64,000 nt of DNA from Candidatus Bathyarchaeota archaeon. GTDB lineage: Archaea > Thermoproteota > Bathyarchaeia > Bathyarchaeales > Bathycorpusculaceae. Positions within the stretch are counted from its first letter, which is position 1; the number at the start of each line of letters is the position of its first letter. Shown here piece by piece: positions 1 through 64,000 of the stretch. The notes below the pieces were generated by a model that was not told where the DNA came from, searched no databases, and saw only the letters and a program-made list of their open reading frames with translations. The stretch lies in the NCBI GenBank assembly GCA_003151735.1, contig PLYI01000036.1, forward strand, positions 1 through 64,000. The letters are read 5' to 3'. A program made the translations under genes and the position numbers.

Positions 1-104
1 CTATAGGCGGGCTACGGTTTCTCCACTGAAAATAAACAAGGGGGTTCAACGGTTATACCGTAAGATAGTAAAGGGTGTATTTGTTATTGAAGAGGTGACT
101 TTGC

Positions 105-1421
105 ATGATAACTGCTGATTGGCGTAACGCCCCTTACGTCACCGAATGGCTTTCCAAAGTAGGCGAGCGCACACAGAAAAACTATAAAGAACGCTATCCA
201 AAATGGTTTGCCTTCATTGGTATGACGCCTACAGAGCAGTTTAAGAAACGCTGTAAAGACTTACAAAGCGACAACCCTAAAGAACGCGGATTTTTTGAAG
301 ACAAACTAATCGAATTCAAAAATAGCTTGATAGCTCAAAATCGTGGAGCCGAATCTATTCATGGTTATATGACACCTGTTCAAAGCTTCTTTAGTGCACA
401 TCGTGTTCCTTTGAGGTTTAAGCGTGGAGAATTAAGTGTGGATGCACGACCAGAGGATAAGGTGATTAAAGAATGGATTCCCAACACTCAAGAAATGAAA
501 CAGATTTACCAACATGGCGAAATAAGAGACCGCTCCCTTTTGCTTGTTCTTTATCAGAGTGGCTTTAGCGAAACCGATGTTAGCAGTTTAAACCTTGAAG
601 ATTTGCCAAATATCCGAACGCACGAAGGACACTACCAAATAACTCTGCACAGAGAAAAAACAGACATTTTACAGAGAACTTGTATGAGTGAAGAAGCCGT
701 TCACGACATTAAAGAGATGCTTCTTGAGCGCGAACATAACGGACAATTAAAACCAGACTCTTGCGGCAAAACGCCACTCTTCATTAGTCAAAAAGGCGAA
801 AGGTTGACTGTTCGCTTCATCAATGACGCAATAAAAATAATGGTTGAAAAAACATATGGTAAAGAGATGGCTGAAAAATTCAAGACCAAATCCCTAAGAG
901 ACGCTTACAATGATGCGCTTCTTAACTCTAAACCGCCTCTAACACAGGAAGTAAAAGACACGCTCTTTGGTCACAAACGTGAGGGTGCAAGAGAAAAATA
1001 CGCAATCTCTAAAGCTACAATCATAAATGCTTATGATTCTGCTTTTCAAAACATGTCTGTTAATCACGGAACGCAAGCTCGCAAGGACATTGAGGTTATG
1101 CGTGACCAGATGCGAGACATCACAGACAGCAGCGATGCAACCGTGCGGAACCTTAACAAAATGATTAGCGGTCTTTCGGAGTCGGTGGATAAGCTTACTT
1201 GTGAAGTGCAGCAGCAGAACAAACGTTTTAGACAGTTTTTCAGGGTGCAGAATGACGAGGATTTGCAGAAGGTTTGGCAGTTTCTTGATAAGCTAGACCA
1301 AAACCGAGAACTCACAAATGAGCAGTTGCAGAATGAAGAAAGAGCAGAAACTGCTCTTGGAGACGAAGAAACAATCAAGGCAAATCGGAAGAAGCTGCCT
1401 CAAATCATAGAGGAAACATGA
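105..1421 (+). CDS. Tyrosine recombinase/integrase-like protein with non-canonical active site
   Basis: The 438-residue product has an N-terminal SAM-like core-binding region (about 1-110) and a C-terminal catalytic fold (about 125-305). Box I reads QSGFSETDVSSL at 151-162, so Ser155 sits where the family has its catalytic Arg (TGLRxSE). The other signature parts are present: Lys185 in REKTD, KSLR at 262-265 in place of HxxR, GH at 289-290 and the candidate nucleophile Tyr299. Residues 320-438 form a charged, probably coiled-coil tail that is unusual for integrases. The protein would cut and rejoin DNA at an attachment site if active. Its place at the edge of the element fits an integrase. 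The missing Arg means it may act differently or be inactive. Confidence 0.8.
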   Translation: MITADWRNAPYVTEWLSKVGERTQKNYKERYPKWFAFIGMTPTEQFKKRCKDLQSDNPKERGFFEDKLIEFKNSLIAQNRGAESIHGYMTPVQSFFSAHRVPLRFKRGELSVDARPEDKVIKEWIPNTQEMKQIYQHGEIRDRSLLLVLYQSGFSETDVSSLNLEDLPNIRTHEGHYQITLHREKTDILQRTCMSEEAVHDIKEMLLEREHNGQLKPDSCGKTPLFISQKGERLTVRFINDAIKIMVEKTYGKEMAEKFKTKSLRDAYNDALLNSKPPLTQEVKDTLFGHKREGAREKYAISKATIINAYDSAFQNMSVNHGTQARKDIEVMRDQMRDITDSSDATVRNLNKMISGLSESVDKLTCEVQQQNKRFRQFFRVQNDEDLQKVWQFLDKLDQNRELTNEQLQNEERAETALGDEETIKANRKKLPQIIEET

Positions 1422-1934
1422 AGCAACAAAAAGAAGAAGCAGAAGAACTGAAGGATTGAACAAGAGTAATTCCTGAGTTCCTTCCCTTCTTTTCTAATAT
1501 TCTTTAAGGCATAACTGCTTTTTTTGCCACCTTAAGTCACTTAAGCAGCTATTTATCATTCGCTTTGCTAAGTGTATGTGCTCATTAAGATTGTTGCAGA
1601 GAGCGTTTTCTACGCCTTTACATGAGTATTACAATCAAGTTTTTAGGCTAAAAGAAGAATTAACTTTATTTGTGCATTGAAATGAAAAGTAGCATCTACA
1701 TTCCTCAAGGTTTGTAACATTTCTTTGTTTTTGGGTTTGACATCGAATCAAGAAAGACTTGACTGCTCAATTCCATTCATCCACACTCCATATTTTCTGT
1801 GTGGTATATCAAACTATCTCAAAAGCCAATTAATAGTTAAGTGTACACCCGCATTTCCCCTTTTTTACTAAAAGTTTATCAGAATCATTCGATAGACGAT
1901 TTTTTGAAAAGAGGGATAAAGAACGGTAGATTGG
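1422..1934. other. Intergenic region with a short dyad, no gene seen
   Basis: No convincing gene lies here. An ATG overlapping the integrase stop opens only a 13-codon frame. At 1531-1545 the sequence CTTAAG-TCA-CTTAAG forms a perfect dyad, which could be a protein-binding site or part of a recombination site. T-rich stretches just after the integrase could end its transcript. I see nothing else. Confidence 0.4.
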
Positions 1935-2330
1935 GTGGATATAGTTAAAATTGACAAGCTTGGAAGAAAGACGCCGATACCTAAAGAGACTGTTAAAGAA
2001 GTACATAAATTTATTCGGGAATATGCGATAGCCCGGAAGTTCCTTCCTTATTCAGAATTAGAGGATCTGTTGAAGGCAAAAGGGTATAGAAAAATTAACA
2101 GATTTACAATAGGGAATATTGTTGGAGAGGTAAGTGACCGGATTTCAGCAAGCACTGTTCCATTATCGATTTATCCATCGGCCATCGTAGTTCACAAATG
2201 GACTGAAGACACAGGTAAAGGTTTTTGGACTTTAGAAAGAGGCAGTGATCCTCCATACAGAACCAAAGCTGACCTAAAAAAGAAAAAGTTAAAACAGTAT
2301 CAAAAAAATGTGTTTGAGAAGAAATGGTAA
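1935..2330 (+). CDS. Hypothetical protein (131 aa)
   Basis: I do not recognise this family. The GTG-started, basic 131-residue product has a helical N-terminal half (about 1-70), which could hold a helix-turn-helix around 44-66. Its C-terminal part is Lys-rich (about 110-131). There is no signal peptide or membrane segment. It lies between the integrase and the converging 161-aa gene and ends 8 bp from that gene's stop. It could be a DNA-binding accessory protein of the element, but that is a guess from charge and position. Confidence 0.6.
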   Translation: MDIVKIDKLGRKTPIPKETVKEVHKFIREYAIARKFLPYSELEDLLKAKGYRKINRFTIGNIVGEVSDRISASTVPLSIYPSAIVVHKWTEDTGKGFWTLERGSDPPYRTKADLKKKKLKQYQKNVFEKKW

Positions 2331-2338
2331 TCTTTTTT

Positions 2339-2824
2339 CTAAGGTATGGGCTTTTCGAATTTGCGCCAATGTTCTTGTTCTGATTCCGGCATACCTGCGA
2401 GATCCTTCAAAAGTGCAAGGCGTAATCCTTTGGCACTTGAATCTGCTCTACCCATGCTGAAGTAAACAGGAATCATCAATACTGGATATTCATCTTGCCA
2501 AGTCCAAAAATTAACGCTATCAGTTGAACCAGGTTTATTAATAGTTAAGCTCCAAGGCCCCTCTTGTTCTGAATACTTTTTTACTACTGAAGGATCAAAG
2601 CCGATTAAGCTCATTTGATTATTGGCGCTCGGATTCTTTTTTAGCAAATCGCTATAGTGCTTTACCATACATATCCCGTCTTTGATTGGCGGGTTTCCTT
2701 TAAAAGATTTACCATCTGAAATACAAACCAATACCTTGTCACCAGTTTCGTGAAGCGGGCCAATAAAAATCAGTATTTCAAAAAAGGAATTACCTTCTAT
2801 CAGATGTAGGCAAAGGACAAACAC
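2339..2824 (-). CDS. Hypothetical protein (161 aa), downstream of the Hachiman-like pair
   Basis: This GTG-started frame encodes a soluble 161-residue protein with a hydrophobic N-terminal part, which may mean the true start lies further in. It has no motif I can name; the C-terminal half is rich in aromatic residues (VNFWTWQDEYP). It lies about 250 bp beyond the end of the helicase gene on the same strand, so a shared transcript is possible but not shown. Just upstream, a stretch resembles a tRNA T-arm (see findings). Confidence 0.5.
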   Translation of the reverse strand: MFVLCLHLIEGNSFFEILIFIGPLHETGDKVLVCISDGKSFKGNPPIKDGICMVKHYSDLLKKNPSANNQMSLIGFDPSVVKKYSEQEGPWSLTINKPGSTDSVNFWTWQDEYPVLMIPVYFSMGRADSSAKGLRLALLKDLAGMPESEQEHWRKFEKPIP

Positions 2825-3076
2825 TTTACTTTTTGCCAGTATGAGCAGGTGGATTTGAACCTACGCTAAAGTGGAGATATCACCCGAAGACTTTACTATT
2901 AATTTGATTTTTGATTAATTTGATATACCAAAATATAAAAGAGCTCTTTAATAATACATATCTTTTCCTTAACTCTCTATAAGGAAAAGTTGTTTTAAAC
3001 TAACATTACCTGAAGGGCTTTGAAGGGTTGCAATTTTAAACGAAGGTTATTAGGGATAAGTAAAAAAAACAATTCA

Positions 3077-5311
3077 TTATAAATAACTTATCCTTTCAGC
3101 TGGTTTTTCAAGATTCTCCCTTAGTTTTTGCTTTTCATATTCTATTAAATCGGCCCTATCAAGTAGTTGTTTCCTACGTATTTCGTCAAAAATCGCGTCC
3201 TCGCTCAGTTTATCGGATAGGTATATGCTTAGCTTATCAACAGCTGATTTAGGAACACCGTATTCTATTAAAATAGAAAGATTTTCTCTCACAAAATCGT
3301 TTTCAATTTGCGTTGATAAGAAGGTGTAACTTCCTGCAGGTTGATTGTTTTCAGCGCAAACGAAAGCCTGAAGATTGTTCATAACGTTTAGCCATTTAGG
3401 TATTTTATAATGGAACCAATGTCTCAGAGTCCATAGTGCAAATCTAACTGCATCATCGAATAATTCAGAATCCGTTTTTGTGTTGAAGCCTTCAACGCCT
3501 TTTTCCTTCAAGCCTTTTAGAAAAACGTACCTATCGTCGATTAACTTTGATATGTTTTTTTCCCAAGAATATTGGTGTGTAAGAAAGATCAATTGCTTGA
3601 GTGTCATTGGTTTTGTAGTTTCACTTGGCTTTAGCAAATTATTCCAAGCTAATGTAAGAAGATATCCAAGCTGTTCGTATGATGGGAAACCCTTCCAAAA
3701 GATATGCTCCTTGTATTTTTCATTAAAATCTTTCCTCAGAACATTCAAAATGTTTTGTTGGCCTTTAATCGACACACCATTTTTCTTGAAAAGCTCTATC
3801 TCCTCTTTAGGTATTGATTTGAGATTCTGGTATTGAATCGTGTTTGGGTACTTAATGTCTGTGTCTTTTATGTTAGCCAAGATTTCATCGGAAATGTCTC
3901 TTTGGTCAAAGAACGGAATGTCAACGAAAACATCTTTTCGTTCAGGAGGGATATTAAAATTAAAAATCTTGCCGACGTAGTGAACCATCATTCTACCTGA
4001 ACGCCCCTTGATATTGCTATAATCAAAAAAGTCGATAGGTTTCCCTTTTCCCTTTGTTCTATCAAAATATACTACGTTTTTTGCGCTTGTATTTACTCCT
4101 TCAATTATCGTGGTTGTGCAGAATAAATATCTTAACTGAGGAGGATTATTGTTAAAGTAATTAATTACAGAGGTCGTTATGTGCTTTTGTAAGCATCCGT
4201 CATGAATTCCTATACCATGATTAAGGCAATCAATGAGACTCCATTTTTCACCTACATTTAATCTTAACCATTCGATTATCGGTAATTCTGCGTTGCTGGC
4301 TTTTTGGCCATTCTTTTCCAAGAAATTGCAAAATTCTCTTGCTAAGTTGCGGACTTTCTGCGGAGAAGAGCAATAAATGATTGTTTGTTCATTTTTCAAG
4401 GATAGCAATAAATTAAATAGTGTTGCCTTCTTCTCAGATTTCTTGGGTTTTCTATCGCCAAATTCTTTGTAAATGTCTACGTTTTGATTGTCAACTAGAG
4501 AATACTCAGTATTGATGAAACGAGCGTTATATTTCTCTGCAAATCCCTTTGAAATATCTTTAATGTTAGGACCTAGAAGATAAAATCGGCAATCGTGGTT
4601 GTTTATCATATAGTTGAAAGCGTTATTTAGAACATCCGACCGTTCCTCATCCCTTTTCGCGCTTAGTTTATAAAATTCATCCAAAATGAAGAAATCAATT
4701 TTTGGAAAATTCGGATATTCCATAATTCGTTCTGCAGTAAGCAAGAATAGATTGCCCTTTTGCATCGATGGCTCTTGCGAGGTTCTAACAATTATTTTAT
4801 AATTATTTTCAAATCTTCTCAGCTTTTTCCTAGTTTCATCAATGAGAGCGAGTGTTGGTTGAATAATAACTATATTATGATACCGATTGCTCGCAACAAT
4901 TTCCTGTATTAAAAGACTTTTTCCAAAGCTTGTTGGTGCACTTACAATTACATTTTTATATTCCTTACTCAAAATGTCGTTAAGCTGCTTCTGCTTTTCA
5001 TGAAAATAAATTTCTCCTAAGAAATTCGACCTGTGGAATTCTTTGCGAATCTTTCCAGCCGTATTATTAAAGACTAAATTCTTCTCTTCTTTTTCTAAAT
5101 ATGGATAAAATCCAGCGCATTCTATTAAATCGGACCACAATTCGTAAGTTGATTTAGCAACCTTTTCCCAATTGTTGAGAATATGTATGATTATTCTTCT
5201 TGCTTCATTTTCCATCGATGGGTTCCTTAGATTTTTAGAACAAATTGTAGCATACGCAAAGCTGGTTGATTCATCGATAAGAGAAGCGTTATCTAATTCT
5301 TCAATGTCCAT
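3077..5311 (-). CDS. hamB: HamB-like DExH-box helicase of a Hachiman defence system
   Basis: The 744-residue superfamily 2 helicase has Walker A APTSFGKS at about 125-132, a DEFY Walker B at about 211-214, LLTAERIME at about 190-198, a second RecA-like domain with FCTTTIIEGVN at about 397-407 and motif VI GRSGR at 436-440. The last 250 residues form a helical C-terminal region. In Hachiman systems HamB is the helicase that senses damaged or foreign DNA and controls the HamA nuclease. Here the gene starts 9 bp after the stop of the HamA-like gene on the same strand, the typical two-gene layout. The helicase fold is certain. The Hachiman assignment rests on the partner gene. Confidence 0.85.
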   Translation of the reverse strand: MDIEELDNASLIDESTSFAYATICSKNLRNPSMENEARRIIIHILNNWEKVAKSTYELWSDLIECAGFYPYLEKEEKNLVFNNTAGKIRKEFHRSNFLGEIYFHEKQKQLNDILSKEYKNVIVSAPTSFGKSLLIQEIVASNRYHNIVIIQPTLALIDETRKKLRRFENNYKIIVRTSQEPSMQKGNLFLLTAERIMEYPNFPKIDFFILDEFYKLSAKRDEERSDVLNNAFNYMINNHDCRFYLLGPNIKDISKGFAEKYNARFINTEYSLVDNQNVDIYKEFGDRKPKKSEKKATLFNLLLSLKNEQTIIYCSSPQKVRNLAREFCNFLEKNGQKASNAELPIIEWLRLNVGEKWSLIDCLNHGIGIHDGCLQKHITTSVINYFNNNPPQLRYLFCTTTIIEGVNTSAKNVVYFDRTKGKGKPIDFFDYSNIKGRSGRMMVHYVGKIFNFNIPPERKDVFVDIPFFDQRDISDEILANIKDTDIKYPNTIQYQNLKSIPKEEIELFKKNGVSIKGQQNILNVLRKDFNEKYKEHIFWKGFPSYEQLGYLLTLAWNNLLKPSETTKPMTLKQLIFLTHQYSWEKNISKLIDDRYVFLKGLKEKGVEGFNTKTDSELFDDAVRFALWTLRHWFHYKIPKWLNVMNNLQAFVCAENNQPAGSYTFLSTQIENDFVRENLSILIEYGVPKSAVDKLSIYLSDKLSEDAIFDEIRRKQLLDRADLIEYEKQKLRENLEKPAERISYL

Positions 5312-5320
5312 TTCTTTTCC

Positions 5321-6409
5321 TCAAATATTTTGAAGAGAGTATAATTTTTTGTGCATCCGAAAAACTAACTCGTTTTTACACTTTACAGGAAATAGCAGTA
5401 AAATTATGTCTAAGTCAGTACGGCTGGGCTTGCAATTGTCGTCAAAATATTGTTTTAAATTTTGGACCTCTTCCTGGTAGTCGCAAATAAATTCTTGAAG
5501 GTTTTCATCATCGTATTTTGAGAAGTTCTTACTGGTATACGTGCAGAGCAGGGGTATTTTTACCGATTTAAACAGGTCATCAAGCTTCGTGTTCTTATCC
5601 ATTAGGTCTATCCAGTAGTCTCTGTCTTTGATGATGTTTGTTTGGTCAGATTCGACCTTTCTAGTTACTATCGAAAACTCATCATGCAGATAATCCATAT
5701 TAAAATGGCCTTTAATGTCCTCGATTAGTGACTTAATGCCTTTTTTCCCATTAATATAGAGTTTCGATTCACCAAGCCAGAGAGTTTTCGTTTGCGGTTC
5801 AATATGAACAGCATCAAATCCATGCACAGCTGAACCAAAGGAATCCTTAAAGAAGATTTTAGAAAGCAAGGGGACTGTTTCACAGTAATCCCTTAATAAT
5901 AAATGTAAAATTAGCTCCCCAAACTCCCCTCTTTCAAGTTTCTTTTTTGCCTTTTTTGTCTCATCGTCATCAGCAATGAATCCACCATTCTCATAAATTA
6001 AGCGAGCATCATCAAACTCTTTAATTTTATAAATTGCCCTTGCCGCCTCTCTTACTCTCTCTACTGCATTTAGTTTATTAATGGCCACATGATGAGCAAA
6101 AGCAAACTCGGGGATTACGTTTTGTAGTAAATTAACAAGCGGCTCCCATCTATAATACCTGTTACCATTATCGTCCGAATCAAATCCTACAAAATAAGTT
6201 CTAAGATGAGCCTCTGAAATGGGCTCTATTATGACTTTATTTGCCCCAAACAGCCCATTTTTCATACCACTTGATATAAGAGAACTAAATTTAAGCTTTG
6301 GCCAAAATTTGTTTCTCGAATATAGCGGGACTGATATGCGTCCCTCTTTGCAGGTGGGTTTGTACGACGACAATAAACCTTTTGATTGGCTTAAACAATC
6401 GAAACCCAT
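5321..6409 (-). CDS. hamA: HamA-like nuclease (DUF1837) of a Hachiman defence system
   Basis: The 362-residue protein carries the PD-(D/E)xK-like pattern of the DUF1837 family: RGEFGE at about 160-165, GFDAVH at 197-202 and LGESK at 212-216, giving Asp199, Glu214 and Lys216 as likely catalytic residues. HamA is the nuclease effector of Hachiman and is held in check by HamB. The order HamA then HamB, 9 bp apart on one strand, matches the known system. I see no Shine-Dalgarno at the ATG used, and the first 40-50 residues look less conserved in style, so a start at Met49 is possible. A SWIM-transposase remnant lies just upstream, consistent with acquisition by transfer. Confidence 0.85.
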   Translation of the reverse strand: MGFDCLSQSKGLLSSYKPTCKEGRISVPLYSRNKFWPKLKFSSLISSGMKNGLFGANKVIIEPISEAHLRTYFVGFDSDDNGNRYYRWEPLVNLLQNVIPEFAFAHHVAINKLNAVERVREAARAIYKIKEFDDARLIYENGGFIADDDETKKAKKKLERGEFGELILHLLLRDYCETVPLLSKIFFKDSFGSAVHGFDAVHIEPQTKTLWLGESKLYINGKKGIKSLIEDIKGHFNMDYLHDEFSIVTRKVESDQTNIIKDRDYWIDLMDKNTKLDDLFKSVKIPLLCTYTSKNFSKYDDENLQEFICDYQEEVQNLKQYFDDNCKPSRTDLDIILLLFPVKCKNELVFRMHKKLYSLQNI

Positions 6410-6534
6410 CAGGGCTTGGGTTTATGTCGGCGCATATCAACGGATTAACAAAAAAATTACATAGCGGTTCTTGACTGCGTTGCCCTCACCTTGAAGGGCA
6501 ACTCAACGAGAGGTCAGAGCGGACGAACGTCTAA

Positions 6535-6759
6535 AACTTTGACCGCTCTGAATCAAGAGGATTAGAAATTGCAAAAACAAAAGAAAACCAGATCAATCGA
6601 ATAAATAGTGTTACTTACAAAGTCCATTCCCAGAGTTGCGGTCGCGAGTACACTGTTTATCTTTCGAACGATCAGTGGAGATGCGAATGCCCATACTACG
6701 AAACCTATGGTATTAAGTGTAAACACATTTGGGCTGTGGAATTTAGTCTAGGCGGTTGA
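6535..6759 (+). pseudogene. SWIM zinc-finger remnant of an archaeal insertion-sequence transposase
   Basis: The open frame after the stop at 6532-6534 encodes RGLEIAKTKENQINRI and then WRCECPYYETYGIKCKHIW. The second segment is a perfect SWIM finger (CxC...CxH). This order is typical of the N-terminal part of a DDE transposase family common in archaea. There is no ATG, GTG or TTG start in frame and the coding stops soon after the finger, so the catalytic domain is gone. I read it as a 5' relic of an insertion sequence, oriented opposite to its neighbours. It could instead be a free SWIM protein started at a non-standard codon, but that seems less likely. Confidence 0.65.
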
Positions 6760-7661
6760 TATCGTGGATTCTCCGGCTTCTTTTGTTATTCGGTATATTT
6801 TGTCCACGAAACCTTCAAGTTCACTCTCATGTGAAACAAAGGTTACTTGCTCGCAATTCAGCTCTTTGAGAATATCCCTAAGTCTAAACAATTGTTCGCG
6901 GCTAAATCCGTCTGTAGGTTCAACTAGTTTGAAGTGCACTGGAATATTGTAAACGTTTGTAAACCCTGAAAACAATCGGTTTGCGGAGAAACCACAATCA
7001 TTTTTCGTATGTAGTGACGGCTCTTGTATAGAAAGCCATTGAACCAGCTTGACTTATAGCCTTGCGCTTCTTCCACGATTAGCACTAAGTTTTTCAAAGC
7101 ATCTTTGTTCATGTCTAAACTCATGTTTAGTTCTGTGAAAAGTTGTTTCACTTGCAAAGTACCCATTACACTGTGTTGGGCTGGGCAAAAGCGAACATGG
7201 TGGTTATTTGCAAGGTCAAGTTCTCTTATGCTCTTAATTTCTTTTAAACTTTCATATTCTCCGTTTGCGTCGATAACTAAAACTGGATTGTTTACAAGAG
7301 AAGGAATGAAAACGTTTTTTGTCCAGTAGGTTTTTCCGCTTAATGGTTTTCCACTTAACACCATCGGCGTGCAATCCTTCATTATTTTAGCAGAAGTAAC
7401 CATTTCAAGGGAAGCTTGCATCTCAATGACGTGGTGAATCACAGATCCTAAGTCTCGGAAACCGCATTCGTCTTGAATTTTCTTGAGCTTGTTGTAGTCA
7501 CTTTCTCGAAAGTTAACCAGCGTTAAAGCTTTCTTTTCTGGGCTAACTAAATTGTGGAATGTTTGAAGAAGCGTTTCTTCACCTGTAGAGTTTTGGATAT
7601 CTTTGAGTTTCTCAAAGTCTTCTTTCCAGACATAAACGTGCGTGTGTTTATCGTCAACCAT
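6748..7661 (-). pseudogene. RHH/HerA-FtsK-type ATPase gene with a single frameshift
   Basis: The first frame (7661 to about 6940) encodes two ribbon-helix-helix-like segments (about 7-40 and 46-80). A HerA/FtsK-type P-loop ATPase follows: Walker A SGKPLSGKT at 103-111, VIDANGEY at 129-136, Walker B LVLIVEEAQ at 192-200 and the sensor IVVSPQ at 222-227. After FQGLQTF the first frame ends quickly, while the -1 frame continues as a normal protein end (YNIPVHFKLVEPTDGF... to VTFVSHESELEGF) stopping at 6748. One base loss near 6945-6950 explains both halves. Such ATPases pump or move DNA in viruses and plasmids. No canonical slippery heptamer is present, so decay or a sequencing error is more likely than programmed shifting. 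Confidence 0.75.
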
Positions 7662-7669
7662 AGAATCGC

Positions 7670-8167
7670 CTAAATCACAGAATAACTGTCGAATCCCGAC
7701 GTTAGAGTCCTTGTTTTGCTTTTTGTCTTCGGCAAAGCCTCATCTTCCCGCTGTCTTCGGTCATAGGGCTTCGCTGTTTGCAATAGCCACAAAAAAGGCT
7801 TCACATTAGACTTGACCTCATCAATGACTATTCCGTCTACAATAGAAACGTGAAATTTGCATCCTGCCATGTACCTTACTTTTGATTTATCAAATTGCCC
7901 ATGTTCTTTTCCAAAAGCATGTAACGTACACACCCATGTTCCCAAGCTACTTCGGTCTACTCGTGGACCACAACGTGCAATCTGGAAAACTACTTCACGC
8001 CAGTGACGGGGAATTGAATTAAATTTGTGACAATGAACGAAAATATAGCCATAGCAATGTGGGTGGCGCTTCAAAGCCGAGGCAAGGTGCTCAGGTCTTT
8101 GTCTAACAACTTTGGCAAGTAAAAGTTCAAATTTTTGTCTTTCCAAATCATCCAAAAACTCTGACAA
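7670..8167 (-). CDS. Hypothetical element protein (165 aa)
   Basis: The TTG start at 8165-8167 follows a strong ribosome-binding site (GGAGGT), which supports a real gene. The 165-residue product is basic in its last 40 residues and rich in His, Trp and Arg in the centre (HPHCYGYIFVHCHKF). I do not recognise the family. It ends 8 bp before the ATPase gene and follows the Cys-rich gene, so it probably belongs to one operon with both. A role in DNA handling is possible but unsupported. Confidence 0.65.
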   Translation of the reverse strand: MSEFLDDLERQKFELLLAKVVRQRPEHLASALKRHPHCYGYIFVHCHKFNSIPRHWREVVFQIARCGPRVDRSSLGTWVCTLHAFGKEHGQFDKSKVRYMAGCKFHVSIVDGIVIDEVKSNVKPFLWLLQTAKPYDRRQREDEALPKTKSKTRTLTSGFDSYSVI

Positions 8168-8181
8168 ACCTTAACCTCCTA

Positions 8182-9297
8182 TTATAGAAAATTCTGAGCA
8201 TCTCTAATAATTCTTGTTCGAATTTCGTTCTTGATAATACACTTCTCCTTACAGTGCGCTTTGAAAGAGCATTTTGCGCATTGTTTAGCCATCAAAACTT
8301 TGTCGTTGCCGAAATAACGAAACTCAAAAAAGTATCTGCAATTGTCTGGGTTGCTTGGATGAACAAATTCGTTTCTGAAAGAATCTTCACAAAACTCAAC
8401 ACATGAACAACCCTCACAAGCCTCACCCTCATCGTCGTCCACAACAGGGTATTGCTCGCATTCCACAAATACTTCGGCAGGAGAAACAAGGTCTGCGCCA
8501 ACCGACTCCATGAATTTTTTGAGACATTCAAAAATTTTAGGGCACAAAAAACATGTTTTTGGTTCACCAAGTTCAGGGGTAAAAAACTTACCAAAATCTT
8601 TGTATTGCATGCATTCTGAAATTATGGGTGCTTCAACTGTTGCTTCTCGATGTTGAGATGTTAATTTTTTAGGCAATTCAATTGTTTGGTTTCTTCTGAA
8701 CTTAATAGAGCCTAAACACTTCATAACCTGTTTAGGTTTGCAGGTATTGGTGCATTCCCTCAAAATATAGAAGGCTTTTCCATGGGTTCCATCCGATTTG
8801 CAATTTGCCTTCCAAAGTTTATCATAAACGCTTGGATAATGTTTGCATTGTATTTCTAAAAAAAGGTCAATGTTATCTTGTTCTGTGCCATCAAAAGGAA
8901 TTTGTTCAGAACTGCACTCGCAATCTCGGCAGCATACCCTTGCTTCGAAACTATCAACAATGAATTTTACTTCAACGATAATTTGTGTGTTAACCAAACC
9001 ACAAAACGGACAATGATAAACTCCGTGATAGTGCAGCATTTCAGAGATTTGTACGCATCTTTCCCGCAAGCAACAAACTAAACACTCATCGCTGTAAATC
9101 GTTGATGCACCGCACAACTTGCCAAGGCACGGATGCTTTTCTATTAGCTCATAAGTCACTGAAAGCCCCATGCAGAGCTCTAAATCGTCACATTGTCCAC
9201 AATTACTTCTTGGTTTGACCCTCCCCCCTTCGCTTACTCTTATGTGATGCCCTGCTTCATCAAAAGTTTTAGGAAAACCAAAACATGATTCAAACAT
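8182..9297 (-). CDS. Large Cys-rich, multi-zinc-ribbon-like protein (371 aa)
   Basis: The frame is open further upstream, but the ATG at 9295-9297 has a clear AAAGGTGA ribosome-binding site and gives a start of MFESCFGF, so I use it. The product has many paired cysteines spread over its full length (CGQCDDLELC, CLVCCLRERC, CPFCG, CCRDCEC, CFLCPKIFEC, CEGCSC, CAKCSFKAHC). These suggest several zinc- or iron-sulfur-binding modules. There are no membrane segments. I know no named family. It sits in the minus-strand operon with the HerA-type ATPase. The cysteine spacing CxxCxxxxxC recurs, which hints at internal repetition of one module. Confidence 0.75.
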   Translation of the reverse strand: MFESCFGFPKTFDEAGHHIRVSEGGRVKPRSNCGQCDDLELCMGLSVTYELIEKHPCLGKLCGASTIYSDECLVCCLRERCVQISEMLHYHGVYHCPFCGLVNTQIIVEVKFIVDSFEARVCCRDCECSSEQIPFDGTEQDNIDLFLEIQCKHYPSVYDKLWKANCKSDGTHGKAFYILRECTNTCKPKQVMKCLGSIKFRRNQTIELPKKLTSQHREATVEAPIISECMQYKDFGKFFTPELGEPKTCFLCPKIFECLKKFMESVGADLVSPAEVFVECEQYPVVDDDEGEACEGCSCVEFCEDSFRNEFVHPSNPDNCRYFFEFRYFGNDKVLMAKQCAKCSFKAHCKEKCIIKNEIRTRIIRDAQNFL

Positions 9298-9379
9298 TAC
9301 TTTCACCTTTAAGAAACAAGTTATCTGACATTTTCGTTCATCCTGTTTTTGTTTTTCAAAAAAGAAAAAAAGAGATTGT

Positions 9380-9709
9380 TTACTCGCTATCTTCTTCCTC
9401 AATGTGTTCTTCGAGCTTTGCTTCTGTGTCTTCGACTTCTTCCTTGACTTGCTCTAGCTGCTCTTGTGCTTTCTGTGCTTGCTTTTGTGCCTTTACGTCT
9501 GCCGTCGGATTTGTATTTATCATGATATTAGTGACCTTCAGCATTTTCGGGTCTTTTCCCTCATTAATCCACGATTTCTCAAGACAATAGCTTTGCTGAG
9601 GTTCTTCACAGTCCTTACATCTTGTCGGCATTGTCAGTTCGCTTTTACGTTTTTCAAGATGAGACCACAAAAATTTGCGCCTAGTGCCACAATCAACTAT
9701 TTCTTCCAT
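9380..9709 (-). CDS. Small protein with zinc-binding CxxC and acidic coiled-coil tail (109 aa)
   Basis: A strong GGAGGTGA ribosome-binding site precedes the ATG at 9709. Residues 1-45 are basic and contain CKDCEEPQQSYC, a likely metal knuckle. Residues 70-109 are an acidic, Gln/Glu-rich helix that probably forms a coiled coil (QAQKAQEQLEQVKEEVED). The opposite charges of the two ends suggest a DNA- or RNA-binding adaptor, but this is inference. It lies about 80 bp upstream of the Cys-rich gene on the same strand. Confidence 0.65.
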   Translation of the reverse strand: MEEIVDCGTRRKFLWSHLEKRKSELTMPTRCKDCEEPQQSYCLEKSWINEGKDPKMLKVTNIMINTNPTADVKAQKQAQKAQEQLEQVKEEVEDTEAKLEEHIEEEDSE

Positions 9710-9766
9710 TTCGATTCACCTCCATGTTTCGTGACTTAATTTTTTCAACCTTATCTTCAGTGATTT

Positions 9767-10063
9767 TCAATCTTTCAAAACACATTTTCTCTCAGCCTCT
9801 TCCTCAAGTTTCTTCAAGTAATTGGCAAACCATCTTTCTAGATGCAGATGCTTCTTGTGCCACACCTTACGAGACCCCAAAAAAATCATGCCTAAATCAC
9901 GAAGATGGTAAATTTGTTTTTGCAGTGAAAATCTGGAGCGGTTTTGAAGGTTGCAGACTTCCGCTAAGTCATTTAAAGTAAAGTTGTCGGATAAGCGTTC
10001 CCAATTCAAAAGAATGGAGTCGTAGATATGCAGCTTTAACGTGATTTTATCTTCATTTTTCAA
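9767..10063 (-). CDS. Winged-helix DNA-binding protein (98 aa)
   Basis: The TTG start at 10061-10063 is preceded by AAAGGTGA. The protein is mostly helical, with LNDLAEVCNLQNRSRFSL and then QIYHLRDLGMIFLGS, which fit the recognition helix and wing of a small wHTH domain (about 25-65). The C-terminal 30 residues are a charged helix. It is the first gene of the minus-strand cluster running down to 6748 and so may be its regulator. The family is not known to me. Confidence 0.6.
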   Translation of the reverse strand: MKNEDKITLKLHIYDSILLNWERLSDNFTLNDLAEVCNLQNRSRFSLQKQIYHLRDLGMIFLGSRKVWHKKHLHLERWFANYLKKLEEEAERKCVLKD

Positions 10064-10558
10064 CCTATTTCACCTTTAAACCTCAAATTAGACTTATTTA
10101 GTTAAGCAAGTAAGAACTCGACTCTTAGCCCATATAATCGTTTAGCCTAACTTTCAAAAACGCTGAAAAAAATTACGTTCGGTATCTCGGCAAGTAATAA
10201 AACAGCCATAATTTAGCCATTTCACGTTCTTACAAAAACGAAAAATGTTTGCTGAAGTAAAGAATCCGCTTAAAGTCCATGCCTTTCTATTATCACAACT
10301 TGCTTACCTATAATGTACTTTATAGATTTGCGCACGCTTGTTTCTTACGTTAGCCAAATTTTAGCAAACCCTTTCAAAAGTCACTGACTTGAAAAGATTA
10401 ACAGACATTATTTTCAATCCAACTACTATGCATGTTTCTACATGCTGATAACCCGTGTTAGCTCGCCCGAAGTCTATGCTTCATAGCGGAATGCTGTGAC
10501 TTGAAACCAAGAATCTCTTCAATCTTTTTCGTAAGGCAAGAATGAGCACCTTCTTTTT
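10064..10558. other. Intergenic region, one hairpin seen
   Basis: No gene can be supported. GCATGT-TTCT-ACATGC at 10430-10445 is a perfect 6-bp stem with a 4-base loop. It could be a terminator-like or operator hairpin between the two minus-strand blocks. The promoter of the 98-aa gene should lie at the left end (AT-rich stretch around 10085-10140). Confidence 0.35.
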
Positions 10559-11524
10559 TTAAAGCTCTGGTGGATAATAATTATTCCCCAAAAAACGCAT
10601 AGGTATTTTGTTTATCATTTGTAACTCTTTGGTAAGAGTTTGGTCATCTAAGATATTCCATAAGATAAGGCAAATTAAGTTAGTTAAAAGCCCAGACCGA
10701 AGTTGAAAACCTTTGACTCCATGAAGCGAAGCATTTCTTAAATCATAAATTGAATCCCATCCATCATCGGTTGGCGAGCTTGCCGAAATAATTTTGTCAA
10801 TTTCTAACCTGAAATCTCGTAGATTATTTGAAATATCAGGTTTTGATAGAACAGCGCTACCGTTCTCTTCAAGGGCACGTAAAATTTTAGCTAAACTGTT
10901 AATCTTCCGACTACCTTTATGAAATATATCGTGACCAGCTCTAAATGTTGCAAGGGGATTACCATCACAATCAATAAGCGGAGATAGTGCAAACTTAGCC
11001 AAGCCTTCCAAAACGGGATAACATATGTACATTAAAAAAACGTCCCTGCTATCTACTAAGTCCTTGACAGGTTGCGAAACTATTTCACTAGTTGCTCTGT
11101 TAAGTCTTTCAAGTGATGGAACACCCTGTTGATGAACATTCAATTTAGCAAAGTTAGCTGCCATAAGAGCCTTGAAACCATCCTGTAATTCCCAATCTCT
11201 AAGTTGGGGTGTTATTAATGAACGGTTTACTATGTCGTTCGTAAGCGCCCAAAACCAAAAACTGTCATATTCAACTTGAATAGCAAACTCTCTAACTAAG
11301 TATATTGGCAATCTTCTTAGGATATTTATTGACAATTCGTGAAGCTTGCAGTGGGAGACTATCAATAAATCACTTTGACCAAAAAAGTTGCAGCTCATAT
11401 TCTCTTCTTGAAATTGCGATACTCCGATGAACTTTTGCTTCAGTGGTAATGATTTTATCAAATAATCTTGAACAAGCCGTTTGATATCTTGCTCAGTTAT
11501 CGCCTGATGAGGTAAATTTGCCAA
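10559..11524 (-). CDS. HEPN-motif protein (321 aa), possible RNase effector
   Basis: The C-terminal part holds YDLRNASLHG, in which Arg263, Asn264 and His268 form the RxxxxH signature (RNxxxH) of HEPN-type nucleases. Helices flank it on both sides (about 205-245 and 275-300). The N-terminal 180 residues are helical and unknown to me. HEPN proteins often act as toxins or abortive-infection RNases that cut cellular RNA. The gene stands alone within the mobile element, without an obvious antitoxin next to it. The start is TTG at 11522-11524, and its ribosome-binding site is poor. The HEPN call rests on one motif and the helical context. Confidence 0.55.
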   Translation of the reverse strand: MANLPHQAITEQDIKRLVQDYLIKSLPLKQKFIGVSQFQEENMSCNFFGQSDLLIVSHCKLHELSINILRRLPIYLVREFAIQVEYDSFWFWALTNDIVNRSLITPQLRDWELQDGFKALMAANFAKLNVHQQGVPSLERLNRATSEIVSQPVKDLVDSRDVFLMYICYPVLEGLAKFALSPLIDCDGNPLATFRAGHDIFHKGSRKINSLAKILRALEENGSAVLSKPDISNNLRDFRLEIDKIISASSPTDDGWDSIYDLRNASLHGVKGFQLRSGLLTNLICLILWNILDDQTLTKELQMINKIPMRFLGNNYYPPEL

Positions 11525-11639
11525 TGGAAAGCCTCAACACGTTATCTTTGACTTAGCCTTTTATGTTTTTGTAGACAAATGATGATTTTAATTCTCTATT
11601 GATAATAAAATGGACTTTCAGACTTTTCAAAATCGCTAA

Positions 11640-11834
11640 TTATGAATCTATCAGTCGCTGTATTTGTTGGAGTTCCATGGCAACCTTGGTTCCTTTGTCT
11701 GTTAAGCTGTAAAAGCTTTGAATAGGTTTCGTGTCCACAACTTTTCTTTTTATGAGCCCTTCTTCTTCAAGGTCTTTAAGGCTCAAACTCAAAGTCCCTC
11801 GACTAGTCATCAATGCGGACACTTCTGAATGCAC
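11640..11834 (-). pseudogene. 5'-truncated winged-helix regulator
   Basis: The GTG-started frame gives a 64-residue protein that begins in the middle of a helix-turn-helix: SALMTSRGTLSLSLKDLEEE is the recognition part, and GLIKRKVVD plus FYSLTDKGTKV form the wing. The same frame is open upstream to about 11897 and encodes a plausible first helix (PLLLHFLPQPSLKPF) but offers no start codon. I therefore read it as a decayed MarR/PadR-like repressor gene. A short functional version from the GTG cannot be excluded. Confidence 0.5.
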
Positions 11835-12060
11835 AAAAGGCTTGAGAGAAGGTTGAGGAAGGAAATGCAGTAAAAGTGGAAAAAAAGAAACTTATTGCGG
11901 TTCTTAAAGGAGAAACAAAGAAGAATTTTGTTCTTCAAGACGTGACGGAATGGTACGATGTTTCTTCGTTCTATCTAAAAAATCTTTAAAGCCTAATGCC
12001 ATAGAAATCGTCCTCCAGCTAACTTAAGCATTAGAGGCACATACAGTTTATGGGCGCATT

Positions 12061-12183
12061 CTATGCTTTTTTCGCATTCACCACAATCTTGTGGTGATAC
12101 AAAGTTAGGTGCTGAGACAGGTAACTTTTGTCGTTGGGGGCTTCGATGATTTCTACAGTCCAGTTTTGTTCATGTTCACACAT
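12061..12183 (-). CDS. Small protein (40 aa) directly abutting the 617-aa gene
   Basis: The ATG at 12181-12183 follows the TAG of the 617-aa gene without a gap. A perfect GGAGGTGA ribosome-binding site lies inside the end of that gene, which strongly suggests translation. The 40 residues begin MCEHEQNWTVEIIEA and end with KKA; I see Cys2, His4 and a His pair but no known domain. Translational coupling implies a role tied to the large P-loop protein. Confidence 0.6.
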   Translation of the reverse strand: MCEHEQNWTVEIIEAPNDKSYLSQHLTLYHHKIVVNAKKA

Positions 12184-14037
12184 CTATTGTGTCACCTCCA
12201 TGTCATTGAGAAGTTGCTGAGCTTTGGCTTTCTCTTCATCCGAAACTTGTCTGATTGGTTGTTGCGATGTAGGGGAGAAGTTCTTAATTGAGTATATCAT
12301 CGGTTTAGTTCCAGCCTTCTTCCAATCTCTGTCGGGGTCTTCTGAAATCATGTCTTGCTCTTTCAGTGTCTCAATTAATCTGTAGAATTTGTCTGCAACC
12401 AATTTTGAAGCCCGAAGCAACTCGGTTTTATGCATTCTCCCATTGTTAGCTCTCAGTAGGCTAAGTATTCTGTTAATCTCGGCTTCGTCGGTTTTAACTA
12501 TGTTTGACATAACGTTTGTTGACCATTCGGTAATAATTTGTTCAAAGTCTTCCATGTTTAGTTTAACGTGATTAATTGTCCACTCTATTTCGGTTTGAGA
12601 AGCAAGCAGTCCAATAGTTTTAACGTCGGGAAGTATTCCGCTGTGTATTATCCGATTAGTCTCAGCATCGCTCTCGTCTGGATTCCCATCTTGTGTAACC
12701 TTAATCTTTAACAGTCTTTGCTCGTTGACAGCTAAGCATATGACCATGAGATATTTGTAGCATAATTCAGCCCACATGCTCCAAACAGCGGCTCGGATAT
12801 AGTCCTTGTTTTTTACAAAGAGGTCTCTTTCGTGAGACATTGTGTTAGCAAAATCTACTAGCATATGTTGCGCTTGTTTACCGAACACCCTTACAGCGAT
12901 TGGGATTTCTTGTGTTACTTCCTTTAACTTTAACAATCTTTCAGCATAACTGTGAATCTCTTTTTCTCTTAATGACTTTGGTAAGAAGAAGCCAGAGTCA
13001 ATGTCTTTGTTCTTTCCAGAAGGAATTCTAATCCACAGAACTCGTCTTCCATGACCGCTTAAAAACCATGATTCTTTATCTAAACATTTGTAAACATATT
13101 CGGTGGTACTGCTCAGAAAGCTAACGTCAACATCTTTTCCATCAGTTTCTTCGAACGGTATTGTTTTGCCTTTGTCGTCTTTGTCTTTGCTTCCAATAAT
13201 TAGGCGCGATTGCACTCTTCCTTCAAATAACGTCAGTAGAAATTCAAGAAGCGCTCTGTTGTATCCGTTTCCTGTGCTGTCTTTGGCTACCGTGGTGAAT
13301 TCTTGAAGGTAAATTAATCCATAGGCTTTCTTTGTCGTTAAGTATTTTCCCATTGCCTCTTTAGTGAAATGCGAAGGGAGAAAGAAATTGTATCCTCTCT
13401 CTGCAAGAGTCTGCCTTAAAGGTCGATAGTATTCCTTTTCTGGTTGGTCTTTTACCGTACCGCTTGAACCTTCACCTATGAATACGAAGATTGGTCTTAA
13501 TTTTCCAATCTGGTCCTCAAAACGAAGGGTATCGTGAAACATCATCCCAAAATGAGTTATTGCTTGCGCTTCAACCCAGTGGTAGTCTGAGTTTGGCAAT
13601 TCTTTGGTAATTTCGTTTGTTATGTCGCTTATCCAATTGTGTCTTAAAGCGTATTCTCGTTTCATTTTTTCAATTTCAGATAGCATTTCTTGCTTTGTCA
13701 TGACAGGTTCTGGTGGCTTGATTGTCTCTTTATCGGATTCTTGTTCTTGTGGGAATATTTCGTTCTCATAGACTTCGTTGTCTTCGTTGTTTTGCTCTTC
13801 GCCTATTCCCAAGTTTTCTTCGAAGAATTGTTCCTCTTCAGCATCGAGTGGGTTAAAACGAGATTCAACTTCGGCTTCTTCCAGTGTTAGTGGCTGTTCT
13901 GGTTCAGGATGCAGATGTAGCTGATAGTTTGATTCGTTTAAAGTCTCTTGGTCATCATGGCTTTTGAGTTCTTCGAAGTCTTTGCTGGTTAAAGGCTTGT
14001 CATCAACAAGAATTTTTTTGTCAGGTTGCTCTTTCAT
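12184..14037 (-). CDS. Large P-loop protein with C-terminal winged helix, candidate element replication ATPase
   Basis: The 617-residue product has an acidic, low-complexity N-terminus (1-112). An ATPase-like core follows, with a divergent P-loop IGEGSSGTVKD at about 187-197 and a Walker B-like GLIYLQEF at about 240-247. A C-terminal wHTH (RILSLLRANNGRMHKTELLR, about 524-543) completes it. The layout resembles DUF3987-type or primase-linked helicases found in plasmids and proviruses. The P-loop lacks the usual GK[ST] (it has GT), so ATP binding is uncertain. The neighbouring inverted repeat and small DNA-binding genes support a replication role. I cannot exclude a terminase-like or partition role. 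Confidence 0.6.
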   Translation of the reverse strand: MKEQPDKKILVDDKPLTSKDFEELKSHDDQETLNESNYQLHLHPEPEQPLTLEEAEVESRFNPLDAEEEQFFEENLGIGEEQNNEDNEVYENEIFPQEQESDKETIKPPEPVMTKQEMLSEIEKMKREYALRHNWISDITNEITKELPNSDYHWVEAQAITHFGMMFHDTLRFEDQIGKLRPIFVFIGEGSSGTVKDQPEKEYYRPLRQTLAERGYNFFLPSHFTKEAMGKYLTTKKAYGLIYLQEFTTVAKDSTGNGYNRALLEFLLTLFEGRVQSRLIIGSKDKDDKGKTIPFEETDGKDVDVSFLSSTTEYVYKCLDKESWFLSGHGRRVLWIRIPSGKNKDIDSGFFLPKSLREKEIHSYAERLLKLKEVTQEIPIAVRVFGKQAQHMLVDFANTMSHERDLFVKNKDYIRAAVWSMWAELCYKYLMVICLAVNEQRLLKIKVTQDGNPDESDAETNRIIHSGILPDVKTIGLLASQTEIEWTINHVKLNMEDFEQIITEWSTNVMSNIVKTDEAEINRILSLLRANNGRMHKTELLRASKLVADKFYRLIETLKEQDMISEDPDRDWKKAGTKPMIYSIKNFSPTSQQPIRQVSDEEKAKAQQLLNDMEVTQ

Positions 14038-14064
14038 ACTGAAACCATCTTTTTAGGTTTAGTT

Positions 14065-14196
14065 TTATGGTGTAGAATGCTTGTTTAAGTCGTGGATAAC
14101 TAATTGGTTGTGAGTGTGCTTCTCAGTATAGCCGTAGAAGACTTTACCGCACTTAGGGCATTTTTCAGTGAACATTTCGGTTTGTTTTTTCTCCAT
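14065..14196 (-). CDS. C2H2 zinc-finger protein (43 aa)
   Basis: This short gene has AAGGTGA 6 bases before its ATG. It encodes a single C2H2-like finger, CPKCGKVFYGYT followed by His27, His29, His35 and His40, so the ligands are Cys13, Cys16 and two of the histidines. Single-finger proteins of this kind are common in archaeal viruses and plasmids, where they bind DNA. It ends 27 bp before the start of the 617-aa gene and is probably co-transcribed with it. A dyad overlaps its likely promoter. Confidence 0.7.
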   Translation of the reverse strand: MEKKQTEMFTEKCPKCGKVFYGYTEKHTHNQLVIHDLNKHSTP

Positions 14197-14213
14197 ATTT
14201 TTCACCTTATATA

Positions 14214-14226
14214 GGGTAATATACCC
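14214..14226. promoter_or_regulatory. Dyad operator GGGTA-N3-TACCC upstream of the zinc-finger gene
   Basis: A perfect 5-bp inverted repeat with a 3-bp spacer lies 17 bp upstream of the zinc-finger start, next to TATATAAGG. The position suits a repressor site acting on the zinc-finger/617-aa operon; the zinc-finger protein itself is a natural candidate for autoregulation. Confidence 0.45.
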
Positions 14227-14714
14227 CTTTAGCTTCCGAGAAAAGGCTTCTTACATATAAATCTAACCTCGAACTTTCTAGCACTCACTCGATAAATTAA
14301 GCTCCATTTAATAAAAGGGGGATGAAATGAGCTTATTAAGGTTCGAACTTTTTGAAACTATATAGTTTTTATAGTTTATTATATATTGGCTCTGGGTCGA
14401 TAGCAAAACCAATCGTAAATAATGGTATAAACCATCGTTCGGCTTGTTATGGGGCTTATTTGTGAAAATAGTTGTTTTTATGGGTTATTAAATGATAGTA
14501 GTATTTTGGATATAGTAACCTCTTAGCAGATTAAGACTCGGTAATAGCCAATATTAAATTTCAATACCCCCTTACTGCATAAGTATATACTACTATCATT
14601 AAATAACCACAAATTAAAGTCCTTTTAGTGAATAAGCTGAATAAAAAGGCGATTAATGGTTTTTATGTTTATCTACGATTATCTATTATTAAATTTCAAA
14701 ACCGCGAATTCGGC
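14227..14714. repeat. AT-rich intergenic region with a 22-bp inverted repeat (candidate origin)
   Basis: The two arms lie at 14483-14504 and 14587-14608. Each contains ATGATAGTAGTAT (or its complement), and they differ at one position of 22. The 82-bp spacer is AT-rich. ATTAAATTTCAA recurs as a direct repeat near 14553 and 14687. No gene can be supported between 14227 and 14714. Such a structure between a candidate replication gene and a regulatory operon is typical of plasmid origins or of a strong operator pair, but neither is proven. Confidence 0.55.
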
Positions 14715-14888
14715 TCATTTCAATGGTGTTTTCTGCCCTTTTTCACAAGCAACTTTAACCAAGCTAAAAGTGGTTCCAGCAACCGACGCTTTTCGGACAG
14801 CAACCAATTTACCCCTGTTATTATCGAGAAGTTTGGTTGCTAGATCAATGCATGGCTGATATGGGTCTGAAACGGCAACAGAGGACAT
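14715..14888 (-). CDS. Small protein (57 aa) coupled to the ribbon-helix-helix gene
   Basis: The ATG overlaps the stop of the upstream gene by one base (TAATG), a classic sign of translational coupling. The 57 residues start MSSVAVSDPYQPCIDLATKL and end in a Lys-rich tail. I do not recognise a domain. It is the last gene of the operon that carries the half-TBP. Confidence 0.5.
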   Translation of the reverse strand: MSSVAVSDPYQPCIDLATKLLDNNRGKLVAVRKASVAGTTFSLVKVACEKGQKTPLK

Positions 14889-15091
14889 TATTTTTCCTCC
14901 ACGTTTAGAGTTTTCATCAAATTATTGAATTCTTCTTCATTTACGAAACTGTACGTCCACTTGTCATTTGGAGTTGAATTGTATTTGAGCAAAAGAAGGT
15001 TGGTTACTTGATTCAATGAACCAGCTTTCGACTCTGCTCTTAGGTTTTCCAGTTCTTTCCAGACTTCCCTTGTAACTTCAACAGTTTTCAT
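14888..15091 (-). CDS. Ribbon-helix-helix-like small protein (67 aa)
   Basis: The N-terminus MKTVEVTREVWKELENL followed by a helix and SLNQVTNLLLLKY fits the beta-strand/helix/helix plan of RHH DNA-binding proteins. The last 25 residues are acidic. It starts 3 bp after the stop of the half-TBP gene and overlaps the following 57-aa gene, so the three are translated as a unit. RHH proteins usually dimerise and repress their own operon. Confidence 0.6.
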   Translation of the reverse strand: MKTVEVTREVWKELENLRAESKAGSLNQVTNLLLLKYNSTPNDKWTYSFVNEEEFNNLMKTLNVEEK

Positions 15092-15094
15092 TGT

Positions 15095-15397
15095 TTAACC
15101 TCTAACCCTGTTTAGCTGCGATTTTAGCTTCTGTATTGCTTCGTAGATTTCTTGCTCTTTGGCGGCTGTGCAAACCAGCTTTCCGCTTGCAAACAAAAGA
15201 ATTACGCCTTTAGTTTTCTCTACTCGAATAACTAAGCCTGGAAAATGTTCTGGTTCGTAGGTCGAGTTTTTCAAAATAGCAGATGTTTTTTCAAGGTCAA
15301 TTGTAGCGCTTAAGCTTGTGGAGGCAACAAAGGTTTGGGTTTTTAATTTGGGTTTGCTGATTACTATTTTGTTCCCTTCAAATTCTTTGACTTTCAT
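15095..15397 (-). CDS. Single-repeat ('half') TATA-binding protein
   Basis: Residues 22-92 match one TBP repeat in order: FVASTSLSATIDLEKTSAIL, then YEPEHFPGLVIRV, then GVILLFASGKLVCTAAK and a final helix AIQKLKSQL. Normal archaeal TBP has two such repeats in about 180-190 residues; this protein is only 100 residues and has one. The EPEHFPG loop and FASGKLVCTAAK strand are well kept, so it is not simply decayed. It could dimerise on a TATA box, pair with the host TBP, or act as a competitor that redirects transcription. It overlaps a small upstream frame by ATGA and is followed 3 bp later by the RHH gene. Confidence 0.85.
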   Translation of the reverse strand: MKVKEFEGNKIVISKPKLKTQTFVASTSLSATIDLEKTSAILKNSTYEPEHFPGLVIRVEKTKGVILLFASGKLVCTAAKEQEIYEAIQKLKSQLNRVRG

Positions 15398-15492
15398 AAA
15401 AATTTCCCAGCTAAGTCTTTCAATCTGAAACGTCCATCGAGATTACTCCAATTCACCATCAAACAATACGAATTGTAGCTTTTCATAGGCAT
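15394..15492 (-). CDS. Possible leader ORF overlapping the half-TBP start
   Basis: A 32-codon frame beginning MPMKSYNSYCLMV ends in a TGA that overlaps the half-TBP ATG (ATGA). The frame is open further upstream, but an archaeal TATA-like stretch (ATATTTAAAAAT on the minus strand, near 15549-15560) lies about 60 bp before this start, so the longer version is unlikely. It may couple translation to the TBP gene. Coding is not certain. Confidence 0.3.
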   Translation of the reverse strand: MPMKSYNSYCLMVNWSNLDGRFRLKDLAGKFL

Positions 15493-15697
15493 CGATTTCG
15501 AGATAGTTAAAATTCCCAAATAAACGTTATTATGGACTTGCAAAAATAGAATTTTTAAATATCTACGGAAGGCAATTTTGGCTTTTGAATTTATCTTGAA
15601 ATTTTTAACTAATTTACTTACAGACAGAAAAAACACCTATAAATGCTCTAATAATGCAAAAGAAAAGTGGTGAGTCAAAATTTTTAACTCTGTGTTT

Positions 15698-16069
15698 TCA
15701 AACGGTCTCCGCTTTTCGTTTTAGGATATCGTTGACTGTGTCTTCGCAAATTTTTTTGGATACCTCCTTGTCTAAATCGTTAATATTGACAATTATTTCA
15801 AACGATGATTTAGGTCTGCCTTTGTTATCGACGGTATCTATTGTCCACGTAATTTTGTTGTTACATAAGATTTTACTTGTTTTCTTTTGGTCTTTGAGGG
15901 ATTTTTTCTTTTGAAATGAACTTTGGTCGAATATTATCTGGCGGTCGCCATTTTTTTCTGGAGGACCAAGCGTTGCGCTAGTTCTAACATTTAGGTTTTT
16001 AAGTGCTTCCCATTGTTTGTTTTCTGTCGGAAGCTTGACAGTTTTTGATTTAGGTTTCATTTTATTCAT
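15698..16069 (-). CDS. Hypothetical basic protein (123 aa)
   Basis: The ATG-started 123-residue product is Lys-rich in its first 65 residues. Its C-terminal half is more structured (KITWTIDTVDNKGRP followed by FEIIVNINDLDKEVSKKI). No family is known to me. It is divergent from the 163-aa winged-helix gene across a 74-bp gap containing TATATATAG, so that regulator may control it. Confidence 0.55.
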   Translation of the reverse strand: MNKMKPKSKTVKLPTENKQWEALKNLNVRTSATLGPPEKNGDRQIIFDQSSFQKKKSLKDQKKTSKILCNNKITWTIDTVDNKGRPKSSFEIIVNINDLDKEVSKKICEDTVNDILKRKAETV

Positions 16070-16143
16070 TTTTTAACTTCTCCGTCATTTTGTATTTCTA
16101 TATATAGTCGCAAGTGGTTTTTATTGGGCATTGATGTTACTGG

Positions 16144-16635
16144 ATGATACCAGAATCGGATATCATGATAGATGGAAAGATTAAGAAAAACATAATACGA
16201 AGTGATGTAAAAATTAGATTATGTTTCAAGTACTCAAAAGATGCTTACAAAGTGCTCGGTTTTCTTTTCCGCAAGAAAGAAGCAAGATTCACAGAGATTA
16301 TTGATGAATTCAGTTTGAACAAAAGAACTTTGACAAGGTGCCTACACGGATTGGAGGAAGATGACTTGGTGTCCGAGAGAGAAAATGTTGGTCACATAAA
16401 ATTCTACTTTAATACTCCTAAAGGCAATGAAGCTTTTGTGAAAGAAGCAATTATTCTTGCAAAAGCCTCTAAGGTTCAAAAAGATCAAATAAAGAAACTC
16501 AAAGAGGGTCTTGAACAAATTCAAAACATAGAAGATGAGAAAGAACGCTTCAAGAACTGGAAAACAGTGTATGAAGTACTCGGAATTGAGGAAGATGGGC
16601 CTTCAACGAGCGAGAAAAGAGTTCAGAAAAAATAA
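16144..16635 (+). CDS. Winged-helix transcriptional regulator (163 aa)
   Basis: Residues 30-95 form a wHTH: a first helix AYKVLGFLFRKK, then FTEIIDEFSLNKRTLTRCL as the helix-turn-helix and HIKFYFNTPKG as the wing. A charged helical tail (about 100-150) likely dimerises. TATATATAG about 40 bp upstream of the ATG suggests a short-leader transcript. The divergent 123-aa gene is the obvious target. No effector-binding domain is seen. Confidence 0.7.
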   Translation: MIPESDIMIDGKIKKNIIRSDVKIRLCFKYSKDAYKVLGFLFRKKEARFTEIIDEFSLNKRTLTRCLHGLEEDDLVSERENVGHIKFYFNTPKGNEAFVKEAIILAKASKVQKDQIKKLKEGLEQIQNIEDEKERFKNWKTVYEVLGIEEDGPSTSEKRVQKK

Positions 16636-16696
16636 GGAATAATGTTTAGTTATTACTTCTCGAGCTCCGTTAGGATCTCTTTAAGGTCAATGCCCT

Positions 16697-17293
16697 TTAA
16701 GAAAAGATGTCAGCGCTAATAGAAAACTTAACTGATTGAAATGCTCTCGTCACAATCTCCGAATCTAAACTCTTGTTATCAGTGAAAATCCGTATGCATT
16801 TTTCTCTTTCTACAACATGTAGGAATTCATGTGTCAGTATTCTATAAAAGATCATTAGCTTTCGAGTGTTACCTGTCGCTTGTAGACTATTGACCTGAAT
16901 ATCCATTTGTCTACCCCATTCAAGCAGCTGTTCTTCTCTGATCATGATAGTGTACTTGTATTTTCCGAAATGTGGAATATCAAAGGCTTCTCTCAATGTT
17001 GTTGTGATTATAGGAAACGCTTCGGGTGATGATGTATGAATCAATCGAGTAGTACATGCTACAACAGGAAAGAATTCTTCTGAATAATGAGTCGCTTGTG
17101 ATTCTTTTGATATGTCTCTTATTCTACTGCCTTGCTCATTGATTTCTTTAGTTGTTTCTAAATAACAACTTTGTAGTAACCTGTGTTCTTCTTCAGTTAT
17201 TAGCATTACGAGAACTGGAACGTTTTGGGTAACATAGTATTCTTTTCTTGCGTAGGCTTTGAGGTTTGATAGAGTTTCGTTGACGAGTCTCAT
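16697..17293 (-). CDS. HEXXH putative metalloprotease-like protein (198 aa)
   Basis: The helix ILTHEFLHVVE carries HEXXH at 155-159, the zinc-binding and catalytic signature of zincin proteases. A downstream glutamate (Glu162 or a later one) may be the third ligand. The N-terminal 100 residues contain beta strands and have no signal peptide, so it acts in the cytoplasm if active. It resembles in plan the small ImmA/IrrE-type proteases that cut repressors in mobile elements, but the sequence alone does not prove that. It is the last gene I assign to the element. Confidence 0.55.
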   Translation of the reverse strand: MRLVNETLSNLKAYARKEYYVTQNVPVLVMLITEEEHRLLQSCYLETTKEINEQGSRIRDISKESQATHYSEEFFPVVACTTRLIHTSSPEAFPIITTTLREAFDIPHFGKYKYTIMIREEQLLEWGRQMDIQVNSLQATGNTRKLMIFYRILTHEFLHVVEREKCIRIFTDNKSLDSEIVTRAFQSVKFSISADIFS

Positions 17294-17810
17294 TTTTGCA
17301 CTTCACTTGAATTAGATTGGTAAACAAAGTCCTAGTGCATACTTCTTTTCGACCATAAAAGACATATCGATAGTTATGGCTGCCCGTTATAGTAAATTAT
17401 GGAGGCATAACGCATTTTAAGGATAATTATAACGAGAGCTTCCCACCATTGCTGCGGTCTATCCAAGTAAAAGCACGTATTTTGCGTTATCCAAATTGAT
17501 TCCTGCAACTTTGATTTTTTATTTATTGTTTTAACTGTTTTTTATGTGATTTTGGTTACTTAACAGGTGATAGCTAAGGGTGGGTTACTTATCAGAATCT
17601 TGCAAAGTAATACACATAAATTGAAAAAATTGTAGAACTGACTGTTGGGGATACGAACTTCATCTGTTTCTCTAAGTGTAAAGGCGTCTAAGCGAGAAAT
17701 TTCTAATTATTTATAAGCTTGAAGGCTGCCAAAAAGCCTTTAACGTTTTCAAGAATACAACCTATTACTTTATGGCTTTTACTGCTATAGCAAAAACTCA
17801 ACTATCAAGC
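17294..17810. other. Intergenic region, no gene seen
   Basis: I find no supported gene. AAGGCT...AGCCTT around 17724-17742 forms a 6-bp stem with a 7-base loop. The right border of the mobile element may lie here, but I found no repeat matching the left end. Confidence 0.35.
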
Positions 17811-18140
17811 TTAAATTATTTTACGAAACCTTAGGAACCTTGCCAAGTTAACTGAGTCCATTATAATTACTAAATTTCTGTTACCGCAATCTTTACCATA
17901 CTCAACAATTTTACTTACCACCCCATCGACAAGAGGTTTAGCTACAACAAGCAAAATGTGGTCAGGATGAGTTTCATTAGCTTTTAGAATCTGATGAGCA
18001 ATGTCCTGAAATATTATGTTTGTTTTAGAAATAGCACGCCAGACAGCCGAGCAATTAGATAGGAAACAAGTTACATGGAGAGAGGTTTCTTTAAATTTTT
18101 GTAAGATTTGCTCAAATATGTTTGATGATGAAGGCACCAA
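17811..18140 (-). CDS. Hypothetical protein (109 aa)
   Basis: A TATA-like TTTTTAAAT lies about 27 bp before the TTG at 18138-18140, which suits leaderless transcription. The product has an alternating helix/strand pattern; two hydrophobic strands (HILLVVAKP and LVIIMDSV) recall a small Rossmann-like fold. No motif is recognised. Confidence 0.45.
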   Translation of the reverse strand: MVPSSSNIFEQILQKFKETSLHVTCFLSNCSAVWRAISKTNIIFQDIAHQILKANETHPDHILLVVAKPLVDGVVSKIVEYGKDCGNRNLVIIMDSVNLARFLRFRKII

Positions 18141-18271
18141 TAAAACAGGTGATAACTATAACATTTAAAAATAATTTTTTTAGCAAATTTATGAAATAAT
18201 AGGGACACTTTGCTGTTAAGTGTGCAACCCAGTCGCTCTGGATAGTTTATAGCAGGCGGTAATGGCTATTC

Positions 18272-18511
18272 CTAATGGCAGCTTTCTTTTGACTTCTTTT
18301 TCTTTGACAGCAGATTGGGAAGCATCATAAGTGCCATACCTAACGGACATATTAGAATGAAGAGATAATTCAAATATGAAGCTCCTGGAAAGAGAGCAGC
18401 TACTGCTACTATAGCAACTATCGGTAAAATGCAGCACACCATCATTAATATCATATGTTTTGCGCTATGTGACTCGTGGCTTGTTTCCTGATCAACGTGA
18501 TTATCAGACAT
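18272..18511 (-). CDS. Small DUF2933-like membrane protein (79 aa)
   Basis: The His/Glu-rich N-terminus MSDNHVDQETSHESHSAKH is followed by two membrane segments (about 21-41 and 45-66) with the paired Cys of MMVCCILP and a short Lys-rich tail. The plan matches DUF2933 proteins, which in other organisms lie in copper and heavy-metal resistance loci. A close paralogue is at 22581-22832. Both are preceded by the same 43-bp promoter element (here 18546-18588), which implies joint regulation. The His-rich end may bind metal. Confidence 0.7.
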   Translation of the reverse strand: MSDNHVDQETSHESHSAKHMILMMVCCILPIVAIVAVAALFPGASYLNYLFILICPLGMALMMLPNLLSKKKKSKESCH

Positions 18512-18545
18512 AGTTCTCGCTATCCACTGAATTGACTTTTAGTTC

Positions 18546-18588
18546 TTGTAAGATTCAACGGACAATTTATGACTTAAAATAGAACAAA
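18546..18588 (-). promoter_or_regulatory. Bipartite 43-bp promoter element, copy 1
   Basis: On the minus strand TTTGTTCTATT, an 11-bp spacer, ATTGTCCGTTG and a TATA-like TTACAA follow with fixed spacing. The TATA position predicts transcription starting about 12 bp before the DUF2933-like gene at 18511. See the finding on the seven copies. Confidence 0.7.
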
Positions 18589-18700
18589 ACTTGAACAAGT
18601 ATCTCAAAAGTCAACCACTCAATCTCTTAATCCAAGCTTTGTATTATTGAGTTATGACATAATGCACTTAGCAGGCGTGGAATGACATTTTATTGTGGAC

Positions 18701-19870
18701 TCAACATGTTATCAACTTAGATTTTTGAAAGGCCTGCTCCAAGTCTTCTTTCAGGTCTTCGACGTCTTCTATGCCTACTGATAATCGGAGGAGATTGTTT
18801 GTAATTCCTATGCGATCTCTTTCCTCTTTGGTTATGCTGGCATGTGTCATGGATGCAGGTTGATTGATGAGTGATTCAACGCCGCCTAGGCTTTCTGCCA
18901 AAGCAATGATTTTTAGCTTTCCAAGGAAGTTCTTTGGATTAACTTTTTTGTTAACGTAGAATGATAGCATTCCGCCGAATCCAGTCATTTGCTTCTTTGC
19001 CAATGTATGTTGGGAATGGGTTTTTAGTCCAGGATAATTGACTTTTTCAACTAATGGGTGAGTACTTAGGTATTCTGCAAGTTTGAGGGCATTGTAATTG
19101 TGTCTGTCCATTCGTAATGCGAGGGTTTTGGTTCCCCGTAGCACTAAGAAGCAGTCGAAAGGTGAAGGAACAGCGCCTATAGCATTTTGGTTGAACTTAA
19201 GCTTAGCATAAAGCTCATCGTTTGAAACCAAAATCGCTCCTCCAACGACGTCACTGTGTCCGCCTAGATACTTTGTTGTGCTGTGGACAACTATGTCGGC
19301 ACCTAAATTCAGTGGATTCTGGAGATAAGGGCTAGCAAATGTATTATCGACAACTGTGATTAGGTTGTGTGCTTTAGCGATTTTTGAGATGGCTTTTATG
19401 TTGCAGAGTTTTAGGAGCGGGTTTGTTGGTGTTTCTAGCCAGATGAGTTTAGTATTGTTTTTGATGGCTGATTCAACGTTTTCTGTTTTAGTAGCGTCTA
19501 CGTAAGAGAATTCTAAGCCAAAATTGGCTAAAGTGCGGTCGAATAACCTGCGGGTTCCCCCATAGAGGTCTTCAAAGACAATAACGTGATCCCCATTTTT
19601 GAGCAATGCCAAAGCTAAGGTAGTCTCTGCAGCTAAACCAGAAGCGAAAGCTAAACCATATTTGGCGTTTTCAAGCTCTGCTAGCCTTCGTTCCAATGCT
19701 TTTCTTGTAGGGTTTCCTGTGCGTGCGTATTCGTATCCGCCTGTGGGCTTATCGATTTCTGTTCTTGCAAATGTGGTTGCTAAGTGGATGGGAGTTACGA
19801 TGTCGCCGTATCCGCCTTCTTTGAGGTTAGGTTCTTCTCCGCAGTGGATAGCTTTGGTTGAGAATTTCAT
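18701..19870 (-). CDS. Cystathionine gamma-lyase/synthase family PLP enzyme
   Basis: This 389-residue enzyme belongs to the Cys/Met-metabolism PLP family: the cofactor lysine lies in HSTTKYLGGHSDVVGG, and YARTGNPTR, GLAFASGLAA and LRLSVGIEDVEDL are family signatures. Its gene follows the cystathionine beta-synthase gene by 4 bp, so the likely role is the second step of reverse transsulfuration, splitting cystathionine to cysteine, 2-oxobutyrate and ammonia. A GGGGTGAT ribosome-binding site supports the ATG. The family also includes cystathionine gamma-synthase and methionine gamma-lyase, which sequence reading alone does not separate. Confidence 0.9.
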   Translation of the reverse strand: MKFSTKAIHCGEEPNLKEGGYGDIVTPIHLATTFARTEIDKPTGGYEYARTGNPTRKALERRLAELENAKYGLAFASGLAAETTLALALLKNGDHVIVFEDLYGGTRRLFDRTLANFGLEFSYVDATKTENVESAIKNNTKLIWLETPTNPLLKLCNIKAISKIAKAHNLITVVDNTFASPYLQNPLNLGADIVVHSTTKYLGGHSDVVGGAILVSNDELYAKLKFNQNAIGAVPSPFDCFLVLRGTKTLALRMDRHNYNALKLAEYLSTHPLVEKVNYPGLKTHSQHTLAKKQMTGFGGMLSFYVNKKVNPKNFLGKLKIIALAESLGGVESLINQPASMTHASITKEERDRIGITNNLLRLSVGIEDVEDLKEDLEQAFQKSKLITC

Positions 19871-19874
19871 GACA

Positions 19875-21293
19875 TCACCCCATTAGAAGATAATTGACGA
19901 CGTCTATGGTTGCTATAATGTCAATAACTTTACCATTCTGAGTCACGGCTATGGCGTTTTGTGTTTTTAGCAGATTTAATGGTGCAGCTATTTTATCGTC
20001 TATTTTGACTGTTGGAAGCGGTGGATCCATGAATTCGCTAACTTTCTCGTTGCTTGATCCCGTTTTGTCGGTTAGTTTTTTCATTATGGCTATTTCCCGG
20101 ATGCTACCAACTTGCACGTTATCGCTGATTACTGGCAATTGAGATATACCAAATTTTTTCATTAGACTTATTGCCTGGCCAATTTCGGAATCTGGATGGA
20201 TGGTTACTAAACGGTTAATTTTGTTAATTTTGTTGCTAAGAAGGTGGCTTACTGAGATTTTTTCTTCTTTGCCCTCAAGATAACCATTTTCAGTCATCCA
20301 ATCGTCGGAGTAAATTTTGTTGAGGTAGTTTCTTCCTGTATCCGGTAGGATTACAACTATGAGTTTGCCCTCGTTTTCTGGACGCCGAGCTACTTGTAAG
20401 GCCGCGAAGATCGCGGCGCCTGCTGAACCACCTGCGAACAGACCCTCCTTTTGAGTTAGTTCTCTTGCTGTAAGAAAAGCTTCTTTGTCCGTTACGGTTA
20501 CAATTTCATCTATGAGCTTAAAATCAACGTTAGACGGCAGAAAATCTTCGCCTATTCCTTCAACCTTGTAGGAGTGAGTCTCTCCCTTAGTGCCATAGTA
20601 TGCATGATGGTACATTGAACCTTCGGGATCAACACCTACGACGTGTACGTTCGGTTTTTTCTCTTTTACAAATCGTGCTATGCCGCTGATGGTGCCACCT
20701 GTACCCATGCTGGCTACAAGTATGTCTATTTTGCCTTGGGTTTGTTCCCAGATTTCCGGACCAGTTGTTTGGTAATGGGCTTGCGGGTTTGCTTTGTTGA
20801 AGTATTGGTTAGGCATGAAAGAGTTAGGAGTCTCTTTTACAATTCTCTCGGCAACTTTGATGTAATTCGCCGGGTGATCAGGAGGAACGTTGGTAGGTGT
20901 TACAATTACTTTGGCGCCAAAGGCTTTCAACAGGTCTATTTTTTCTTTGCTCATCTTATCTGGCAGGGTGAAGATCATTTTGTAGCCTTTGGCTATAGCC
21001 GCCATTGCTAGGCCTAAGCCTGTGTTGCCAGATGTTGGCTCGACGATTGTGTATCCAGGTTTTATCAGACCTTGGGCTTCAGCTGCTTTTATCATTGAAA
21101 TGCCTATACGGTCTTTTATGCTTCCACCGGGGTTTAGGAATTCAAGTTTAGCGTAGATTGTACCTGGAAGGTTTTCTGCTATTTTGTTTAGTTTGAGTAT
21201 TGGTGTGTTCCCAATTAGATCGAGTAGGTTCTCAGTGAGAAGTTGTGGCGTTTTCAATTGTTTCGCCTCTCCTGTTCTATGGTTTGTTCCCAT
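19875..21293 (-). CDS. Cystathionine beta-synthase with C-terminal CBS domain pair
   Basis: The 472-residue protein has a PLP fold type II core (about 18-340) with the cofactor lysine in NPGGSIKDRIG, the substrate loop EPTSGNTGLG and the phosphate loop SMGTGGTISG. Two CBS domains follow (about 350-472), which may sense adenosyl ligands. It would join homocysteine and serine (or a related donor) to form cystathionine for the gamma-lyase encoded 4 bp downstream. Two copies of the palindrome ATAACAGTGTTAT lie about 90-125 bp upstream, indicating a regulator that also acts on the OsmC gene. O-acetylserine-dependent cysteine synthase activity is an alternative. Confidence 0.9.
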   Translation of the reverse strand: MGTNHRTGEAKQLKTPQLLTENLLDLIGNTPILKLNKIAENLPGTIYAKLEFLNPGGSIKDRIGISMIKAAEAQGLIKPGYTIVEPTSGNTGLGLAMAAIAKGYKMIFTLPDKMSKEKIDLLKAFGAKVIVTPTNVPPDHPANYIKVAERIVKETPNSFMPNQYFNKANPQAHYQTTGPEIWEQTQGKIDILVASMGTGGTISGIARFVKEKKPNVHVVGVDPEGSMYHHAYYGTKGETHSYKVEGIGEDFLPSNVDFKLIDEIVTVTDKEAFLTARELTQKEGLFAGGSAGAAIFAALQVARRPENEGKLIVVILPDTGRNYLNKIYSDDWMTENGYLEGKEEKISVSHLLSNKINKINRLVTIHPDSEIGQAISLMKKFGISQLPVISDNVQVGSIREIAIMKKLTDKTGSSNEKVSEFMDPPLPTVKIDDKIAAPLNLLKTQNAIAVTQNGKVIDIIATIDVVNYLLMG

Positions 21294-21382
21294 GCTTGAA
21301 TAAAGAGAAAATTGAGCTTTTGTGAAAGTCTCTCAAACGGGATGAGGGTTGGTTTGCTTTGGTTCATCGTTTTTAATCTCCC

Positions 21383-21417
21383 ATAACAGTGTTATAATAA
21401 GTGTATAACAGTGTTAT
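21383..21417. promoter_or_regulatory. Twin palindromic operators ATAACAGTGTTAT upstream of the CBS gene
   Basis: Two identical 13-bp sites (21383-21395 and 21405-21417) have 22 bp between their starts, about two helical turns. Each has 5-bp arms ATAAC/GTTAT. The same palindrome with other central bases lies before the OsmC gene (26561) and the 29761 membrane gene (29722). Confidence 0.65.
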
Positions 21418-21504
21418 ATTTAAGCGTTATTTTGCGACTTCATCAAGTGGGCTAAATCATGCAGAAAACGCCAAATCCCAAAAAAATTGTGTACTAATGA
21501 GAAC

Positions 21505-22272
21505 CTAGGAAATTTTAGCCTTTAGAAGGATGCTATGTGCAAGCCGCAGCAGTTCTTCTTTGGTCTCGAAAGACACTTGCTCAAGCTTTCCAACATCTAA
21601 AATCTCATTTCCCAAATTAACCGCTATATTTCTCCCCATACTCCGATGTCTAAAATAAACAAACGTTTTATTGGCTTGTTTTCTTGCCATGCTTATTTCT
21701 TTAATCACTTCAGGCGACAAGTTAAAGCCGGGAGTCATGATAAGGACAAAATACTTGCTTTCCACCAACGCTTTATCACGAACCTTAGCCCAACCTTCTT
21801 CAGTGTCAACAGTCTGAGGAATGTCTTTACAGTCCTCGAATGTGTGCAACCCAAGCTCTTCTAAACCTGCTTTTAAATGGTCAGCGTAATCTTTTCCTGA
21901 ACTTTTTTTGTAACATAGAAAAACATCAAAAGGTTTCGAGCCATCATCTCTGATAACCACTTTTTCTGACCCAGCCGACAAGCTCCCTTCAACTGCTGGA
22001 TTAATATTGCTCAGCGTATCTTTTTTTGTTCTTTCATTCTTTTCTTTTTTTGAATAGACAAAATAATACAAAACTGAAGCTATTGAAATGATGATTGCTA
22101 TCGAAACTAAAACAAGAGAAATTACCCCGTTATTTGTCGTCGTTGGAACACTACCCATCATACCGTTAATTCCACTTGCATCGGAATTAATTAAGAAATA
22201 TATTCCAACTACAAGTAACAAAAGAGCAGAGGTCACTGATACAATTAGAATAAGAAGCTGTTTTTCTCGCAC
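21505..22272 (-). CDS. Membrane-anchored TIR-domain protein (255 aa)
   Basis: Two membrane segments (about 7-27 and 49-71) flank a short outside loop containing NGMMGS. After a charged linker comes a TIR fold (about 113-250) starting FDVFLCYKKSSGKDYADHL, with GLEELGLHTFED and KYFVLIMTPGFNLSPEVIKE. In many TIR domains a glutamate near the last segment is the NAD-cleaving residue; Glu in SPEVIKE is the candidate here. The TIR domain would face the cytoplasm. Such proteins can act in anti-phage defence or as adaptors. It lies next to transsulfuration genes without a clear operon, so its role is open. Confidence 0.8.
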   Translation of the reverse strand: MREKQLLILIVSVTSALLLLVVGIYFLINSDASGINGMMGSVPTTTNNGVISLVLVSIAIIISIASVLYYFVYSKKEKNERTKKDTLSNINPAVEGSLSAGSEKVVIRDDGSKPFDVFLCYKKSSGKDYADHLKAGLEELGLHTFEDCKDIPQTVDTEEGWAKVRDKALVESKYFVLIMTPGFNLSPEVIKEISMARKQANKTFVYFRHRSMGRNIAVNLGNEILDVGKLEQVSFETKEELLRLAHSILLKAKIS

Positions 22273-22580
22273 AAAATTAGGGTTATTTAAAACTTGAAAT
22301 TAAAGTTTGTTATCTTCTATTAGGGAGGAGCTGTCAGTTCTGAGCTTACAAGCAGTCTAATATTTTCTCAAACAATTCGATGTTTTTAGATATCCATCCC
22401 GCAAACCTAAAAAAATGTAAGATTACGGGCAGCCTTCTCTTTTGCAATGCAGAATGTTAGCGTCAATGTCGATGCATGTAACATTATATGAAGGCTGACT
22501 TTTTATTGCAAGGTGAGGGTTTAAGTTTCGCAATCTAAATTGAGATTATTAATAATAGAATTAAGATAAGCTTAATGGGC
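22273..22580. other. Intergenic region, nothing recognised
   Basis: This roughly 300-bp region separates the starts of the TIR gene from the end of the DUF2933-like gene. It should hold the TIR promoter (TTATTTAAAAC close to 22285 could be its TATA region). I see no gene. Confidence 0.35.
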
Positions 22581-22832
22581 TTATTCATCTTTTTCTGCTT
22601 CATTTTTTCCAGGGTATTTTTTTCTGGACAAAAAGTTTGGCAGATACATCATAAGCATTGATAAGGGACAAATCAGAAAAGCGGCGAAATATAGATATGA
22701 ATTTCCGGGGTAAACTGCACGAAGCCCAAACACAACAATTATTGGCAAAAAGCAACATAAAGCCATTAACAGATTATGGCGGTTGCCTCGCGATTTGTGA
22801 TCGTTTTCGTTACTTGTGTGATGATCAGACAT
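22581..22832 (-). CDS. Small DUF2933-like membrane protein, paralogue (83 aa)
   Basis: The frame is open from 22847, but the paralogue at 18511 begins MSDNH and here MSDHH begins at 22832. The TATA box at 22866-22871 also places the transcript start near 22843, so I use 22832. The protein has a His/Asn-rich N-terminus, two membrane segments (LLMALCCFLPIIVVFGL and FAAFLICPLSMLMMYLP) and a charged tail. A role in metal resistance is inferred from DUF2933 relatives and from the shared 43-bp promoter element. Confidence 0.7.
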   Translation of the reverse strand: MSDHHTSNENDHKSRGNRHNLLMALCCFLPIIVVFGLRAVYPGNSYLYFAAFLICPLSMLMMYLPNFLSRKKYPGKNEAEKDE

Positions 22833-22865
22833 ATTTGTCGCTGGCAACTTTAAAATGCTCTTTGC

Positions 22866-22908
22866 TTATAACATTCGTCGGACAATTCCTGAAGACCCAT
22901 AGAACAAA
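22866..22908 (-). promoter_or_regulatory. Bipartite 43-bp promoter element, copy 2
   Basis: On the minus strand TTTGTTCTATG, 11 bp, ATTGTCCGACG and TTATAA follow with the same spacing as the other copies and serve the DUF2933-like gene. Confidence 0.7.
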
Positions 22909-22960
22909 AATAAGACCACTATCCCTTGAAAGTCAAGAAATTTCAGATTCATCTATCAAA

Positions 22961-23003
22961 TTTGTACTATTCTAACACCATTTTTGTCCGATACATAGTA
23001 TAT
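22961..23003 (+). promoter_or_regulatory. Bipartite 43-bp promoter element, copy 3
   Basis: TTTGTACTATT, 11 bp, TTTGTCCGATA and GTATAT lie just before the truncated PepSY-like gene at 23015. The promoter has kept its spacing although the gene behind it has decayed. Confidence 0.65.
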
Positions 23004-23014
23004 ACGGCCAAAGC

Positions 23015-23182
23015 ATGGCAATACAAGAAGGGTTGAGTGAAACGAGTATACAATTTAGGGCATTATCCAAAAAAGTAGAATTACATGATTTCGCAAATGA
23101 CTGCAATTATAACATTGAAGTACTCAGCGGCGACGAGCTGCATGGCATACTGAGTGTTCACGGCTACAGTGGGCAAGTATAG
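23015..23182 (+). pseudogene. Remnant of a PepSY-like secreted protein (55 codons left)
   Basis: The reading frame ends with NYNIEVLSGDELHGILSVHG and then YSGQV before a TAG. That corresponds to the last PepSY-like block of the full genes at 30754, 47984 and 62502 (YTIEVL...SVNGYSGQVW). The signal peptide, Met/Gly-rich region and first block are missing and the final WYHTWHG is lost. An ATG opens the frame at 23015, but that codon lies upstream of the transcript start predicted by the promoter. It is best read as a decayed copy. Confidence 0.7.
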
Positions 23183-23228
23183 TTGAAATTGAAATCAAAA
23201 TATTTTATGGAATTGGCGATTATGAGAA

Positions 23229-23819
23229 ATGAAAATAAAGATTAGTTATGATAGAATATCCAGATTTTATGATGGGTTCTTTTTCGGCGTTGACTGGTTT
23301 GTCTCTAAACGACGCAAAGAGGTTTTACGGCAAGCTAAAGGAGTTATTTTAAAAGTTGGAGTTGGCAGTGGAAGCAGTTTTAAGGATTATCCCCTGGGAA
23401 AACAGATCATAGCTGTGGACGCAAGCAGGGAGATGCTGAGGTTAGCGAACAAAAAGAATATGGTTTATGGCGGCAATATAGAATTGTATCAGGCAGATGC
23501 CCAGAATCTGCCTTTTAAGGATGAAACTTTTGACACGATATTTACTTCTATGGTTTTCTGTACAGTCAGAAATCCAATAAGAGGGTTACAAGAATTACAC
23601 AGAGTGCTCAAGAAAGGTGGACAATTGCTAATGATTGAGCATGTTAAAAGCGGAAACAAAGTTGTTGGGTACATGATGGATAAGATTAATCCTCTTATCA
23701 AAAGGTTTGACAATATCAATAGAGAAACTGAGAATAATTTGGAGTTGGCGGGTTTTAATGTGAGGCTTGAAAAAGATCTTTTCTTTGATGTTGTCAAATA
23801 TCTTGTCGCTTCAGGATGA
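23229..23819 (+). CDS. SAM-dependent methyltransferase (UbiE/MenG-like, 196 aa)
   Basis: A class I methyltransferase: motif I is ILKVGVGSGSS (about 41-51; the family usually has EVGxGTG, here Lys replaces the acidic residue), the acidic residue ending the second strand is in IIAVDASREML, and LYQADAQNLPF and LLMIEHVKSG are further motifs. The start YDRISRFYD resembles UbiE-type enzymes. A paralogue lies at 41818-42420. The substrate is unknown; a lipid quinone or a small molecule is possible. Confidence 0.8.
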   Translation: MKIKISYDRISRFYDGFFFGVDWFVSKRRKEVLRQAKGVILKVGVGSGSSFKDYPLGKQIIAVDASREMLRLANKKNMVYGGNIELYQADAQNLPFKDETFDTIFTSMVFCTVRNPIRGLQELHRVLKKGGQLLMIEHVKSGNKVVGYMMDKINPLIKRFDNINRETENNLELAGFNVRLEKDLFFDVVKYLVASG

Positions 23820-23908
23820 GGCTGAAAAAGATGTATCGTTTCAAGATCTATTTATATGCGCGTTAACCAGATAAGTTTAACATTAATAAAATAGAAGGCG
23901 AGAAAAAT

Positions 23909-24082
23909 TTGGGATTATTCGGTAAGAAATGTGCCTATTGTGGCAAAAAACTCGAAGGGACAATGTATGTTACGCGAATGGGAAAAGATTTTTGTACAGA
24001 GAAACATGCAGATGCATATGAGGAGTACAAGAAAAAAGCTCAAGACGAAAATAGTGGCTGCGGTGCCGGTCCAGGTTGTTAA
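23909..24082 (+). CDS. Small zinc-ribbon/TRASH-like protein (57 aa)
   Basis: A TTG start after GGCGAG gives a 57-residue protein with CAYCGKKLEG, DFCTEKHADAYEEY and a tail CGAGPGC. This C-x2-C ... C-x3-H layout is close to TRASH/YHS metal-binding knuckles. Two damaged relatives lie at 32036 and 32934, where the same order GLFxxxCxxCGxKxxK is seen. It ends 33 bp before the quinolinate synthase start used here. A role in metal sensing or delivery, possibly to an iron-sulfur enzyme, is an inference. Confidence 0.7.
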   Translation: MGLFGKKCAYCGKKLEGTMYVTRMGKDFCTEKHADAYEEYKKKAQDENSGCGAGPGC

Positions 24083-24114
24083 CTGCAAATTTGAACAGCG
24101 GATTATCCAAAAGT

Positions 24115-25071
24115 ATGGATTCGATCGAAGGAATCCTTGAGTATAAACGTAGTCACAACATTGTAGTTTTTGCTCACAACTATCAGTCACCAGAAATCCA
24201 AGCTATCGCAGACTGTGTAGGAGACACTTTTTACCTCGCCGTCAAAGCTAACGACATAGAATGTGATGCCATAGTTTTCTGTGGACCGGACTTCATGGTT
24301 GAGATGACCGCTCTACTTAACCCTGATAAAAAGGTGGTTTATGCCAATCCTGCCGCACGTTGTCCTCTGGCCGCTATGTGCTCAGGTGAGGACATAGAAA
24401 TGCTGAGGAAAGAGTATCCAGGGGTGCCAATTGTGGGGTACCTGAATACTTCAATGGATTGCCGATCGAAAGTGGATATCTGCTGTGGCTCACGCAACTG
24501 TTTAGAGGTTGTTCGAAGCTTGGATTCCCATGAAGTTATAGTAATTCCGGATGAGAACCTCGCTGCATACATTCAGCGTTGCGTTCCAGAGAAGAAGATT
24601 ATTTCTTGGCTAGGGTTTTGCGCTGTCCATGAATACATAAAAGCAGAAGACGTCGCGGAGTTGAAAAGGCTTCACCCAAAAGCCGAAGTGCTTGTTCATC
24701 CAGAGTGTACACCTGAAGTTGCAAGCTTAGCCACTGCTGTACTATCAACAAATGAAATGGTGGAACGCGCCATGAATTCAGCTTCAGACGAATTTATCAT
24801 AGTGACGGAAAATGAGTTAATCCATCGCCTCACAGAGGCAGCGCCAACAAAAAAGTTCTACATTCTACCTAAAGCTGTATGCCACACGCAAAAAAAAATC
24901 ACGCTTCACGATGTCATTAGAGCAATAGAAACTCTTGAACCAGAGGTCAAACTAGACGCGCAGACCGTAATTGATGCTAGACGCCCTCTTGAGAAAATGT
25001 TAACTCTGGACGCTTTAAAGAATACGAATTCGGTTAAAAGTGAGGGATTATGTGTTTCCAGTTCATTGTAA
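24115..25071 (+). CDS. nadA: Quinolinate synthase
   Basis: The product is quinolinate synthase A, which joins iminoaspartate and dihydroxyacetone phosphate in NAD synthesis. Family marks include VVFAHNYQSPEIQ near the start, FCGPDFMVEMTALLNP, VGYLNTSMDCRSKVDICC, HPECTPEV and KAVCHTQ. Three cysteines in these contexts would hold the 4Fe-4S cluster. I start at 24115 (MDSIEGIL), because the longer frame overlaps the zinc-ribbon gene and adds unlikely residues. Length (318 aa) is normal. nadB and nadC are not in the window. Confidence 0.93.
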   Translation: MDSIEGILEYKRSHNIVVFAHNYQSPEIQAIADCVGDTFYLAVKANDIECDAIVFCGPDFMVEMTALLNPDKKVVYANPAARCPLAAMCSGEDIEMLRKEYPGVPIVGYLNTSMDCRSKVDICCGSRNCLEVVRSLDSHEVIVIPDENLAAYIQRCVPEKKIISWLGFCAVHEYIKAEDVAELKRLHPKAEVLVHPECTPEVASLATAVLSTNEMVERAMNSASDEFIIVTENELIHRLTEAAPTKKFYILPKAVCHTQKKITLHDVIRAIETLEPEVKLDAQTVIDARRPLEKMLTLDALKNTNSVKSEGLCVSSSL

Positions 25072-25912
25072 CGAGGTTGGAGTTAGAAAAGTTAACTTCG
25101 ATTTAAACGAGAAAGCGATCCGTAAAGTTTCCATTGGCAAACAGGTTTACTGGAAGAGCCATTATATTCTGCTAACAAATCATAACGATTGGGCAGTTAT
25201 CAAAATTAGAACCGAAGGTTCAGGTCTTTTTAGAGAAATCTCCCAAATTGATGTAATTGCATTGCCGAACGATGTTGAGTGTGTTGAAAACTCGTCGTTG
25301 AATGTTTTGAGTGTAAGCTCAATGGCTCGGGTAGCTTCCAAAACAAGTAAGCGGGCAGTTATTGTAAAAGGCGCTTTCGATCACATGTCGTTTATTTTAG
25401 GTGAAACCGCTATTGTCTTGAATGTCTACGATGTGGTTCCGCCTAAGCCTTCTAAACTAGTTAACTTAACCGAGAAGGCGTTAGCTCGGGAAAGCATCGA
25501 TAGACCTGTAATAGTGGTACCTAAAATCTTGGACGTTCACACCTTAGTTAATCCCAAGGATAAGATAGTGATGTTTCCATGTCATACCTCTGGAGTCAAT
25601 TTAGAACAGAAAAATCGAAGAGTGCTATTCCTTGATGAAGCTCCAACTTTGACAAGTTCTGAAGCAAAATCGGTGACTTTGGTTGGATGCGACTTGTCCC
25701 GAAAGGTTTTTCGTTCCCAATATAGAGTAAACCCCAAGTTCCGAAACATGTGCCCAAAAAAGTGGGCGCTCAAAGACAGCTCGGACGAGTTGAGCATGTG
25801 CCTCTGCTGCCTTGAAAATTGCGACTTCAAGCGAGAGGGCAACCTACTTGTGTTGCCTTGGGGTGTAACCTCTAGGCAAGTTGAAGCAGCCATCAAGAGT
25901 CTCTGGGAGTAG
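25040..25912 (+). CDS. Conserved protein of unknown function overlapping nadA (290 aa)
   Basis: The GTG start lies 32 bp inside the end of nadA, so the two are translationally coupled. The 290-residue soluble protein has several strand-rich blocks and a Cys-rich C-terminus (NMCPKKWALKDSSDELSMC, then CLCCLENCDFKREGN) that could bind a metal or an iron-sulfur cluster. I do not recognise a named domain. Its tie to nadA suggests a part in NAD or aspartate metabolism, for instance an iminoaspartate-forming or cluster-related partner, but no catalytic motif shows this. Confidence 0.7.
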   Translation: MRDYVFPVHCNEVGVRKVNFDLNEKAIRKVSIGKQVYWKSHYILLTNHNDWAVIKIRTEGSGLFREISQIDVIALPNDVECVENSSLNVLSVSSMARVASKTSKRAVIVKGAFDHMSFILGETAIVLNVYDVVPPKPSKLVNLTEKALARESIDRPVIVVPKILDVHTLVNPKDKIVMFPCHTSGVNLEQKNRRVLFLDEAPTLTSSEAKSVTLVGCDLSRKVFRSQYRVNPKFRNMCPKKWALKDSSDELSMCLCCLENCDFKREGNLLVLPWGVTSRQVEAAIKSLWE

Positions 25913-26074
25913 AGCCTTTAATTTTAAGACTTTGATTTCAATCAAAAAGTTAAGATTTAACTAAGGGGAAATTAAGCATTGTTATCTAAGCAGAACAATT
26001 TACCTTGATGCTTGTTGTTTATGCATCAATGTCACTATTAAATCAACTAAATCAAAAAAAGGATGAGTTGATGT

Positions 26075-26521
26075 TTATTCTTGTTTGATTTGAACCTCGA
26101 CGGGGACGCCGTTTTTCAAGATGTCCAGCACAGGGCAACGTTCTTCGGCTATCTTTAGGAGTTCATTTATTTTGTCTGGGTCGCCTTCAGCTTTCACTTT
26201 GGTAATGGCTTTTATGTTCTGGAAGCCTGGTCTAACGTTTGGGACTCCGAAGAAGCCGCCTAAATCTATTTCTCCATCAACGCTGGTTTCAACAGATTTC
26301 ACGTCTACTCCTAGTTTTTGTCCGTAGAACTTGAGGACGATGGCTTGGCAACTTCCAAGAGCAGCGAGCACCAGTTCGACGGGGTTTGGTCCTTTGTCAG
26401 TTCCACCTAGCTCGTTGGGTTCATCGATTTCGATGCTGTGTGTTCGTATGGTTGATTCTATGTGGAACCCATCTTTGGCGGAGAGTTTTGATTCAAATTT
26501 GGTTATGTTATTTTTTGCCAT
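26075..26521 (-). CDS. OsmC family peroxide-reducing protein (148 aa)
   Basis: The OsmC/Ohr fold is shown by NPVELVLAALGSCQAIVLKF, with the first reactive Cys, and AEERCPVLDIL, with the second. OsmC proteins reduce organic peroxides by a thiol pair. I use the ATG at 26521 (MAKNN), which has GAGGAAAC upstream; the frame is open ten codons further. The palindrome ATAACGGTGTTAT at 26561-26573, shared with the CBS genes, suggests common redox- or sulfur-linked control. Confidence 0.88.
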   Translation of the reverse strand: MAKNNITKFESKLSAKDGFHIESTIRTHSIEIDEPNELGGTDKGPNPVELVLAALGSCQAIVLKFYGQKLGVDVKSVETSVDGEIDLGGFFGVPNVRPGFQNIKAITKVKAEGDPDKINELLKIAEERCPVLDILKNGVPVEVQIKQE

Positions 26522-26560
26522 TTTTTGTTTCCTCGATTGTTTGGTTGACAATATGCATGT

Positions 26561-26573
26561 ATAACGGTGTTAT
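26561..26573. promoter_or_regulatory. Palindromic operator ATAACGGTGTTAT upstream of the OsmC gene
   Basis: The 5-bp arms ATAAC/GTTAT with a 3-bp centre lie 40 bp before the OsmC start. This is the same palindrome as at 21383, 21405 and 29722. Confidence 0.6.
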
Positions 26574-26726
26574 ATTCATTTTTGTTGATGATATTCCAAA
26601 AAGAATATTTGAACCCGGCAAAGGATCAATAAATCGTAATCTGGCTCAAAATGATATCGAACTAATCACGATACTAAATAGAAAACTCATAAAAAAGGAG
26701 ATGAGCAAATTTGATTTCTTTCCAAA

Positions 26727-26870
26727 TCACTTAACGTACTTTGCCGGGTTCTTGTCAAAGGTTGATTTGCAGCCTGGTGCGCAGAAATAATATGTCTTGC
26801 CGTTATAATCAGATTTCAGCTTCGCGGTTTTCTCGTTGACGTCCATTTTACAAACTGGATCTTTAGCCAT
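26727..26870 (-). CDS. Stand-alone YHS-domain protein (47 aa)
   Basis: The whole 47-residue protein is one YHS domain: AKDPVCKMDVNEKTAKL then KTYYFCAPGCKSTFDKNP. The two cysteine sites (Cys7, and Cys30 with Cys34) bind metal, typically copper. The ATG has GGAGGTGAAAAGT upstream. It is very close to the N-terminal domain of the copper ATPase encoded next (27001-29145) and follows it on the same strand, so it probably serves as a copper chaperone for that pump or is controlled with it. Confidence 0.85.
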   Translation of the reverse strand: MAKDPVCKMDVNEKTAKLKSDYNGKTYYFCAPGCKSTFDKNPAKYVK

Positions 26871-27000
26871 ACTTTTCACCTCCATACAATTCTCATATCT
26901 TCACAAAAAAATGGAAAAAGTTCACAGAAAATATTCGCATTTGAGCTTTTATGTATTCTGTGAAAGCGGTGTTTCCAAACATTTTAACTGTGCCTACCGT

Positions 27001-29145
27001 TTAATCATCGTATTTTTTAAACTTGAACTTGGCTGTCTTAAGTAGCGCTGAGTTTGTCACGACGGTTAAGCTGCTTATAGCCATTGCTCCTGCTGCATAT
27101 ATTGGGTTTAACAGTGCTAAAGCTGCAATCGGGATCATTACAACGTTGTAGATGAATGCCCAGAACAGGTTGGTGTTGATTTTACGCATTGTCTTCTTGC
27201 TAAGTTCGATTGCTAATGCGACGTCTCGTAGGTCGTCTTTGATTAGGACGATTCCGCCTGTTTCTTTTGCGATGTCTGTTCCGCTTCCGATGGCAATGCC
27301 AATATCTGCTCTTGCTATCGCTGGTGCATCATTGATTCCATCGCCGACAAACGCCACCACTTTGCCTTCACTCTGTAACTTCTTTATAGCTTCCTCTTTC
27401 TGCCATGGCAACACGTTTGCTATTACGCTGTCTATACCTAATTGAGCGGCTATGGCTTTAGCAGTTCTTTCGTTGTCACCTGTTAGCATAGCGACTTCCA
27501 GCTTCATGCTCTTGAGCCCGTTAACAGCTTCTATGGCATCTGTTTTTAGAGTGTCCATTGCAGCAACTATGCCTACTGCATTGCCGTCAACTGCCAAGAT
27601 CATGGCGGTTTTTCCTTCTGTTTCTAGCTTTACCATCTCATCTTCTATTTGTGTCGTGGTTATGTGTTGTTCTTGCATTAGTTTTCGGTTTCCAAGGAAC
27701 ACCGCTCTGTTTTTAACGGTGCATTTTACTCCTCTGCCGGGCAAGGCTTCGAAAGCTGTAGCGTCAACGAGTTTAATTTCGGCTTTTTCTGCTTGTTTAA
27801 CGATAGCTTCTGCCAATGGGTGCTCTGAACCTTTCTCTGCTGAACCCGCAAACATTAATACGTCATTTTCGCTAAAGCCGTTGAAGGTTTTTACGTCTGT
27901 TACTGAAGGTTCGCCTTTTGTCAGTGTTCCTGTTTTGTCGAATACTACCGTTGTGAGTTTGCGTGCTTTCTCTACGTATTCGCCACTCCTTAGTAGTATG
28001 CCATATTCAGCTCCTTTTCCTACACCTGCCATTATCGCTGTTGGAGTAGCTATACCTAAAGCACACGGGCAAGCAATCAGTAGGACCGCAAGCAATGCCA
28101 GAAAAGCTGTACTGAAACCTGCCGTGATAAACCAGAACGTGAACGATATTATTGCAACTGCAAATACAACGGGGACGAATTTGGAGACAATACGATCCGC
28201 AAATTTCTGTACTGGTACGGCTGAAGCTTGGGCTTCTTCTACCATATGAATTATTTGAGATAGAGCTGTTCCTTCCCCGACTTTTGTCACCTTGAATTTA
28301 AAAACACCTGTTTTGTTTATAGTTGCTCCGATTACTTCACTTCCGACGTTTTTCTCGTTCGGTATGCTCTCGCCTGTGAGAAGTTTTTCGTCAACCGAGG
28401 AATAACCTTCGATTACTATGCCGTCTGTGGGGATTTTTTCGCCTGGTTTAACGATTACTATGTCATCTGTTTGTAGTTCTTCTGCTGAAACTTCGACTTC
28501 TTTGCCGTCTCGGATTAAGGTCGCTGTTGTCGGTTTTAGTTCAAGGAGTTTTCGGATGGATGCCGCTGATTTGCGGCGTATGGATTCTTCGATGTATTTT
28601 CCCAGCAAAACGAATGCTAGGATAGCGATGGCTATTTCTAAGTAGCCCGTGCCTCCGACTGCGACGTTTGGGAAAAAGGCGTTGAGGGCTCCATAGGACC
28701 AGCCAGCGAGTACACCTATTGAAACCAAAACGTCCATGTTTACTTTTCGATTTCTAAGCGAGAAGTAAGCACCCTTAAGAATGCTAAAGCCAGCCCACCA
28801 GATTATTGGAAGTGAAATTATAAAGATTACTAAGCTGTATGCTGATAGCGTACCGATTACTTCAAGTGATGTTATTGCAGCGGCAAGCCCGAATGCCGTA
28901 GCGATTTTTAGTCCTCCTGCCGCAATTGCTGCTATTAAGGTTAGGGTTACGCGGCGCCTCATCGCTTTAAGTTCGCGTTCCGGGTTGGTGTAAACGTCTA
29001 CGCATGATTGTGAACAGAAATAGTATGTTCTGTCGCCTATCTTGGCTTTGAGTGCTGTTTCTTTGTCAACGATCATTCCGCATACTGGGTCTCTTGCTGT
29101 TTTGCATAGTTCGTTGTTTTTGCTTTCTTTCATTTTATCGGACAT
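27001..29145 (-). CDS. copA: Copper-transporting P-type ATPase with N-terminal YHS domain
   Basis: The product starts with a YHS domain ([17 protein letters not shown], then YYFCSQSC) in place of a heavy-metal-associated domain. It continues as a P1B ATPase with eight membrane segments, TGES in the actuator loop, the intramembrane metal site CPC ([12 protein letters not shown]), phosphorylation site [10 protein letters not shown] and hinge GDGINDAPA. It would export Cu(I) (or Ag) across the cell membrane. The frame is open from 29157, but the ATG at 29145 has GGCGAG close by. It is divergent from the PadR/TRASH regulator, its likely controller. Confidence 0.92.
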
Positions 29146-29218
29146 TTTTCTCGCCAACTATTACCATAATACTGTTTTATTTAAATATGTCTTTAAAAGA
29201 TATAATTATTGGAGATAT

Positions 29219-29725
29219 ATGTCAGCCTCATCAAAAACCGAAGACCTCGTATGTAATTTCTCAAGATTCTACATCCTAACAATACTCTATGAAGCGCCAC
29301 AACACGGATACAGCATACTAAGTACCTTCAAAGATAGAACAGGAAAAGAAATCAGCCCTAGTCTCGTATATCCATTCCTGCGCCAGCTTGAAAAGAAATA
29401 CTTGGTTACCCGTTCATTAAAGCCTGTAGGCGAAAAGAAGAAGAAAGTATTTGAATTAACACCCAAAGGAGCGGAACTTTGCGAGAAACTTTTCAAGCGA
29501 TTTTCAGCACTTGTGTCAGTAGCAATTGAATCGAGTTTGACGACCTGTGCCAGTTGCGGCTGCAAAATATTCGAAGGTGCACACAAGGAAACAGTTAACG
29601 GTAAAGAGAATGCTTTCTGCTGCATTCACTGTGCAAGGTCCTATAAAAAAGATCAGATAAGGAACGGGGAAAGTTTCAGGAGCCAATTAAACTGTAAGGA
29701 CGATAATCTTATATTCACGCTATAA
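29219..29725 (+). CDS. PadR-type regulator with C-terminal TRASH-like metal site (168 aa)
   Basis: Residues 1-100 form a PadR winged helix (FYILTILYEAPQHGYSIL; SLVYPFLRQLEKKYLVTRSL; VFELTPKGAEL). The C-terminal part adds CASCGCKIFEGAHK and AFCCIHCARSYK, a metal-binding knuckle of the TRASH kind. The combination of a DNA-binding domain with a Cys cluster suggests a copper- or metal-sensing repressor. I start at 29219 (MSASSKTED), preceded by GGAG; an open frame extends upstream into copA sequence. It is divergent from copA across 73 bp, which supports control of the pump. Confidence 0.85.
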   Translation: MSASSKTEDLVCNFSRFYILTILYEAPQHGYSILSTFKDRTGKEISPSLVYPFLRQLEKKYLVTRSLKPVGEKKKKVFELTPKGAELCEKLFKRFSALVSVAIESSLTTCASCGCKIFEGAHKETVNGKENAFCCIHCARSYKKDQIRNGESFRSQLNCKDDNLIFTL

Positions 29726-29735
29726 CGACGTTATA
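29721..29735. promoter_or_regulatory. Perfect palindrome TATAACGACGTTATA after the PadR gene
   Basis: This site overlaps the PadR stop codon and lies 26 bp before the 29761 membrane gene. It is the most symmetric member of the ATAAC-N3-GTTAT group and may act as the operator for the 29761-30588 pair. Confidence 0.6.
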
Positions 29736-29760
29736 TCTAAAATGGATTTGAGGAATAACT

Positions 29761-30027
29761 ATGAGTCTTCCGCTTGTTGATATAGTCCTTCGCATCGCTC
29801 TTGTGATCGCTACAGGCATCCTATTCACGGTTGTTTTTGCAGCCTACTTGCGCCTAAGAAACAGAAAATTACTATTTCTCTCTACAGGCTTTGGAATTTT
29901 CTTTGTCCACGCATTAATCTATATTCCTGAACTTTTTGGGCCGACCTATATTATAGACGAAAATACCCATCTAGTGATTCATTTGGTGGCGTTATTTTTC
30001 ATACTGTTAAGCACGTTGAAGGACTGA
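29761..30027 (+). CDS. Small membrane protein (88 aa) paired with a winged-helix regulator
   Basis: Three hydrophobic segments (about 7-29, 36-54 and 68-84) make up most of this 88-residue protein; there is little loop sequence. The wHTH gene begins 15 bp downstream, so the two form an operon. Pairs of a small membrane protein with a two-domain wHTH regulator are frequent in archaeal genomes; the membrane partner may pass a signal or hold the regulator. Function is not known. Confidence 0.7.
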   Translation: MSLPLVDIVLRIALVIATGILFTVVFAAYLRLRNRKLLFLSTGFGIFFVHALIYIPELFGPTYIIDENTHLVIHLVALFFILLSTLKD

Positions 30028-30042
30028 AAAGGGCCAATTGGC

Positions 30043-30588
30043 ATGTTTAAAGACGAGATCTTGGAGAACGAAAATAGACGAAAAATCTATAGAGTCATAG
30101 AGCATTCTCCAGGCATTCATCTAAGAGAACTCCAAAGAGTCTTGAACATGCCGCTTACCACGATGGAATATCATTTGAGCTATATGGCGAGAAAGAAAAT
30201 TATCTATTCTGAAACCGATACCCATTACAAGAGATATTATGCTAAGCCTCTAGGGGATGAAGATAAGAAAGTATTATCTGCGTTAAGGCAGAAAAGACTA
30301 CGAGAAATCGTTCTTTTGATTCTATCAACTGGAAAAGCCAAGTACCAATTCATGGCTGATTACCTAAAGATTCCACATTCAACGCTTTCCTTCTATCTAA
30401 AATACTTGATTGATAATGGCATTCTCATTAAAGACAAAGTCGGCTATGAGACCATATACACAGTTAAAGACGACGAGAGAGTCGTCAAAGTTTTAATTGC
30501 TTACAAAGCAAGCTTTCTAGACAAGTTAATTGACAAGACAATCGCTATGTGGTTGGAGACCTACACTCGGGAAGAGAGAACAGCGTAA
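30043..30588 (+). CDS. Two-domain winged-helix transcriptional regulator (181 aa)
   Basis: Two wHTH units are visible: residues 10-65 (GIHLRELQRVLNMPLTTMEY, with wing THYKRYYA) and residues 85-145 (YQFMADYLKIPHSTLSFYLK, with wing GYETIYTV). There is no ligand domain. The C-terminus YTREERTA has a decayed copy at 32464-32493, proof of a local duplication. It lies between a membrane protein and a promoter-motif-bearing PepSY-like gene, so it is a candidate regulator for the motif regulon. Confidence 0.8.
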   Translation: MFKDEILENENRRKIYRVIEHSPGIHLRELQRVLNMPLTTMEYHLSYMARKKIIYSETDTHYKRYYAKPLGDEDKKVLSALRQKRLREIVLLILSTGKAKYQFMADYLKIPHSTLSFYLKYLIDNGILIKDKVGYETIYTVKDDERVVKVLIAYKASFLDKLIDKTIAMWLETYTREERTA

Positions 30589-30596
30589 ATCCAATT

Positions 30597-30639
30597 ATTG
30601 TTCTATTAGGCGTCAATTTTTGTGCGTCGTTTCTTATAA
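30597..30639 (+). promoter_or_regulatory. Bipartite 43-bp promoter element, copy 4
   Basis: ATTGTTCTATT, 11 bp, TTTGTGCGTCG and TTATAA stand with the fixed spacing, 115 bp before the PepSY-like gene at 30754. Confidence 0.7.
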
Positions 30640-30700
30640 GGTCTGAACGGAGCTTGTTGTATAATAAACAATGTAGCGAGTGTTAAATTGGCTGTTTTCC

Positions 30701-30716
30701 ATTTCAGCCAACTTCT
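30701..30716 (+). promoter_or_regulatory. GCCAACTTCTA element before the 30754 gene (single, degenerate copy)
   Basis: ATTTCAGCCAACTTCT followed by A lies 48 bp upstream of the start. Its last 15 bases match the elements before the 47984 and 41700 genes, but the preceding GTTTCA direct repeat has drifted. Confidence 0.5.
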
Positions 30717-30753
30717 AACCTCCCTTCAGTCTATAGTGAGGTGAACTACAAAA

Positions 30754-31572
30754 ATGAAAAGTTGGAAAATAATTGCAATCGTCGTAGCAGTGGTGGCAAT
30801 TGCAACTGCAGCATTAACAGCATCAGCGTATGCAATGATGAACGGGCAAGTGTTCCAAGGTATGTATGGAGGAAACAACGTTAACACTAATGGGTATTAT
30901 GGTGGTATGATGAATGGCGGTGGCGCTGGCATGATGGGTCAAGGCGGATTTAACGGTGGAGGAATGATGAGTGGATATACATACAATCAGCAAGGTACAG
31001 ATTGTGGTAATCACGGTCAAGGACTAAACTATTCAACCAACACAACAAACCCAATAGGCATAAACACTGCACTGACAGACGCGCAGAACTATGTAGGTAG
31101 CCTTAACAACCCTGACTTAACGATCAAACAAATTGAAGAGTACAGTGACAACTTCTATGTCCAAGTTATTGAGAAAAGCACTAACAACGGCGCTTATGAA
31201 CTAATAGTTGACAAATATACTGGAGCAGTCTTCCCAGAGATGGGACCTAACATAATGTGGAACACAAAATACCAAACAACAGCAGGTGGAATGATGAATG
31301 GCGGCATGATGAGCGGATATAGCAACACAATAACACCAACCACAACACTGCCAGTAAATGTAACTCAAGCAAACGCTAATGCACAACAATACCTAAGCGC
31401 AAATTACCCAGGAACGACCACAGGTGACATAGTAACGTTCTATGGTTACTATACTATCGAAGTCCTCAACAATAGCAATAGCTACGGTATGATAAGCGTT
31501 AATGGTTACTCAGGCCAAGTCTGGTACCACACCTGGCATGGAAACTTCATACAGGAACTTGATGTCACTTAA
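30754..31572 (+). CDS. Secreted Met/Gly-rich protein with two PepSY-like blocks (272 aa)
   Basis: A signal peptide (about 1-27, KIIAIVVAVVAIATAALTAS) precedes a low-complexity zone rich in GGMM, GAGMM and GGGMM (about 38-75). Two similar alpha/beta blocks follow: about 105-170 with IKQIEEYSDNFYVQVIEKST and about 205-270 ending GYSGQVWYHTWHGNF. They resemble PepSY domains. The methionine clusters are like those of copper-binding surface proteins. It is one of three intact members here (others at 47229 and 62502) and lies in the copper locus. A role in binding or reducing copper outside the cell is inferred. Confidence 0.75.
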   Translation: MKSWKIIAIVVAVVAIATAALTASAYAMMNGQVFQGMYGGNNVNTNGYYGGMMNGGGAGMMGQGGFNGGGMMSGYTYNQQGTDCGNHGQGLNYSTNTTNPIGINTALTDAQNYVGSLNNPDLTIKQIEEYSDNFYVQVIEKSTNNGAYELIVDKYTGAVFPEMGPNIMWNTKYQTTAGGMMNGGMMSGYSNTITPTTTLPVNVTQANANAQQYLSANYPGTTTGDIVTFYGYYTIEVLNNSNSYGMISVNGYSGQVWYHTWHGNFIQELDVT

Positions 31573-31782
31573 TCCAAGAAAGAACAATATCCAAAACCAT
31601 TTATTTTTTTGTTATTTTTGTCGAATAATCAAGTACTGCCCATTTCCGACTTTAAAGCTTCAAATGGCTTCATTTTATTGAAGCCCGAAAAAGCACATTA
31701 GGCAATCTCCTACAGGAATTCAAATGCTTAATTCAATCTTTTGTTCAAGAATTCTGTTAAAAATGCAACGTCCTATCTTGTT

Positions 31783-31825
31783 TTTGAACTATTGCTCTTC
31801 ATTCTTTGTCCGTTGTGTCTTATTA
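31783..31825 (+). promoter_or_regulatory. Bipartite 43-bp promoter element, copy 5
   Basis: TTTGAACTATT, 11 bp, TTTGTCCGTTG and TTATTA stand upstream of the small ORFs at 31876 and 32036. Confidence 0.65.
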
Positions 31826-31875
31826 GACTGGCATAGGGTTCAGATAACAAAGAAGAGGCTGATACTTTGATAGAC

Positions 31876-32022
31876 ATGATTAAAATTGGAAATATAAAAA
31901 TGGCAATAAATGATGAACAGTTAGCAAATGAAGTGGTTGAAGAATATTTCACCAAAAAGAGACACAAACGTAACTTAAACAAAAGAGAAGCGGAAAAAAC
32001 TACATACTTTATACATGTTTGA
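31876..32022 (+). CDS. Possible small basic protein (48 aa)
   Basis: An ATG (or an in-frame TTG 9 bp earlier) opens a 48-codon frame starting MIKIGNIKMAINDEQLANEV and ending in a Lys/Arg-rich tail. It follows promoter copy 5 at a suitable distance and ends 13 bp before the zinc-ribbon frame at 32036. No domain is recognised. Coding is plausible from position only. Confidence 0.35.
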   Translation: MIKIGNIKMAINDEQLANEVVEEYFTKKRHKRNLNKREAEKTTYFIHV

Positions 32023-32035
32023 GGAAAGGACGCAA

Positions 32036-32218
32036 ATGGGACTTTTTACAAAATACTGCGCTCAGTGTTGAATGAAAATTGAGAAACATCAAGATGTAAT
32101 AAGGTTTGGAAAACACTTCGATTCAGAACAACACGCTGAATTGTACGCTAAACAAAGAGAAGAAAGCCATAATGCACATGATGAATCAGCACATCAAAGC
32201 CATGGCTGTTGTTGTTGA
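32036..32218 (+). pseudogene. Zinc-ribbon/TRASH-like small gene interrupted by an in-frame TGA
   Basis: A GAGGAAAGGA ribosome-binding site and ATG start a frame reading MGLFTKYCAQC, then TGA at 32069-32071, then MKIEKHQDVIRFGKHFDSEQ and a His/Cys-rich end HQSHGCCC. The relatives at 23909 and 32934 have Gly (GGA/GGC class codons) where this copy has TGA, so a single G-to-T change has broken it. The remainder is intact and begins with ATG, so a shorter product could still be made. Function of the family is inferred to be metal binding. Confidence 0.65.
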
Positions 32219-32226
32219 AAAAAGAC

Positions 32227-32364
32227 TTGAAGAAATGGAGAAGACTGTATATGCTCGCAATCGGAGCAACTAATCTATTGTTTATTGCCCTGGGTATGGG
32301 TTCTTTAGTAGTAGCGTTCGTCGTATCTGAGTATCAGATCAAACGTTGGTCTTTGGAGCGATAA
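32227..32364 (+). CDS. Small single-span membrane protein (45 aa)
   Basis: The TTG at 32227 opens a frame with a basic start (LKKWRRLYM), one membrane segment (LAIGATNLLFIALGMGSLVV, plus AFVV) and a basic end (YQIKRWSLER). It begins 8 bp after the zinc-ribbon frame and may share its transcript. No family is known to me. Confidence 0.4.
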   Translation: MKKWRRLYMLAIGATNLLFIALGMGSLVVAFVVSEYQIKRWSLER

Positions 32365-32463
32365 AATGTTAAGGCATAAAAAGTCTCTTGAAAGAAAATT
32401 ATCAAAAATCTGAAGAAAAAATAGAAAGCGGTTAATCAAAGTCTAAATGAAGTTCAATTCAAA

Positions 32464-32544
32464 GCTTACTCCCGAGAAGAGAGAGTAGCTTAAAGTCAGT
32501 TTTTGTTCTATTAGCTGCCAAGTTTTGCACGTTGTTTCTTATAA
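32464..32544 (+). pseudogene. Duplicated remnant: wHTH gene tail plus promoter element copy 6
   Basis: AYSREERVA and a TAA at 32491-32493 match the last residues (YTREERTA) of the intact regulator at 30043. The following sequence repeats the intact intergenic region as well, including the 43-bp promoter element at 32502-32544 (TTTGTTCTATT, 11 bp, TTTGCACGTTG, TTATAA). The rest of the regulator copy is gone. Confidence 0.7.
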
Positions 32545-32606
32545 ACCGCTGAGTTGAGAATTGCTTAGGGAAAAAGTTGTGAGGCTTTAAGGTATGTCTA
32601 AAAACT

Positions 32607-32630
32607 GTTTCAAAATTGTTTCAGCCAAGT
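32607..32630 (+). promoter_or_regulatory. GTTTCA direct-repeat element in the decayed copy
   Basis: GTTTCA occurs at 32607 and 32618 (11 bp apart), followed by GCCAAGT. This matches the elements upstream of the MMGG-type genes and marks where a PepSY-like gene probably once started. Confidence 0.55.
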
Positions 32631-32664
32631 AGCTACGCTGCAAGATAGCAATAGCACAACTTAT

Positions 32665-32820
32665 ATGCCCCTGTCCTGGAGCGGACCTACAATTGGCGGG
32701 CATCATGTTTCTGGGGCATTAAGTTTTCCACCTTTAGATGGTCAGCCTTCCTCAATAAAGCTTGTTTTGAAGGATGTATATGGATCTGACTGGACTTTCG
32801 AATGGGCTCTAAACGGGTAG
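32665..32820 (+). pseudogene. C-terminal fragment of a secreted beta-rich protein
   Basis: An open frame (from about 32640) encodes STTYMPLSWSGPTIGGHHVS and ends VYGSDWTFEWALNG before TAG at 32818-32820. It reads like the last strands of an immunoglobulin-like or DUF4352-like extracellular domain. No signal peptide or plausible start precedes it, so it is a leftover of a larger gene. The parent gene is not in the window. Confidence 0.45.
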
Positions 32821-32933
32821 ATCTTGGGTGTACCAGCTCTTAGCATAACGCTTGTTCAGGGTTTGTTCTAATTCTCTTCTAATTTTGTACATTAAATCTT
32901 ATATGATTAGGATGAAGTACTTGACGCATTGAG

Positions 32934-33144
32934 GTGAAAGAAACGGGTCTATTTACGCGGTATTGTGTCTTTTGCGGAAATAAGATAAAGAAGGGTCAAG
33001 ATATTGTAAGGCTTGAAAAGCATTTTGATTCAGAGGAACATGCCCAGCTTTATTCCAAAAAACTAGAAGAAAGCGGGCCAAACCTAGGATAATCACGCTG
33101 ATCATCAAGGTCATGGCTGCAGTTGTTACCCATATACTGTTTAG
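32934..33144 (+). pseudogene. Third zinc-ribbon/TRASH-like copy with a frameshifted tail
   Basis: A GTG start gives MKETGLFTRYCVFCGNKIKK, then LEKHFDSEEHAQLYSKK, and stops after ESGPNLG at 33092. In the next frame the lost tail continues as NHADHQGHGCSCYP, matching the His/Cys tail of the 32036 copy, to a TAG at 33144. One base change in length near 33088-33092 explains this. The core knuckle is intact, so a truncated 52-residue protein could still be functional. Confidence 0.65.
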
Positions 33145-33222
33145 TCTTTGTTTTCAATTACGATTTTTGAGAAATGAAGTTTGAATTTAAAGTGGATAAA
33201 GTTTAACGTTGTACATCTGACC

Positions 33223-33265
33223 TTTGTACTACTAACCTTCAGGCTTTGTCCGACGTTTCTTATAA
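33223..33265 (+). promoter_or_regulatory. Bipartite 43-bp promoter element, copy 7
   Basis: TTTGTACTACT, 11 bp, TTTGTCCGACG and TTATAA stand 131 bp before the spermidine-synthase-like gene and 47 bp before a small Cys-containing leader frame. Confidence 0.7.
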
Positions 33266-33311
33266 TGTATGGTTAAAGTTATAGTGGCACACAAACCTCT
33301 GAGAGCAAAAG

Positions 33312-33386
33312 ATGGCTTGCCACAGAATTGCAGAATCGTGCCAATGTTTCTCGGATGTTGGTTTAATCAGAGAAGATGAGGGGTAA
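33312..33386 (+). CDS. Possible Cys-containing leader peptide (24 aa)
   Basis: ATG opens MACHRIAESCQCFSDVGL and ends with TAA 10 bp before the 33396 start. It has three cysteines and one histidine and lies in the long leader downstream of promoter copy 7. It could be a regulatory leader peptide; no direct coding evidence beyond position. Confidence 0.3.
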   Translation: MACHRIAESCQCFSDVGLIREDEG

Positions 33387-33395
33387 TTTGAATTC

Positions 33396-35810
33396 ATGGA
33401 AAATCAACAATTGAGCAGACTTAAATTAGCGATATTACTATTTGGCGTTTTTGTAACTTCTTTTGGCGTACTTTCTTTTGAGATTAGCCTTACAAGAATC
33501 TTTTCTATCATGCTTGATTACCATTACACTTTTCTGGTTGTTTCATTAGCGTTATTCGGACTCGGCTTAGGAGGAGTAATAGCCCATTATCTGTCGAGCA
33601 AAACTTCTCTTAAAGATAATTTTAGCATGTTGGCAATTTTATCAATCATTTTCTCACTCCTAGTGACATTCTTAACATTGCTTACAGTCTCAGCTCCAAA
33701 TATGGACAATAGCCTTCAAGTTTTCATAATGTTTCTACCTTTCTTAGTGGCTGGCACGGTTTTAGCGATGGCATACAAAATATTCGTCAGCCGAAGCAGT
33801 CTGCTTCATTTTGCTGACCTTGTAGGCGCTGCGTTAGGTTCCCTTGCCATTGTCTTTTTCATCAATTGGGCAGGTGCTCCTTTAGCAGTTATTTTTGTAA
33901 GCGCAGTCATTTTGGTTTCATCGGTGCTATTCTCTTTAGCTTCAAAAAAGAAGCTGATTTTAGTAATTTCTCTTTTAGCAATCGTTGGTATCTCGCTCTT
34001 CGCTCAGTTTTCAAGTAACCTATGGAACATTCAGCCGGCTAGCAACCAGGGAAAAGAGCTTCAGGCATTCTTATCCGGAACGCCAGGCGCCCAAATTGTT
34101 CAAACGCAGTGGACTTCTTTCGGGCAAGTTGAACTCGTCGCTTCTCCTTCAGACCCTCATGAAAAGGTCGTTTTTGTTGACGGTGGTGCCGGTACGGCTC
34201 TTTATCATTTTAACGGTGATTTTAACTCGGCCGATAGTATTGTCCCTGCGTTAAGAAATTCAACAATGTATTTTCCGTACTATTTTGCAAATAAGGGGAG
34301 TTCTCTTGTGATCGGTCCGGGTGGGGGGGTTGATGTTTTAACTGCTTTGATGGCGGGAGTTAATCAAATCTATGCGGTGGATGTTAACCCTGGAATAGTA
34401 GACATAGTAAAACAGCAATCAGCATATGACGGAGGCATTTACACAAATTACAGCAATGTCCATGTCACCGTAGATGACGGACGAAGCTACATAAAGGGCA
34501 GCAACCAAAAATACGACAATATTATGCTTGATATACCTCTCTCTAAGACCGCTCAGGGGACACTTGGGTACTCATTAGCTGAAAACTACCTTTTCACAAC
34601 AGATTCCTTCACAGACTACTTAAATCACCTTAACGATGGTGGATTCCTAACGATTGTAGCTCATGATCAAACGGAAATCTACAAGCTAGTTTCGATAGCG
34701 TTCAAAGTCTTAGGTGCTCAAGGTTTAAGTCCCCAAGATATAATGGAGCGGATTGCAGTAGTTGGAAGTAGCAATATGATGGATATGTCCTCTCTACCAG
34801 TTTTTATGCTAAGTAAGACAGCGATTACGCAAGCAGAAGCTACCGCCATAAGTTCTAAAGCCAGTGAAGAGGGATTTGAAAACTTGTATTCACCTCTAAC
34901 TTTGTACACGGGATTAACCACTGGAACCTCAACAGATACGCATTTACCTCATTTAGCAACCGGTGAGATGTCAATCAACGACTTGGTTTCCATAGCACCT
35001 GTTAACTTGAATGCTCCAACAGACGATAGTCCCTTCTTCTATAATTTCGACTTGGGTGTCCCATCCATGCTAGTTCCACTGTTAGCAGGAGCAATTGTGC
35101 TATCTATAGTGGTGTCGGTCTTATACGCTGCTGCGAGACGACGTGAACAGGTAACCTTGAAAAATGGGAGTAAAATAAAGCTTAAATCCAAATTTTCAAC
35201 GTTCAAATGGTATATTTTTGCCTCATTAGGATTCGGCTTTATGCTCATAGAAATTGCCCTAATTCAAAAGTTCATCTTGTTCCTTGGAGAACCAACGTTA
35301 GCGATTGCAGTATCATTGTTTTCTTTGCTGCTTGCAGGCGGTATTGGAAGCTTTTTCAGCAGAAAATGGTTCAACGGAAAACAATACAACGCCTTCAAAA
35401 TATCTCTAATCATCGCCGTAGTAACGATAGTCTACATATTTGCATTGCCTTTTATTTTCAACGCTACCCTAAGCTACTCGGCATCAATACGATTCGTAAT
35501 TTCATTCGCCTTCATTTCTCCGCTTGGTTTCTTGATGGGCATTCCATTTCCTACAGCACTGGGTTACATAAAGCAAGAATTCGAAAATGACGCTGCTTGG
35601 ATGTGGTGTATAAATGGAGCCTTCTCAGTACTCGCCGGGGTCTTTTCCTTAGTTGTCGCTATGACCTTTGGTTTTAATGCGGTTCTTTTGCTGGGCGCAT
35701 TAACATATGCAGGACTATTTGTGATAGGAAGAAGGCACGAACTAAATAGTAGAGTTAGCAAGGTCAAATGGGTTAACACGAAAACACCTAAGTTAAAGAG
35801 AACTTACTAA
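33396..35810 (+). CDS. Membrane protein with central spermidine-synthase-like domain (804 aa)
   Basis: Six to seven membrane segments (about 13-215) lead into a soluble domain (about 225-500) with the SAM/decarboxy-SAM-type fold of spermidine synthases: VVFVDGGAGTALYHFN, VIGPGGGVDVLTALM, IYAVDVNPGIVDIV, VTVDDGRSYIKG and NIMLDIPL. Further membrane segments (about 560-775) follow. This fusion is known from many bacteria and archaea, but its reaction is usually unproven; aminopropyl transfer or export of a polyamine-like product is possible. It carries promoter copy 7, which groups it with the metal-linked genes. Confidence 0.8.
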   Translation: MENQQLSRLKLAILLFGVFVTSFGVLSFEISLTRIFSIMLDYHYTFLVVSLALFGLGLGGVIAHYLSSKTSLKDNFSMLAILSIIFSLLVTFLTLLTVSAPNMDNSLQVFIMFLPFLVAGTVLAMAYKIFVSRSSLLHFADLVGAALGSLAIVFFINWAGAPLAVIFVSAVILVSSVLFSLASKKKLILVISLLAIVGISLFAQFSSNLWNIQPASNQGKELQAFLSGTPGAQIVQTQWTSFGQVELVASPSDPHEKVVFVDGGAGTALYHFNGDFNSADSIVPALRNSTMYFPYYFANKGSSLVIGPGGGVDVLTALMAGVNQIYAVDVNPGIVDIVKQQSAYDGGIYTNYSNVHVTVDDGRSYIKGSNQKYDNIMLDIPLSKTAQGTLGYSLAENYLFTTDSFTDYLNHLNDGGFLTIVAHDQTEIYKLVSIAFKVLGAQGLSPQDIMERIAVVGSSNMMDMSSLPVFMLSKTAITQAEATAISSKASEEGFENLYSPLTLYTGLTTGTSTDTHLPHLATGEMSINDLVSIAPVNLNAPTDDSPFFYNFDLGVPSMLVPLLAGAIVLSIVVSVLYAAARRREQVTLKNGSKIKLKSKFSTFKWYIFASLGFGFMLIEIALIQKFILFLGEPTLAIAVSLFSLLLAGGIGSFFSRKWFNGKQYNAFKISLIIAVVTIVYIFALPFIFNATLSYSASIRFVISFAFISPLGFLMGIPFPTALGYIKQEFENDAAWMWCINGAFSVLAGVFSLVVAMTFGFNAVLLLGALTYAGLFVIGRRHELNSRVSKVKWVNTKTPKLKRTY

Positions 35811-35915
35811 AAAGTACCCATTGGCAAAAGGCACTTATGAGAGAGTTTAGCCCCCTATGGGTCATAACATGCGTCTCCTTACTGGAGCAGAATGGGCATG
35901 TGCGGTCGCCGGTAG

Positions 35916-36164
35916 AAAATAGCAGTCACCAGCCACCAGTATTCTTACAGCATCATTGAAACAAATATTTTTGGGTCAACAACCCCTTCACCATATGTTC
36001 CAGAGTTTCCTATCTTAACACTCGGTGCTATCTTATTGATAGGTTTAGTAATTTCTTCTTCAGTGCTTATTCTTTACAAAAATAGGGTCAACCGAGAAAG
36101 AATTCGTATAGCTTTGATGGGTCATACCCAAATTAATTCTGAACTATTCTCTTACGAAGTTTAG
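35916..36164 (+). pseudogene. C-terminal VPEFP sorting-signal fragment
   Basis: An open frame without start codon encodes TTPSPYVPEFPILTLGAILL, then a hydrophobic stretch and a basic end KNRVNRERIRIA, finishing with TAG at 36162-36164. VPEFP plus a membrane segment and basic residues is the recognised archaeal C-terminal sorting signal of surface proteins handled by archaeosortases. The rest of the protein is missing, so this is a relic. Its last 32 bp overlap the converging 199-aa gene. Confidence 0.6.
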
Positions 36165-36732
36165 GGAAAAATTTTGGCACTTCCCTTTGGTACTCTTTAT
36201 ACTTGTTCCCAAATCTCTCTACTAGTTCTTGGTCCTCCAGTGTAGTAGTTACGAAGTATGTTATCGCTAAGTCAATAACAGCAATTATTGCCACCGCAAT
36301 TGTGCCTGTTATAAAAAAGATCCCTGTTATGATTGCGGTATGTGCCCAATAAGACGGATGCCTAACGACTGAAAAAGGCCCAGACTTGATAAGGACAGGT
36401 TCCTCTGATCGCATATCCGGTTTTAATTCTGTATACCCAATTGTAGCTTTTAGTCCAATCAGCTTAGCGGTCCAAGCATGGAGGACAACGCCGGCAGCTA
36501 TTAGTATGATGCCTAAAACGAGAAAAGGCGTACCAAGTGTAATCTCATAGTAGAGAAGCGTTCCTTGCAGCAAATACAAAACAAAAGCTATAGGCACCCA
36601 TTGTAGCAGCGCTGCAAAATATGTCCAAATCCCCAATTTTCTCCAAAAATTAATAGCGAAATGTAGCTCGATTAAAAACATTGGAATAGCTGGCCACATC
36701 ATCACCATCATCAAAGCCAACTGATTAAACAT
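36133..36732 (-). CDS. Isoprenylcysteine methyltransferase-like membrane protein (199 aa)
   Basis: Five hydrophobic segments are visible. The C-terminal SAM-binding marks of the ICMT/PEMT family follow: SGPFSVVRHPSYWAH (the RHP motif) and LEDQELVERFGNKYKEY. The enzyme would methylate a lipid or other membrane substrate. The N-terminus is Met-rich. A second member is encoded at 52161-52754. The real substrate cannot be told from sequence. Confidence 0.8.
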   Translation of the reverse strand: MFNQLALMMVMMWPAIPMFLIELHFAINFWRKLGIWTYFAALLQWVPIAFVLYLLQGTLLYYEITLGTPFLVLGIILIAAGVVLHAWTAKLIGLKATIGYTELKPDMRSEEPVLIKSGPFSVVRHPSYWAHTAIITGIFFITGTIAVAIIAVIDLAITYFVTTTLEDQELVERFGNKYKEYQREVPKFFPKLRKRIVQN

Positions 36733-36827
36733 GAAGCAGCCTCAAAAAATGTTGATTAAGGACTCATTTAAACAAGATGGTAAAAAACCTGCCCAACGTT
36801 TAAAGTTAATTAACAATTTTACGGACA

Positions 36828-36879
36828 ACTATTACGGAAAAAAGATAGTTTTAGCCAACTATTACCGCAGTATGATAGT
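36828..36879. promoter_or_regulatory. Two tandem dyads ACTAT-N12-ATAGT before the Ni/Co permease
   Basis: Two 22-bp sites at 36828-36849 and 36858-36879 each have 5-bp inverted arms ACTAT/ATAGT around a 12-bp centre. They start 30 bp apart, about three helical turns. They lie about 140-190 bp before the 37020 gene and 95-150 bp before the divergent 36732 gene. They look like twin operators for a dimeric or tetrameric regulator. Confidence 0.55.
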
Positions 36880-37019
36880 GTTGCTGTTTTTTGGGCAAGT
36901 TCAATTCAACCTGTAATTAACTTTAGTTAAACATAGGTTAATAAGGGGATGGTGGGGATAAATTATCCAAGTCAGAGGGGTACGCGACGACAGAAACAAG
37001 TCAGTCGGCATCGGGCTTA

Positions 37020-38099
37020 ATGCCAAAAGAAAAAGTTACAATTATAAGTTTTTACGCAATAATAGCAGTCATCATAACGTTAGGACTTATAGCTTCCTTA
37101 ATTATAGGCAAAACTTACTTTGCATTAGCAGGCCTAGGCATAGTGGGTCTTGTGCTCGGGTTGCAACACGGCGTTGACGCTGATCACATATCCGCAATTG
37201 ATAACACAACACGGAAACTGTTGCAGGAGGGAAAGCGACCACTAACAGTTGGAATGTGGTTTTCCCTAGGCCACTCAACTCTTGTCGTAGTCTTGATATC
37301 TGCACTCACGATTGCAACCGAACAAGTTGCGAAGGCTATACCTACCTTTCAAACAACAGGCGCAGCTGTTGGTACTTTAGCTTCAGGCGCATTCCTTTTC
37401 CTCATCGGCATCGTTAACGTCGTTGTGGTGCTTGAAGTTTACAAAATATTCAAAGGATTAAGACAGGGCAAATTAACAGAAGCCGAATGTAATGATGCCT
37501 TGAACAAAAAAGGTTTCCTGAACACCAAAATCGGGAAATTATTCAAGATTGTTGAGCATCCTTGGCAAATGTACTTTGTAGGGCTTCTCTTCGGGTTAGG
37601 TTTTGAAACAGCTTCTCAAGCAGCGCTAGTTGCTCTGAGCGTAGGGCTTGGTGTCAGTTCAAATGTGCCCATGTGGATGATTCTTATAGTTCCAGTTATG
37701 TTTACAGCTGGCATGGTCTTGGTAGACACGTCAGATGGCATTTCAATGCGACTAGCCTATGGTTGGGCGTTTCTGAAACCAATGCGAAAAATATTCTACA
37801 ATCTAACCTTAACTATAATTTCTGTTTTGGTTGCTTTTTTGGTTGGAGGCATCGAATTAATTCAGGTGCTGTCCGGAGAGTTTGGCTGGACTGGCGTATT
37901 TTGGAGAATCCTTGACAACCTCAACTTTGAAACTTTAGGTTTCGGAATTGTCGGAATTTTCATAGCCTCATGGCTCGTCGCAATGGCATATTATAAATTC
38001 AAGGGATTTGAGAAAATCTCCTTCCAAAAACCAACACAGTTATCCTCAGTAAAAACAGACACTAGAAACAAGTCTCAACCAACAAACAGTTCCCTCTAA
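37020..38099 (+). CDS. NiCoT family nickel/cobalt permease (359 aa)
   Basis: The key motif GLQHGVDADHISAIDNTTRK (HxxxxDH) identifies the NiCoT (NixA/HoxN) family; GMWFSLGHSTLVV, LFGLGFETASQAAL and GMVLVDTSDG are the other conserved motifs. Eight membrane segments are expected. It would import Ni2+ or Co2+, fitting the NikR gene elsewhere in the window (60335). Tandem dyads upstream suggest tight metal-dependent control. The last 25 residues are polar and poorly conserved in style. Confidence 0.9.
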   Translation: MPKEKVTIISFYAIIAVIITLGLIASLIIGKTYFALAGLGIVGLVLGLQHGVDADHISAIDNTTRKLLQEGKRPLTVGMWFSLGHSTLVVVLISALTIATEQVAKAIPTFQTTGAAVGTLASGAFLFLIGIVNVVVVLEVYKIFKGLRQGKLTEAECNDALNKKGFLNTKIGKLFKIVEHPWQMYFVGLLFGLGFETASQAALVALSVGLGVSSNVPMWMILIVPVMFTAGMVLVDTSDGISMRLAYGWAFLKPMRKIFYNLTLTIISVLVAFLVGGIELIQVLSGEFGWTGVFWRILDNLNFETLGFGIVGIFIASWLVAMAYYKFKGFEKISFQKPTQLSSVKTDTRNKSQPTNSSL

Positions 38100-38288
38100 A
38101 GACTGGAAGGGAGCAAAAGGGGTCCTAGAAAATCTGTAAAACTTTTCTTGGACGGGCGTTCCGAAGTCAAACCCAAAACGAGAACTCAATAGCTTACGTG
38201 GGGGATTCTGGAAACGTCCGTATACAGCAAGTTTTAAAAAATAGGCAATTCTTATGACTCGATACTTCACTATAGATGAGGCAAGAGA

Positions 38289-38984
38289 TTGATAGCCCTG
38301 AAAAAAGTTTGGACAAACAATTATTTCAAAACAGTGTTCGCAATCGTGTTGATTATTACTATAGTTCTTGGCGTCTTCTTTGGTTTGCAGTTGGGACTTA
38401 AGACGTCCGACCCAATGTTGACTGTAATAAGCGGCAGCATGAGTATTCCTTATGATGCCAGCGACTATAACATTTGGTTAACTCTTACTCACCCGTTTGA
38501 CCGAACTCTAAGCGTAGGCGACATAATAATCATTCAAGGCATAAACATCAAAGATCTAAATACCAACTATCCAAATAGTGACATAATCGTATTCCGCAGC
38601 CCAATAAACGGCGAACTTATCGTCCACCGCATAATTGGCACAGAAGTTGTTAACGGCACCACATATTTCCAAACTAAAGGCGATGGAAACGGAAACCCCT
38701 GGCCACAAACCCCCAGAACGGGCTTTGACCCATGGGACAACAACAATCCACCCGGAGTCCCCCAAAACCTAGTAGTGGGCAAAGTGATTATGCGAATTCC
38801 TTGGTTCGGATGGATAACAATTGAAATGAGGACTTGGGCTTTACCTGTGGTTATTTCACTTCTTCTGTTGCTTGTGGTCATCGAATTCGTTATCCCAATA
38901 TTCAAAAATAATAAAAAAACAGAACCTCATAATGAAACCCAGCGGCAAGTCTTAATTAGACAAATTATTTTACTTCAAAAATAG
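38289..38984 (+). CDS. Signal peptidase I, archaeal type (231 aa)
   Basis: One N-terminal membrane segment (about 13-33) is followed by the catalytic serine in VISGSMSIP and by NGELIVHRIIGTE, where His takes the place of bacterial Lys as in archaeal and ER-type peptidases. DIIVFRSP and QTKGDGN complete the S26B pattern. A second membrane segment lies near the C-terminus (about 183-205). It cleaves signal peptides outside the membrane and would process the many secreted proteins encoded here. The start is TTG, with GAGG upstream. Confidence 0.88.
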   Translation: MIALKKVWTNNYFKTVFAIVLIITIVLGVFFGLQLGLKTSDPMLTVISGSMSIPYDASDYNIWLTLTHPFDRTLSVGDIIIIQGINIKDLNTNYPNSDIIVFRSPINGELIVHRIIGTEVVNGTTYFQTKGDGNGNPWPQTPRTGFDPWDNNNPPGVPQNLVVGKVIMRIPWFGWITIEMRTWALPVVISLLLLLVVIEFVIPIFKNNKKTEPHNETQRQVLIRQIILLQK

Positions 38985-39737
38985 CTGTTTCTTTGCAGGA
39001 ACTTTAGCTTTCTTTTCTTTCACGTATCAGGAGATGTAAGACATTTTCTCTTTTGGAATAAACTGGTTTTCCAATTCAGTTGAAAAATTTAGGAATCTTC
39101 CAAGCTTTGTGTTTGCCAAGTTTGGGTACAAGATAAAAATACCTTTTGAGATGGGTCAGGCTCAGGTTTAGTCGTAAATTTGAACCGTCTTTGATAGTGT
39201 ATCGTCGGCTTTTTCTAAAATGCTTTGTATGTGCTTAAATAATTGAGCGCATCCAATCGAACCCGTTTTTGGAGGATAATTTTGAACATTTTATCAGCAG
39301 AGTTGTCCGTCTTCTTTTCGCCGTTCCTATTTGATGCGAGAAACTTTATCCTTTCTTATCTGGTCAATGTTCTGAACCCTTTCAAGACTGCGTAAAAACT
39401 ATTTTCAATTTCAAAAAGTTGCTTAGTTTGTTGTGAATTGACAGAGCTTGTGGACGTGTTTTTACATATAAGACGCAATTTATTGAAATAAATTTGACTT
39501 TTCGCACAGTCTTATTCAGGCTCGAATCCAATGAATTTCGCTAAGGCTCTGGCTCAATTGAGTCTGCTTGAAATCCGGAAAAATAGGTTACAAATCACCT
39601 CATTGTTGACTAAGGCAGAAAAAAACAAGAAGAGACTTTATTGATTTTTTTGGAACCAAAACCGAAAAATTCAAGCGATCATATCTCAATAGTTTTAAGA
39701 AAGCTAGATATCAAAGCGTTAGGAGCAGAAATTCGTT
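38985..39737. other. Long intergenic region, no secure gene
   Basis: Two short frames are visible but not secure: 39282-39395 (TTG start after GGAGGATAATT, 37 residues, hydrophobic) and an ATG at 39531 encoding MNFAKALAQLSLLEIRKNRL and ending TGA (37 residues), which looks like the tail of a lost gene. AT-rich stretches near 39460-39490 (TACATATAAGA) could be a promoter. Nothing else is recognised. Confidence 0.35.
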
Positions 39738-40433
39738 ATGAGTTCATGCGGTAAATTCAAACACGTAATAGATGGGCAAAAGCAGCATTGGAATAAAATG
39801 TATACAGAAGATCCTGACTTCTTTGGCGAAGAGCCCAGTTATGCAGCTAAAAAAGCTGCTGAAATATTTAAAAAACAGGGCAAATTAAGCATCCTTGAGC
39901 TTGGAGCAGGACAAGGCAGAGACTCTTTGTTCTTTGCAAAAAGCGGTTTTAAGGTTCAAGCAATAGACTATAGCGAAAATGCTATCCAAGCAATCAATCA
40001 CAAGGCAAACAGCATGGGTTTATCACACTCTGTTTCAACAGTTCAACATGATATTCGAAAACCTCTGCCATTTGCAGGTGAGTCTTTTGATGGCTGCTAT
40101 TGTCATATGCTTTATTGCATGGCTCTTTGTACAAGCGAGCTTGAATCACTTTTTCAAGAGGTAAGAAGGGTGCTAAAACCAAACGGGCTCAACATCTACA
40201 CAGTGAGACATACTGGAGATGCCCATTACGGAAAGGGGATTTATAGAGGCGAAGATATGTACGAGGTCGGAGGATTCATTGTTCACTTTTTTAGCAAAGA
40301 GAAAATAGAACATTTGGCCAAAGGCTATGAAATAGTCAGTTTAGATGAGTTTGAGGAAGGCGAACTTCCTAGAAAACTTTTCTTAGTCGTACTCAGAAAA
40401 TACCCACAGCGGAGCATAATTGCTAGGAAATGA
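39738..40433 (+). CDS. SAM-dependent methyltransferase, TehB-like (231 aa)
   Basis: Motif I LSILELGAGQGRDSLFFAKS at about 52-71, VQAIDYSENAI and the tryptophan-containing start KQHWNKMYTEDPDFFGEEPS are typical of the TehB/thiopurine methyltransferase-like group, which often methylates metalloids or small toxic molecules. The Cys-rich segment FDGCYCHMLYCMALCTSEL in the middle is unusual and could bind a metalloid. It is followed 6 bp later by the nucleoside phosphorylase gene, so the two form an operon. Confidence 0.8.
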   Translation: MSSCGKFKHVIDGQKQHWNKMYTEDPDFFGEEPSYAAKKAAEIFKKQGKLSILELGAGQGRDSLFFAKSGFKVQAIDYSENAIQAINHKANSMGLSHSVSTVQHDIRKPLPFAGESFDGCYCHMLYCMALCTSELESLFQEVRRVLKPNGLNIYTVRHTGDAHYGKGIYRGEDMYEVGGFIVHFFSKEKIEHLAKGYEIVSLDEFEEGELPRKLFLVVLRKYPQRSIIARK

Positions 40434-40439
40434 TTAACC

Positions 40440-41249
40440 ATGGATTGTTCTCTTCCCCTTTTCAAACACGACCTTAACGCATCGACAGCATTCTCGCCAG
40501 AATCTGTTGTTAATGCCGTTCGTACAGGAAAACATCTTGAACCTGAACCGGTTCCGTCCGTTTGCGTGCTTGAATTTGACGGCGACCTGACCGATTGGCT
40601 TATTTCAACCGGCAAGGCGAAACATTGGAAGCCATGGGCATGTTTCCACACCAACATGTTTTCTTTACAGGTAGACGACATTACATGCGGTATCGTACCC
40701 CGCACCATCGGAGGACCGTACGCCGTTCTTATCGCCGAACAGATGAGGGTTTCAGGTGCACGCGTAATCCTTGGACTGACTTCAGCAGGTCGTGTAAGCC
40801 ACTCTATGCCCCTACCCGGGCTAGTTGTTGTCACACGAGCAATCCGAGATGAAGGAACATCCTACCATTATCTGCCACCAGCAGAAACAGTTGATGCGAA
40901 CCATAATCTGGCACAACTCTTGGAATCCGAACTCAAGAACCTCCCTCTTCCCGTCCTAACTGGCTTAACATGGACAACTGATGCTCCTTACCGCGAGACA
41001 GAGAGGCAATTATCCGAACATGCCAAAACTGGAGTACTAGCTGTAGAAATGCAAGCGGCATCTTTGTTAGCCTTCGCTGAGGCATATCAGTTTCCAGTGG
41101 GCATTGTGGCATATGTGACTAATGGAATAGGTCAAACGGGAGAACCTTTTGACAAAGGCACACGGCTGCAGGAATTTGAAATACTAAAGCAAGTTTGCCG
41201 TGCCGGCAAGCGTTTTGTCTCTTGTCTTGATCAAGTTGACAAACTGTGA
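40440..41249 (+). CDS. Nucleoside phosphorylase (uridine/purine type, 269 aa)
   Basis: The PNP/UDP family fold is shown by GIVPRTIGGPYAVLIAEQMR, VILGLTSAGRV, YHYLPPAETVDA and VLAVEMQAASLLAFAEAYQF, the substrate-binding ME motif. The enzyme splits a nucleoside with phosphate to base and ribose-1-phosphate. It is coupled to the methyltransferase gene upstream. Which nucleoside is used is not clear; methylthioadenosine or uridine are candidates. Confidence 0.85.
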   Translation: MDCSLPLFKHDLNASTAFSPESVVNAVRTGKHLEPEPVPSVCVLEFDGDLTDWLISTGKAKHWKPWACFHTNMFSLQVDDITCGIVPRTIGGPYAVLIAEQMRVSGARVILGLTSAGRVSHSMPLPGLVVVTRAIRDEGTSYHYLPPAETVDANHNLAQLLESELKNLPLPVLTGLTWTTDAPYRETERQLSEHAKTGVLAVEMQAASLLAFAEAYQFPVGIVAYVTNGIGQTGEPFDKGTRLQEFEILKQVCRAGKRFVSCLDQVDKL

Positions 41250-41349
41250 TTTCTTTTTAGTTTTTAAATTCTGAACAAAAAAAAAATAATACTCAAAAAA
41301 TAAGAAATGATATTGCTACTTACGTGGTGTTGGTTGCTGATTTATTAAT

Positions 41350-41700
41350 TTACCAGAAGCCACCCATCATTCCGCCTCCGCCCATCATGCCACCACCAAA
41401 TCCACCATACGCTCCCCGAGGAGCATTGTTGGTGTAAGGTCCAGGATTACCGTAAGATCCGTAACCGCCATTTGATCCGTAATTGTTGCTGTAGGATGCC
41501 GAGTTACCATTTTGTCCGTAGGTGCCGGATTGCGGATAGTTTCCTCCGCTGTTGCCTGTTACCCCTTGAGCCGAACTTCCATATGGTCCATAGTTGCCGT
41601 AAACCGTTGAGTTAACGAAGTATCCATAGACGACTACAACGCTCACAACAAGTAGAGCAGCTGCCAAAATAACCAATACAGTTTTTTCAACATTATTCAT
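41350..41700 (-). CDS. Surface protein rich in Gly, Asn, Tyr with terminal GGGMMGGGGMMGG (116 aa)
   Basis: I use the ATG at 41700 (MNNVEKTVLVILAAALLVVS), which has AGAGGTGA upstream; the longer frame adds 27 unlikely residues. A single signal/anchor segment is followed by a flexible Gly/Asn/Tyr/Ser-rich stretch and ends with two MM pairs in Gly. It would sit outside the membrane and may bind metal through methionines. The GTTTCA element at 41744-41779 links it to the PepSY-like genes. Confidence 0.65.
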   Translation of the reverse strand: MNNVEKTVLVILAAALLVVSVVVVYGYFVNSTVYGNYGPYGSSAQGVTGNSGGNYPQSGTYGQNGNSASYSNNYGSNGGYGSYGNPGPYTNNAPRGAYGGFGGGMMGGGGMMGGFW

Positions 41701-41743
41701 TTGATTCACCTCTATAATTCTAATAGCCTTTGGGTCGTTTAGA

Positions 41744-41779
41744 AGTTGGCTGAAACAGTACTGAAACAGTTTTAGAAAC
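41744..41779 (-). promoter_or_regulatory. GTTTCA direct-repeat element before the 41700 gene
   Basis: On the minus strand GTTTCT, GTTTCA and GTTTCA repeat at 12 and 11 bp intervals and run into GCCAACTTCTA. The last repeat lies about 50 bp before the start codon. Confidence 0.65.
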
Positions 41780-41817
41780 AATATTGAGATAAGTCTTTAG
41801 TCAAAAAATATTATTTT

Positions 41818-42420
41818 CTAATTTTGTTGGCTATTTTTTGCGACTATTGCCTTGAATATATCGTATGCAAGATTCTTATCCTGCTCTATTCTCCAGCCTG
41901 CTTTCTTAAGGCTTTCAACAGTTTCTCTATTGATGTTATCTAGCGGAGCTACAAGCGGATTTGCTTTATCCATCCAATACCCTAAAACCTTATTCTTGCT
42001 CTTTACATGTTCAATCATGAGTAACTTGCCTTCATTCTTTGATATTCTTCGCATTTCCTGCAACTTGCTAATTGGGTCAGACGCAGTGCACATTACTAAA
42101 GAAGAGAATAAGGTGTCAAAAGAATCATCTCTGAATGGCAGATAACTTATGTCGGCTAAGATTAATTCAAAGTCTCTTTTGTTTTCCTTGAGCTTGAATG
42201 TTGCTCTCTTAAGCATTCCTCTGCTTACTTCGATGGCAACTACTTGACTATTGGGCGGATAGTTCTTGATGCTATTGCCTGTCCCAAACCCAACCTCCAG
42301 AATTAGGCCTTTAGAGAAAAGCAGAATTTCCTTCCTATGCTTAGAAACAAACCATTCCGCAGGAAACGTGAGCGTATCGTAAATTTTTCCTACTCTATCA
42401 TAAGCAAAAGGCGCGGTCAT
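41818..42420 (-). CDS. SAM-dependent methyltransferase (UbiE/MenG-like, 200 aa)
   Basis: Motif I reads LILEVGFGTGNSIKNYPP and is followed by VVAIEVSRGML, LILADISYLPF and LLMIEHVKSKNKVLGYWMDK. It is a close paralogue of the 23229 gene, with the same start (YDRVGKIYD) and length. Its motif I is canonical where the other copy has Lys. The substrate is unknown. Confidence 0.82.
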   Translation of the reverse strand: MTAPFAYDRVGKIYDTLTFPAEWFVSKHRKEILLFSKGLILEVGFGTGNSIKNYPPNSQVVAIEVSRGMLKRATFKLKENKRDFELILADISYLPFRDDSFDTLFSSLVMCTASDPISKLQEMRRISKNEGKLLMIEHVKSKNKVLGYWMDKANPLVAPLDNINRETVESLKKAGWRIEQDKNLAYDIFKAIVAKNSQQN

Positions 42421-42600
42421 TTTTCAATCCCTATTTAGCCATAATTAGTTTGAGAATACTCATTTTATAACATTGAGGTGTTGGTTAATAGGTTGATTTT
42501 TTTTAAAAGGGCAGACAAGTAAAGATTTCTTTAAGGATAGCGGTTTTAAAGGAAAAAGAGAAAAACAAGCAATTAATTAAACCTTTTAGGTTGTGGATTG

Positions 42601-42924
42601 ATGAAAATAGGAATTGTGTTAAGTTCTAACGACCCTGAAGAGGTATGGAGCGCGTTTCGTTTTGGGAACCTATCTCTCAAAGAAAATCACTCAGTAAGAG
42701 TTTTTTTGGTGAATAAAGGCGTTGAGGCTGAAGACATCAAAAGCCAAAGATTCCCTGTACGAGAGCAACTCCAATCATTCATTGAAAACAAAGGCGAACT
42801 TCTCGCATGCGGCACCTGCATGAAAAACAGGCAAAAAGAAGAAAGCAACTTCTGCCCTATCGCAACAATGAATGACATGCTGGAAATCGTTGTAGAATCT
42901 GATAAACTCCTCACTTTTGGTTAG
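42601..42924 (+). CDS. DsrE-family protein (107 aa)
   Basis: The fold starts MKIGIVLSSNDPEEVWSAFR and carries LLACGTCMKNR, with the conserved Cys pair near position 83 used by DsrE-type sulfur carriers. I use the ATG at 42601 next to an in-frame TTG at 42598. DsrE proteins pass persulfide sulfur in sulfur relay paths. A cysteine desulfurase and an SQR-like oxidoreductase are encoded further along (49.7-52.1 kb), a matching context. Confidence 0.8.
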   Translation: MKIGIVLSSNDPEEVWSAFRFGNLSLKENHSVRVFLVNKGVEAEDIKSQRFPVREQLQSFIENKGELLACGTCMKNRQKEESNFCPIATMNDMLEIVVESDKLLTFG

Positions 42925-42984
42925 CTTCTGCTCTCCATTTCTTACTTTTCAAACTTGAATTAAAAAAGGGAACAAGCGCGCGCT

Positions 42985-44313
42985 TTAAGCTTGCCTTTTT
43001 CTCTTCAGAATTATAGCAGTCGCAACACTTGCAATCAGGATTGCTACTATCGCAATGACGACATACAAGATGATTTGGGTATTAGACGACGGAGAGGAAG
43101 AAGCGGAACCGGCGGTCTTAACCACGTAGTAATCGAAGCTGCCGGATCCAAAGGAAGTTGTTGTACCCGCTAATGCGTATCCTCCATCGCTCGTCTGAAC
43201 AACAGAGAACGCTGCATCATGTTTTGATCCTCCGTAGGTTTGATTCCACAACATGGCGCCTGCTGAATCTGTCCTGATAAGCCAAGCATCCTTGTCACCT
43301 GCGCCGAAAGAGCTTGTTGTGCCTGCTATTGCATATCCTCCGTCACTCGTCTGAACTACGGCAGACCCTACATTGTAGTTTGTTCCTCCGTAAGTTTGGT
43401 TCCACAGCATGTTACCCTCTGCATCAGTTTTAACAAGCCAGGCAAGATCGTTGCCGCTGCCAAAAGAGGTTGTTAAGCCTACAAGTGCGTATCCGCCGTC
43501 ACTCGTTTGCACTGCAGAAAATGCTTCATCATCGCTCGCTCCTCCATAAGTTTTGTTCCATTGCATGACACCTGCCAAATCAGTTTTAACAAACCAAAAA
43601 TCCTGTCCGCCAGCGCCGAAAGAGCTTGTTATGCCTGCTAGTGTGTATCCGCCGTCACTCGTTTGCACTGCAGAAAATGCTTCATCGTTGCCTTTTCCCC
43701 CGTAAGTTTGGTTCCACAACATATTGCCCTTTGAATCAACCCTAACAAGCCAGAAATGAATGCCACCAGCACTAAAAGAAGTTGTTGCGCCCGCTAGTGC
43801 GTATCCGCCGTCACTTGTCTGAACAACCGAGTACAAGTAATCCATGCCTGATCCTCCATAGGTTTTGTTCCAAAGCATATTGCCGGACGCGTCCGTTTTG
43901 ACGAGCCAACCATCGTCAGTCCCAGACGAGCTTGAAGTATTTGTGTAACCGGCTATTGCGTATCCTCCATCGCTTGTTTGAATTATGGAATTTGCCTCAT
44001 CGTCGCCAACTCCTCCATAGGTCTTATTCCACAGTATGTTTCCCAAAGAGTCAGTTTTAACAAGCCAAGCATCATAGCTGCCAGCGCCGAAAGAGTTTTC
44101 TGAACCTATTATTGCGTATCCTCCGTCACTCGTCTGTATAACCGCAGACGCCTCATCATCACCAGGTCCTCCAAAAATCTTGTACCAATACGCAGTTGGA
44201 GGTGAGGAGGATGTTGAGGCATGAACAGTTTGCACCAACATTCCAATTGGCAAAATAGCTACTAAAGCTGCGCTAATTAAAAGTAACGCGATTATTGTCT
44301 TCCATGTTTTCAT
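42985..44313 (-). CDS. Membrane-anchored seven-repeat surface protein (442 aa)
   Basis: After a signal peptide (about 1-33) come seven repeats of about 53 residues with the core VQTSDGGYALAGTTSSF, each followed by DxWLVKTDxxGNMLWNQTYG. The C-terminus ends with a membrane span and basic residues (IILKRKRQA). Seven blades of this size suggest a seven-bladed beta-propeller facing outside. The repeats are so alike that recent duplication within the gene is likely. Such propellers often bind ligands or cell-wall partners; no catalytic site is visible. The ATG at 44313 gives a good signal peptide. Confidence 0.75.
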   Translation of the reverse strand: MKTWKTIIALLLISAALVAILPIGMLVQTVHASTSSSPPTAYWYKIFGGPGDDEASAVIQTSDGGYAIIGSENSFGAGSYDAWLVKTDSLGNILWNKTYGGVGDDEANSIIQTSDGGYAIAGYTNTSSSSGTDDGWLVKTDASGNMLWNKTYGGSGMDYLYSVVQTSDGGYALAGATTSFSAGGIHFWLVRVDSKGNMLWNQTYGGKGNDEAFSAVQTSDGGYTLAGITSSFGAGGQDFWFVKTDLAGVMQWNKTYGGASDDEAFSAVQTSDGGYALVGLTTSFGSGNDLAWLVKTDAEGNMLWNQTYGGTNYNVGSAVVQTSDGGYAIAGTTSSFGAGDKDAWLIRTDSAGAMLWNQTYGGSKHDAAFSVVQTSDGGYALAGTTTSFGSGSFDYYVVKTAGSASSSPSSNTQIILYVVIAIVAILIASVATAIILKRKRQA

Positions 44314-44386
44314 TTCAATTCCTCGAAACAATCAAACATTAAATGTTAATAGGTTTTATATGAAACATTTCTGACCGTCTATTTTT

Positions 44387-44869
44387 TCACTCCATCTGAA
44401 TGATGGGTCCAGATGTGCTTTGTATCTTGAGCGCATGAAGGGCTTCCTTTGCATGTTTTGTTGGCCGCCACTGTGAAGAGTAAACGAGTTCGATGATGCC
44501 TTCTTTGTTTATGACAAATGTTGCTCTTCCAGGAACAACACCTAACGTGGAAGCTATACCGAATAGCTTTCTGACTTTGTTGTCTGGGTCGCTTAACAGA
44601 ATAAAAGGTAATCTGTGGCGTTTGGCGAATGATTTATGCGAATCCACAGCTTGGGAACTTATGCCTATTACTTCCGCTTCTAGTTCCTTGAAAGATTCAT
44701 ATCTATCCCTAAAAGCCTCAGCCTCTTTGGAGCAAACAGGTGATTCATCCATCGGATAAAAGAAAATAACTATGTTTGTTCCTAAAAATTGGGAAAGCCT
44801 AACAGGCATACCTGCGCTTGAAGAAAGGGAAAAATCAGGTGCCTTGTCTCCGGCTTTAAGTGTTGTCAA
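44387..44869 (-). CDS. Peroxiredoxin (PrxQ/BCP type, 160 aa)
   Basis: APDFSLSSSAG, VIFFYPMDESPVCSKEAEAF (with the peroxidatic Cys in the SPVC context) and the end of the AhpC/TSA fold are visible. The second Cys typical of some BCP proteins five residues on is Glu/Ala here, so it would be a 1-Cys or partner-reduced enzyme. It removes hydrogen peroxide and organic peroxides. It ends 55 bp before the surface protein gene. Confidence 0.88.
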   Translation of the reverse strand: MTTLKAGDKAPDFSLSSSAGMPVRLSQFLGTNIVIFFYPMDESPVCSKEAEAFRDRYESFKELEAEVIGISSQAVDSHKSFAKRHRLPFILLSDPDNKVRKLFGIASTLGVVPGRATFVINKEGIIELVYSSQWRPTKHAKEALHALKIQSTSGPIIQME

Positions 44870-44882
44870 GCAGTCATCGCCT

Positions 44883-45281
44883 TTAGTATGTGACGTCTTT
44901 TTTCATCTGTTCGTACTGTTCTTTACTTATTTCTCCTCTGGCGTATCTTTGTCGCAGTATTTCCATAGCGTTTTCCCTATCTCTATATGGGCTGTAGTGT
45001 CTGTAGTGGTCTCCGCCGTAGCCTCCGCCGAATCCGCGCCATATAGCATAGCCTACTATGACCAGTATGATTAGTCCTATTGGCATAATGAAGATCATTG
45101 ATAAGCCTCCGCCTCCGCCCATCATGCCGCCATATCCTCCATATCCGCCGTATCCATAGTTGGGGTTTGTAGATGATAAGTAGGCGAAAACTGCAATAAG
45201 TATAACTGCGACTGCTATTACAACAGCGACTATTGCGATTATTGATGTTGGGAACTTTCCTCTATCGGAATCTCTTTGCAT
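44883..45281 (-). CDS. SHOCT-domain membrane protein with MMGG segment (132 aa)
   Basis: Two membrane segments (about 13-33 and 60-80) flank a loop YGGYGGYGGMMGGGGG. The C-terminal 30 residues (AMEILRQRYARGEISKEQYE) form a SHOCT domain, a short oligomerisation motif. It is one more member of the MMGG group with the GTTTCA element upstream (45331). It stops 13 bp before the peroxiredoxin gene starts, so they share a transcript, linking the group to oxidative stress. Confidence 0.75.
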   Translation of the reverse strand: MQRDSDRGKFPTSIIAIVAVVIAVAVILIAVFAYLSSTNPNYGYGGYGGYGGMMGGGGGLSMIFIMPIGLIILVIVGYAIWRGFGGGYGGDHYRHYSPYRDRENAMEILRQRYARGEISKEQYEQMKKDVTY

Positions 45282-45330
45282 ATTTTTTACCTTGTTATCC
45301 TACTTGTCAACAGGCGATATAATTATTGCC

Positions 45331-45348
45331 TGAAACAGTTAGTGAAAC
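45331..45348 (-). promoter_or_regulatory. GTTTCA direct-repeat element before the 45281 gene
   Basis: On the minus strand GTTTCA occurs twice, 12 bp apart, followed by GGCAATAA. The second copy lies 50 bp upstream of the start. The GCCAACT part has drifted. Confidence 0.55.
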
Positions 45349-45761
45349 AGTTTTAATTTGTAATTAGCTGCTTCGCTACTTTATTTTTATGACTTTGAAC
45401 GCAACAGTTATTTTTAATTTAAGGTTTTTTCGTGACAACTAACCTAAATTTCGCACATTGGCGTTTGCATTCTCATAATTGGAATAGTCGACCTGGAACA
45501 AAAAACTATTACAAAAAGATTATTTGAGTTCAGCTTGAACTTTTATTATGTGCGTCCTTGAATAGATTGCTAGACAGCGCTCAGCAACATCAGTATTGTC
45601 TCAAGTTTCTTTTAGTCGGAGTTCTCGCTTTGAGCATCTAGTTGAATCTTTAGTCCTTCCATTATTGGTTGGTCTTCATGGTAGCTTCGTGTGTATGTGG
45701 TTGCACGTGGAAAGAGCCATCCAAGGATAGAATCCAAATCCCCATAACTTGCACAATTTTA
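45349..45761. other. Intergenic region holding a possible coding remnant
   Basis: On the minus strand the frame of the 45762 gene stays open after its TGA and a second stop for about 49 codons (to a TAA at 45612-45614), encoding DSILGWLFPRATTYTRSY and more. It may be a remnant of a longer C-terminus or chance. The remainder (45349-45611) shows nothing I can name. Confidence 0.35.
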
Positions 45762-47099
45762 TCACATCACTATAGTACTGGATTCGGGACTCTCGTACAT
45801 CATGACGCGGCATTCTGAAGTCATGTTTGCAAAAGAATCTGAAAAGGGCAGAGATAGCTCATTATTCTGAAGAGTAGTGACACTTTGATTCCAGTAGTAA
45901 ACTTGTGGATATTTGCCTTCAACCGGAAAAGCAGAGTCCACATAAACTATGTCCAGACGCAAACCGTACACTGAAATAAGGTTCTGCGTGATATTCCAGA
46001 TTTGAGCAGAGTTCTCGTCTGGTCCCCAGTACCCCCATATCCGGTCATCTGGACGTCTCAAGCCGAAGCCGTAGTTAGCTGGCAAGACTAATGCCGCTTG
46101 AGCTTGACTAAAGTCTGGTAGGTTTGTGCGTGGCGTTTGCATTATGGTGTTCCAGAATTTTTGCAGGGCTACAAAGTGCTCATCCTGCAGTGTACCATAG
46201 GGATTGCCCGTCAGCTGTGGATAGTTGAAGAGTATCACATATTTTGCGCCTGCTTCGTAAGCTGTTAGCATCTGGTTGTAGACTGCATCTCCAGTGTCAA
46301 GGTAAGGCGGCTGAGTATACTTCCATGTTATGATTGCACCCCATGCCTTGTTCTGCATTTGCGCGGCACCTCTTATCAAGTCGATGTTTTGAGTAATGCT
46401 TTCGTTCCACCCAAGCTGGGTAAGCATAACGTCATATCCGCCTTTGTAGTCAAACCAGTAAAGAGCATAATCAGAAGAGAAAATTGTAAGCGAGCTGTTC
46501 TTTAGCGGTGCAAGGTTGCGCTCAATTGCGGCTTGAGATAGCTCTGCCGCTTGGTCATAGTCATGAGGGTAAGTCCCATTCAGAATGCCGTCAATGGCGA
46601 AAGCATGGGTCTGATACACAGTTGAATTCTCTAATTTTTGTGCGGTAAAGTATCCGGTCCAGTTATAGTCAAGTGGGATTCCGCTTGGTTCATCATCGAG
46701 GTAAACGCCGAGCAATTTGTCTCCCCACTGCTGCTTAGCCATGTTTAACCATTGTAGCTGCCAAGGGTTCTGGGTGTCAAGGTAGCCAAAATAGACTATG
46801 ATGTTTAGTCCAGCGTCTATTGCGTATTCGCTTATTTGAGTTAGCTCAGTCTCGTTTTTGCTGACTGGCCCAGACTGTATAACAAAGAGGTTAGTGTATG
46901 ATTTTACTCTGTCTATGAGCAACTTTGCATCTGCAGTTGTGTTTCCTCCGAAGGTTACCCCAACATAGAATGGCGAATTCTTGCCAATCGTTAATGTTGA
47001 GTTCTCTGAGAATGCAAAACCTATGTTAACCGCAAAGGTAACTAAGAGCAATGCCAGCAAGGCACCAGTGACTACTCCAAGTTTTCTTTTCCTATTCAT
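45762..47099 (-). CDS. Secreted TIM-barrel (glycoside hydrolase-like) protein (445 aa)
   Basis: A signal peptide (KLGVVTGALLALLLVTFAVN) is followed by a large soluble domain with alternating strands and helices. LLGVYLDDEPSG has acidic residues placed like those at the end of a barrel strand, and AGLNIIVYFGYL, WGAIITWKYTQPP and YVILFNYPQL fit further strands. Asn-x-Ser/Thr sites are common, suggesting surface glycosylation. A sugar-degrading or sugar-binding role is likely but the family number is not clear to me. The end is abrupt, without the membrane anchor many relatives have. Confidence 0.6.
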   Translation of the reverse strand: MNRKRKLGVVTGALLALLLVTFAVNIGFAFSENSTLTIGKNSPFYVGVTFGGNTTADAKLLIDRVKSYTNLFVIQSGPVSKNETELTQISEYAIDAGLNIIVYFGYLDTQNPWQLQWLNMAKQQWGDKLLGVYLDDEPSGIPLDYNWTGYFTAQKLENSTVYQTHAFAIDGILNGTYPHDYDQAAELSQAAIERNLAPLKNSSLTIFSSDYALYWFDYKGGYDVMLTQLGWNESITQNIDLIRGAAQMQNKAWGAIITWKYTQPPYLDTGDAVYNQMLTAYEAGAKYVILFNYPQLTGNPYGTLQDEHFVALQKFWNTIMQTPRTNLPDFSQAQAALVLPANYGFGLRRPDDRIWGYWGPDENSAQIWNITQNLISVYGLRLDIVYVDSAFPVEGKYPQVYYWNQSVTTLQNNELSLPFSDSFANMTSECRVMMYESPESSTIVM

Positions 47100-47228
47100 G
47101 TGATTTCACCAATTGTCAACAGTTGATTTTTCCACCATAGCCTTGCCTTTGACAGCTTGTGGTTTCAAAGAAAAAATAAAAAGGGGTTGTGGGGATGACT
47201 TCATAGTTTGTCAGTTCTTTTTTTTGGT

Positions 47229-47984
47229 TTAGCTTACGTCTATTGCTTGTATGAAGGTTCCGTGCCAAGTGTGATACCAGACTTGTCCGCTGTATCCGTT
47301 GACGCTCATCATGCCGTAGTTGGTGCCGTTAACCATAGCCATAACGTGGTAGTACCCATAGAACGGGAAGACCTCTCCAACTGTAGCCCCAGCTATGTTA
47401 TTGTTTAGCCATTGTTGTGCGTTTGCTTTAGCTTGATCGGCTGACACCGGCATTGACGCTGTCGGCGTTCCTGCAAAGAAGCCCATCATCCCGCTCATCA
47501 TACCGTACTTTGCGTTCCACATCATGTTAGGACCCATCTCAGGATATATGCTGCCACTATACTTGTCGACGAGCATTTCAAAAGCGCCTATGCCCGTGCT
47601 TTTCTCATAATATTGAACGTAGAAGTTCTGTGAGTACTCTTCTATTTCTTTCACAGCCAAATCAGGATTGTTCACCGCTGACAGGTAATTCGTTGCGATT
47701 GTCTCAGCAGTAGTGATGTTTAGCGGGGTTACGTATGTTCCGTTAACATAGATTGGTGGACTGTAGCTATATCCGCCGCCATAGCCTCCCATCATACCGC
47801 CACCTCCCATCATACCACCGTAACCGTAGCCGTTGCCCCCGTAGGGATAGATGATTCTCGTGTTTGTTCCATATTGGGTATATGTTCCGGTTCGGTTGAC
47901 CAAGAAAGCGAATGCTGTGGCTGTGACTAACGAAACTGCCACGACTGCAAGTGTTATTATAGTTATTATTTTCAAAGCTTTCAT
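47229..47984 (-). CDS. Secreted Met/Gly-rich protein with two PepSY-like blocks (251 aa)
   Basis: The layout repeats that of the 30754 and 62502 genes: a signal peptide (KIITIITLAVVAVSLVTATA), YGGMMGGGGMMGGYGGG, then VKEIEEYSQNFYVQYYEKST and the final block GYSGQVWYHTWHGTF. It is divergent from the ArsR regulator at 48135 and shares a 150-bp region that contains both a GTTTCA element and the ArsR dyad. The product would lie on the cell surface and may bind copper or another soft metal. Confidence 0.75.
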   Translation of the reverse strand: MKALKIITIITLAVVAVSLVTATAFAFLVNRTGTYTQYGTNTRIIYPYGGNGYGYGGMMGGGGMMGGYGGGYSYSPPIYVNGTYVTPLNITTAETIATNYLSAVNNPDLAVKEIEEYSQNFYVQYYEKSTGIGAFEMLVDKYSGSIYPEMGPNMMWNAKYGMMSGMMGFFAGTPTASMPVSADQAKANAQQWLNNNIAGATVGEVFPFYGYYHVMAMVNGTNYGMMSVNGYSGQVWYHTWHGTFIQAIDVS

Positions 47985-48028
47985 TCAAATCATCTCTACC
48001 AAACATAGTAGCCTGCGAAGGGTATAGA

Positions 48029-48052
48029 AGTTGGCTGAAACAAAAGTGAAAC
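48029..48052 (-). promoter_or_regulatory. GTTTCA direct-repeat element before the 47984 gene
   Basis: On the minus strand GTTTCA repeats 11 bp apart and runs into GCCAACTTCTATA; the second repeat ends about 50 bp before the start codon. Confidence 0.65.
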
Positions 48053-48120
48053 AGTTTTTGGTGTGTATTTCAAATGTTGCTTAAGATTTTTGTAGCAGAA
48101 AGCCTTATAGGTTTATTCAT

Positions 48121-48138
48121 ACATACGAATATGTATGT
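48121..48138. promoter_or_regulatory. ArsR-type dyad ACATAC-N6-GTATGT over the 48135 start
   Basis: A perfect 6-bp inverted repeat with a 6-bp spacer covers the start codon of the ArsR gene and lies upstream of the minus-strand TATA (CCTATAAGG near 48100). This is the expected place for autorepression plus control of the divergent PepSY-like gene. Confidence 0.6.
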
Positions 48139-48476
48139 CATTTGATAATAAGAGAATTTTCCAATTACATGCTGAAATCTGCAAAACTTTCTCAAGCCCA
48201 ATCAGACTTGAGATTCTGTCCAAGCTTAGAGACGGAAAAAAATCAGTCAACGAAATCGCCGCCCTTACAGGAGTCCGCCAAGCCACCATTTCGCAGCACC
48301 TTGCCGTGCTAAGACAGAGAGGTGTTGTCTCGACAGAAAGAGATGGTATCAATGTCTTCTATAAAGTTGCCAATCCTAAAATTACACAGGCGTGCGATTT
48401 AATGCGTGAAGTTCTTTTTGAAAACATAGCGGTTATGAATGAAATATCCTTAAGGGAGGTTAAAACCAACATATGA
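48135..48476 (+). CDS. ArsR/SmtB-type repressor (113 aa)
   Basis: A classical ArsR winged helix: FSSPIRLEILSKLRDGKKSV, IAALTGVRQATISQHLAVLR, and a wing GINVFYKVANP. The metal-binding Cys pairs of well-known ArsR proteins are missing; only Cys16 near the N-terminus and Cys in TQACDLMREV could serve. A paralogue is at 63399. It overlaps the next gene by 4 bp. The dyad at 48121 is its likely operator. Confidence 0.87.
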   Translation: MSFDNKRIFQLHAEICKTFSSPIRLEILSKLRDGKKSVNEIAALTGVRQATISQHLAVLRQRGVVSTERDGINVFYKVANPKITQACDLMREVLFENIAVMNEISLREVKTNI

Positions 48477-49144
48477 AAAGTAGCAAAATCATTCTAATAA
48501 CCTTGATAGTTCTGGCTATTGTTCTGGCAGCTGTTTCAGTTTTCGCATTCGTTTATGCAGCAAGCACCACCGCCGCGTCCCCGAGTACAACAAACGGGTA
48601 TTACCCCAATGGAATGACTGGAAATGATTGGAGCGGGATGAGCAGTATGATGGGCGGAAACTGGAATCAATCTTCAACTGTTCAAACCTCAGCCACCAAT
48701 CAAAACGCAATCTTGCCATTAATTGGGTTTGTAGCCTTGATTGGAGCTGCCTTAACTGGCGTGGGTGGAACGGTGTATTTCTTTAAGGTTCCCAAAATCG
48801 GAATAACTGAACCCGTAGCCATTAGTGCAGTCAACAGTTTACCTCAGGGACCTGTGGCGCCCTACGAGTCCGTGTCCAAGACATTGACAGTTGAAGAACG
48901 AACTGTTCTGGATATTTTGGTTTCGCATGATGGCACATACCTCCAGAAGTACATACGAGCTGAAACTGGACTAAGTAGGCTTAAGATCCACCGGATAGTT
49001 TCACGCTTAGCCGAAAGAGGCATTGTCACTTTGGAGAAGTCTGGAAACACCAATGAAGTACACCTTTCCAGCTGGCTCCAAAATTCGTGGTCACCAGTAC
49101 AAAAACATGATGAACGCATGAAGAATATTGAAATTTCAGCATAG
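48473..49144 (+). CDS. Membrane-tethered winged-helix regulator with Met-rich outside loop (223 aa)
   Basis: Two membrane segments (about 5-28 and 82-104) enclose an outside loop with NGMTGNDWSGMSSMMGGNWN. The C-terminal cytoplasmic part has a wHTH (VEERTVLDILVSHDGTYLQK, then LSRLKIHRIVSRLAERGIVT). The gene overlaps the ArsR gene (ATGA). The plan suggests a one-component sensor: methionines outside bind metal and the DNA-binding domain responds inside. I know no named family with precisely this layout. Confidence 0.75.
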   Translation: MKSSKIILITLIVLAIVLAAVSVFAFVYAASTTAASPSTTNGYYPNGMTGNDWSGMSSMMGGNWNQSSTVQTSATNQNAILPLIGFVALIGAALTGVGGTVYFFKVPKIGITEPVAISAVNSLPQGPVAPYESVSKTLTVEERTVLDILVSHDGTYLQKYIRAETGLSRLKIHRIVSRLAERGIVTLEKSGNTNEVHLSSWLQNSWSPVQKHDERMKNIEISA

Positions 49145-49157
49145 GAAGACGGAAATT

Positions 49158-49328
49158 ATGTTTGGATTTGGTTGTGGATGTGGAAGCGGGGATAGTTCAG
49201 GAAGAAGAGAGACACGAAGAGAAGTAATAACTAGAGAAGTTGTGCTAATTCCCTGCCAGTACTGCGGCGGACTAATGCCGCAAACCGCAATTTTCTGCCC
49301 TAACTGTGGAGCCAGAAGAAAAAACTGA
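49158..49328 (+). CDS. Small zinc-ribbon protein (56 aa)
   Basis: Starting at the ATG at 49158 (MFGFGCGCGSGDSSG), the protein has two cysteines near its N-terminus and a C-terminal zinc ribbon CQYCGGLMPQTAIFCPNCGA. A longer frame overlaps the regulator gene and is less likely. A paralogue with the same order is at 63794, also downstream of an ArsR gene. Possible roles are metal storage or protein binding. Confidence 0.7.
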   Translation: MFGFGCGCGSGDSSGRRETRREVITREVVLIPCQYCGGLMPQTAIFCPNCGARRKN

Positions 49329-49412
49329 ATAAGAGTTTTGATGTTCATGAAAAAGGCAAGAACGACAACATAGTGAAAGAAAAGTCAAAAATGAAAAAGC
49401 GAGTTGGAAGAA

Positions 49413-49742
49413 ATGAAAGTTGGAATAATTCGATGTCAACAAACTGAGATATACTGTCCAGCCACATCCTGCATTTCAGTTGCAGTTAAAGGCGAAGGAA
49501 ACTTCGCCGAATCCGGACCTGCCGAAATCATAGGTATCAACAGTTGCGGTGGCTGTCCAGGCAAACAGGTCTATGCTAGAGCACTGGAAATGAAATTGAG
49601 AGGCGCTGACAAAATTGCCTTCGCATCATGCATCGCCAAGGGAGCACCAGACTATCTTGGTTTTCCCTGCCCCTTCGCCCTAAAACTCAAGAAGATCGTT
49701 GAAGAAAAAGTTGAAATCGGCACCATAGAGTGGACGCATTAG
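49413..49742 (+). CDS. CGGC-domain protein (109 aa)
   Basis: The product matches the CGGC family: VGIIRCQQTEIYCPATSC, INSCGGCPGKQVYARALEM and FASCIAKGAP, with a total of seven cysteines in the expected spacing. The family is thought to bind metal or iron-sulfur clusters. I use the ATG at 49413; an in-frame TTG lies 9 bp upstream. It ends in the region overlapping the upstream extension of the oxidoreductase gene, so they are likely co-transcribed. Confidence 0.85.
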   Translation: MKVGIIRCQQTEIYCPATSCISVAVKGEGNFAESGPAEIIGINSCGGCPGKQVYARALEMKLRGADKIAFASCIAKGAPDYLGFPCPFALKLKKIVEEKVEIGTIEWTH

Positions 49743-49768
49743 ATTCAAAATACGAGAGATCAACAACT

Positions 49769-50914
49769 ATGAAAACTTTGATATTAGGCGGAGGAATAGG
49801 CGGTCACGTAACTGCCAACCTACTCAGGAAGAAGTTGAGCAAGGAACATGAGGTTCTACTAGTTGACAAGAAAACCCAATACGAATTTTCCCCCTCTTTC
49901 CTATGGGCTACCATGGGATGGAGAAAACCAAGCCAGATCACAAGAAACCTAAGTGCCCTTGAAAAGAAAGGCATCAAATACGTGAATGGCGAGGTTTCAA
50001 ACATTGATCCATCGACAAAAACCGTCAAGACCAGTGCGGGAGAATTTAATTACGATTATTTGGTCGTGGCGTTGGGCGCAGAGTTAGCCCCTTATGCAAT
50101 ACCAGAAATGTCTGGCGTAGCTCATCACTTTTACGAGCTGGAAGCGTCCATGAAACTTAAAGATGCCGTAGCGGGTTTTTCTGGCGGAGCGGTAGCAATT
50201 GGGGTTTCAAGTACACCTTTTAAGTGTCCAGCAGCACCCTACGAAGCCGCTCTTCTGCTAGATTACCATTTTAGGAAAAGAGGAATCAGGGACAAAGTGT
50301 CCTTCCAGTTCTTCACCCCTGAACCACAACCCATGCCCGTTGCAGGACCAAGGATTGGTAACATGATAAGGCAAATGTTGGAGATGCGCGGAATAAGCTA
50401 TCATCCCAATTTTAAACTTGCCACTGTCAATGGAGCGAAGAGGGAGTTGTCCTTTGAGAAAGGGGAAAAAATAGGTTATGATCTCCTGGTTGCGGTGCCT
50501 CCGCATAGAGTTCCAAACGTTGTGAAGGATGCAGGCTTGACTGACGGGGCGCCATATGTTCCGGTTGATAAATGGTCTTTGAAAACCAAGTATGATAATG
50601 TTTACGCCATCGGAGACGTGGCTTTAGTGAAACTTTTCGATGGAATGGCGTTGCCCAAAGCTGGAGTCTTCGCGCATGCTCAAGCTAAAGTTGTTGCCCA
50701 CAACATAGCAGCTGACATAGAAGGCGGAGAAAAAGTGAAGTTCGATGGAAAGGGCAACTGTTTCATTGAGACAGGCTTCGGGAAAGCTGGGTTTGCAGAT
50801 GGAGAATTCTACGCTGAACCCCGAGCGGTCAACATCAAGAAACCAAGCATTAGCAGAATATGGCATTGGGAAAAGATTTGGTTCGAGAAATATTGGTTGT
50901 GGCGATGGTTTTGA
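49769..50914 (+). CDS. Sulfide:quinone oxidoreductase-like flavoprotein (381 aa)
   Basis: The N-terminal FAD fold MKTLILGGGIGGHVTANLLR, the second dinucleotide region (AVAIGVSSTPFKCPAAPYEA with a Cys near the flavin) and NVYAIGDVALVK fit SQR/flavocytochrome c sulfide dehydrogenase-like enzymes. The family has two or three redox Cys; here only the one in FKCPAAP and one near the C-terminus (GNCFIETG) are obvious. The C-terminal WHWEKIWFEKYWLWRWF is amphipathic and could attach to the membrane. It would oxidise sulfide or persulfide and pass electrons to a quinone. Confidence 0.8.
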   Translation: MKTLILGGGIGGHVTANLLRKKLSKEHEVLLVDKKTQYEFSPSFLWATMGWRKPSQITRNLSALEKKGIKYVNGEVSNIDPSTKTVKTSAGEFNYDYLVVALGAELAPYAIPEMSGVAHHFYELEASMKLKDAVAGFSGGAVAIGVSSTPFKCPAAPYEAALLLDYHFRKRGIRDKVSFQFFTPEPQPMPVAGPRIGNMIRQMLEMRGISYHPNFKLATVNGAKRELSFEKGEKIGYDLLVAVPPHRVPNVVKDAGLTDGAPYVPVDKWSLKTKYDNVYAIGDVALVKLFDGMALPKAGVFAHAQAKVVAHNIAADIEGGEKVKFDGKGNCFIETGFGKAGFADGEFYAEPRAVNIKKPSISRIWHWEKIWFEKYWLWRWF

Positions 50915-50966
50915 TGAGAAGCCAGCGTAGAGTTGAAGAATGATGAATGAGAAGGTTTGAAATTAT

Positions 50967-52106
50967 ATGAAGAGCATGAAACCGATTTATTTGGATTACA
51001 ATGCCACAACGCCGATTGACCCAGCAGTTCTCGAAGCTATGTTGCCTTTTTTTAAAGAGCATTTTGGAAATCCCTCAAGTGGCCATTTTTATGGGAAATC
51101 AGCTAAAGAAGCAGTTAACAAAGCAAGGGAACAGACCACCAAACTAATCGGCGCACAAACAAGTGAAATCCTGTTTACGAGTGGAGGAACCGAAAGCAAC
51201 AACCATGCCATAATCGGAACAGCATTTGCCAACATGAAAAAGGGAAAACACATAATCACTTCAGAGGTAGAGCATCCAGCAGTCCTTGAGACGCTACAAT
51301 ATCTGCGAGAAAGGTTCCAATTCAAAGTCACCTATTTACCTGTAGACAAGTACGGGATAGTTAATCCCTCACATGTAGAAAACGCCATTACACCCGAAAC
51401 AACCCTCATAACAATAATGCATGCAAACAACGAAGTAGGCACAATCAACCCAATCAAAGAAATAGGTAAAATAGCAAAAGAAAAAAACGTAACCTTCCAC
51501 ACCGACGCCGCCCAGTCATGCGGAAAAATCCCCGTTAACGTCAACGAACTTAATGTTGACCTGCTCTCGATTGCGGGGCACAAACTCTATGCTCCAAAAG
51601 GAATCGGCGCCCTATACATCAAAAACGGAACTATCCTCGATAAGTTCATTCACGGCGCTGGACAAGAACAAGGAAGACGAGCAGGAACAGAAAACGTGCC
51701 CTACATCGTTGGGCTCGGTTGCGCATGCGAAACGGCTTCAAATAACTTGGATGGCTATAGCCAGGCTGTCAAGGCACTGAGGGATAGACTGCATAGAAAC
51801 ATTATAGCTGGTTTAGGCGAAGAGCGAGTAAAGCTTAATGGACACCCAGAAAAACGTTTACCAAACACGCTTAACATAAGCACAAAGGGAATAATCGGCG
51901 AGGAATTGTTAAAACGCATACCTGAAATAGCCGCATCAACGGGCTCTGCATGCCATGCCGGTTCAACAAAACCCTCAGCAGTACTGCTAGCAATGGGTAT
52001 ATCGAAGGAACAAGCTCTGGGAGCGTTGCGTTTAAGCCTTGGTCGCTGGACGACCAGTGAAGAAGTAGATGAGGCATCCAAATTAATAGTTAAAAATTCA
52101 CGCTAA
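50967..52106 (+). CDS. Cysteine desulfurase (NifS/IscS family, 379 aa)
   Basis: IYLDYNATTPIDPAVLEAML at the start, FTSGGTESNNHAIIG, the cofactor lysine in IAGHKLYAPKGIGALY and the active-site loop STGSACHAGSTKPSAVL, with the catalytic Cys, identify the family. It splits cysteine to alanine and a persulfide used for iron-sulfur clusters and other sulfur compounds. No iscU-like gene is next to it, but an SQR-like and a CGGC gene are directly upstream, suggesting a sulfur-handling cluster. Confidence 0.92.
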   Translation: MKSMKPIYLDYNATTPIDPAVLEAMLPFFKEHFGNPSSGHFYGKSAKEAVNKAREQTTKLIGAQTSEILFTSGGTESNNHAIIGTAFANMKKGKHIITSEVEHPAVLETLQYLRERFQFKVTYLPVDKYGIVNPSHVENAITPETTLITIMHANNEVGTINPIKEIGKIAKEKNVTFHTDAAQSCGKIPVNVNELNVDLLSIAGHKLYAPKGIGALYIKNGTILDKFIHGAGQEQGRRAGTENVPYIVGLGCACETASNNLDGYSQAVKALRDRLHRNIIAGLGEERVKLNGHPEKRLPNTLNISTKGIIGEELLKRIPEIAASTGSACHAGSTKPSAVLLAMGISKEQALGALRLSLGRWTTSEEVDEASKLIVKNSR

Positions 52107-52160
52107 GAGCTGACGTAACTTCCAAAACTTATTTACGTCTTAACCGTTAATTCAAAGCCC

Positions 52161-52754
52161 ATGACATCAGTGCTGTTTAGTATTATTCTCACAGCAGACC
52201 TCTTGCTGCTCTTAGTCTTAGGGATAAGCATATTTTTTCCTAGGTCTCGTATTTGGCCACCTCCAAAAAAGGATTCATGGCAACAATGGGTCAGCTTGGT
52301 TATTTTCACTATTGTCTTGTTTGGCGTGCCTTTAATTGGAATACTTGATTTCCAATCGCTAGGTATTGTTCACTGGTCACAATTTTTGGTCGGAGGACTT
52401 TTGTTTGGGCTTGGATTGGGAATTGACCTTTGGGGAACCAAAACACTAAGTACCCAACAAAGTCTTGGCGAGAAAGGAGAAATAATTACAGGCGGTCCTT
52501 ACCGTTATACGCGAAACCCACAGTATGTCGGTTTCATAATCCTGTACATTGGAATAATTCTTTTAACCTCATCATTCATGGCGTTGGTTACCGGAGTATT
52601 CGCAATTATCTTGTTTTTCATTACTCCTTTCAGTGAAGAACCTTGGTGTAGACAACAATATGGAAAACCCTATGAAGACTACTGTAAAATGGTTCCTCGA
52701 TTTGTTGGTCTTCGCTCGTTTAAACCGGCACTCTACAAAAGACAAGAGCTGTGA
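52161..52754 (+). CDS. Isoprenylcysteine methyltransferase-like membrane protein (197 aa)
   Basis: Hydrophobic segments make up most of the first 120 residues. The family marks GGPYRYTRNPQYVGFIILY (the RNPxY variant of RHP) and EEPWCRQQYGKPYEDYC follow. It would methylate a lipid-linked or small membrane substrate using SAM. It differs from the 36133 relative in carrying RNP instead of RHP. Confidence 0.8.
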   Translation: MTSVLFSIILTADLLLLLVLGISIFFPRSRIWPPPKKDSWQQWVSLVIFTIVLFGVPLIGILDFQSLGIVHWSQFLVGGLLFGLGLGIDLWGTKTLSTQQSLGEKGEIITGGPYRYTRNPQYVGFIILYIGIILLTSSFMALVTGVFAIILFFITPFSEEPWCRQQYGKPYEDYCKMVPRFVGLRSFKPALYKRQEL

Positions 52755-52879
52755 CTTTGTTTACTTTACTCTTTTTTAAGCTCACCAAAGGCAGAAGAAG
52801 TAGTCGCAAGAAAATAGCTAAAGTATCTTTGCCATAGTCTCAATAAAAAAGGGAGAAGTCGCTTGCTGATGCTTATTTC

Positions 52880-52954
52880 TTACTTTTTGGGTTTATCTGA
52901 CTTGATTCTTTTCTTTGCTTGTCCCCCGCATCCACAACCGCATTCTGCGCACAT
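52880..52954 (-). CDS. Metallothionein-like Cys-rich peptide (24 aa)
   Basis: A perfect GGAGGTGA ribosome-binding site precedes MCAECGCGCGGQAKKRIKSD and a final KPKK. Five... the first ten residues contain four cysteines, enough to bind a metal ion or a small iron-sulfur cluster. It is divergent from the HxlR gene and shares its promoter region and the dyad at 53003. The excellent ribosome-binding site argues for real translation despite the small size. Confidence 0.6.
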   Translation of the reverse strand: MCAECGCGCGGQAKKRIKSDKPKK

Positions 52955-53002
52955 GTTTCTTTCACCTCCCTAAATCGTAAAGTTAATATATTTTATAAAG
53001 TA

Positions 53003-53022
53003 TTTAAACTACAAAGTTTAAA
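53003..53022. promoter_or_regulatory. Dyad TTTAAACT-N4-AGTTTAAA between the Cys peptide and HxlR gene
   Basis: A perfect 8-bp inverted repeat with a 4-bp spacer lies 34 bp before the HxlR start and 49 bp before the Cys peptide start. It is well placed for HxlR autoregulation and control of the divergent peptide. Confidence 0.65.
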
Positions 53023-53055
53023 GTATTGAAGCGACTACAGAAGGTTAATGTCACT

Positions 53056-53433
53056 ATGCATAAGGAAACTAACAAATGCCATGCTGAAGGCGAGGAGATT
53101 TGCCTCTGTCCTCTTGAAGGAATAATTGCGGTCATCAGCAAAAAGTGGGCTCTTCAAATCATCGCCGAAATAGGAAACCATGAAAAATTAAGGTTCAACG
53201 AGGTTATGGAACACTTAAACAAGATAAGCCCTAAGTCGTTAACGGACAGACTCAAAGAACTGGAAACAGAGGGCTTAATAAGAAGAGAAGCTTTCGCAGA
53301 GATCCCGCCAAGAGTCGAGTACTCTCTCACACAGGATGGCGTGGAGCTTCGAAGGTTGATTATGCCAATAATGAAGTGGGCTAGTTCAAGGTTAAATTTG
53401 GAAAACAAAATAGCCCGAGGCAACCTTTCTTAA
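53056..53433 (+). CDS. HxlR-type winged-helix regulator (125 aa)
   Basis: The protein starts MHKETNKCHAEGEEICLCPL, giving an N-terminal Cys/His cluster. It continues as an HxlR domain: ISKKWALQIIAEIGNHEKLR, FNEVMEHLNKISPKSLTDRL and EIPPRVEYSLTQDG. HxlR proteins often sense redox signals or quinones by a Cys. An in-frame TTG at 53026 exists, but the ATG at 53056 fits the family better. It lies 28 bp before an ABC exporter operon that it probably controls. Confidence 0.88.
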   Translation: MHKETNKCHAEGEEICLCPLEGIIAVISKKWALQIIAEIGNHEKLRFNEVMEHLNKISPKSLTDRLKELETEGLIRREAFAEIPPRVEYSLTQDGVELRRLIMPIMKWASSRLNLENKIARGNLS

Positions 53434-53461
53434 GAAACGCTGGGGATATGGTTACATAGAA

Positions 53462-54430
53462 ATGAATACCATAGTAAAAACCAAAGGATTAACCAAGCAG
53501 TATGGTAACGTTTTAGCAGTTGACCATGTAGACTTGGAAGTGTTTGAAGGGGAGATTTTTGGTTTGCTTGGTCCTAACGGTGCTGGAAAAACCACAACAA
53601 TCCGTATGTTAACTGGACAGACAAAACCAACCTCAGGCACAGCTACAGTAGCCAACCATGACATTATCCATGAACCCATCAAAGCAAAACGGCAAATTGG
53701 TGTTGTTCCCGATGTCTCCAACATCTATGACGAAATGAGCGCTTGGGACAACCTTATTTTTGCAGCGCAACTCTACAGCGTACCTAAGACCGAGCGAGAA
53801 AAACGCGCCAAGGATCTTCTAGAACTCTTTGAACTTTACGAGCGACGCAAGGATCGGGTTGCGGGTTTTTCAAGAGGTATGAAACGGCGCGTAACTATAG
53901 CTGCCGCCTTGATTCACAAGCCCAAATTGCTCTTTTTGGACGAACCTACGTCTGGACTTGACGTTCAAAGCTCACGAACAATTCGAAGCTTAACTAAAGA
54001 GCTAAACGATGATGGAGTTACCATTTTTCTAACTACACATTACATTGAGGAGGCAGACCAACTCTGTCAACGTGTAGCCATAATCAACAAAGGCAGAATA
54101 GTCACTGTTGATAGCCCCGAAAAGCTTAAAGCTTCAATGGAAGAGCGCCAAGTCATTGAAGTTTCCTTTAGTCCATCAACTAACCTTGACAAGCTAAAAG
54201 GCTTAAGCTGTGTAAACAACGTTTCAAGGCTCGGCGATAAATGCAGACTTCATGTTACTGATGCTTCCGAAGCAGTGTCTTCCCTTGTTGATTTCGCCAA
54301 GAAAAATAACCTGAAAATAATATCAATTAACACGTTGAAGCCAAGTTTAGAAGATGCATTTGTTAAACTCACGGGTTTGAGTTCAGAAGTCTTGACGGTA
54401 GAGAAAGAGCCTGCAAAGAAGAAAGTGTAG
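53462..54430 (+). CDS. ABC transporter ATP-binding protein (322 aa)
   Basis: Walker A GPNGAGKTTT, the signature FSRGMKRRV, Walker B LLFLDEPTSGLD and the H-loop TTHYIEEAD are all complete. The C-terminal 80 residues form the DUF4162-like extension of drug- and antibiotic-exporting ABC-2 systems. It powers the two permeases encoded next. The stop overlaps the start of the first permease by one base. Confidence 0.9.
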   Translation: MNTIVKTKGLTKQYGNVLAVDHVDLEVFEGEIFGLLGPNGAGKTTTIRMLTGQTKPTSGTATVANHDIIHEPIKAKRQIGVVPDVSNIYDEMSAWDNLIFAAQLYSVPKTEREKRAKDLLELFELYERRKDRVAGFSRGMKRRVTIAAALIHKPKLLFLDEPTSGLDVQSSRTIRSLTKELNDDGVTIFLTTHYIEEADQLCQRVAIINKGRIVTVDSPEKLKASMEERQVIEVSFSPSTNLDKLKGLSCVNNVSRLGDKCRLHVTDASEAVSSLVDFAKKNNLKIISINTLKPSLEDAFVKLTGLSSEVLTVEKEPAKKKV

Positions 54431-55182
54431 TGAAAGCGTTGATCGAGACCTCGAAAGTAAACGTATTGACGGCAGTCCACATAGCTGAAAAAGACGCAAA
54501 GATATACTTCTTCAAAGGACCAAACATCACTTTTGGCCTCCTCTTTCCAGCGATTATTTATTTGGCTTTCTCAGTAGGAAGAACTGCTGACGTTTCCTTA
54601 ATAATACCTGGGCTTGTGGCAATGTCTTCCCTTTTCGGCGCTGGAGCAATCGAATCCATCGCATTGCCTTTAGAGCGAGCAAAAGGAACCTTCGATAGGT
54701 TAGTCGCTGCTCCAATCTCACTGACAACAATAATATTTGGCAAGACATTAGGAGGACTCTTCTTTGGCTTATTTTTGTCAATAGTATACATGATAATTGC
54801 ATTACTGCTTCCTGGAGCTGCCATCGCAAACCCCTTACTCTTCGCTTTCGGAATTGTACTCTCTGCCGTGACATTCTCAGCTTTAGGCGTGTGCATCTCA
54901 GCGCCATTTGGAGACGTACCCCAAGCTATGCCTCCAGCAACTCTTATCCGCATTGCCATGGTCTTTCTAGGCGGCGTATTCATTCCAATTGCTACAATGC
55001 CCAACTCTCTTCAGTTAGTGGCACACTTGCTTCCAGTCACATACGCCGTTGACATCCTACAACAAGCGACGACTGGTCAGATAGTTGCCCAGCCTTTAAT
55101 CACCGATATTGCGGCTTTGATTATGTTTTCAGTGATCTTTTTTGCAGCGGCAGTGGCTCTACTCAAGAGGACTCTTCATTAA
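54430..55182 (+). CDS. ABC-2 type permease (250 aa)
   Basis: A GTG start shares one base with the ATPase stop. Six membrane segments and the family stretch PLERAKGTFDRLVAAPISLT followed by IIFGKTLGG are seen. It forms the membrane channel with the next gene's product, to which it is clearly related, suggesting a heterodimeric exporter. The start region EKDAKIYFFKGPNITFGLLF is mirrored in the paralogue. Confidence 0.88.
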   Translation: MKALIETSKVNVLTAVHIAEKDAKIYFFKGPNITFGLLFPAIIYLAFSVGRTADVSLIIPGLVAMSSLFGAGAIESIALPLERAKGTFDRLVAAPISLTTIIFGKTLGGLFFGLFLSIVYMIIALLLPGAAIANPLLFAFGIVLSAVTFSALGVCISAPFGDVPQAMPPATLIRIAMVFLGGVFIPIATMPNSLQLVAHLLPVTYAVDILQQATTGQIVAQPLITDIAALIMFSVIFFAAAVALLKRTLH

Positions 55183-55213
55183 TGATTAAACATAAAAGCA
55201 GGAGAAGGGTAAA

Positions 55214-55954
55214 ATGACAAAAATATATGATGTTTTTGTGAAGGCATTTTACATAGCCAAGAAGGACGCCAAGGTCTACTACTTCAAGGCTCCGAATTTC
55301 ACTTACGGCATCCTGATTCCCGTTTCACTATTCTTAGCTTTCAGCATGGCTGGCAACATGAGTTCAAAACTGATCGTGGCAGGGCTGACTTCTCTTGTTG
55401 TGCTTTTTGGAACAACTTCTATTGAGGCTGTGGCTGTGGTGCTGGAGAAGCAAACTGGAACTTTTGACAGGCTGCTTACCGCGCCCGTTTCGCTTTTCAC
55501 GATTGTTCTTGGAAAAGCGCTGGCAGGCTTCTTCTTTGGTCTCATTCTCGCGGCAATTGTGCTTTTTCCCCTCGCTGCAGTTTCAGGCGTAGTTGTTATG
55601 AACCCGATCTTGGCTGTTATCGCCATCGCCTTCACCTCGATGGCTTTCTCGGCGCTGGGGATTGTTGCTTCGGCTTATGCAAAATGGGTCCCTGAAGCGC
55701 AGATGGTTTCCAACTTTCTAAGGTTCCCGATGGTTTTTCTCGCAGGCACATTTGCAGCCTTGGAAACGTATCCTTTTCAATTGCAGGTCATAGCCCGTTT
55801 CCTTCCGCTTACATACTCAGTGGAAGCGTTAAGAAACAGCATCGCTAACTCGACAGTCACCTTAATTTACGCCGTTGATATTGGTGCTTTAGCTTTGTTT
55901 ACCCTGATATTTCTGGCGTTGTCTACTGTGATACTCAAAAAGAGAATTGACTGA
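55214..55954 (+). CDS. ABC-2 type permease, paralogue (246 aa)
   Basis: Like the preceding gene product it has KKDAKVYYFKAPNFTYGILI at its start, LEKQTGTFDRLLTAPVSLF and six membrane segments. GGAGAAGGG lies just before the ATG. The GC content looks higher than in the preceding gene. It completes the ABC-2 exporter. The substrate is unknown; control by an HxlR regulator suggests a toxic or redox-active compound. Confidence 0.88.
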   Translation: MTKIYDVFVKAFYIAKKDAKVYYFKAPNFTYGILIPVSLFLAFSMAGNMSSKLIVAGLTSLVVLFGTTSIEAVAVVLEKQTGTFDRLLTAPVSLFTIVLGKALAGFFFGLILAAIVLFPLAAVSGVVVMNPILAVIAIAFTSMAFSALGIVASAYAKWVPEAQMVSNFLRFPMVFLAGTFAALETYPFQLQVIARFLPLTYSVEALRNSIANSTVTLIYAVDIGALALFTLIFLALSTVILKKRID

Positions 55955-55963
55955 GTCGACGGT

Positions 55964-56671
55964 TCACTTCTGCGGGTAAATCCAGCCGTAGCCTTCATAG
56001 ATTTTCCTTATAGGCGCCGAGGTTAAGTAGTCTATGAATTTCTTGGAACGCTCCTTGTCCCTCGTGTAGGAGATTATGCCAGCGACTGTGCTTCTAAATA
56101 CTTGGAGAGTTTCTGGTAGTTCGATGACTTCGCAGGTGTCTGGCCATACGCCTTGGAAGGCGTTCCAGCCGATTATGACGTCAACTTTTCCTGAGTGGAT
56201 CAGGCCCATGAGGGAGCCGCATGCGTCAGCATGATTAGTGATGTTTTGGCGTATTTGATCTGTTAGTCCTGCTTTGCTTGCTATATCATCCCATACACCT
56301 TTTAAGCACCCGTCTACAGCGATTCCGATTTTGACGTCTTTTCTGCAAAGATCTTCAAGAGAAACGATTCTTGCGGGATTGCCTACGGGCACGATTATTA
56401 CTGATCTACGGTATCCCAGGCTTTTTCTTGAGCCTTTAATTATTAGCCCTCGGTCTTCTGCCTCATCGAGGATGTACTCGGCTCCTGAAGAGAAGACGTC
56501 ACCTGATTTAGACCGTTGTATCTCGTCTAAGAGTTCGCCTGGCTTGCCCACTCTTACCTCGCATCTGAGCTTGAACTCTTTCTCAAAGAATTCAGCTGCA
56601 TCCAGAAGAGGCGGAGCAACGGCCCCAGCGGAAAAAACACAAAGCTGGCAAACTTCAGAGGACATCGTCAT
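55964..56671 (-). CDS. ModA-like molybdate/tungstate or anion-binding protein (235 aa)
   Basis: The periplasmic-binding fold is visible: VCQLCVFSAGAVAPPLLDAA near the start, GDVFSSGAEYILDEAEDRGL, VIIVPVGNPARI, VDVIIGWNAF and FIDYLTSAPIRKIYEGYGW. This resembles ModA/WtpA binding proteins. I start at 56671, since GGTGATC stands before that ATG. No signal peptide is evident, and no ModB/ModC genes are adjacent, so it may act inside the cell as a sensor or storage protein. The Cys pair CQLC at the start is unusual. Confidence 0.7.
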   Translation of the reverse strand: MTMSSEVCQLCVFSAGAVAPPLLDAAEFFEKEFKLRCEVRVGKPGELLDEIQRSKSGDVFSSGAEYILDEAEDRGLIIKGSRKSLGYRRSVIIVPVGNPARIVSLEDLCRKDVKIGIAVDGCLKGVWDDIASKAGLTDQIRQNITNHADACGSLMGLIHSGKVDVIIGWNAFQGVWPDTCEVIELPETLQVFRSTVAGIISYTRDKERSKKFIDYLTSAPIRKIYEGYGWIYPQK

Positions 56672-56942
56672 GATCACCAAAACACTTCGAAACTTGCGTA
56701 ACATAAATTGTTTTAGGTCGAAAAACCCGTTTTCTCTAGCTCAAAGCGGTATAAGAGCCAGATATGAAAAAAATTTGTCATTTGATGTTTTTGCGCGGAG
56801 CCTAAGTTTTTAAAATTCTCTGTTTCACTGATTGATGTTTCTGTTCGCTCTTGACTGCTAGAGCTATTGTGCTCGGGCTCAGTAACTTGTCTGGGAACGG
56901 ACATAATACCTTCATAGATACCTACTACGCCATCACAATACC

Positions 56943-57596
56943 TCACCTTGATATGGAAAAATGCTTTTTCTTGTATATCTTCGCAAGATAGGGTGTTATT
57001 GCAATACAGAATGTTAACCAGAAGACGCCAAGGAAGTATCCTGCTAACACATCAGAAAGCCAGTGAACATTAAGGTAAATTCTCGTAAAGCCCACAAAGA
57101 ACGCCACCGTAATAACAAAGAAGCTTAAGACAACTTTCACACGCGTACTCTTCAAAACTGGCCAGGCAAAATAAGCTAATAAACCAAAAAAAACCACCGT
57201 GCTTGCGACGTGACCACTCGGAAACGAGTTACCAACATCAAACACTAACCCGTTTTCGGGCCTAGGCGAATAAATAAAACTCTTAAGAGCTTCCAATACC
57301 GCCGCGTTCACAACCATCGCCCCCACCAAAACCAGTGCGTTTCTCTTCATCTTCAACAAAAACAGCGCCACTCCAACCACGAATGAAACTATCAGTAAGG
57401 GAGTTGTGTCAAAACCGTCCGCCACCAGCTTCGCTGCAGCAGTAACAGCGCCAGTGTGGATAGTTGTGATCCACAAGTTTACTTCACTGTTTATTCCTTC
57501 AAAGCTTCCTCTTAATAGAGCAATCAACAAAAAGCACACTAAACACGTCAATGAAACAACGAGTAACGCTCTTTTATTTCTTGACAAATCCCACAT
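56943..57596 (-). CDS. PAP2-family membrane phosphatase (217 aa)
   Basis: The three catalytic motifs of the PAP2 superfamily are present in order: KSFIYSPRP, NSFPSGHVAST and YLNVHWLSDVLAGY. Six membrane segments surround them. The enzyme would remove phosphate from lipid phosphates such as isoprenyl pyrophosphate on the outer face. It is followed by a short doubtful frame and then the ModA-like gene. Confidence 0.88.
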   Translation of the reverse strand: MWDLSRNKRALLVVSLTCLVCFLLIALLRGSFEGINSEVNLWITTIHTGAVTAAAKLVADGFDTTPLLIVSFVVGVALFLLKMKRNALVLVGAMVVNAAVLEALKSFIYSPRPENGLVFDVGNSFPSGHVASTVVFFGLLAYFAWPVLKSTRVKVVLSFFVITVAFFVGFTRIYLNVHWLSDVLAGYFLGVFWLTFCIAITPYLAKIYKKKHFSISR

Positions 57597-57848
57597 GCCT
57601 CAGCACAGCCTTCTCCTTTGACTGTTCACTGCCAAAATAACCTTTCGTTCTAAACGTTTGACATGGCTTGCATAACGAAGAATTTTAGAATCTAACTTCC
57701 GTTGAGGATGAATAACCACTGTACGGTGAATATTCGTTGCCCATAATTCCGCCTCATGTCTCGTGCATCATCCCTTCTCCGAACTCTGGAACTAAGATGG
57801 CGAATATAACCCCCTCAAACCTATTATTGTCCCACAAATCTTTTTAAC

Positions 57849-58136
57849 ATGGGCGTTCCCAGCAGGGAGCCTGGAGATGGCAACTTGAGAAAGAACAACA
57901 AGTACATTAGGTATTTCGTAAATAGGAAATTTGCTGTTGATGCGGTCAGTATGGCGATATTTTGGGTAATAATTTACACGCCTGTATTTTTGTATACTTC
58001 GAAGTCGATTGATGCCGCATTGGTTGGTCTTGGTTCTTCGGCGGTATTAGAGATTCTTTTCGGAGGAGTGTATGGTAAGTTCAATGATTGGTTTAGAAGA
58101 AAGGCAGGTGTAAAGGACGAGAGCAAACCGAGTTGA
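57849..58136 (+). CDS. Small membrane protein (95 aa)
   Basis: Two membrane segments (about 33-52 and 58-76) lie between charged ends; the C-terminus is basic then acidic (FRRKAGVKDESKPS). A TTG at 57885 with GGAG upstream is a plausible alternative start (LRKNNKYIRYF) and may be the true one. The topology is like that of some L-alanine exporter-type small proteins, but I cannot assign it. Confidence 0.6.
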   Translation: MGVPSREPGDGNLRKNNKYIRYFVNRKFAVDAVSMAIFWVIIYTPVFLYTSKSIDAALVGLGSSAVLEILFGGVYGKFNDWFRRKAGVKDESKPS

Positions 58137-58230
58137 GCTTCTACGAACTTTCTTTTTGCCGATTCCAGCCATGGAAAGTACTGATTCAAAGAAAAAAAAC
58201 AAGCAGAGCCCCCGCCTCCTTTTTGAAACA

Positions 58231-60195
58231 CTATTTTTCAGTCTTTACTTTGGTTAACCGAAGAGTGTTTAGCAGAAGCAGCATAGTCACACCGTCATCG
58301 CCGGATGCAACAACGAACCACAAGGGCACAAGTCCCATCAGACCTAAACCGCCTAACATCATCTTGACGACTATAGATGCGGCTATATTCTGCTTTGCGA
58401 TTTCCATAGTTTTGCCGCTTAATTTGACCAGATAAGGTATTTGAGCCAACTCATCTTTAACCAACACGACATCTGCAGACTCCAAAGCAACATCTACGCC
58501 TCCGCCACCCATGGCAATGCCTACGTCCGAAGCGGCTAACGCTGGAGTATCGTTAACCCCATCTCCAACCATAGCCACCAAACCGCGATTGCTCTTCATC
58601 TCTTCAACAATCCTCAATTTATCTTCGGGAAGAAGCTCTGCATGAACCTCATCGACTTCAAGTATTCCAGCAATTTCCTTTGCAATCTCCCGTTTATCTC
58701 CAGTCAACATGGCAGTTCTGATTCCAGCTTTCTTGAATGCTTGAACCGCTTCAACTGCGTCCTTTCTAACGTCATCAATTAAGCAGACAGAGGCTACACC
58801 TACCTTTTGTATGGACACACAAACAGCGGTGTGCTTCTCATTCTCATACGCTACCTCTATTTGGCTGCAGTCGCAAACGTATTCTTTGAGGAGCTCCATA
58901 TTTCCGACCGCAACATGAACACCGTTAACGTAGCCTACGATGCCTTTGCCGGGGACCTCTTTGACTTCAGTTACCTTGAGTTTGGAAAGGTCCATTTTTC
59001 TTTCAACTGCCTCCTTTACGATTGCTTCGGCTACGGGATGGTTTGAAAATTGGTCAAGAGCCGCCGCATACATCAACGCTTGATCACCCAATCTTTCCGT
59101 GGATTTGATTTCGTGAACTGCAGGTTTACCCAGTGTAAGGGTCCCAGTTTTATCGAACACTACAGTCTTGACTTTGGCTAATTTTTCAACGTAGATTCCA
59201 CCTTTGATTATGACTCCTCTTTTTGCGGCAACAGTTATCGCCGTGAAAATTGTTGCCGGGACGGATACTATGAAAGCGCTAGGACAAGAAATCACCAGAA
59301 GTATCAAAGAGCGGTAAAGCCAAGTTTGGAAAGTGCCGCCAACAAGTGCAGGTAGTGCTACTGCAGTGAATACTGCAAGAGCTATCACAATTGGTACGTA
59401 GACTTTGGCAAATTTGTCAACGAGTTTTTCAACTGAAGCTTTTCTCTTTCGCGATTCAATTACGAGCTTCACAATTCTAGAAACTAAGGTTTCCGCTGCT
59501 TGCTTGGTAACGACTATTTTGATGACGCCGTTGGTGCTTAAGGTGCCAGCATAAACTGTGTCTCCTAATTTCCGTAACAGTGGCACTGATTCCCCAGTTA
59601 CTAATGCTTGGTCCATGTGTGAGAAGCCTTCGATGATTGTGCCATCGAGGGGGATTCTCTCACCCGGCTTTACCAGTATTATCGTGCCAGATGAGACTTC
59701 TTTGATGTTTACGCTTTTTTCTGTGTCTTCAATTATTACTCTTGCTTGGTCAGGCATGAAGCTGGAAAGCTTCTCAACTGTTTTGCGGGCTCTGTCTTCG
59801 ATGTAGCCTTCAAAGTATTCAGCCAGGGAGTACAGGAAAAGTACTGTTGCTGCTTCGAAGAGAAAGTCCAAGTACAAAGCGCCTAAGGCGGCTACTGCCA
59901 TAAGAAATTCTACTGAGAACTTTCTCTCTAGAACTAACTCTTTGATTCCGATAAAGCCTATGTATACTCCTGCGCCAAGGACTGAGACGTGAAAAATGAT
60001 AGTTGCAACTGTGGCGGGCTCGTTTAATATGGGCAGCGTAAAGCCTAGTGGGATGCCTTTTGCAAAGAGGTCCAGTATCCCAGCGATAATTATAGTTAAT
60101 CCTAAAACTACGGCAAGAACTACAAATTTTTTCTTGCTTTCGTTTTCTTCGAATTCTTCAATCCCAGCTTCTGGCTCTTTGTTACCTTTTTCCAA
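58231..60195 (-). CDS. Heavy-metal P1B-type ATPase with CPS metal site
   Basis: This pump has TGES, the phosphorylation site DKTGTLTLGKP and the hinge GDGVNDTPALA. The membrane metal site reads ISCPSAFIVSVPATIF, so the usual second Cys of CPC is Ser. No N-terminal metal-binding domain is present, only a charged stretch. I start at the TTG at 60195, which has AGAGGAAG upstream; the frame is open 24 codons further. It is divergent from NikR, which points to nickel or cobalt as the exported ion rather than zinc or cadmium, although this remains an inference. Confidence 0.85.
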   Translation of the reverse strand: MEKGNKEPEAGIEEFEENESKKKFVVLAVVLGLTIIIAGILDLFAKGIPLGFTLPILNEPATVATIIFHVSVLGAGVYIGFIGIKELVLERKFSVEFLMAVAALGALYLDFLFEAATVLFLYSLAEYFEGYIEDRARKTVEKLSSFMPDQARVIIEDTEKSVNIKEVSSGTIILVKPGERIPLDGTIIEGFSHMDQALVTGESVPLLRKLGDTVYAGTLSTNGVIKIVVTKQAAETLVSRIVKLVIESRKRKASVEKLVDKFAKVYVPIVIALAVFTAVALPALVGGTFQTWLYRSLILLVISCPSAFIVSVPATIFTAITVAAKRGVIIKGGIYVEKLAKVKTVVFDKTGTLTLGKPAVHEIKSTERLGDQALMYAAALDQFSNHPVAEAIVKEAVERKMDLSKLKVTEVKEVPGKGIVGYVNGVHVAVGNMELLKEYVCDCSQIEVAYENEKHTAVCVSIQKVGVASVCLIDDVRKDAVEAVQAFKKAGIRTAMLTGDKREIAKEIAGILEVDEVHAELLPEDKLRIVEEMKSNRGLVAMVGDGVNDTPALAASDVGIAMGGGGVDVALESADVVLVKDELAQIPYLVKLSGKTMEIAKQNIAASIVVKMMLGGLGLMGLVPLWFVVASGDDGVTMLLLLNTLRLTKVKTEK

Positions 60196-60282
60196 GTAAC
60201 TTCCTCTCTTGACCGTTTTGCTGGTAGAAGCCCACAGAAGCCCTATTAAGTTAGTGCTAATCCGCACGATACTCTTATTAGC

Positions 60283-60314
60283 CTATTAATAATATTTGGG
60301 TGTAATGTTAATAG
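60283..60314. promoter_or_regulatory. Candidate NikR operator CTATTAA-N18-TTAATAG
   Basis: A 7-bp inverted repeat with an 18-bp spacer lies between the ATPase gene and nikR, ending 21 bp before nikR. NikR sites in other organisms have two short arms separated by about 14-16 bp. The arms here are AT-rich, so chance cannot be excluded. Confidence 0.4.
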
Positions 60315-60334
60315 TGGATGGAGCCCTGTAATTC

Positions 60335-60733
60335 ATGACTGTAATAAGCATAACCTTGCCCTCGGACTTATTGAGCAAGTTTGATGAGTTTATGAAGGCA
60401 AGAGGTTACTGCAGTAGGTCTGAGGCGTATCGAGATGCAGTGCGTAGTCTTATGTCTGATTCGGAGCTTGCTAAAGCTGAAACGGGGAGGGTGGCTGCAA
60501 CGATTATGACAACTTGCGACTATGCTAGAAAAGACGTGGACGTGAAGCTTACTGAGATTAGACATGAGTTTGACGATGTTGTAATTGAGAACGTCCATAG
60601 GCATATCGATGACAAATATTGTTTAGAGATTTTTATAAGTCAAGGTGACAATGACAGGATTCTAAACTTGATCAGCAGGCTCAGAGGGATGCATGGCATT
60701 CAACAAGTTAGAGCTATGTTTATGCCTCTATAA
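60335..60733 (+). CDS. nikR: NikR nickel-responsive regulator (132 aa)
   Basis: An N-terminal ribbon-helix-helix (VISITLPSDLLSKFDEFMKA, RSEAYRDAVRSL) is joined to the ACT-like nickel-binding domain. The nickel ligands are present as His in TEIRHEFDD and His-x-His...Cys in NVHRHIDDKYCLEIF. NikR represses nickel uptake when nickel is high. Targets in reach are the divergent P-type ATPase and possibly the permease at 37020. Confidence 0.92.
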   Translation: MTVISITLPSDLLSKFDEFMKARGYCSRSEAYRDAVRSLMSDSELAKAETGRVAATIMTTCDYARKDVDVKLTEIRHEFDDVVIENVHRHIDDKYCLEIFISQGDNDRILNLISRLRGMHGIQQVRAMFMPL

Positions 60734-60850
60734 TCTGCCAATATCCACTATCACGATACCCAAGACTTCTGCCGCCGTAACTGAAACCGCATGAATTTGT
60801 AAGTGCTACGGCAGCCTCTCTTCTCGACAATGTGTTCACTGTTGCAAAAG

Positions 60851-61762
60851 TTATTTTCGTTTTCCACAGCGATAAAGTACGTAAATTCCTAACAGCATAA
60901 TTAACCCAGCTACCAACTGAATAGGTGTGAATGCTTCGCCTAAGACAACAAAAGCAAGTGCTGCACCAAAAAGAGAAGATAATGAAAAGATTACGCCCGT
61001 CCTCATCGACCCTATTTTTCGGAGGGCAAAAAAGAAAAACAGGATAGAGAATGCTATGCTAAATGCTCCAACAAACAGAATGTAAGGTATAGAAACTAAC
61101 GGAATGGTGAAACTGAATCCAAGCAAGACCGATATTCCCAGTAGGGCTAAACCGCCGACAAAACATTTCAAACCGGTCACTAGAAGTATGTCTCTTTTTC
61201 TGCTCAAGAATTTGCTTAGGTTGTTGTCGATTCCCCAAAAGAAACAGGCTCCAACGATTAAGAGATTTCCAAGGATGTTTTCGGACAAAGAAAGGTTTTG
61301 GAACGCTCCATTAGTAGTAACGAAAATTACTCCGATTAGTAACATAAGGATTCCAATGTACTCTTTTTTTGCGCAACGTTCATTTAGGAAAATAAAGGCA
61401 ATTGCAACGGTAAAAAGTGATTCAGCGTTAAGAAGAAGAGAAGCATTAATCGCTGTTGTTTGGCTGAGTCCATTTAGGAGAAGTAAAGGTGCAATTGTGG
61501 AACCGCAAAGAATCACGAGGGCGAGAATTTTATAGTCTTTTTTTGTTATTTTGCGTTCTGTTTCTGGTGAGTCAATCTTGGCTAGAATCTTTGGGCATAA
61601 GGGTGACAGGTGAATTGTGAAAAGTAAAATTCCAGCAACAAAGTAAATCATTCCAGCAACAACTGTTGGGTTTACATTTTCTAAAGCAATCTTGTTTAGA
61701 GTAGAACTTGCCCCAAACAGAATCGCTGAAACGACAGCTGCAACGTAACCCCAATGATGAGA
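60851..61762 (-). CDS. EamA/DMT-type transporter (303 aa)
   Basis: Ten membrane segments arranged as two EamA halves (about 5-135 and 150-300) are seen, with typical starts such as VVSAILFGASSTLNKIALEN and the end LVAGLIMLLGIYVLYRCGKR. I start at Met22 of the longer frame (61762), directly before the first segment. Family members export amino acids or other metabolites; the substrate here is not predictable. Confidence 0.82.
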   Translation of the reverse strand, partial: SHHWGYVAAVVSAILFGASSTLNKIALENVNPTVVAGMIYFVAGILLFTIHLSPLCPKILAKIDSPETERKITKKDYKILALVILCGSTIAPLLLLNGLSQTTAINASLLLNAESLFTVAIAFIFLNERCAKKEYIGILMLLIGVIFVTTNGAFQNLSLSENILGNLLIVGACFFWGIDNNLSKFLSRKRDILLVTGLKCFVGGLALLGISVLLGFSFTIPLVSIPYILFVGAFSIAFSILFFFFALRKIGSMRTGVIFSLSSLFGAALAFVVLGEAFTPIQLVAGLIMLLGIYVLYRCGKRK

Positions 61763-61913
61763 CATTAAGTGTACCTTAATCTGATTGGGTACTTTTAACT
61801 TCTTAGTTTGATGAGGAAACTCCAATTCAATCTCAACTAGAGAGACACATCAGATAAAAAACCTCGGAAAAAATACCAAAGAATCCTCTACGTTATACCA
61901 AAATGGCTATTAT

Positions 61914-62096
61914 TTATTGACAAGACTGGCATGTCTGGAAAGTAAACCGCTTTTTAGTGATCTCAATACTACAAGAGCCAGCCTGGACTCTGCAATAATC
62001 CTCGCAGTCTTGAGTTATTCTCCTTTCTGAGTATCCGAGACCACAAATATCACAGAGAAAAACTGTTCCATCTCCAACCTTCTTTTCTGTAACCAA
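61914..62096 (-). CDS. Small Cys-rich archaeal protein (60 aa)
   Basis: The TTG-started protein has CDICGLGYSERRITQDCEDY followed by CRVQAGSCSIEITK and ends QTCQSCQ. The pattern CxxCGxxY...CExxC...C is known to me from small archaeal proteins of unknown function. Likely zinc-binding. It stands alone between the EamA gene and the last module. Confidence 0.65.
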   Translation of the reverse strand: MVTEKKVGDGTVFLCDICGLGYSERRITQDCEDYCRVQAGSCSIEITKKRFTFQTCQSCQ

Positions 62097-62321
62097 AAGC
62101 AGACATCCCTAAAAATAATTAATGTTAAAAGTATTTAAAAATACTCAAAAAATCAATTGCCTGTGTTTTTAAGAAAAAAAGGATTTTGCGTTTTTCTTAA
62201 GAGAACCTGTTGCAACAGTCACGGCAGAGGAAAGGAGAATTTCCCTGAACGAGTTTTCCATATGGATGCTGCTTGTCCATGGTGTTTCAGAATTACGTAA
62301 GAAAGACCTATAAGCCCGTTA

Positions 62322-62336
62322 TTCTATATATTAGAA
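62322..62336. promoter_or_regulatory. Dyad TTCTA-N5-TAGAA upstream of the 62502 gene
   Basis: A perfect 5-bp inverted repeat with further TTAGAATATT sequence following lies downstream of CCTATAAG (62308-62315). By analogy with the 48121 dyad it may be the operator for the ArsR protein encoded at 63399. Confidence 0.45.
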
Positions 62337-62408
62337 TATTAGAATGTGTGCGATAGTTTAAGGTTGAAACCGAGACCAAGAAGGATGTTAACTCAGCCTT
62401 CAACAAGC

Positions 62409-62443
62409 GTTTCAAAACTGTTTCACGATTGTTTCAGCCAACT
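62409..62443 (+). promoter_or_regulatory. Triple GTTTCA direct repeat before the 62502 gene
   Basis: GTTTCA begins at 62409, 62420 and 62431, exactly 11 bp apart, and runs into GCCAACT. It ends 59 bp before the start codon. This is the most regular copy of the element. Confidence 0.7.
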
Positions 62444-62501
62444 ATCATATCACTCCAAGACATTAGTATATCATAATAAAAACAAAAATGAGGTAAAAAA
62501 A

Positions 62502-63338
62502 ATGAAAACCTGGAAAATAATAACAATCTTTAGTGTTGCAGCGATTACAGCTGCATTGTTAGCTTCATCCGCATTTGCCGCGGCCATGATGGGCGGCGGT
62601 GGTTACGGAGGCTATGGAGGAATGATGGGAGGAGGCTACGGAACCGGCTACGGATACAACAGCCCACCATACACAACCGGTACAGCTAACGCTCCAGCAT
62701 CATCAACTCAATACTATCAGCCAGTTTACCCGATGATGTTCGGAGGCGGCATGATGGGTCGATTAGGCAACGGTCAAGGCTTTGGTGGAATGATGAGCGG
62801 CTACGGGTACACAGCACCCTATACCAACACTGGAACACCACTAACAATCTCTAATGCAGTAACAATTGCCCAAAACTATGTGTCCTCGATAGGCAACCCC
62901 GACTTAGTCGTTAAACAAGTTGAAGAATACTCAGCGAACTTCTATGTCCAAGTTAATGAGAAAAGCACCGGCAACGGAGCTTTCGAACTGCTAATTAACA
63001 AATACACAGGCAGCATCTACCCAGAAATGGGACCTAACATGATGTGGAACACCAAGTACGGAATGATGCGAGGCGGAATCTTGGGCGGAATCTTTGGAAC
63101 CCCAACCACAACCATGACAGTAACTGCGGCTCAAGCAACAACTGACGCCCAGCAATACCTAACCAGCTACTTGCCAGGCACCACAACAGGCGACGTAACA
63201 ACCTTCTACGGTTACTACACCATCGAAGTGCTAAACGGCGGAACAACCTATGGCATGCTAAGCGTCAACGGCTACACTGGACAAGTCTGGGTCCACACAT
63301 GGCATGGAACGTTCACACAAGAACAGCAAGTAAGCTAA
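62502..63338 (+). CDS. Secreted Met/Gly-rich protein with two PepSY-like blocks (278 aa)
   Basis: The open frame extends upstream, but the ATG at 62502 (MKTWKIITIFSVAAITAALL) gives the signal peptide shared with its paralogues. GYGGMMGGGYG, MFGGGMMGRLG and FGGMMSGYG are the Met-rich elements. The two PepSY-like blocks hold VKQVEEYSANFYVQVNEKST and GYTGQVWVHTWHGTF. With the ArsR gene (63399) and zinc-ribbon gene (63794) it forms a second copy of the module at 47.2-49.3 kb. Confidence 0.77.
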   Translation: MKTWKIITIFSVAAITAALLASSAFAAAMMGGGGYGGYGGMMGGGYGTGYGYNSPPYTTGTANAPASSTQYYQPVYPMMFGGGMMGRLGNGQGFGGMMSGYGYTAPYTNTGTPLTISNAVTIAQNYVSSIGNPDLVVKQVEEYSANFYVQVNEKSTGNGAFELLINKYTGSIYPEMGPNMMWNTKYGMMRGGILGGIFGTPTTTMTVTAAQATTDAQQYLTSYLPGTTTGDVTTFYGYYTIEVLNGGTTYGMLSVNGYTGQVWVHTWHGTFTQEQQVS

Positions 63339-63398
63339 GAAAACCAATCCCTTTCTTTTTTGTAATTCCATATTTAGACTAATAGAAAACCTAAAGAG

Positions 63399-63779
63399 AT
63401 GAGAAGAATGTTAGAATATTCAAATAAGCAGGAAATCGAAGTGTCGAAACCAACCTTTGACATGTCAATATACGAACTTCAAGCAGAAATTTCAAAAACA
63501 CTAGCACATCCGCTGAGGATTGCTATTCTCCATTACCTAAGAGACGGGGAAAAAACAGTAAACGACCTTACCCAAACATTGGGTGCCAGCCAATCTAACA
63601 TTTCCCAGCATTTAGCGTTACTTCGGCAAAGACAAATTGTCAAGACCAGAAAAGAAGGCTCCACTGTTTATTACCGAGTTGCAAGCCCCAAAATTAGCCA
63701 AGCCTGCGATATGGTAAGAGAAGTTCTCTTAGAACAACTTAACCAAAAACAAGAGATGGCCAAAACCTACACGCCTTGA
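63399..63779 (+). CDS. ArsR/SmtB-type repressor, paralogue (126 aa)
   Basis: The winged helix is like that of the 48135 gene: LAHPLRIAILHYLRDGEKTV, LGASQSNISQHLALLRQRQI, STVYYRVASPKISQACDMVR. It is longer by about 13 residues at the N-terminus. Single Cys in QACDMVREV is conserved with the paralogue. It lies between the PepSY-like gene and the zinc-ribbon gene on one strand and probably controls both. Confidence 0.87.
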   Translation: MRRMLEYSNKQEIEVSKPTFDMSIYELQAEISKTLAHPLRIAILHYLRDGEKTVNDLTQTLGASQSNISQHLALLRQRQIVKTRKEGSTVYYRVASPKISQACDMVREVLLEQLNQKQEMAKTYTP

Positions 63780-63793
63780 GAGGTGACTTGAAA

Positions 63794-63946
63794 ATGTGTC
63801 CTTGTGGATGTAGTTGGGGTTCTGACGATGAGGAAACTGTTGGGAAAGCAGTTCAAGTTGTGATGGTTCCATGCAGGTACTGTGCAGTGCTTTTCCCGCA
63901 GACCGCGACGTTTTGTCCGAATTGTGGAGCAAAAAGAACCGCATGA
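63794..63946 (+). CDS. Small zinc-ribbon protein, paralogue (50 aa)
   Basis: The ATG at 63794 is preceded by AGAGGTGA. MCPCGCSWGSDDEETVG carries three cysteines, then CRYCAVLFPQTATFCPNCGA repeats the zinc ribbon of the 49158 protein. It starts 14 bp after the ArsR stop, so the two are co-transcribed. Metal binding is likely; partner unknown. Confidence 0.72.
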   Translation: MCPCGCSWGSDDEETVGKAVQVVMVPCRYCAVLFPQTATFCPNCGAKRTA

Positions 63947-63988
63947 TTATTTAAGATAAAATTGTTTACATTATAGGAGGATAAAGTT

Positions 63989-64000
63989 TTGTCAAGTTTA
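63989..64000 (+). CDS. Possible start of a further gene cut by the window end
   Basis: GGAGG at 63976-63980 followed 8 bp later by TTG TCA AGT TTA suggests a gene start running off the window. Nothing can be said of the product. Confidence 0.3.

Follow-up and report, generated by a model that had tools for sequence, protein, structure and literature searches.

The half-TBP gene and its apparently foreign surroundings

The window, by which we mean the whole stretch of 64,000 nucleotides analysed, codes at positions 15095-15397 of the minus strand for one C-terminal TBP lobe with its linker (half-TBP). The reading frame runs for 100 aa from an ATG that lies inside a 115-aa stop-to-stop frame. 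The original prediction had read one complete TBP repeat in these 100 residues and had proposed a profile search against TBP families; PF00352 confirmed one complete repeat (E 8.1e-21, residues 19-97) at 74.1 bits against a cut-off of 22.9, and the motifs quoted at the time were found. The best PDB TBP match had an E value of 1.4e-35, and the best NCBIfam TBP model gave 94 bits, below the cut-offs of the full-length models (181 bits or more). An AF2 model made with a 38-row alignment of lobes (pLDDT 86.7, pTM 0.71) superseded a poor single-sequence model (pLDDT 49.9). When the PDB was searched by Foldseek with the structure model, all 42 of the 42 matches with E up to 0.001 were TBP chains or fusions that hold a TBP. 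The features of the region are the following.

105-1421, plus strand: tyrosine recombinase (phage integrase family), near the contig start (PF00589, 1.5e-8)
3077-5311, minus strand: HamB helicase of a Hachiman defence system (PADLOC HamB, 2.6e-227)
5321-6409, minus strand: HamA of the same Hachiman system (PF08878, 6.3e-46; PADLOC HamA, 1.3e-114)
12184-14037, minus strand: 617-aa orphan with a weak C-terminal winged-helix signal (DUF7343, 0.0062, below cut-off), possibly a replication protein
14411-14680, no strand: imperfect inverted repeat whose 94-nt arms are 70% complementary and separated by 82 nt; it divides the half-TBP operon from the 617-aa gene
14715-14888, minus strand: 57-aa ORF with GGAGG before its ATG, probable third member of the operon, no Pfam or PHROGs match
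14888-15091, minus strand: 67-aa ORF, second in the operon, ribbon-helix-helix (RHH)-like pattern by eye only
15095-15397, minus strand: half-TBP, stand-alone C-terminal TBP lobe with linker, 100 aa (PF00352, alignment, AF2, Foldseek)
15698-16069, minus strand: 123-aa orphan ORF, upstream of the half-TBP operon
16144-16635, plus strand: 163-aa probable winged-helix regulator, divergent from the 123-aa gene (Lrs14 family 9.8e-5 and MarR 0.0033, both below cut-off)
16697-17293, minus strand: 198-aa orphan protein with HEFLH, which by eye we take to be a possible metallopeptidase motif; no family match in Pfam, PHROGs or NCBIfam
18031-18165, plus strand: 3' end of an HTH-like host gene that is truncated or decayed at the junction; of its 122-aa frame, residues 80-122 were found (47% identical)

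The operon is as tightly coupled as had been claimed: half-TBP is followed after 3 nt by the 67-aa ORF, which in turn overlaps the 57-aa ORF by 1 nt. No match in Pfam, PHROGs, NCBIfam or the PDB confirmed the RHH label given earlier to the 67-aa neighbour. Folded as single-stranded DNA, the inverted repeat at 14411-14680 reached -38.1 kcal/mol (z -4.72), and 0 of 200 shuffles were as good; a replication origin of the element is one possible identity for it.

Half-TBP apparently lies within about 18 kb of foreign DNA, and the mobile-element setting proposed in the original prediction is supported by the integrase, the orphan genes and the broken synteny. Window segments 18.3-21.3 and 29.8-35.8 kb match the related genome G013 in the same order, which identifies the contig as host. 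Left of 18.2 kb, no window ORF of at least 60 aa had a match in the compared stretches of G013, G018 and G029. The HTH-like gene is whole in all three of these genomes, and the window holds only its last 43 codons; because this host gene is reduced at the junction, the right edge of the foreign DNA is probably near 18.0 kb. The left end of the element is beyond the contig start, and no convincing att repeat was found in positions 1-19000. Relatives of the 617-aa protein were found in none of the 60 related genomes, IMG/VR or the PDB, and six joined neighbours gave no relatives in the 60 genomes except one weak match inside the host genome itself. The integrase had none in plasmids or IMG/VR, and a 406-aa protein none in IMG/VR, where the scans used short peptide patterns that reach close relatives only. 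On the host side of the junction, window positions 21505-22272 code for a 255-aa protein with a TIR domain (TIR_2, 3.3e-8) and, by eye, N-terminal membrane-like segments.

A C-lobe without its N-lobe

Half-TBP is a single lobe rather than two tandem lobes in one chain, and no second lobe was found in the contig or the flanks. A whole-genome search with PF00352 at E up to 10 gave no other match in the contig. In addition, three N-lobes were aligned to the flanking DNA and the scores were compared with those of shuffled sequence. The 1 kb upstream and the 1 kb downstream scored 37 and 35 (shuffle means 35 and 34), values reached by 59 and 84 of 200 shuffles, respectively. For window positions 1-18500 minus half-TBP the score was 52; the shuffles averaged 44 and peaked at 53, and 2 of 50 reached 52. 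Because the N-lobe alignment scores are near shuffle levels, we conclude that there is no second repeat and no convincing remnant of one; the earlier statement that none lies nearby thus held against both the profile search and the N-lobe alignments.

Half-TBP aligns end to end, its first 15 residues included, with the linker and C-lobe of canonical TBPs. Over the whole protein, identity is at best 56% to canonical TBPs of the host's archaeal order and 36% to an accessory TBP of the host (C115). In most of the canonical TBPs aligned, its start Met corresponds to an internal Met of the AVMKVVKELKK stretch, close to where the first lobe ends. Among the matches listed, the C-lobes of the order's canonical TBPs are 57-60% identical to half-TBP and their N-lobes 38-45%. 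Eight of the 10 NCBIfam TBP models that match half-TBP place it in their second half, the best of them (NF001592) at positions 84-180 of 194, and the other two place it in the first half. The two lobes of Pyrococcus TBP match half-TBP equally (61.7 and 60.8 bits). Because of this tie and the two dissenting models, it is not the distant TBPs but a tree of both lobes that settles the lobe identity.

When 15 N-lobes and 15 C-lobes were put into one tree, in which the bootstrap is rough and long branches meet, half-TBP fell in a 13-row fork with 12 C-lobes (support 91/85), and 14 N-lobes stood apart from it (100/100). Its sister was the C115 accessory C-lobe (95/82), a placement that the program flags as a possible long-branch artefact; the branch of C115 is even longer than that of half-TBP. 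When C-lobes alone were used, half-TBP formed a long branch (1.88) inside a 36-row group of TBPs from related genomes (97/87). On the evidence of these alignments and trees, half-TBP is a derived truncation of a full-length TBP of the host's own order that has lost its N-lobe. An ancestral single-repeat TBP would branch outside both N- and C-lobes; half-TBP is among the C-lobes. The likeness to such an ancestor seen in the original prediction is contradicted by the end-to-end alignment with linker and C-lobe, the shared Met, and the two-lobe tree.

Single lobes and accessory TBPs in related genomes

We took a census of PF00352 matches in 61 genomes, the host's own and 60 relatives, at E up to 0.01 in one pass and 1e-4 in others. 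Three stop-free frames shorter than 150 aa contained one complete lobe by itself: half-TBP, G049:C4, and G045:C133. The 117-aa frame of G049:C4 is an N-lobe that ends in strand S1 of the second lobe and is therefore a truncation of the other half. G045:C133 was set aside, together with G117:C64 and G106:C5, as a short frame beside a contig end. Half-TBP is thus the only free-standing complete C-lobe of the census. At G017:C91 the N-lobe is intact and the C-lobe is lost after its first strand and helix. Everything else that matched was a two-lobe TBP, a partial or broken remnant, a partial match within a longer frame, or a weak match below the cut-off, and two genomes had no PF00352 match at all.

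The original prediction had looked for support in conserved homologues of 90-110 aa, and no such homologue appeared in the census or in any of the wider sets that we examined. Among the roughly 150 best matches listed from 256 genomes of the class, where divergent halves could be missed, the short frames were half-TBP and two beside contig starts. Eleven TBP loci of IMG/VR comprised 10 frames of 186-244 aa and an eleventh that was two-lobed with one in-frame stop. The 82-aa C-lobe frame of a viral contig (L068) was rejected as a half-TBP, since the gene there has both lobes and a single in-frame stop. TBP matches came from three phage and 78 plasmid records; the two phage records examined have TBP genes of 179 and 204 aa, and the seven plasmid records examined have eight genes of 177-183 aa. 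A match from Nanoarchaeia (L009, 47% over 34 residues) lies antisense to a longer open frame, shares mainly EPEHFPGLVI, and was taken as chance. None of the papers listed from the open-licence PMC literature deals with a half-TBP in an archaeal element.

Accessory TBPs of these genomes were tallied by hand where both lobes were scored and neither exceeded 90 bits; those that were at contig edges, partial, broken or insert-bearing were excluded, as was G017:C91, whose C-lobe was unmatched. In 5 of the resulting 22 two-lobe proteins the N-lobe scored at least 20 bits below the C-lobe, and the reverse was seen in 0 of 22. Lobe losses nevertheless go both ways in related genomes, since it is the C-lobe that is missing from G049:C4 and G017:C91, both of which retain the N-lobe, and the census also found TBP remnants in several of these genomes. 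The host genome has five two-lobe TBPs. C115 (2693-3229 of locus L046) is divergent, with a weak N-lobe of 40.5 bits and a good C-lobe of 73.4 bits, and lies by eye near a type I restriction methylase-like gene. An otherwise canonical TBP in G010:C148 (L059, 2055-2819) has an insertion of a few dozen residues inside its N-lobe, and late-starting N-lobe matches also occur in G020:C9 and G008:C151.

A weak PF00352 match in the host genome (G000:C81; L047, 1612-1881) led to a conserved protein of about 89 aa with relatives at L086-L107. It lies directly downstream of a SufS-like cysteine desulfurase, assigned by NCBIfam with one locus checked, in 12 of the 12 best-scoring loci, all of them from the host's genus. 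At E up to 1e-6, the family is present in 98 of the 256 genomes of the class. The best PDB matches of a 12-member profile were TBPs (M. jannaschii TBP at 7.5e-6, the next at 9.5e-4). At E up to 1, 8 of the 12 members matched PF00352 and 6 matched DUF3378, which we take to be the RNase H3 N-domain; the two members scored against cut-offs were both below them. In profile-profile comparison with TBP C-lobes the probabilities were 85 and 71%, and the alignments covered no more than the last 41-42 residues. The SufS-linked protein may be a conserved, chromosomal single-lobe TBP-like protein, and it may prove a better lead on single-lobe biology than half-TBP.

Constraint, possible function, and comparison with known systems

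Half-TBP and the host TBP C89 differ at 105 of 300 nucleotides (35%), with 34, 21, and 50 differences at the first, second, and third codon positions. By NG86, pN is 0.275 and pS is 0.613, giving a dN/dS of ~0.27, and the value between the host TBPs C89 and C38 is also ~0.27; between half-TBP and some other TBPs, the synonymous distance is saturated. In neutral simulations with the same number of differences, 267 of 5,000 copies were stop-free. Amino-acid identity between half-TBP and C89 is 0.54, compared with a mean of 0.385 and a maximum of 0.50 for the neutral copies, none of which reached 0.54. These results indicate purifying selection on the lineage of half-TBP, some of which may have acted before the N-lobe was lost.

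PMC7221094 describes two acidic C-lobe positions that contact TFB/TFIIB, with E284R and E286R lowering transcription, ties a phenylalanine to DNA binding, and assigns the signature TFB contact of normal TBP to the C-lobe only. Across our 44 aligned C-lobes, half-TBP included, E48, E50, F52, and F69 are invariant; V24, R58, K73, V75, and T77 are also kept in half-TBP. By the EPExFPG motif, we take E48 and E50 to be the TFB-contacting acidic positions and F69 to be the DNA-binding phenylalanine of that study. F52 and F69 are presumably the intercalating phenylalanine pair of the C-lobe, and we regard both, with V24, R58, K73, V75, and T77, as DNA-facing. Half-TBP thus has both the acidic residues with which a C-lobe is expected to contact TFB and the expected phenylalanine pair.

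Other positions have changed. Of 42 C-lobe columns that are identical in 34 canonical sequences, half-TBP keeps 28 and changes 14; four canonical-type C-lobes given the same test had 5, 0, 1, and 1 changes, and accessory C115 had 22. The changes in half-TBP are N22T, its neighbour I23F, Q51H, P62T, V64G, G78A, and eight others. The Asn of strand S1, which is Thr in half-TBP (N22T), is kept in at least 90% of the 44 aligned C-lobes and in all 34 canonical ones. We assume that N22T and I23F, both in strand S1, lie at the centre between the two lobes.

A lobe that keeps the residues expected to contact TFB without the other half of the clamp would most simply be a TFB-binding competitor. Our tentative reading, to which we give a little less than an even chance, is accordingly that half-TBP may be a kept, functional, TFB-directed factor of this kind. 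With no partner lobe to clamp DNA and with its stirrup glutamates retained, it would bind host TFB weakly or non-productively and compete with the full-length host TBPs, which would lower initiation at promoters of the host or of the element itself. The two small ORFs that follow would share its regulation, perhaps as an autoregulatory unit. The host, an archaeon by its TBPs and TFBs and perhaps one of the Bathyarchaeia, has several TFB genes (PF00382, E up to 0.01), all on contigs other than that of half-TBP. The C-lobe identity, the four invariant residues, the purifying selection, the precedent of haloarchaeal TbpC, and the weaker N-lobes of accessory TBPs all speak for a competitor. Against it are the singleton status of half-TBP, with no orthologue found, its long branch, and the 14 changed columns that include the S1 Asn. 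The equal match to both Pyrococcus lobes, the two NCBIfam models that align to the first half, the frequent decay of accessory TBPs in related genomes, and a constraint that may partly predate the N-lobe loss also weigh against it. More broadly, half-TBP may interfere with or redirect the host transcription machinery.

The same singleton status, long branch, and changed columns would fit a full-length element or host TBP that shed its N-lobe and left a functionless remainder. The frequent erosion of accessory TBPs in related genomes, where truncations and remnants are common, supports such decay, and the host gene at the junction is reduced too. However, the frame has stayed open over 100 codons at 35% divergence from C89, a state in which few neutral copies were stop-free and none kept the observed identity. 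Half-TBP also has its own start, sits in a tight operon, and has no detected N-lobe debris upstream. We consider decay unlikely, though by no means negligible.

It is less likely still that two half-TBPs pair through their S1 edges into a symmetric saddle that would bind TATA DNA, recruit host TFB without fixed orientation, and serve promoters of the element. This is the boldest of the alternatives. The residues regarded as DNA-facing are kept, N22T and I23F presumably fall at the centre between the lobes, and palindromic TATA-like decamers occur at 14357, 14582, and 16098, between genes of the element. Such decamers are, however, not enriched (4 in positions 1-18000 versus 3.8 expected), and the S1 Asn is lost. 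A further point against the homodimer is that, according to PMC7221094, the TFB contact signature of normal TBP is on the C-lobe only. Whether as a symmetric homodimer or as a TFB trap, a working one-lobe factor to which the element has reduced TBP for meeting host TFB is less likely than not. If true, it would be a general transcription factor that the element carries and that consists of half a TBP, and it would test in nature if a single lobe suffices for the work of TBP.

An improbable alternative is a single DNA-binding complex of half-TBP and its 67-aa neighbour that would repress or autoregulate the element. The 3-nt spacing, the 1-nt overlap, and the RHH-like pattern seen by eye would suit it, but no RHH family supports that pattern. 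The 67-aa protein had no match in any of the 60 related genomes, so that conserved pairing cannot be seen. Mixed TBPs, in which half-TBP would exchange with or dock onto a host TBP lobe, are very improbable: half-TBP is at most 56% identical to canonical C-lobes of the order and the host has five two-lobe TBPs, but the host lobes are fused, so the contact would presumably be pre-occupied.

Archaeal TBP is treated as a two-lobe saddle. A natural one-lobe TBP, if indeed maintained, would reveal which tasks are within the reach of a single lobe and could serve as a small tool for telling TFB binding apart from DNA bending. It would also give archaeal mobile elements a further, direct way to act on basal transcription. 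With archaeal TBP (PF00352; PRK00394 models), half-TBP shares a complete C-lobe and linker, the expected TFB glutamates, the Phe pair, and the predicted fold; it differs in having no N-lobe, in scoring below the full-length NCBIfam cut-offs, and in the change of the S1 Asn to Thr.

Among haloarchaeal accessory TBPs, PMC4230888 describes TbpC as having lost the phenylalanine pair of its N-lobe and kept that of its C-lobe, and it also reports losses on the C-lobe side. TbpC resembles half-TBP as an accessory TBP with intercalating phenylalanines in the C-lobe only. TbpC is a two-lobe chain, and half-TBP, which keeps the C-lobe pair, is not. The plasmid genes annotated TbpC that we examined code for 177-183 aa, and one of them has a degenerate N-lobe, whereas half-TBP has none.

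TBPs of mobile elements and viruses (haloarchaea, IMG/VR) are likewise carried by a plasmid or virus, and those examined are of two-lobe length. In three of the seven plasmid records examined (L040, L042, and L110, all haloarchaeal), the accessory TBP gene adjoins a BREX-5 gene (pglZ or pglX); two of these TBPs are annotated TbpC, and a defence-linked TBP is possible. Another haloarchaeal plasmid, pJCM16430-01 (L041), has a tandem pair of divergent TBP-like genes close to a type I restriction gene; in one of the pair, Thr occupies the same S1 position as in half-TBP.

Single TBP-lobe domains are described in bacteria by PMC7221094 for the RNase H3 N-domain and RnlA. These lobes are single like that of half-TBP, but in that account they are parts of larger enzymes or toxins; half-TBP stands alone and, by its alignment and position in the tree, derives from a two-lobe archaeal TBP.
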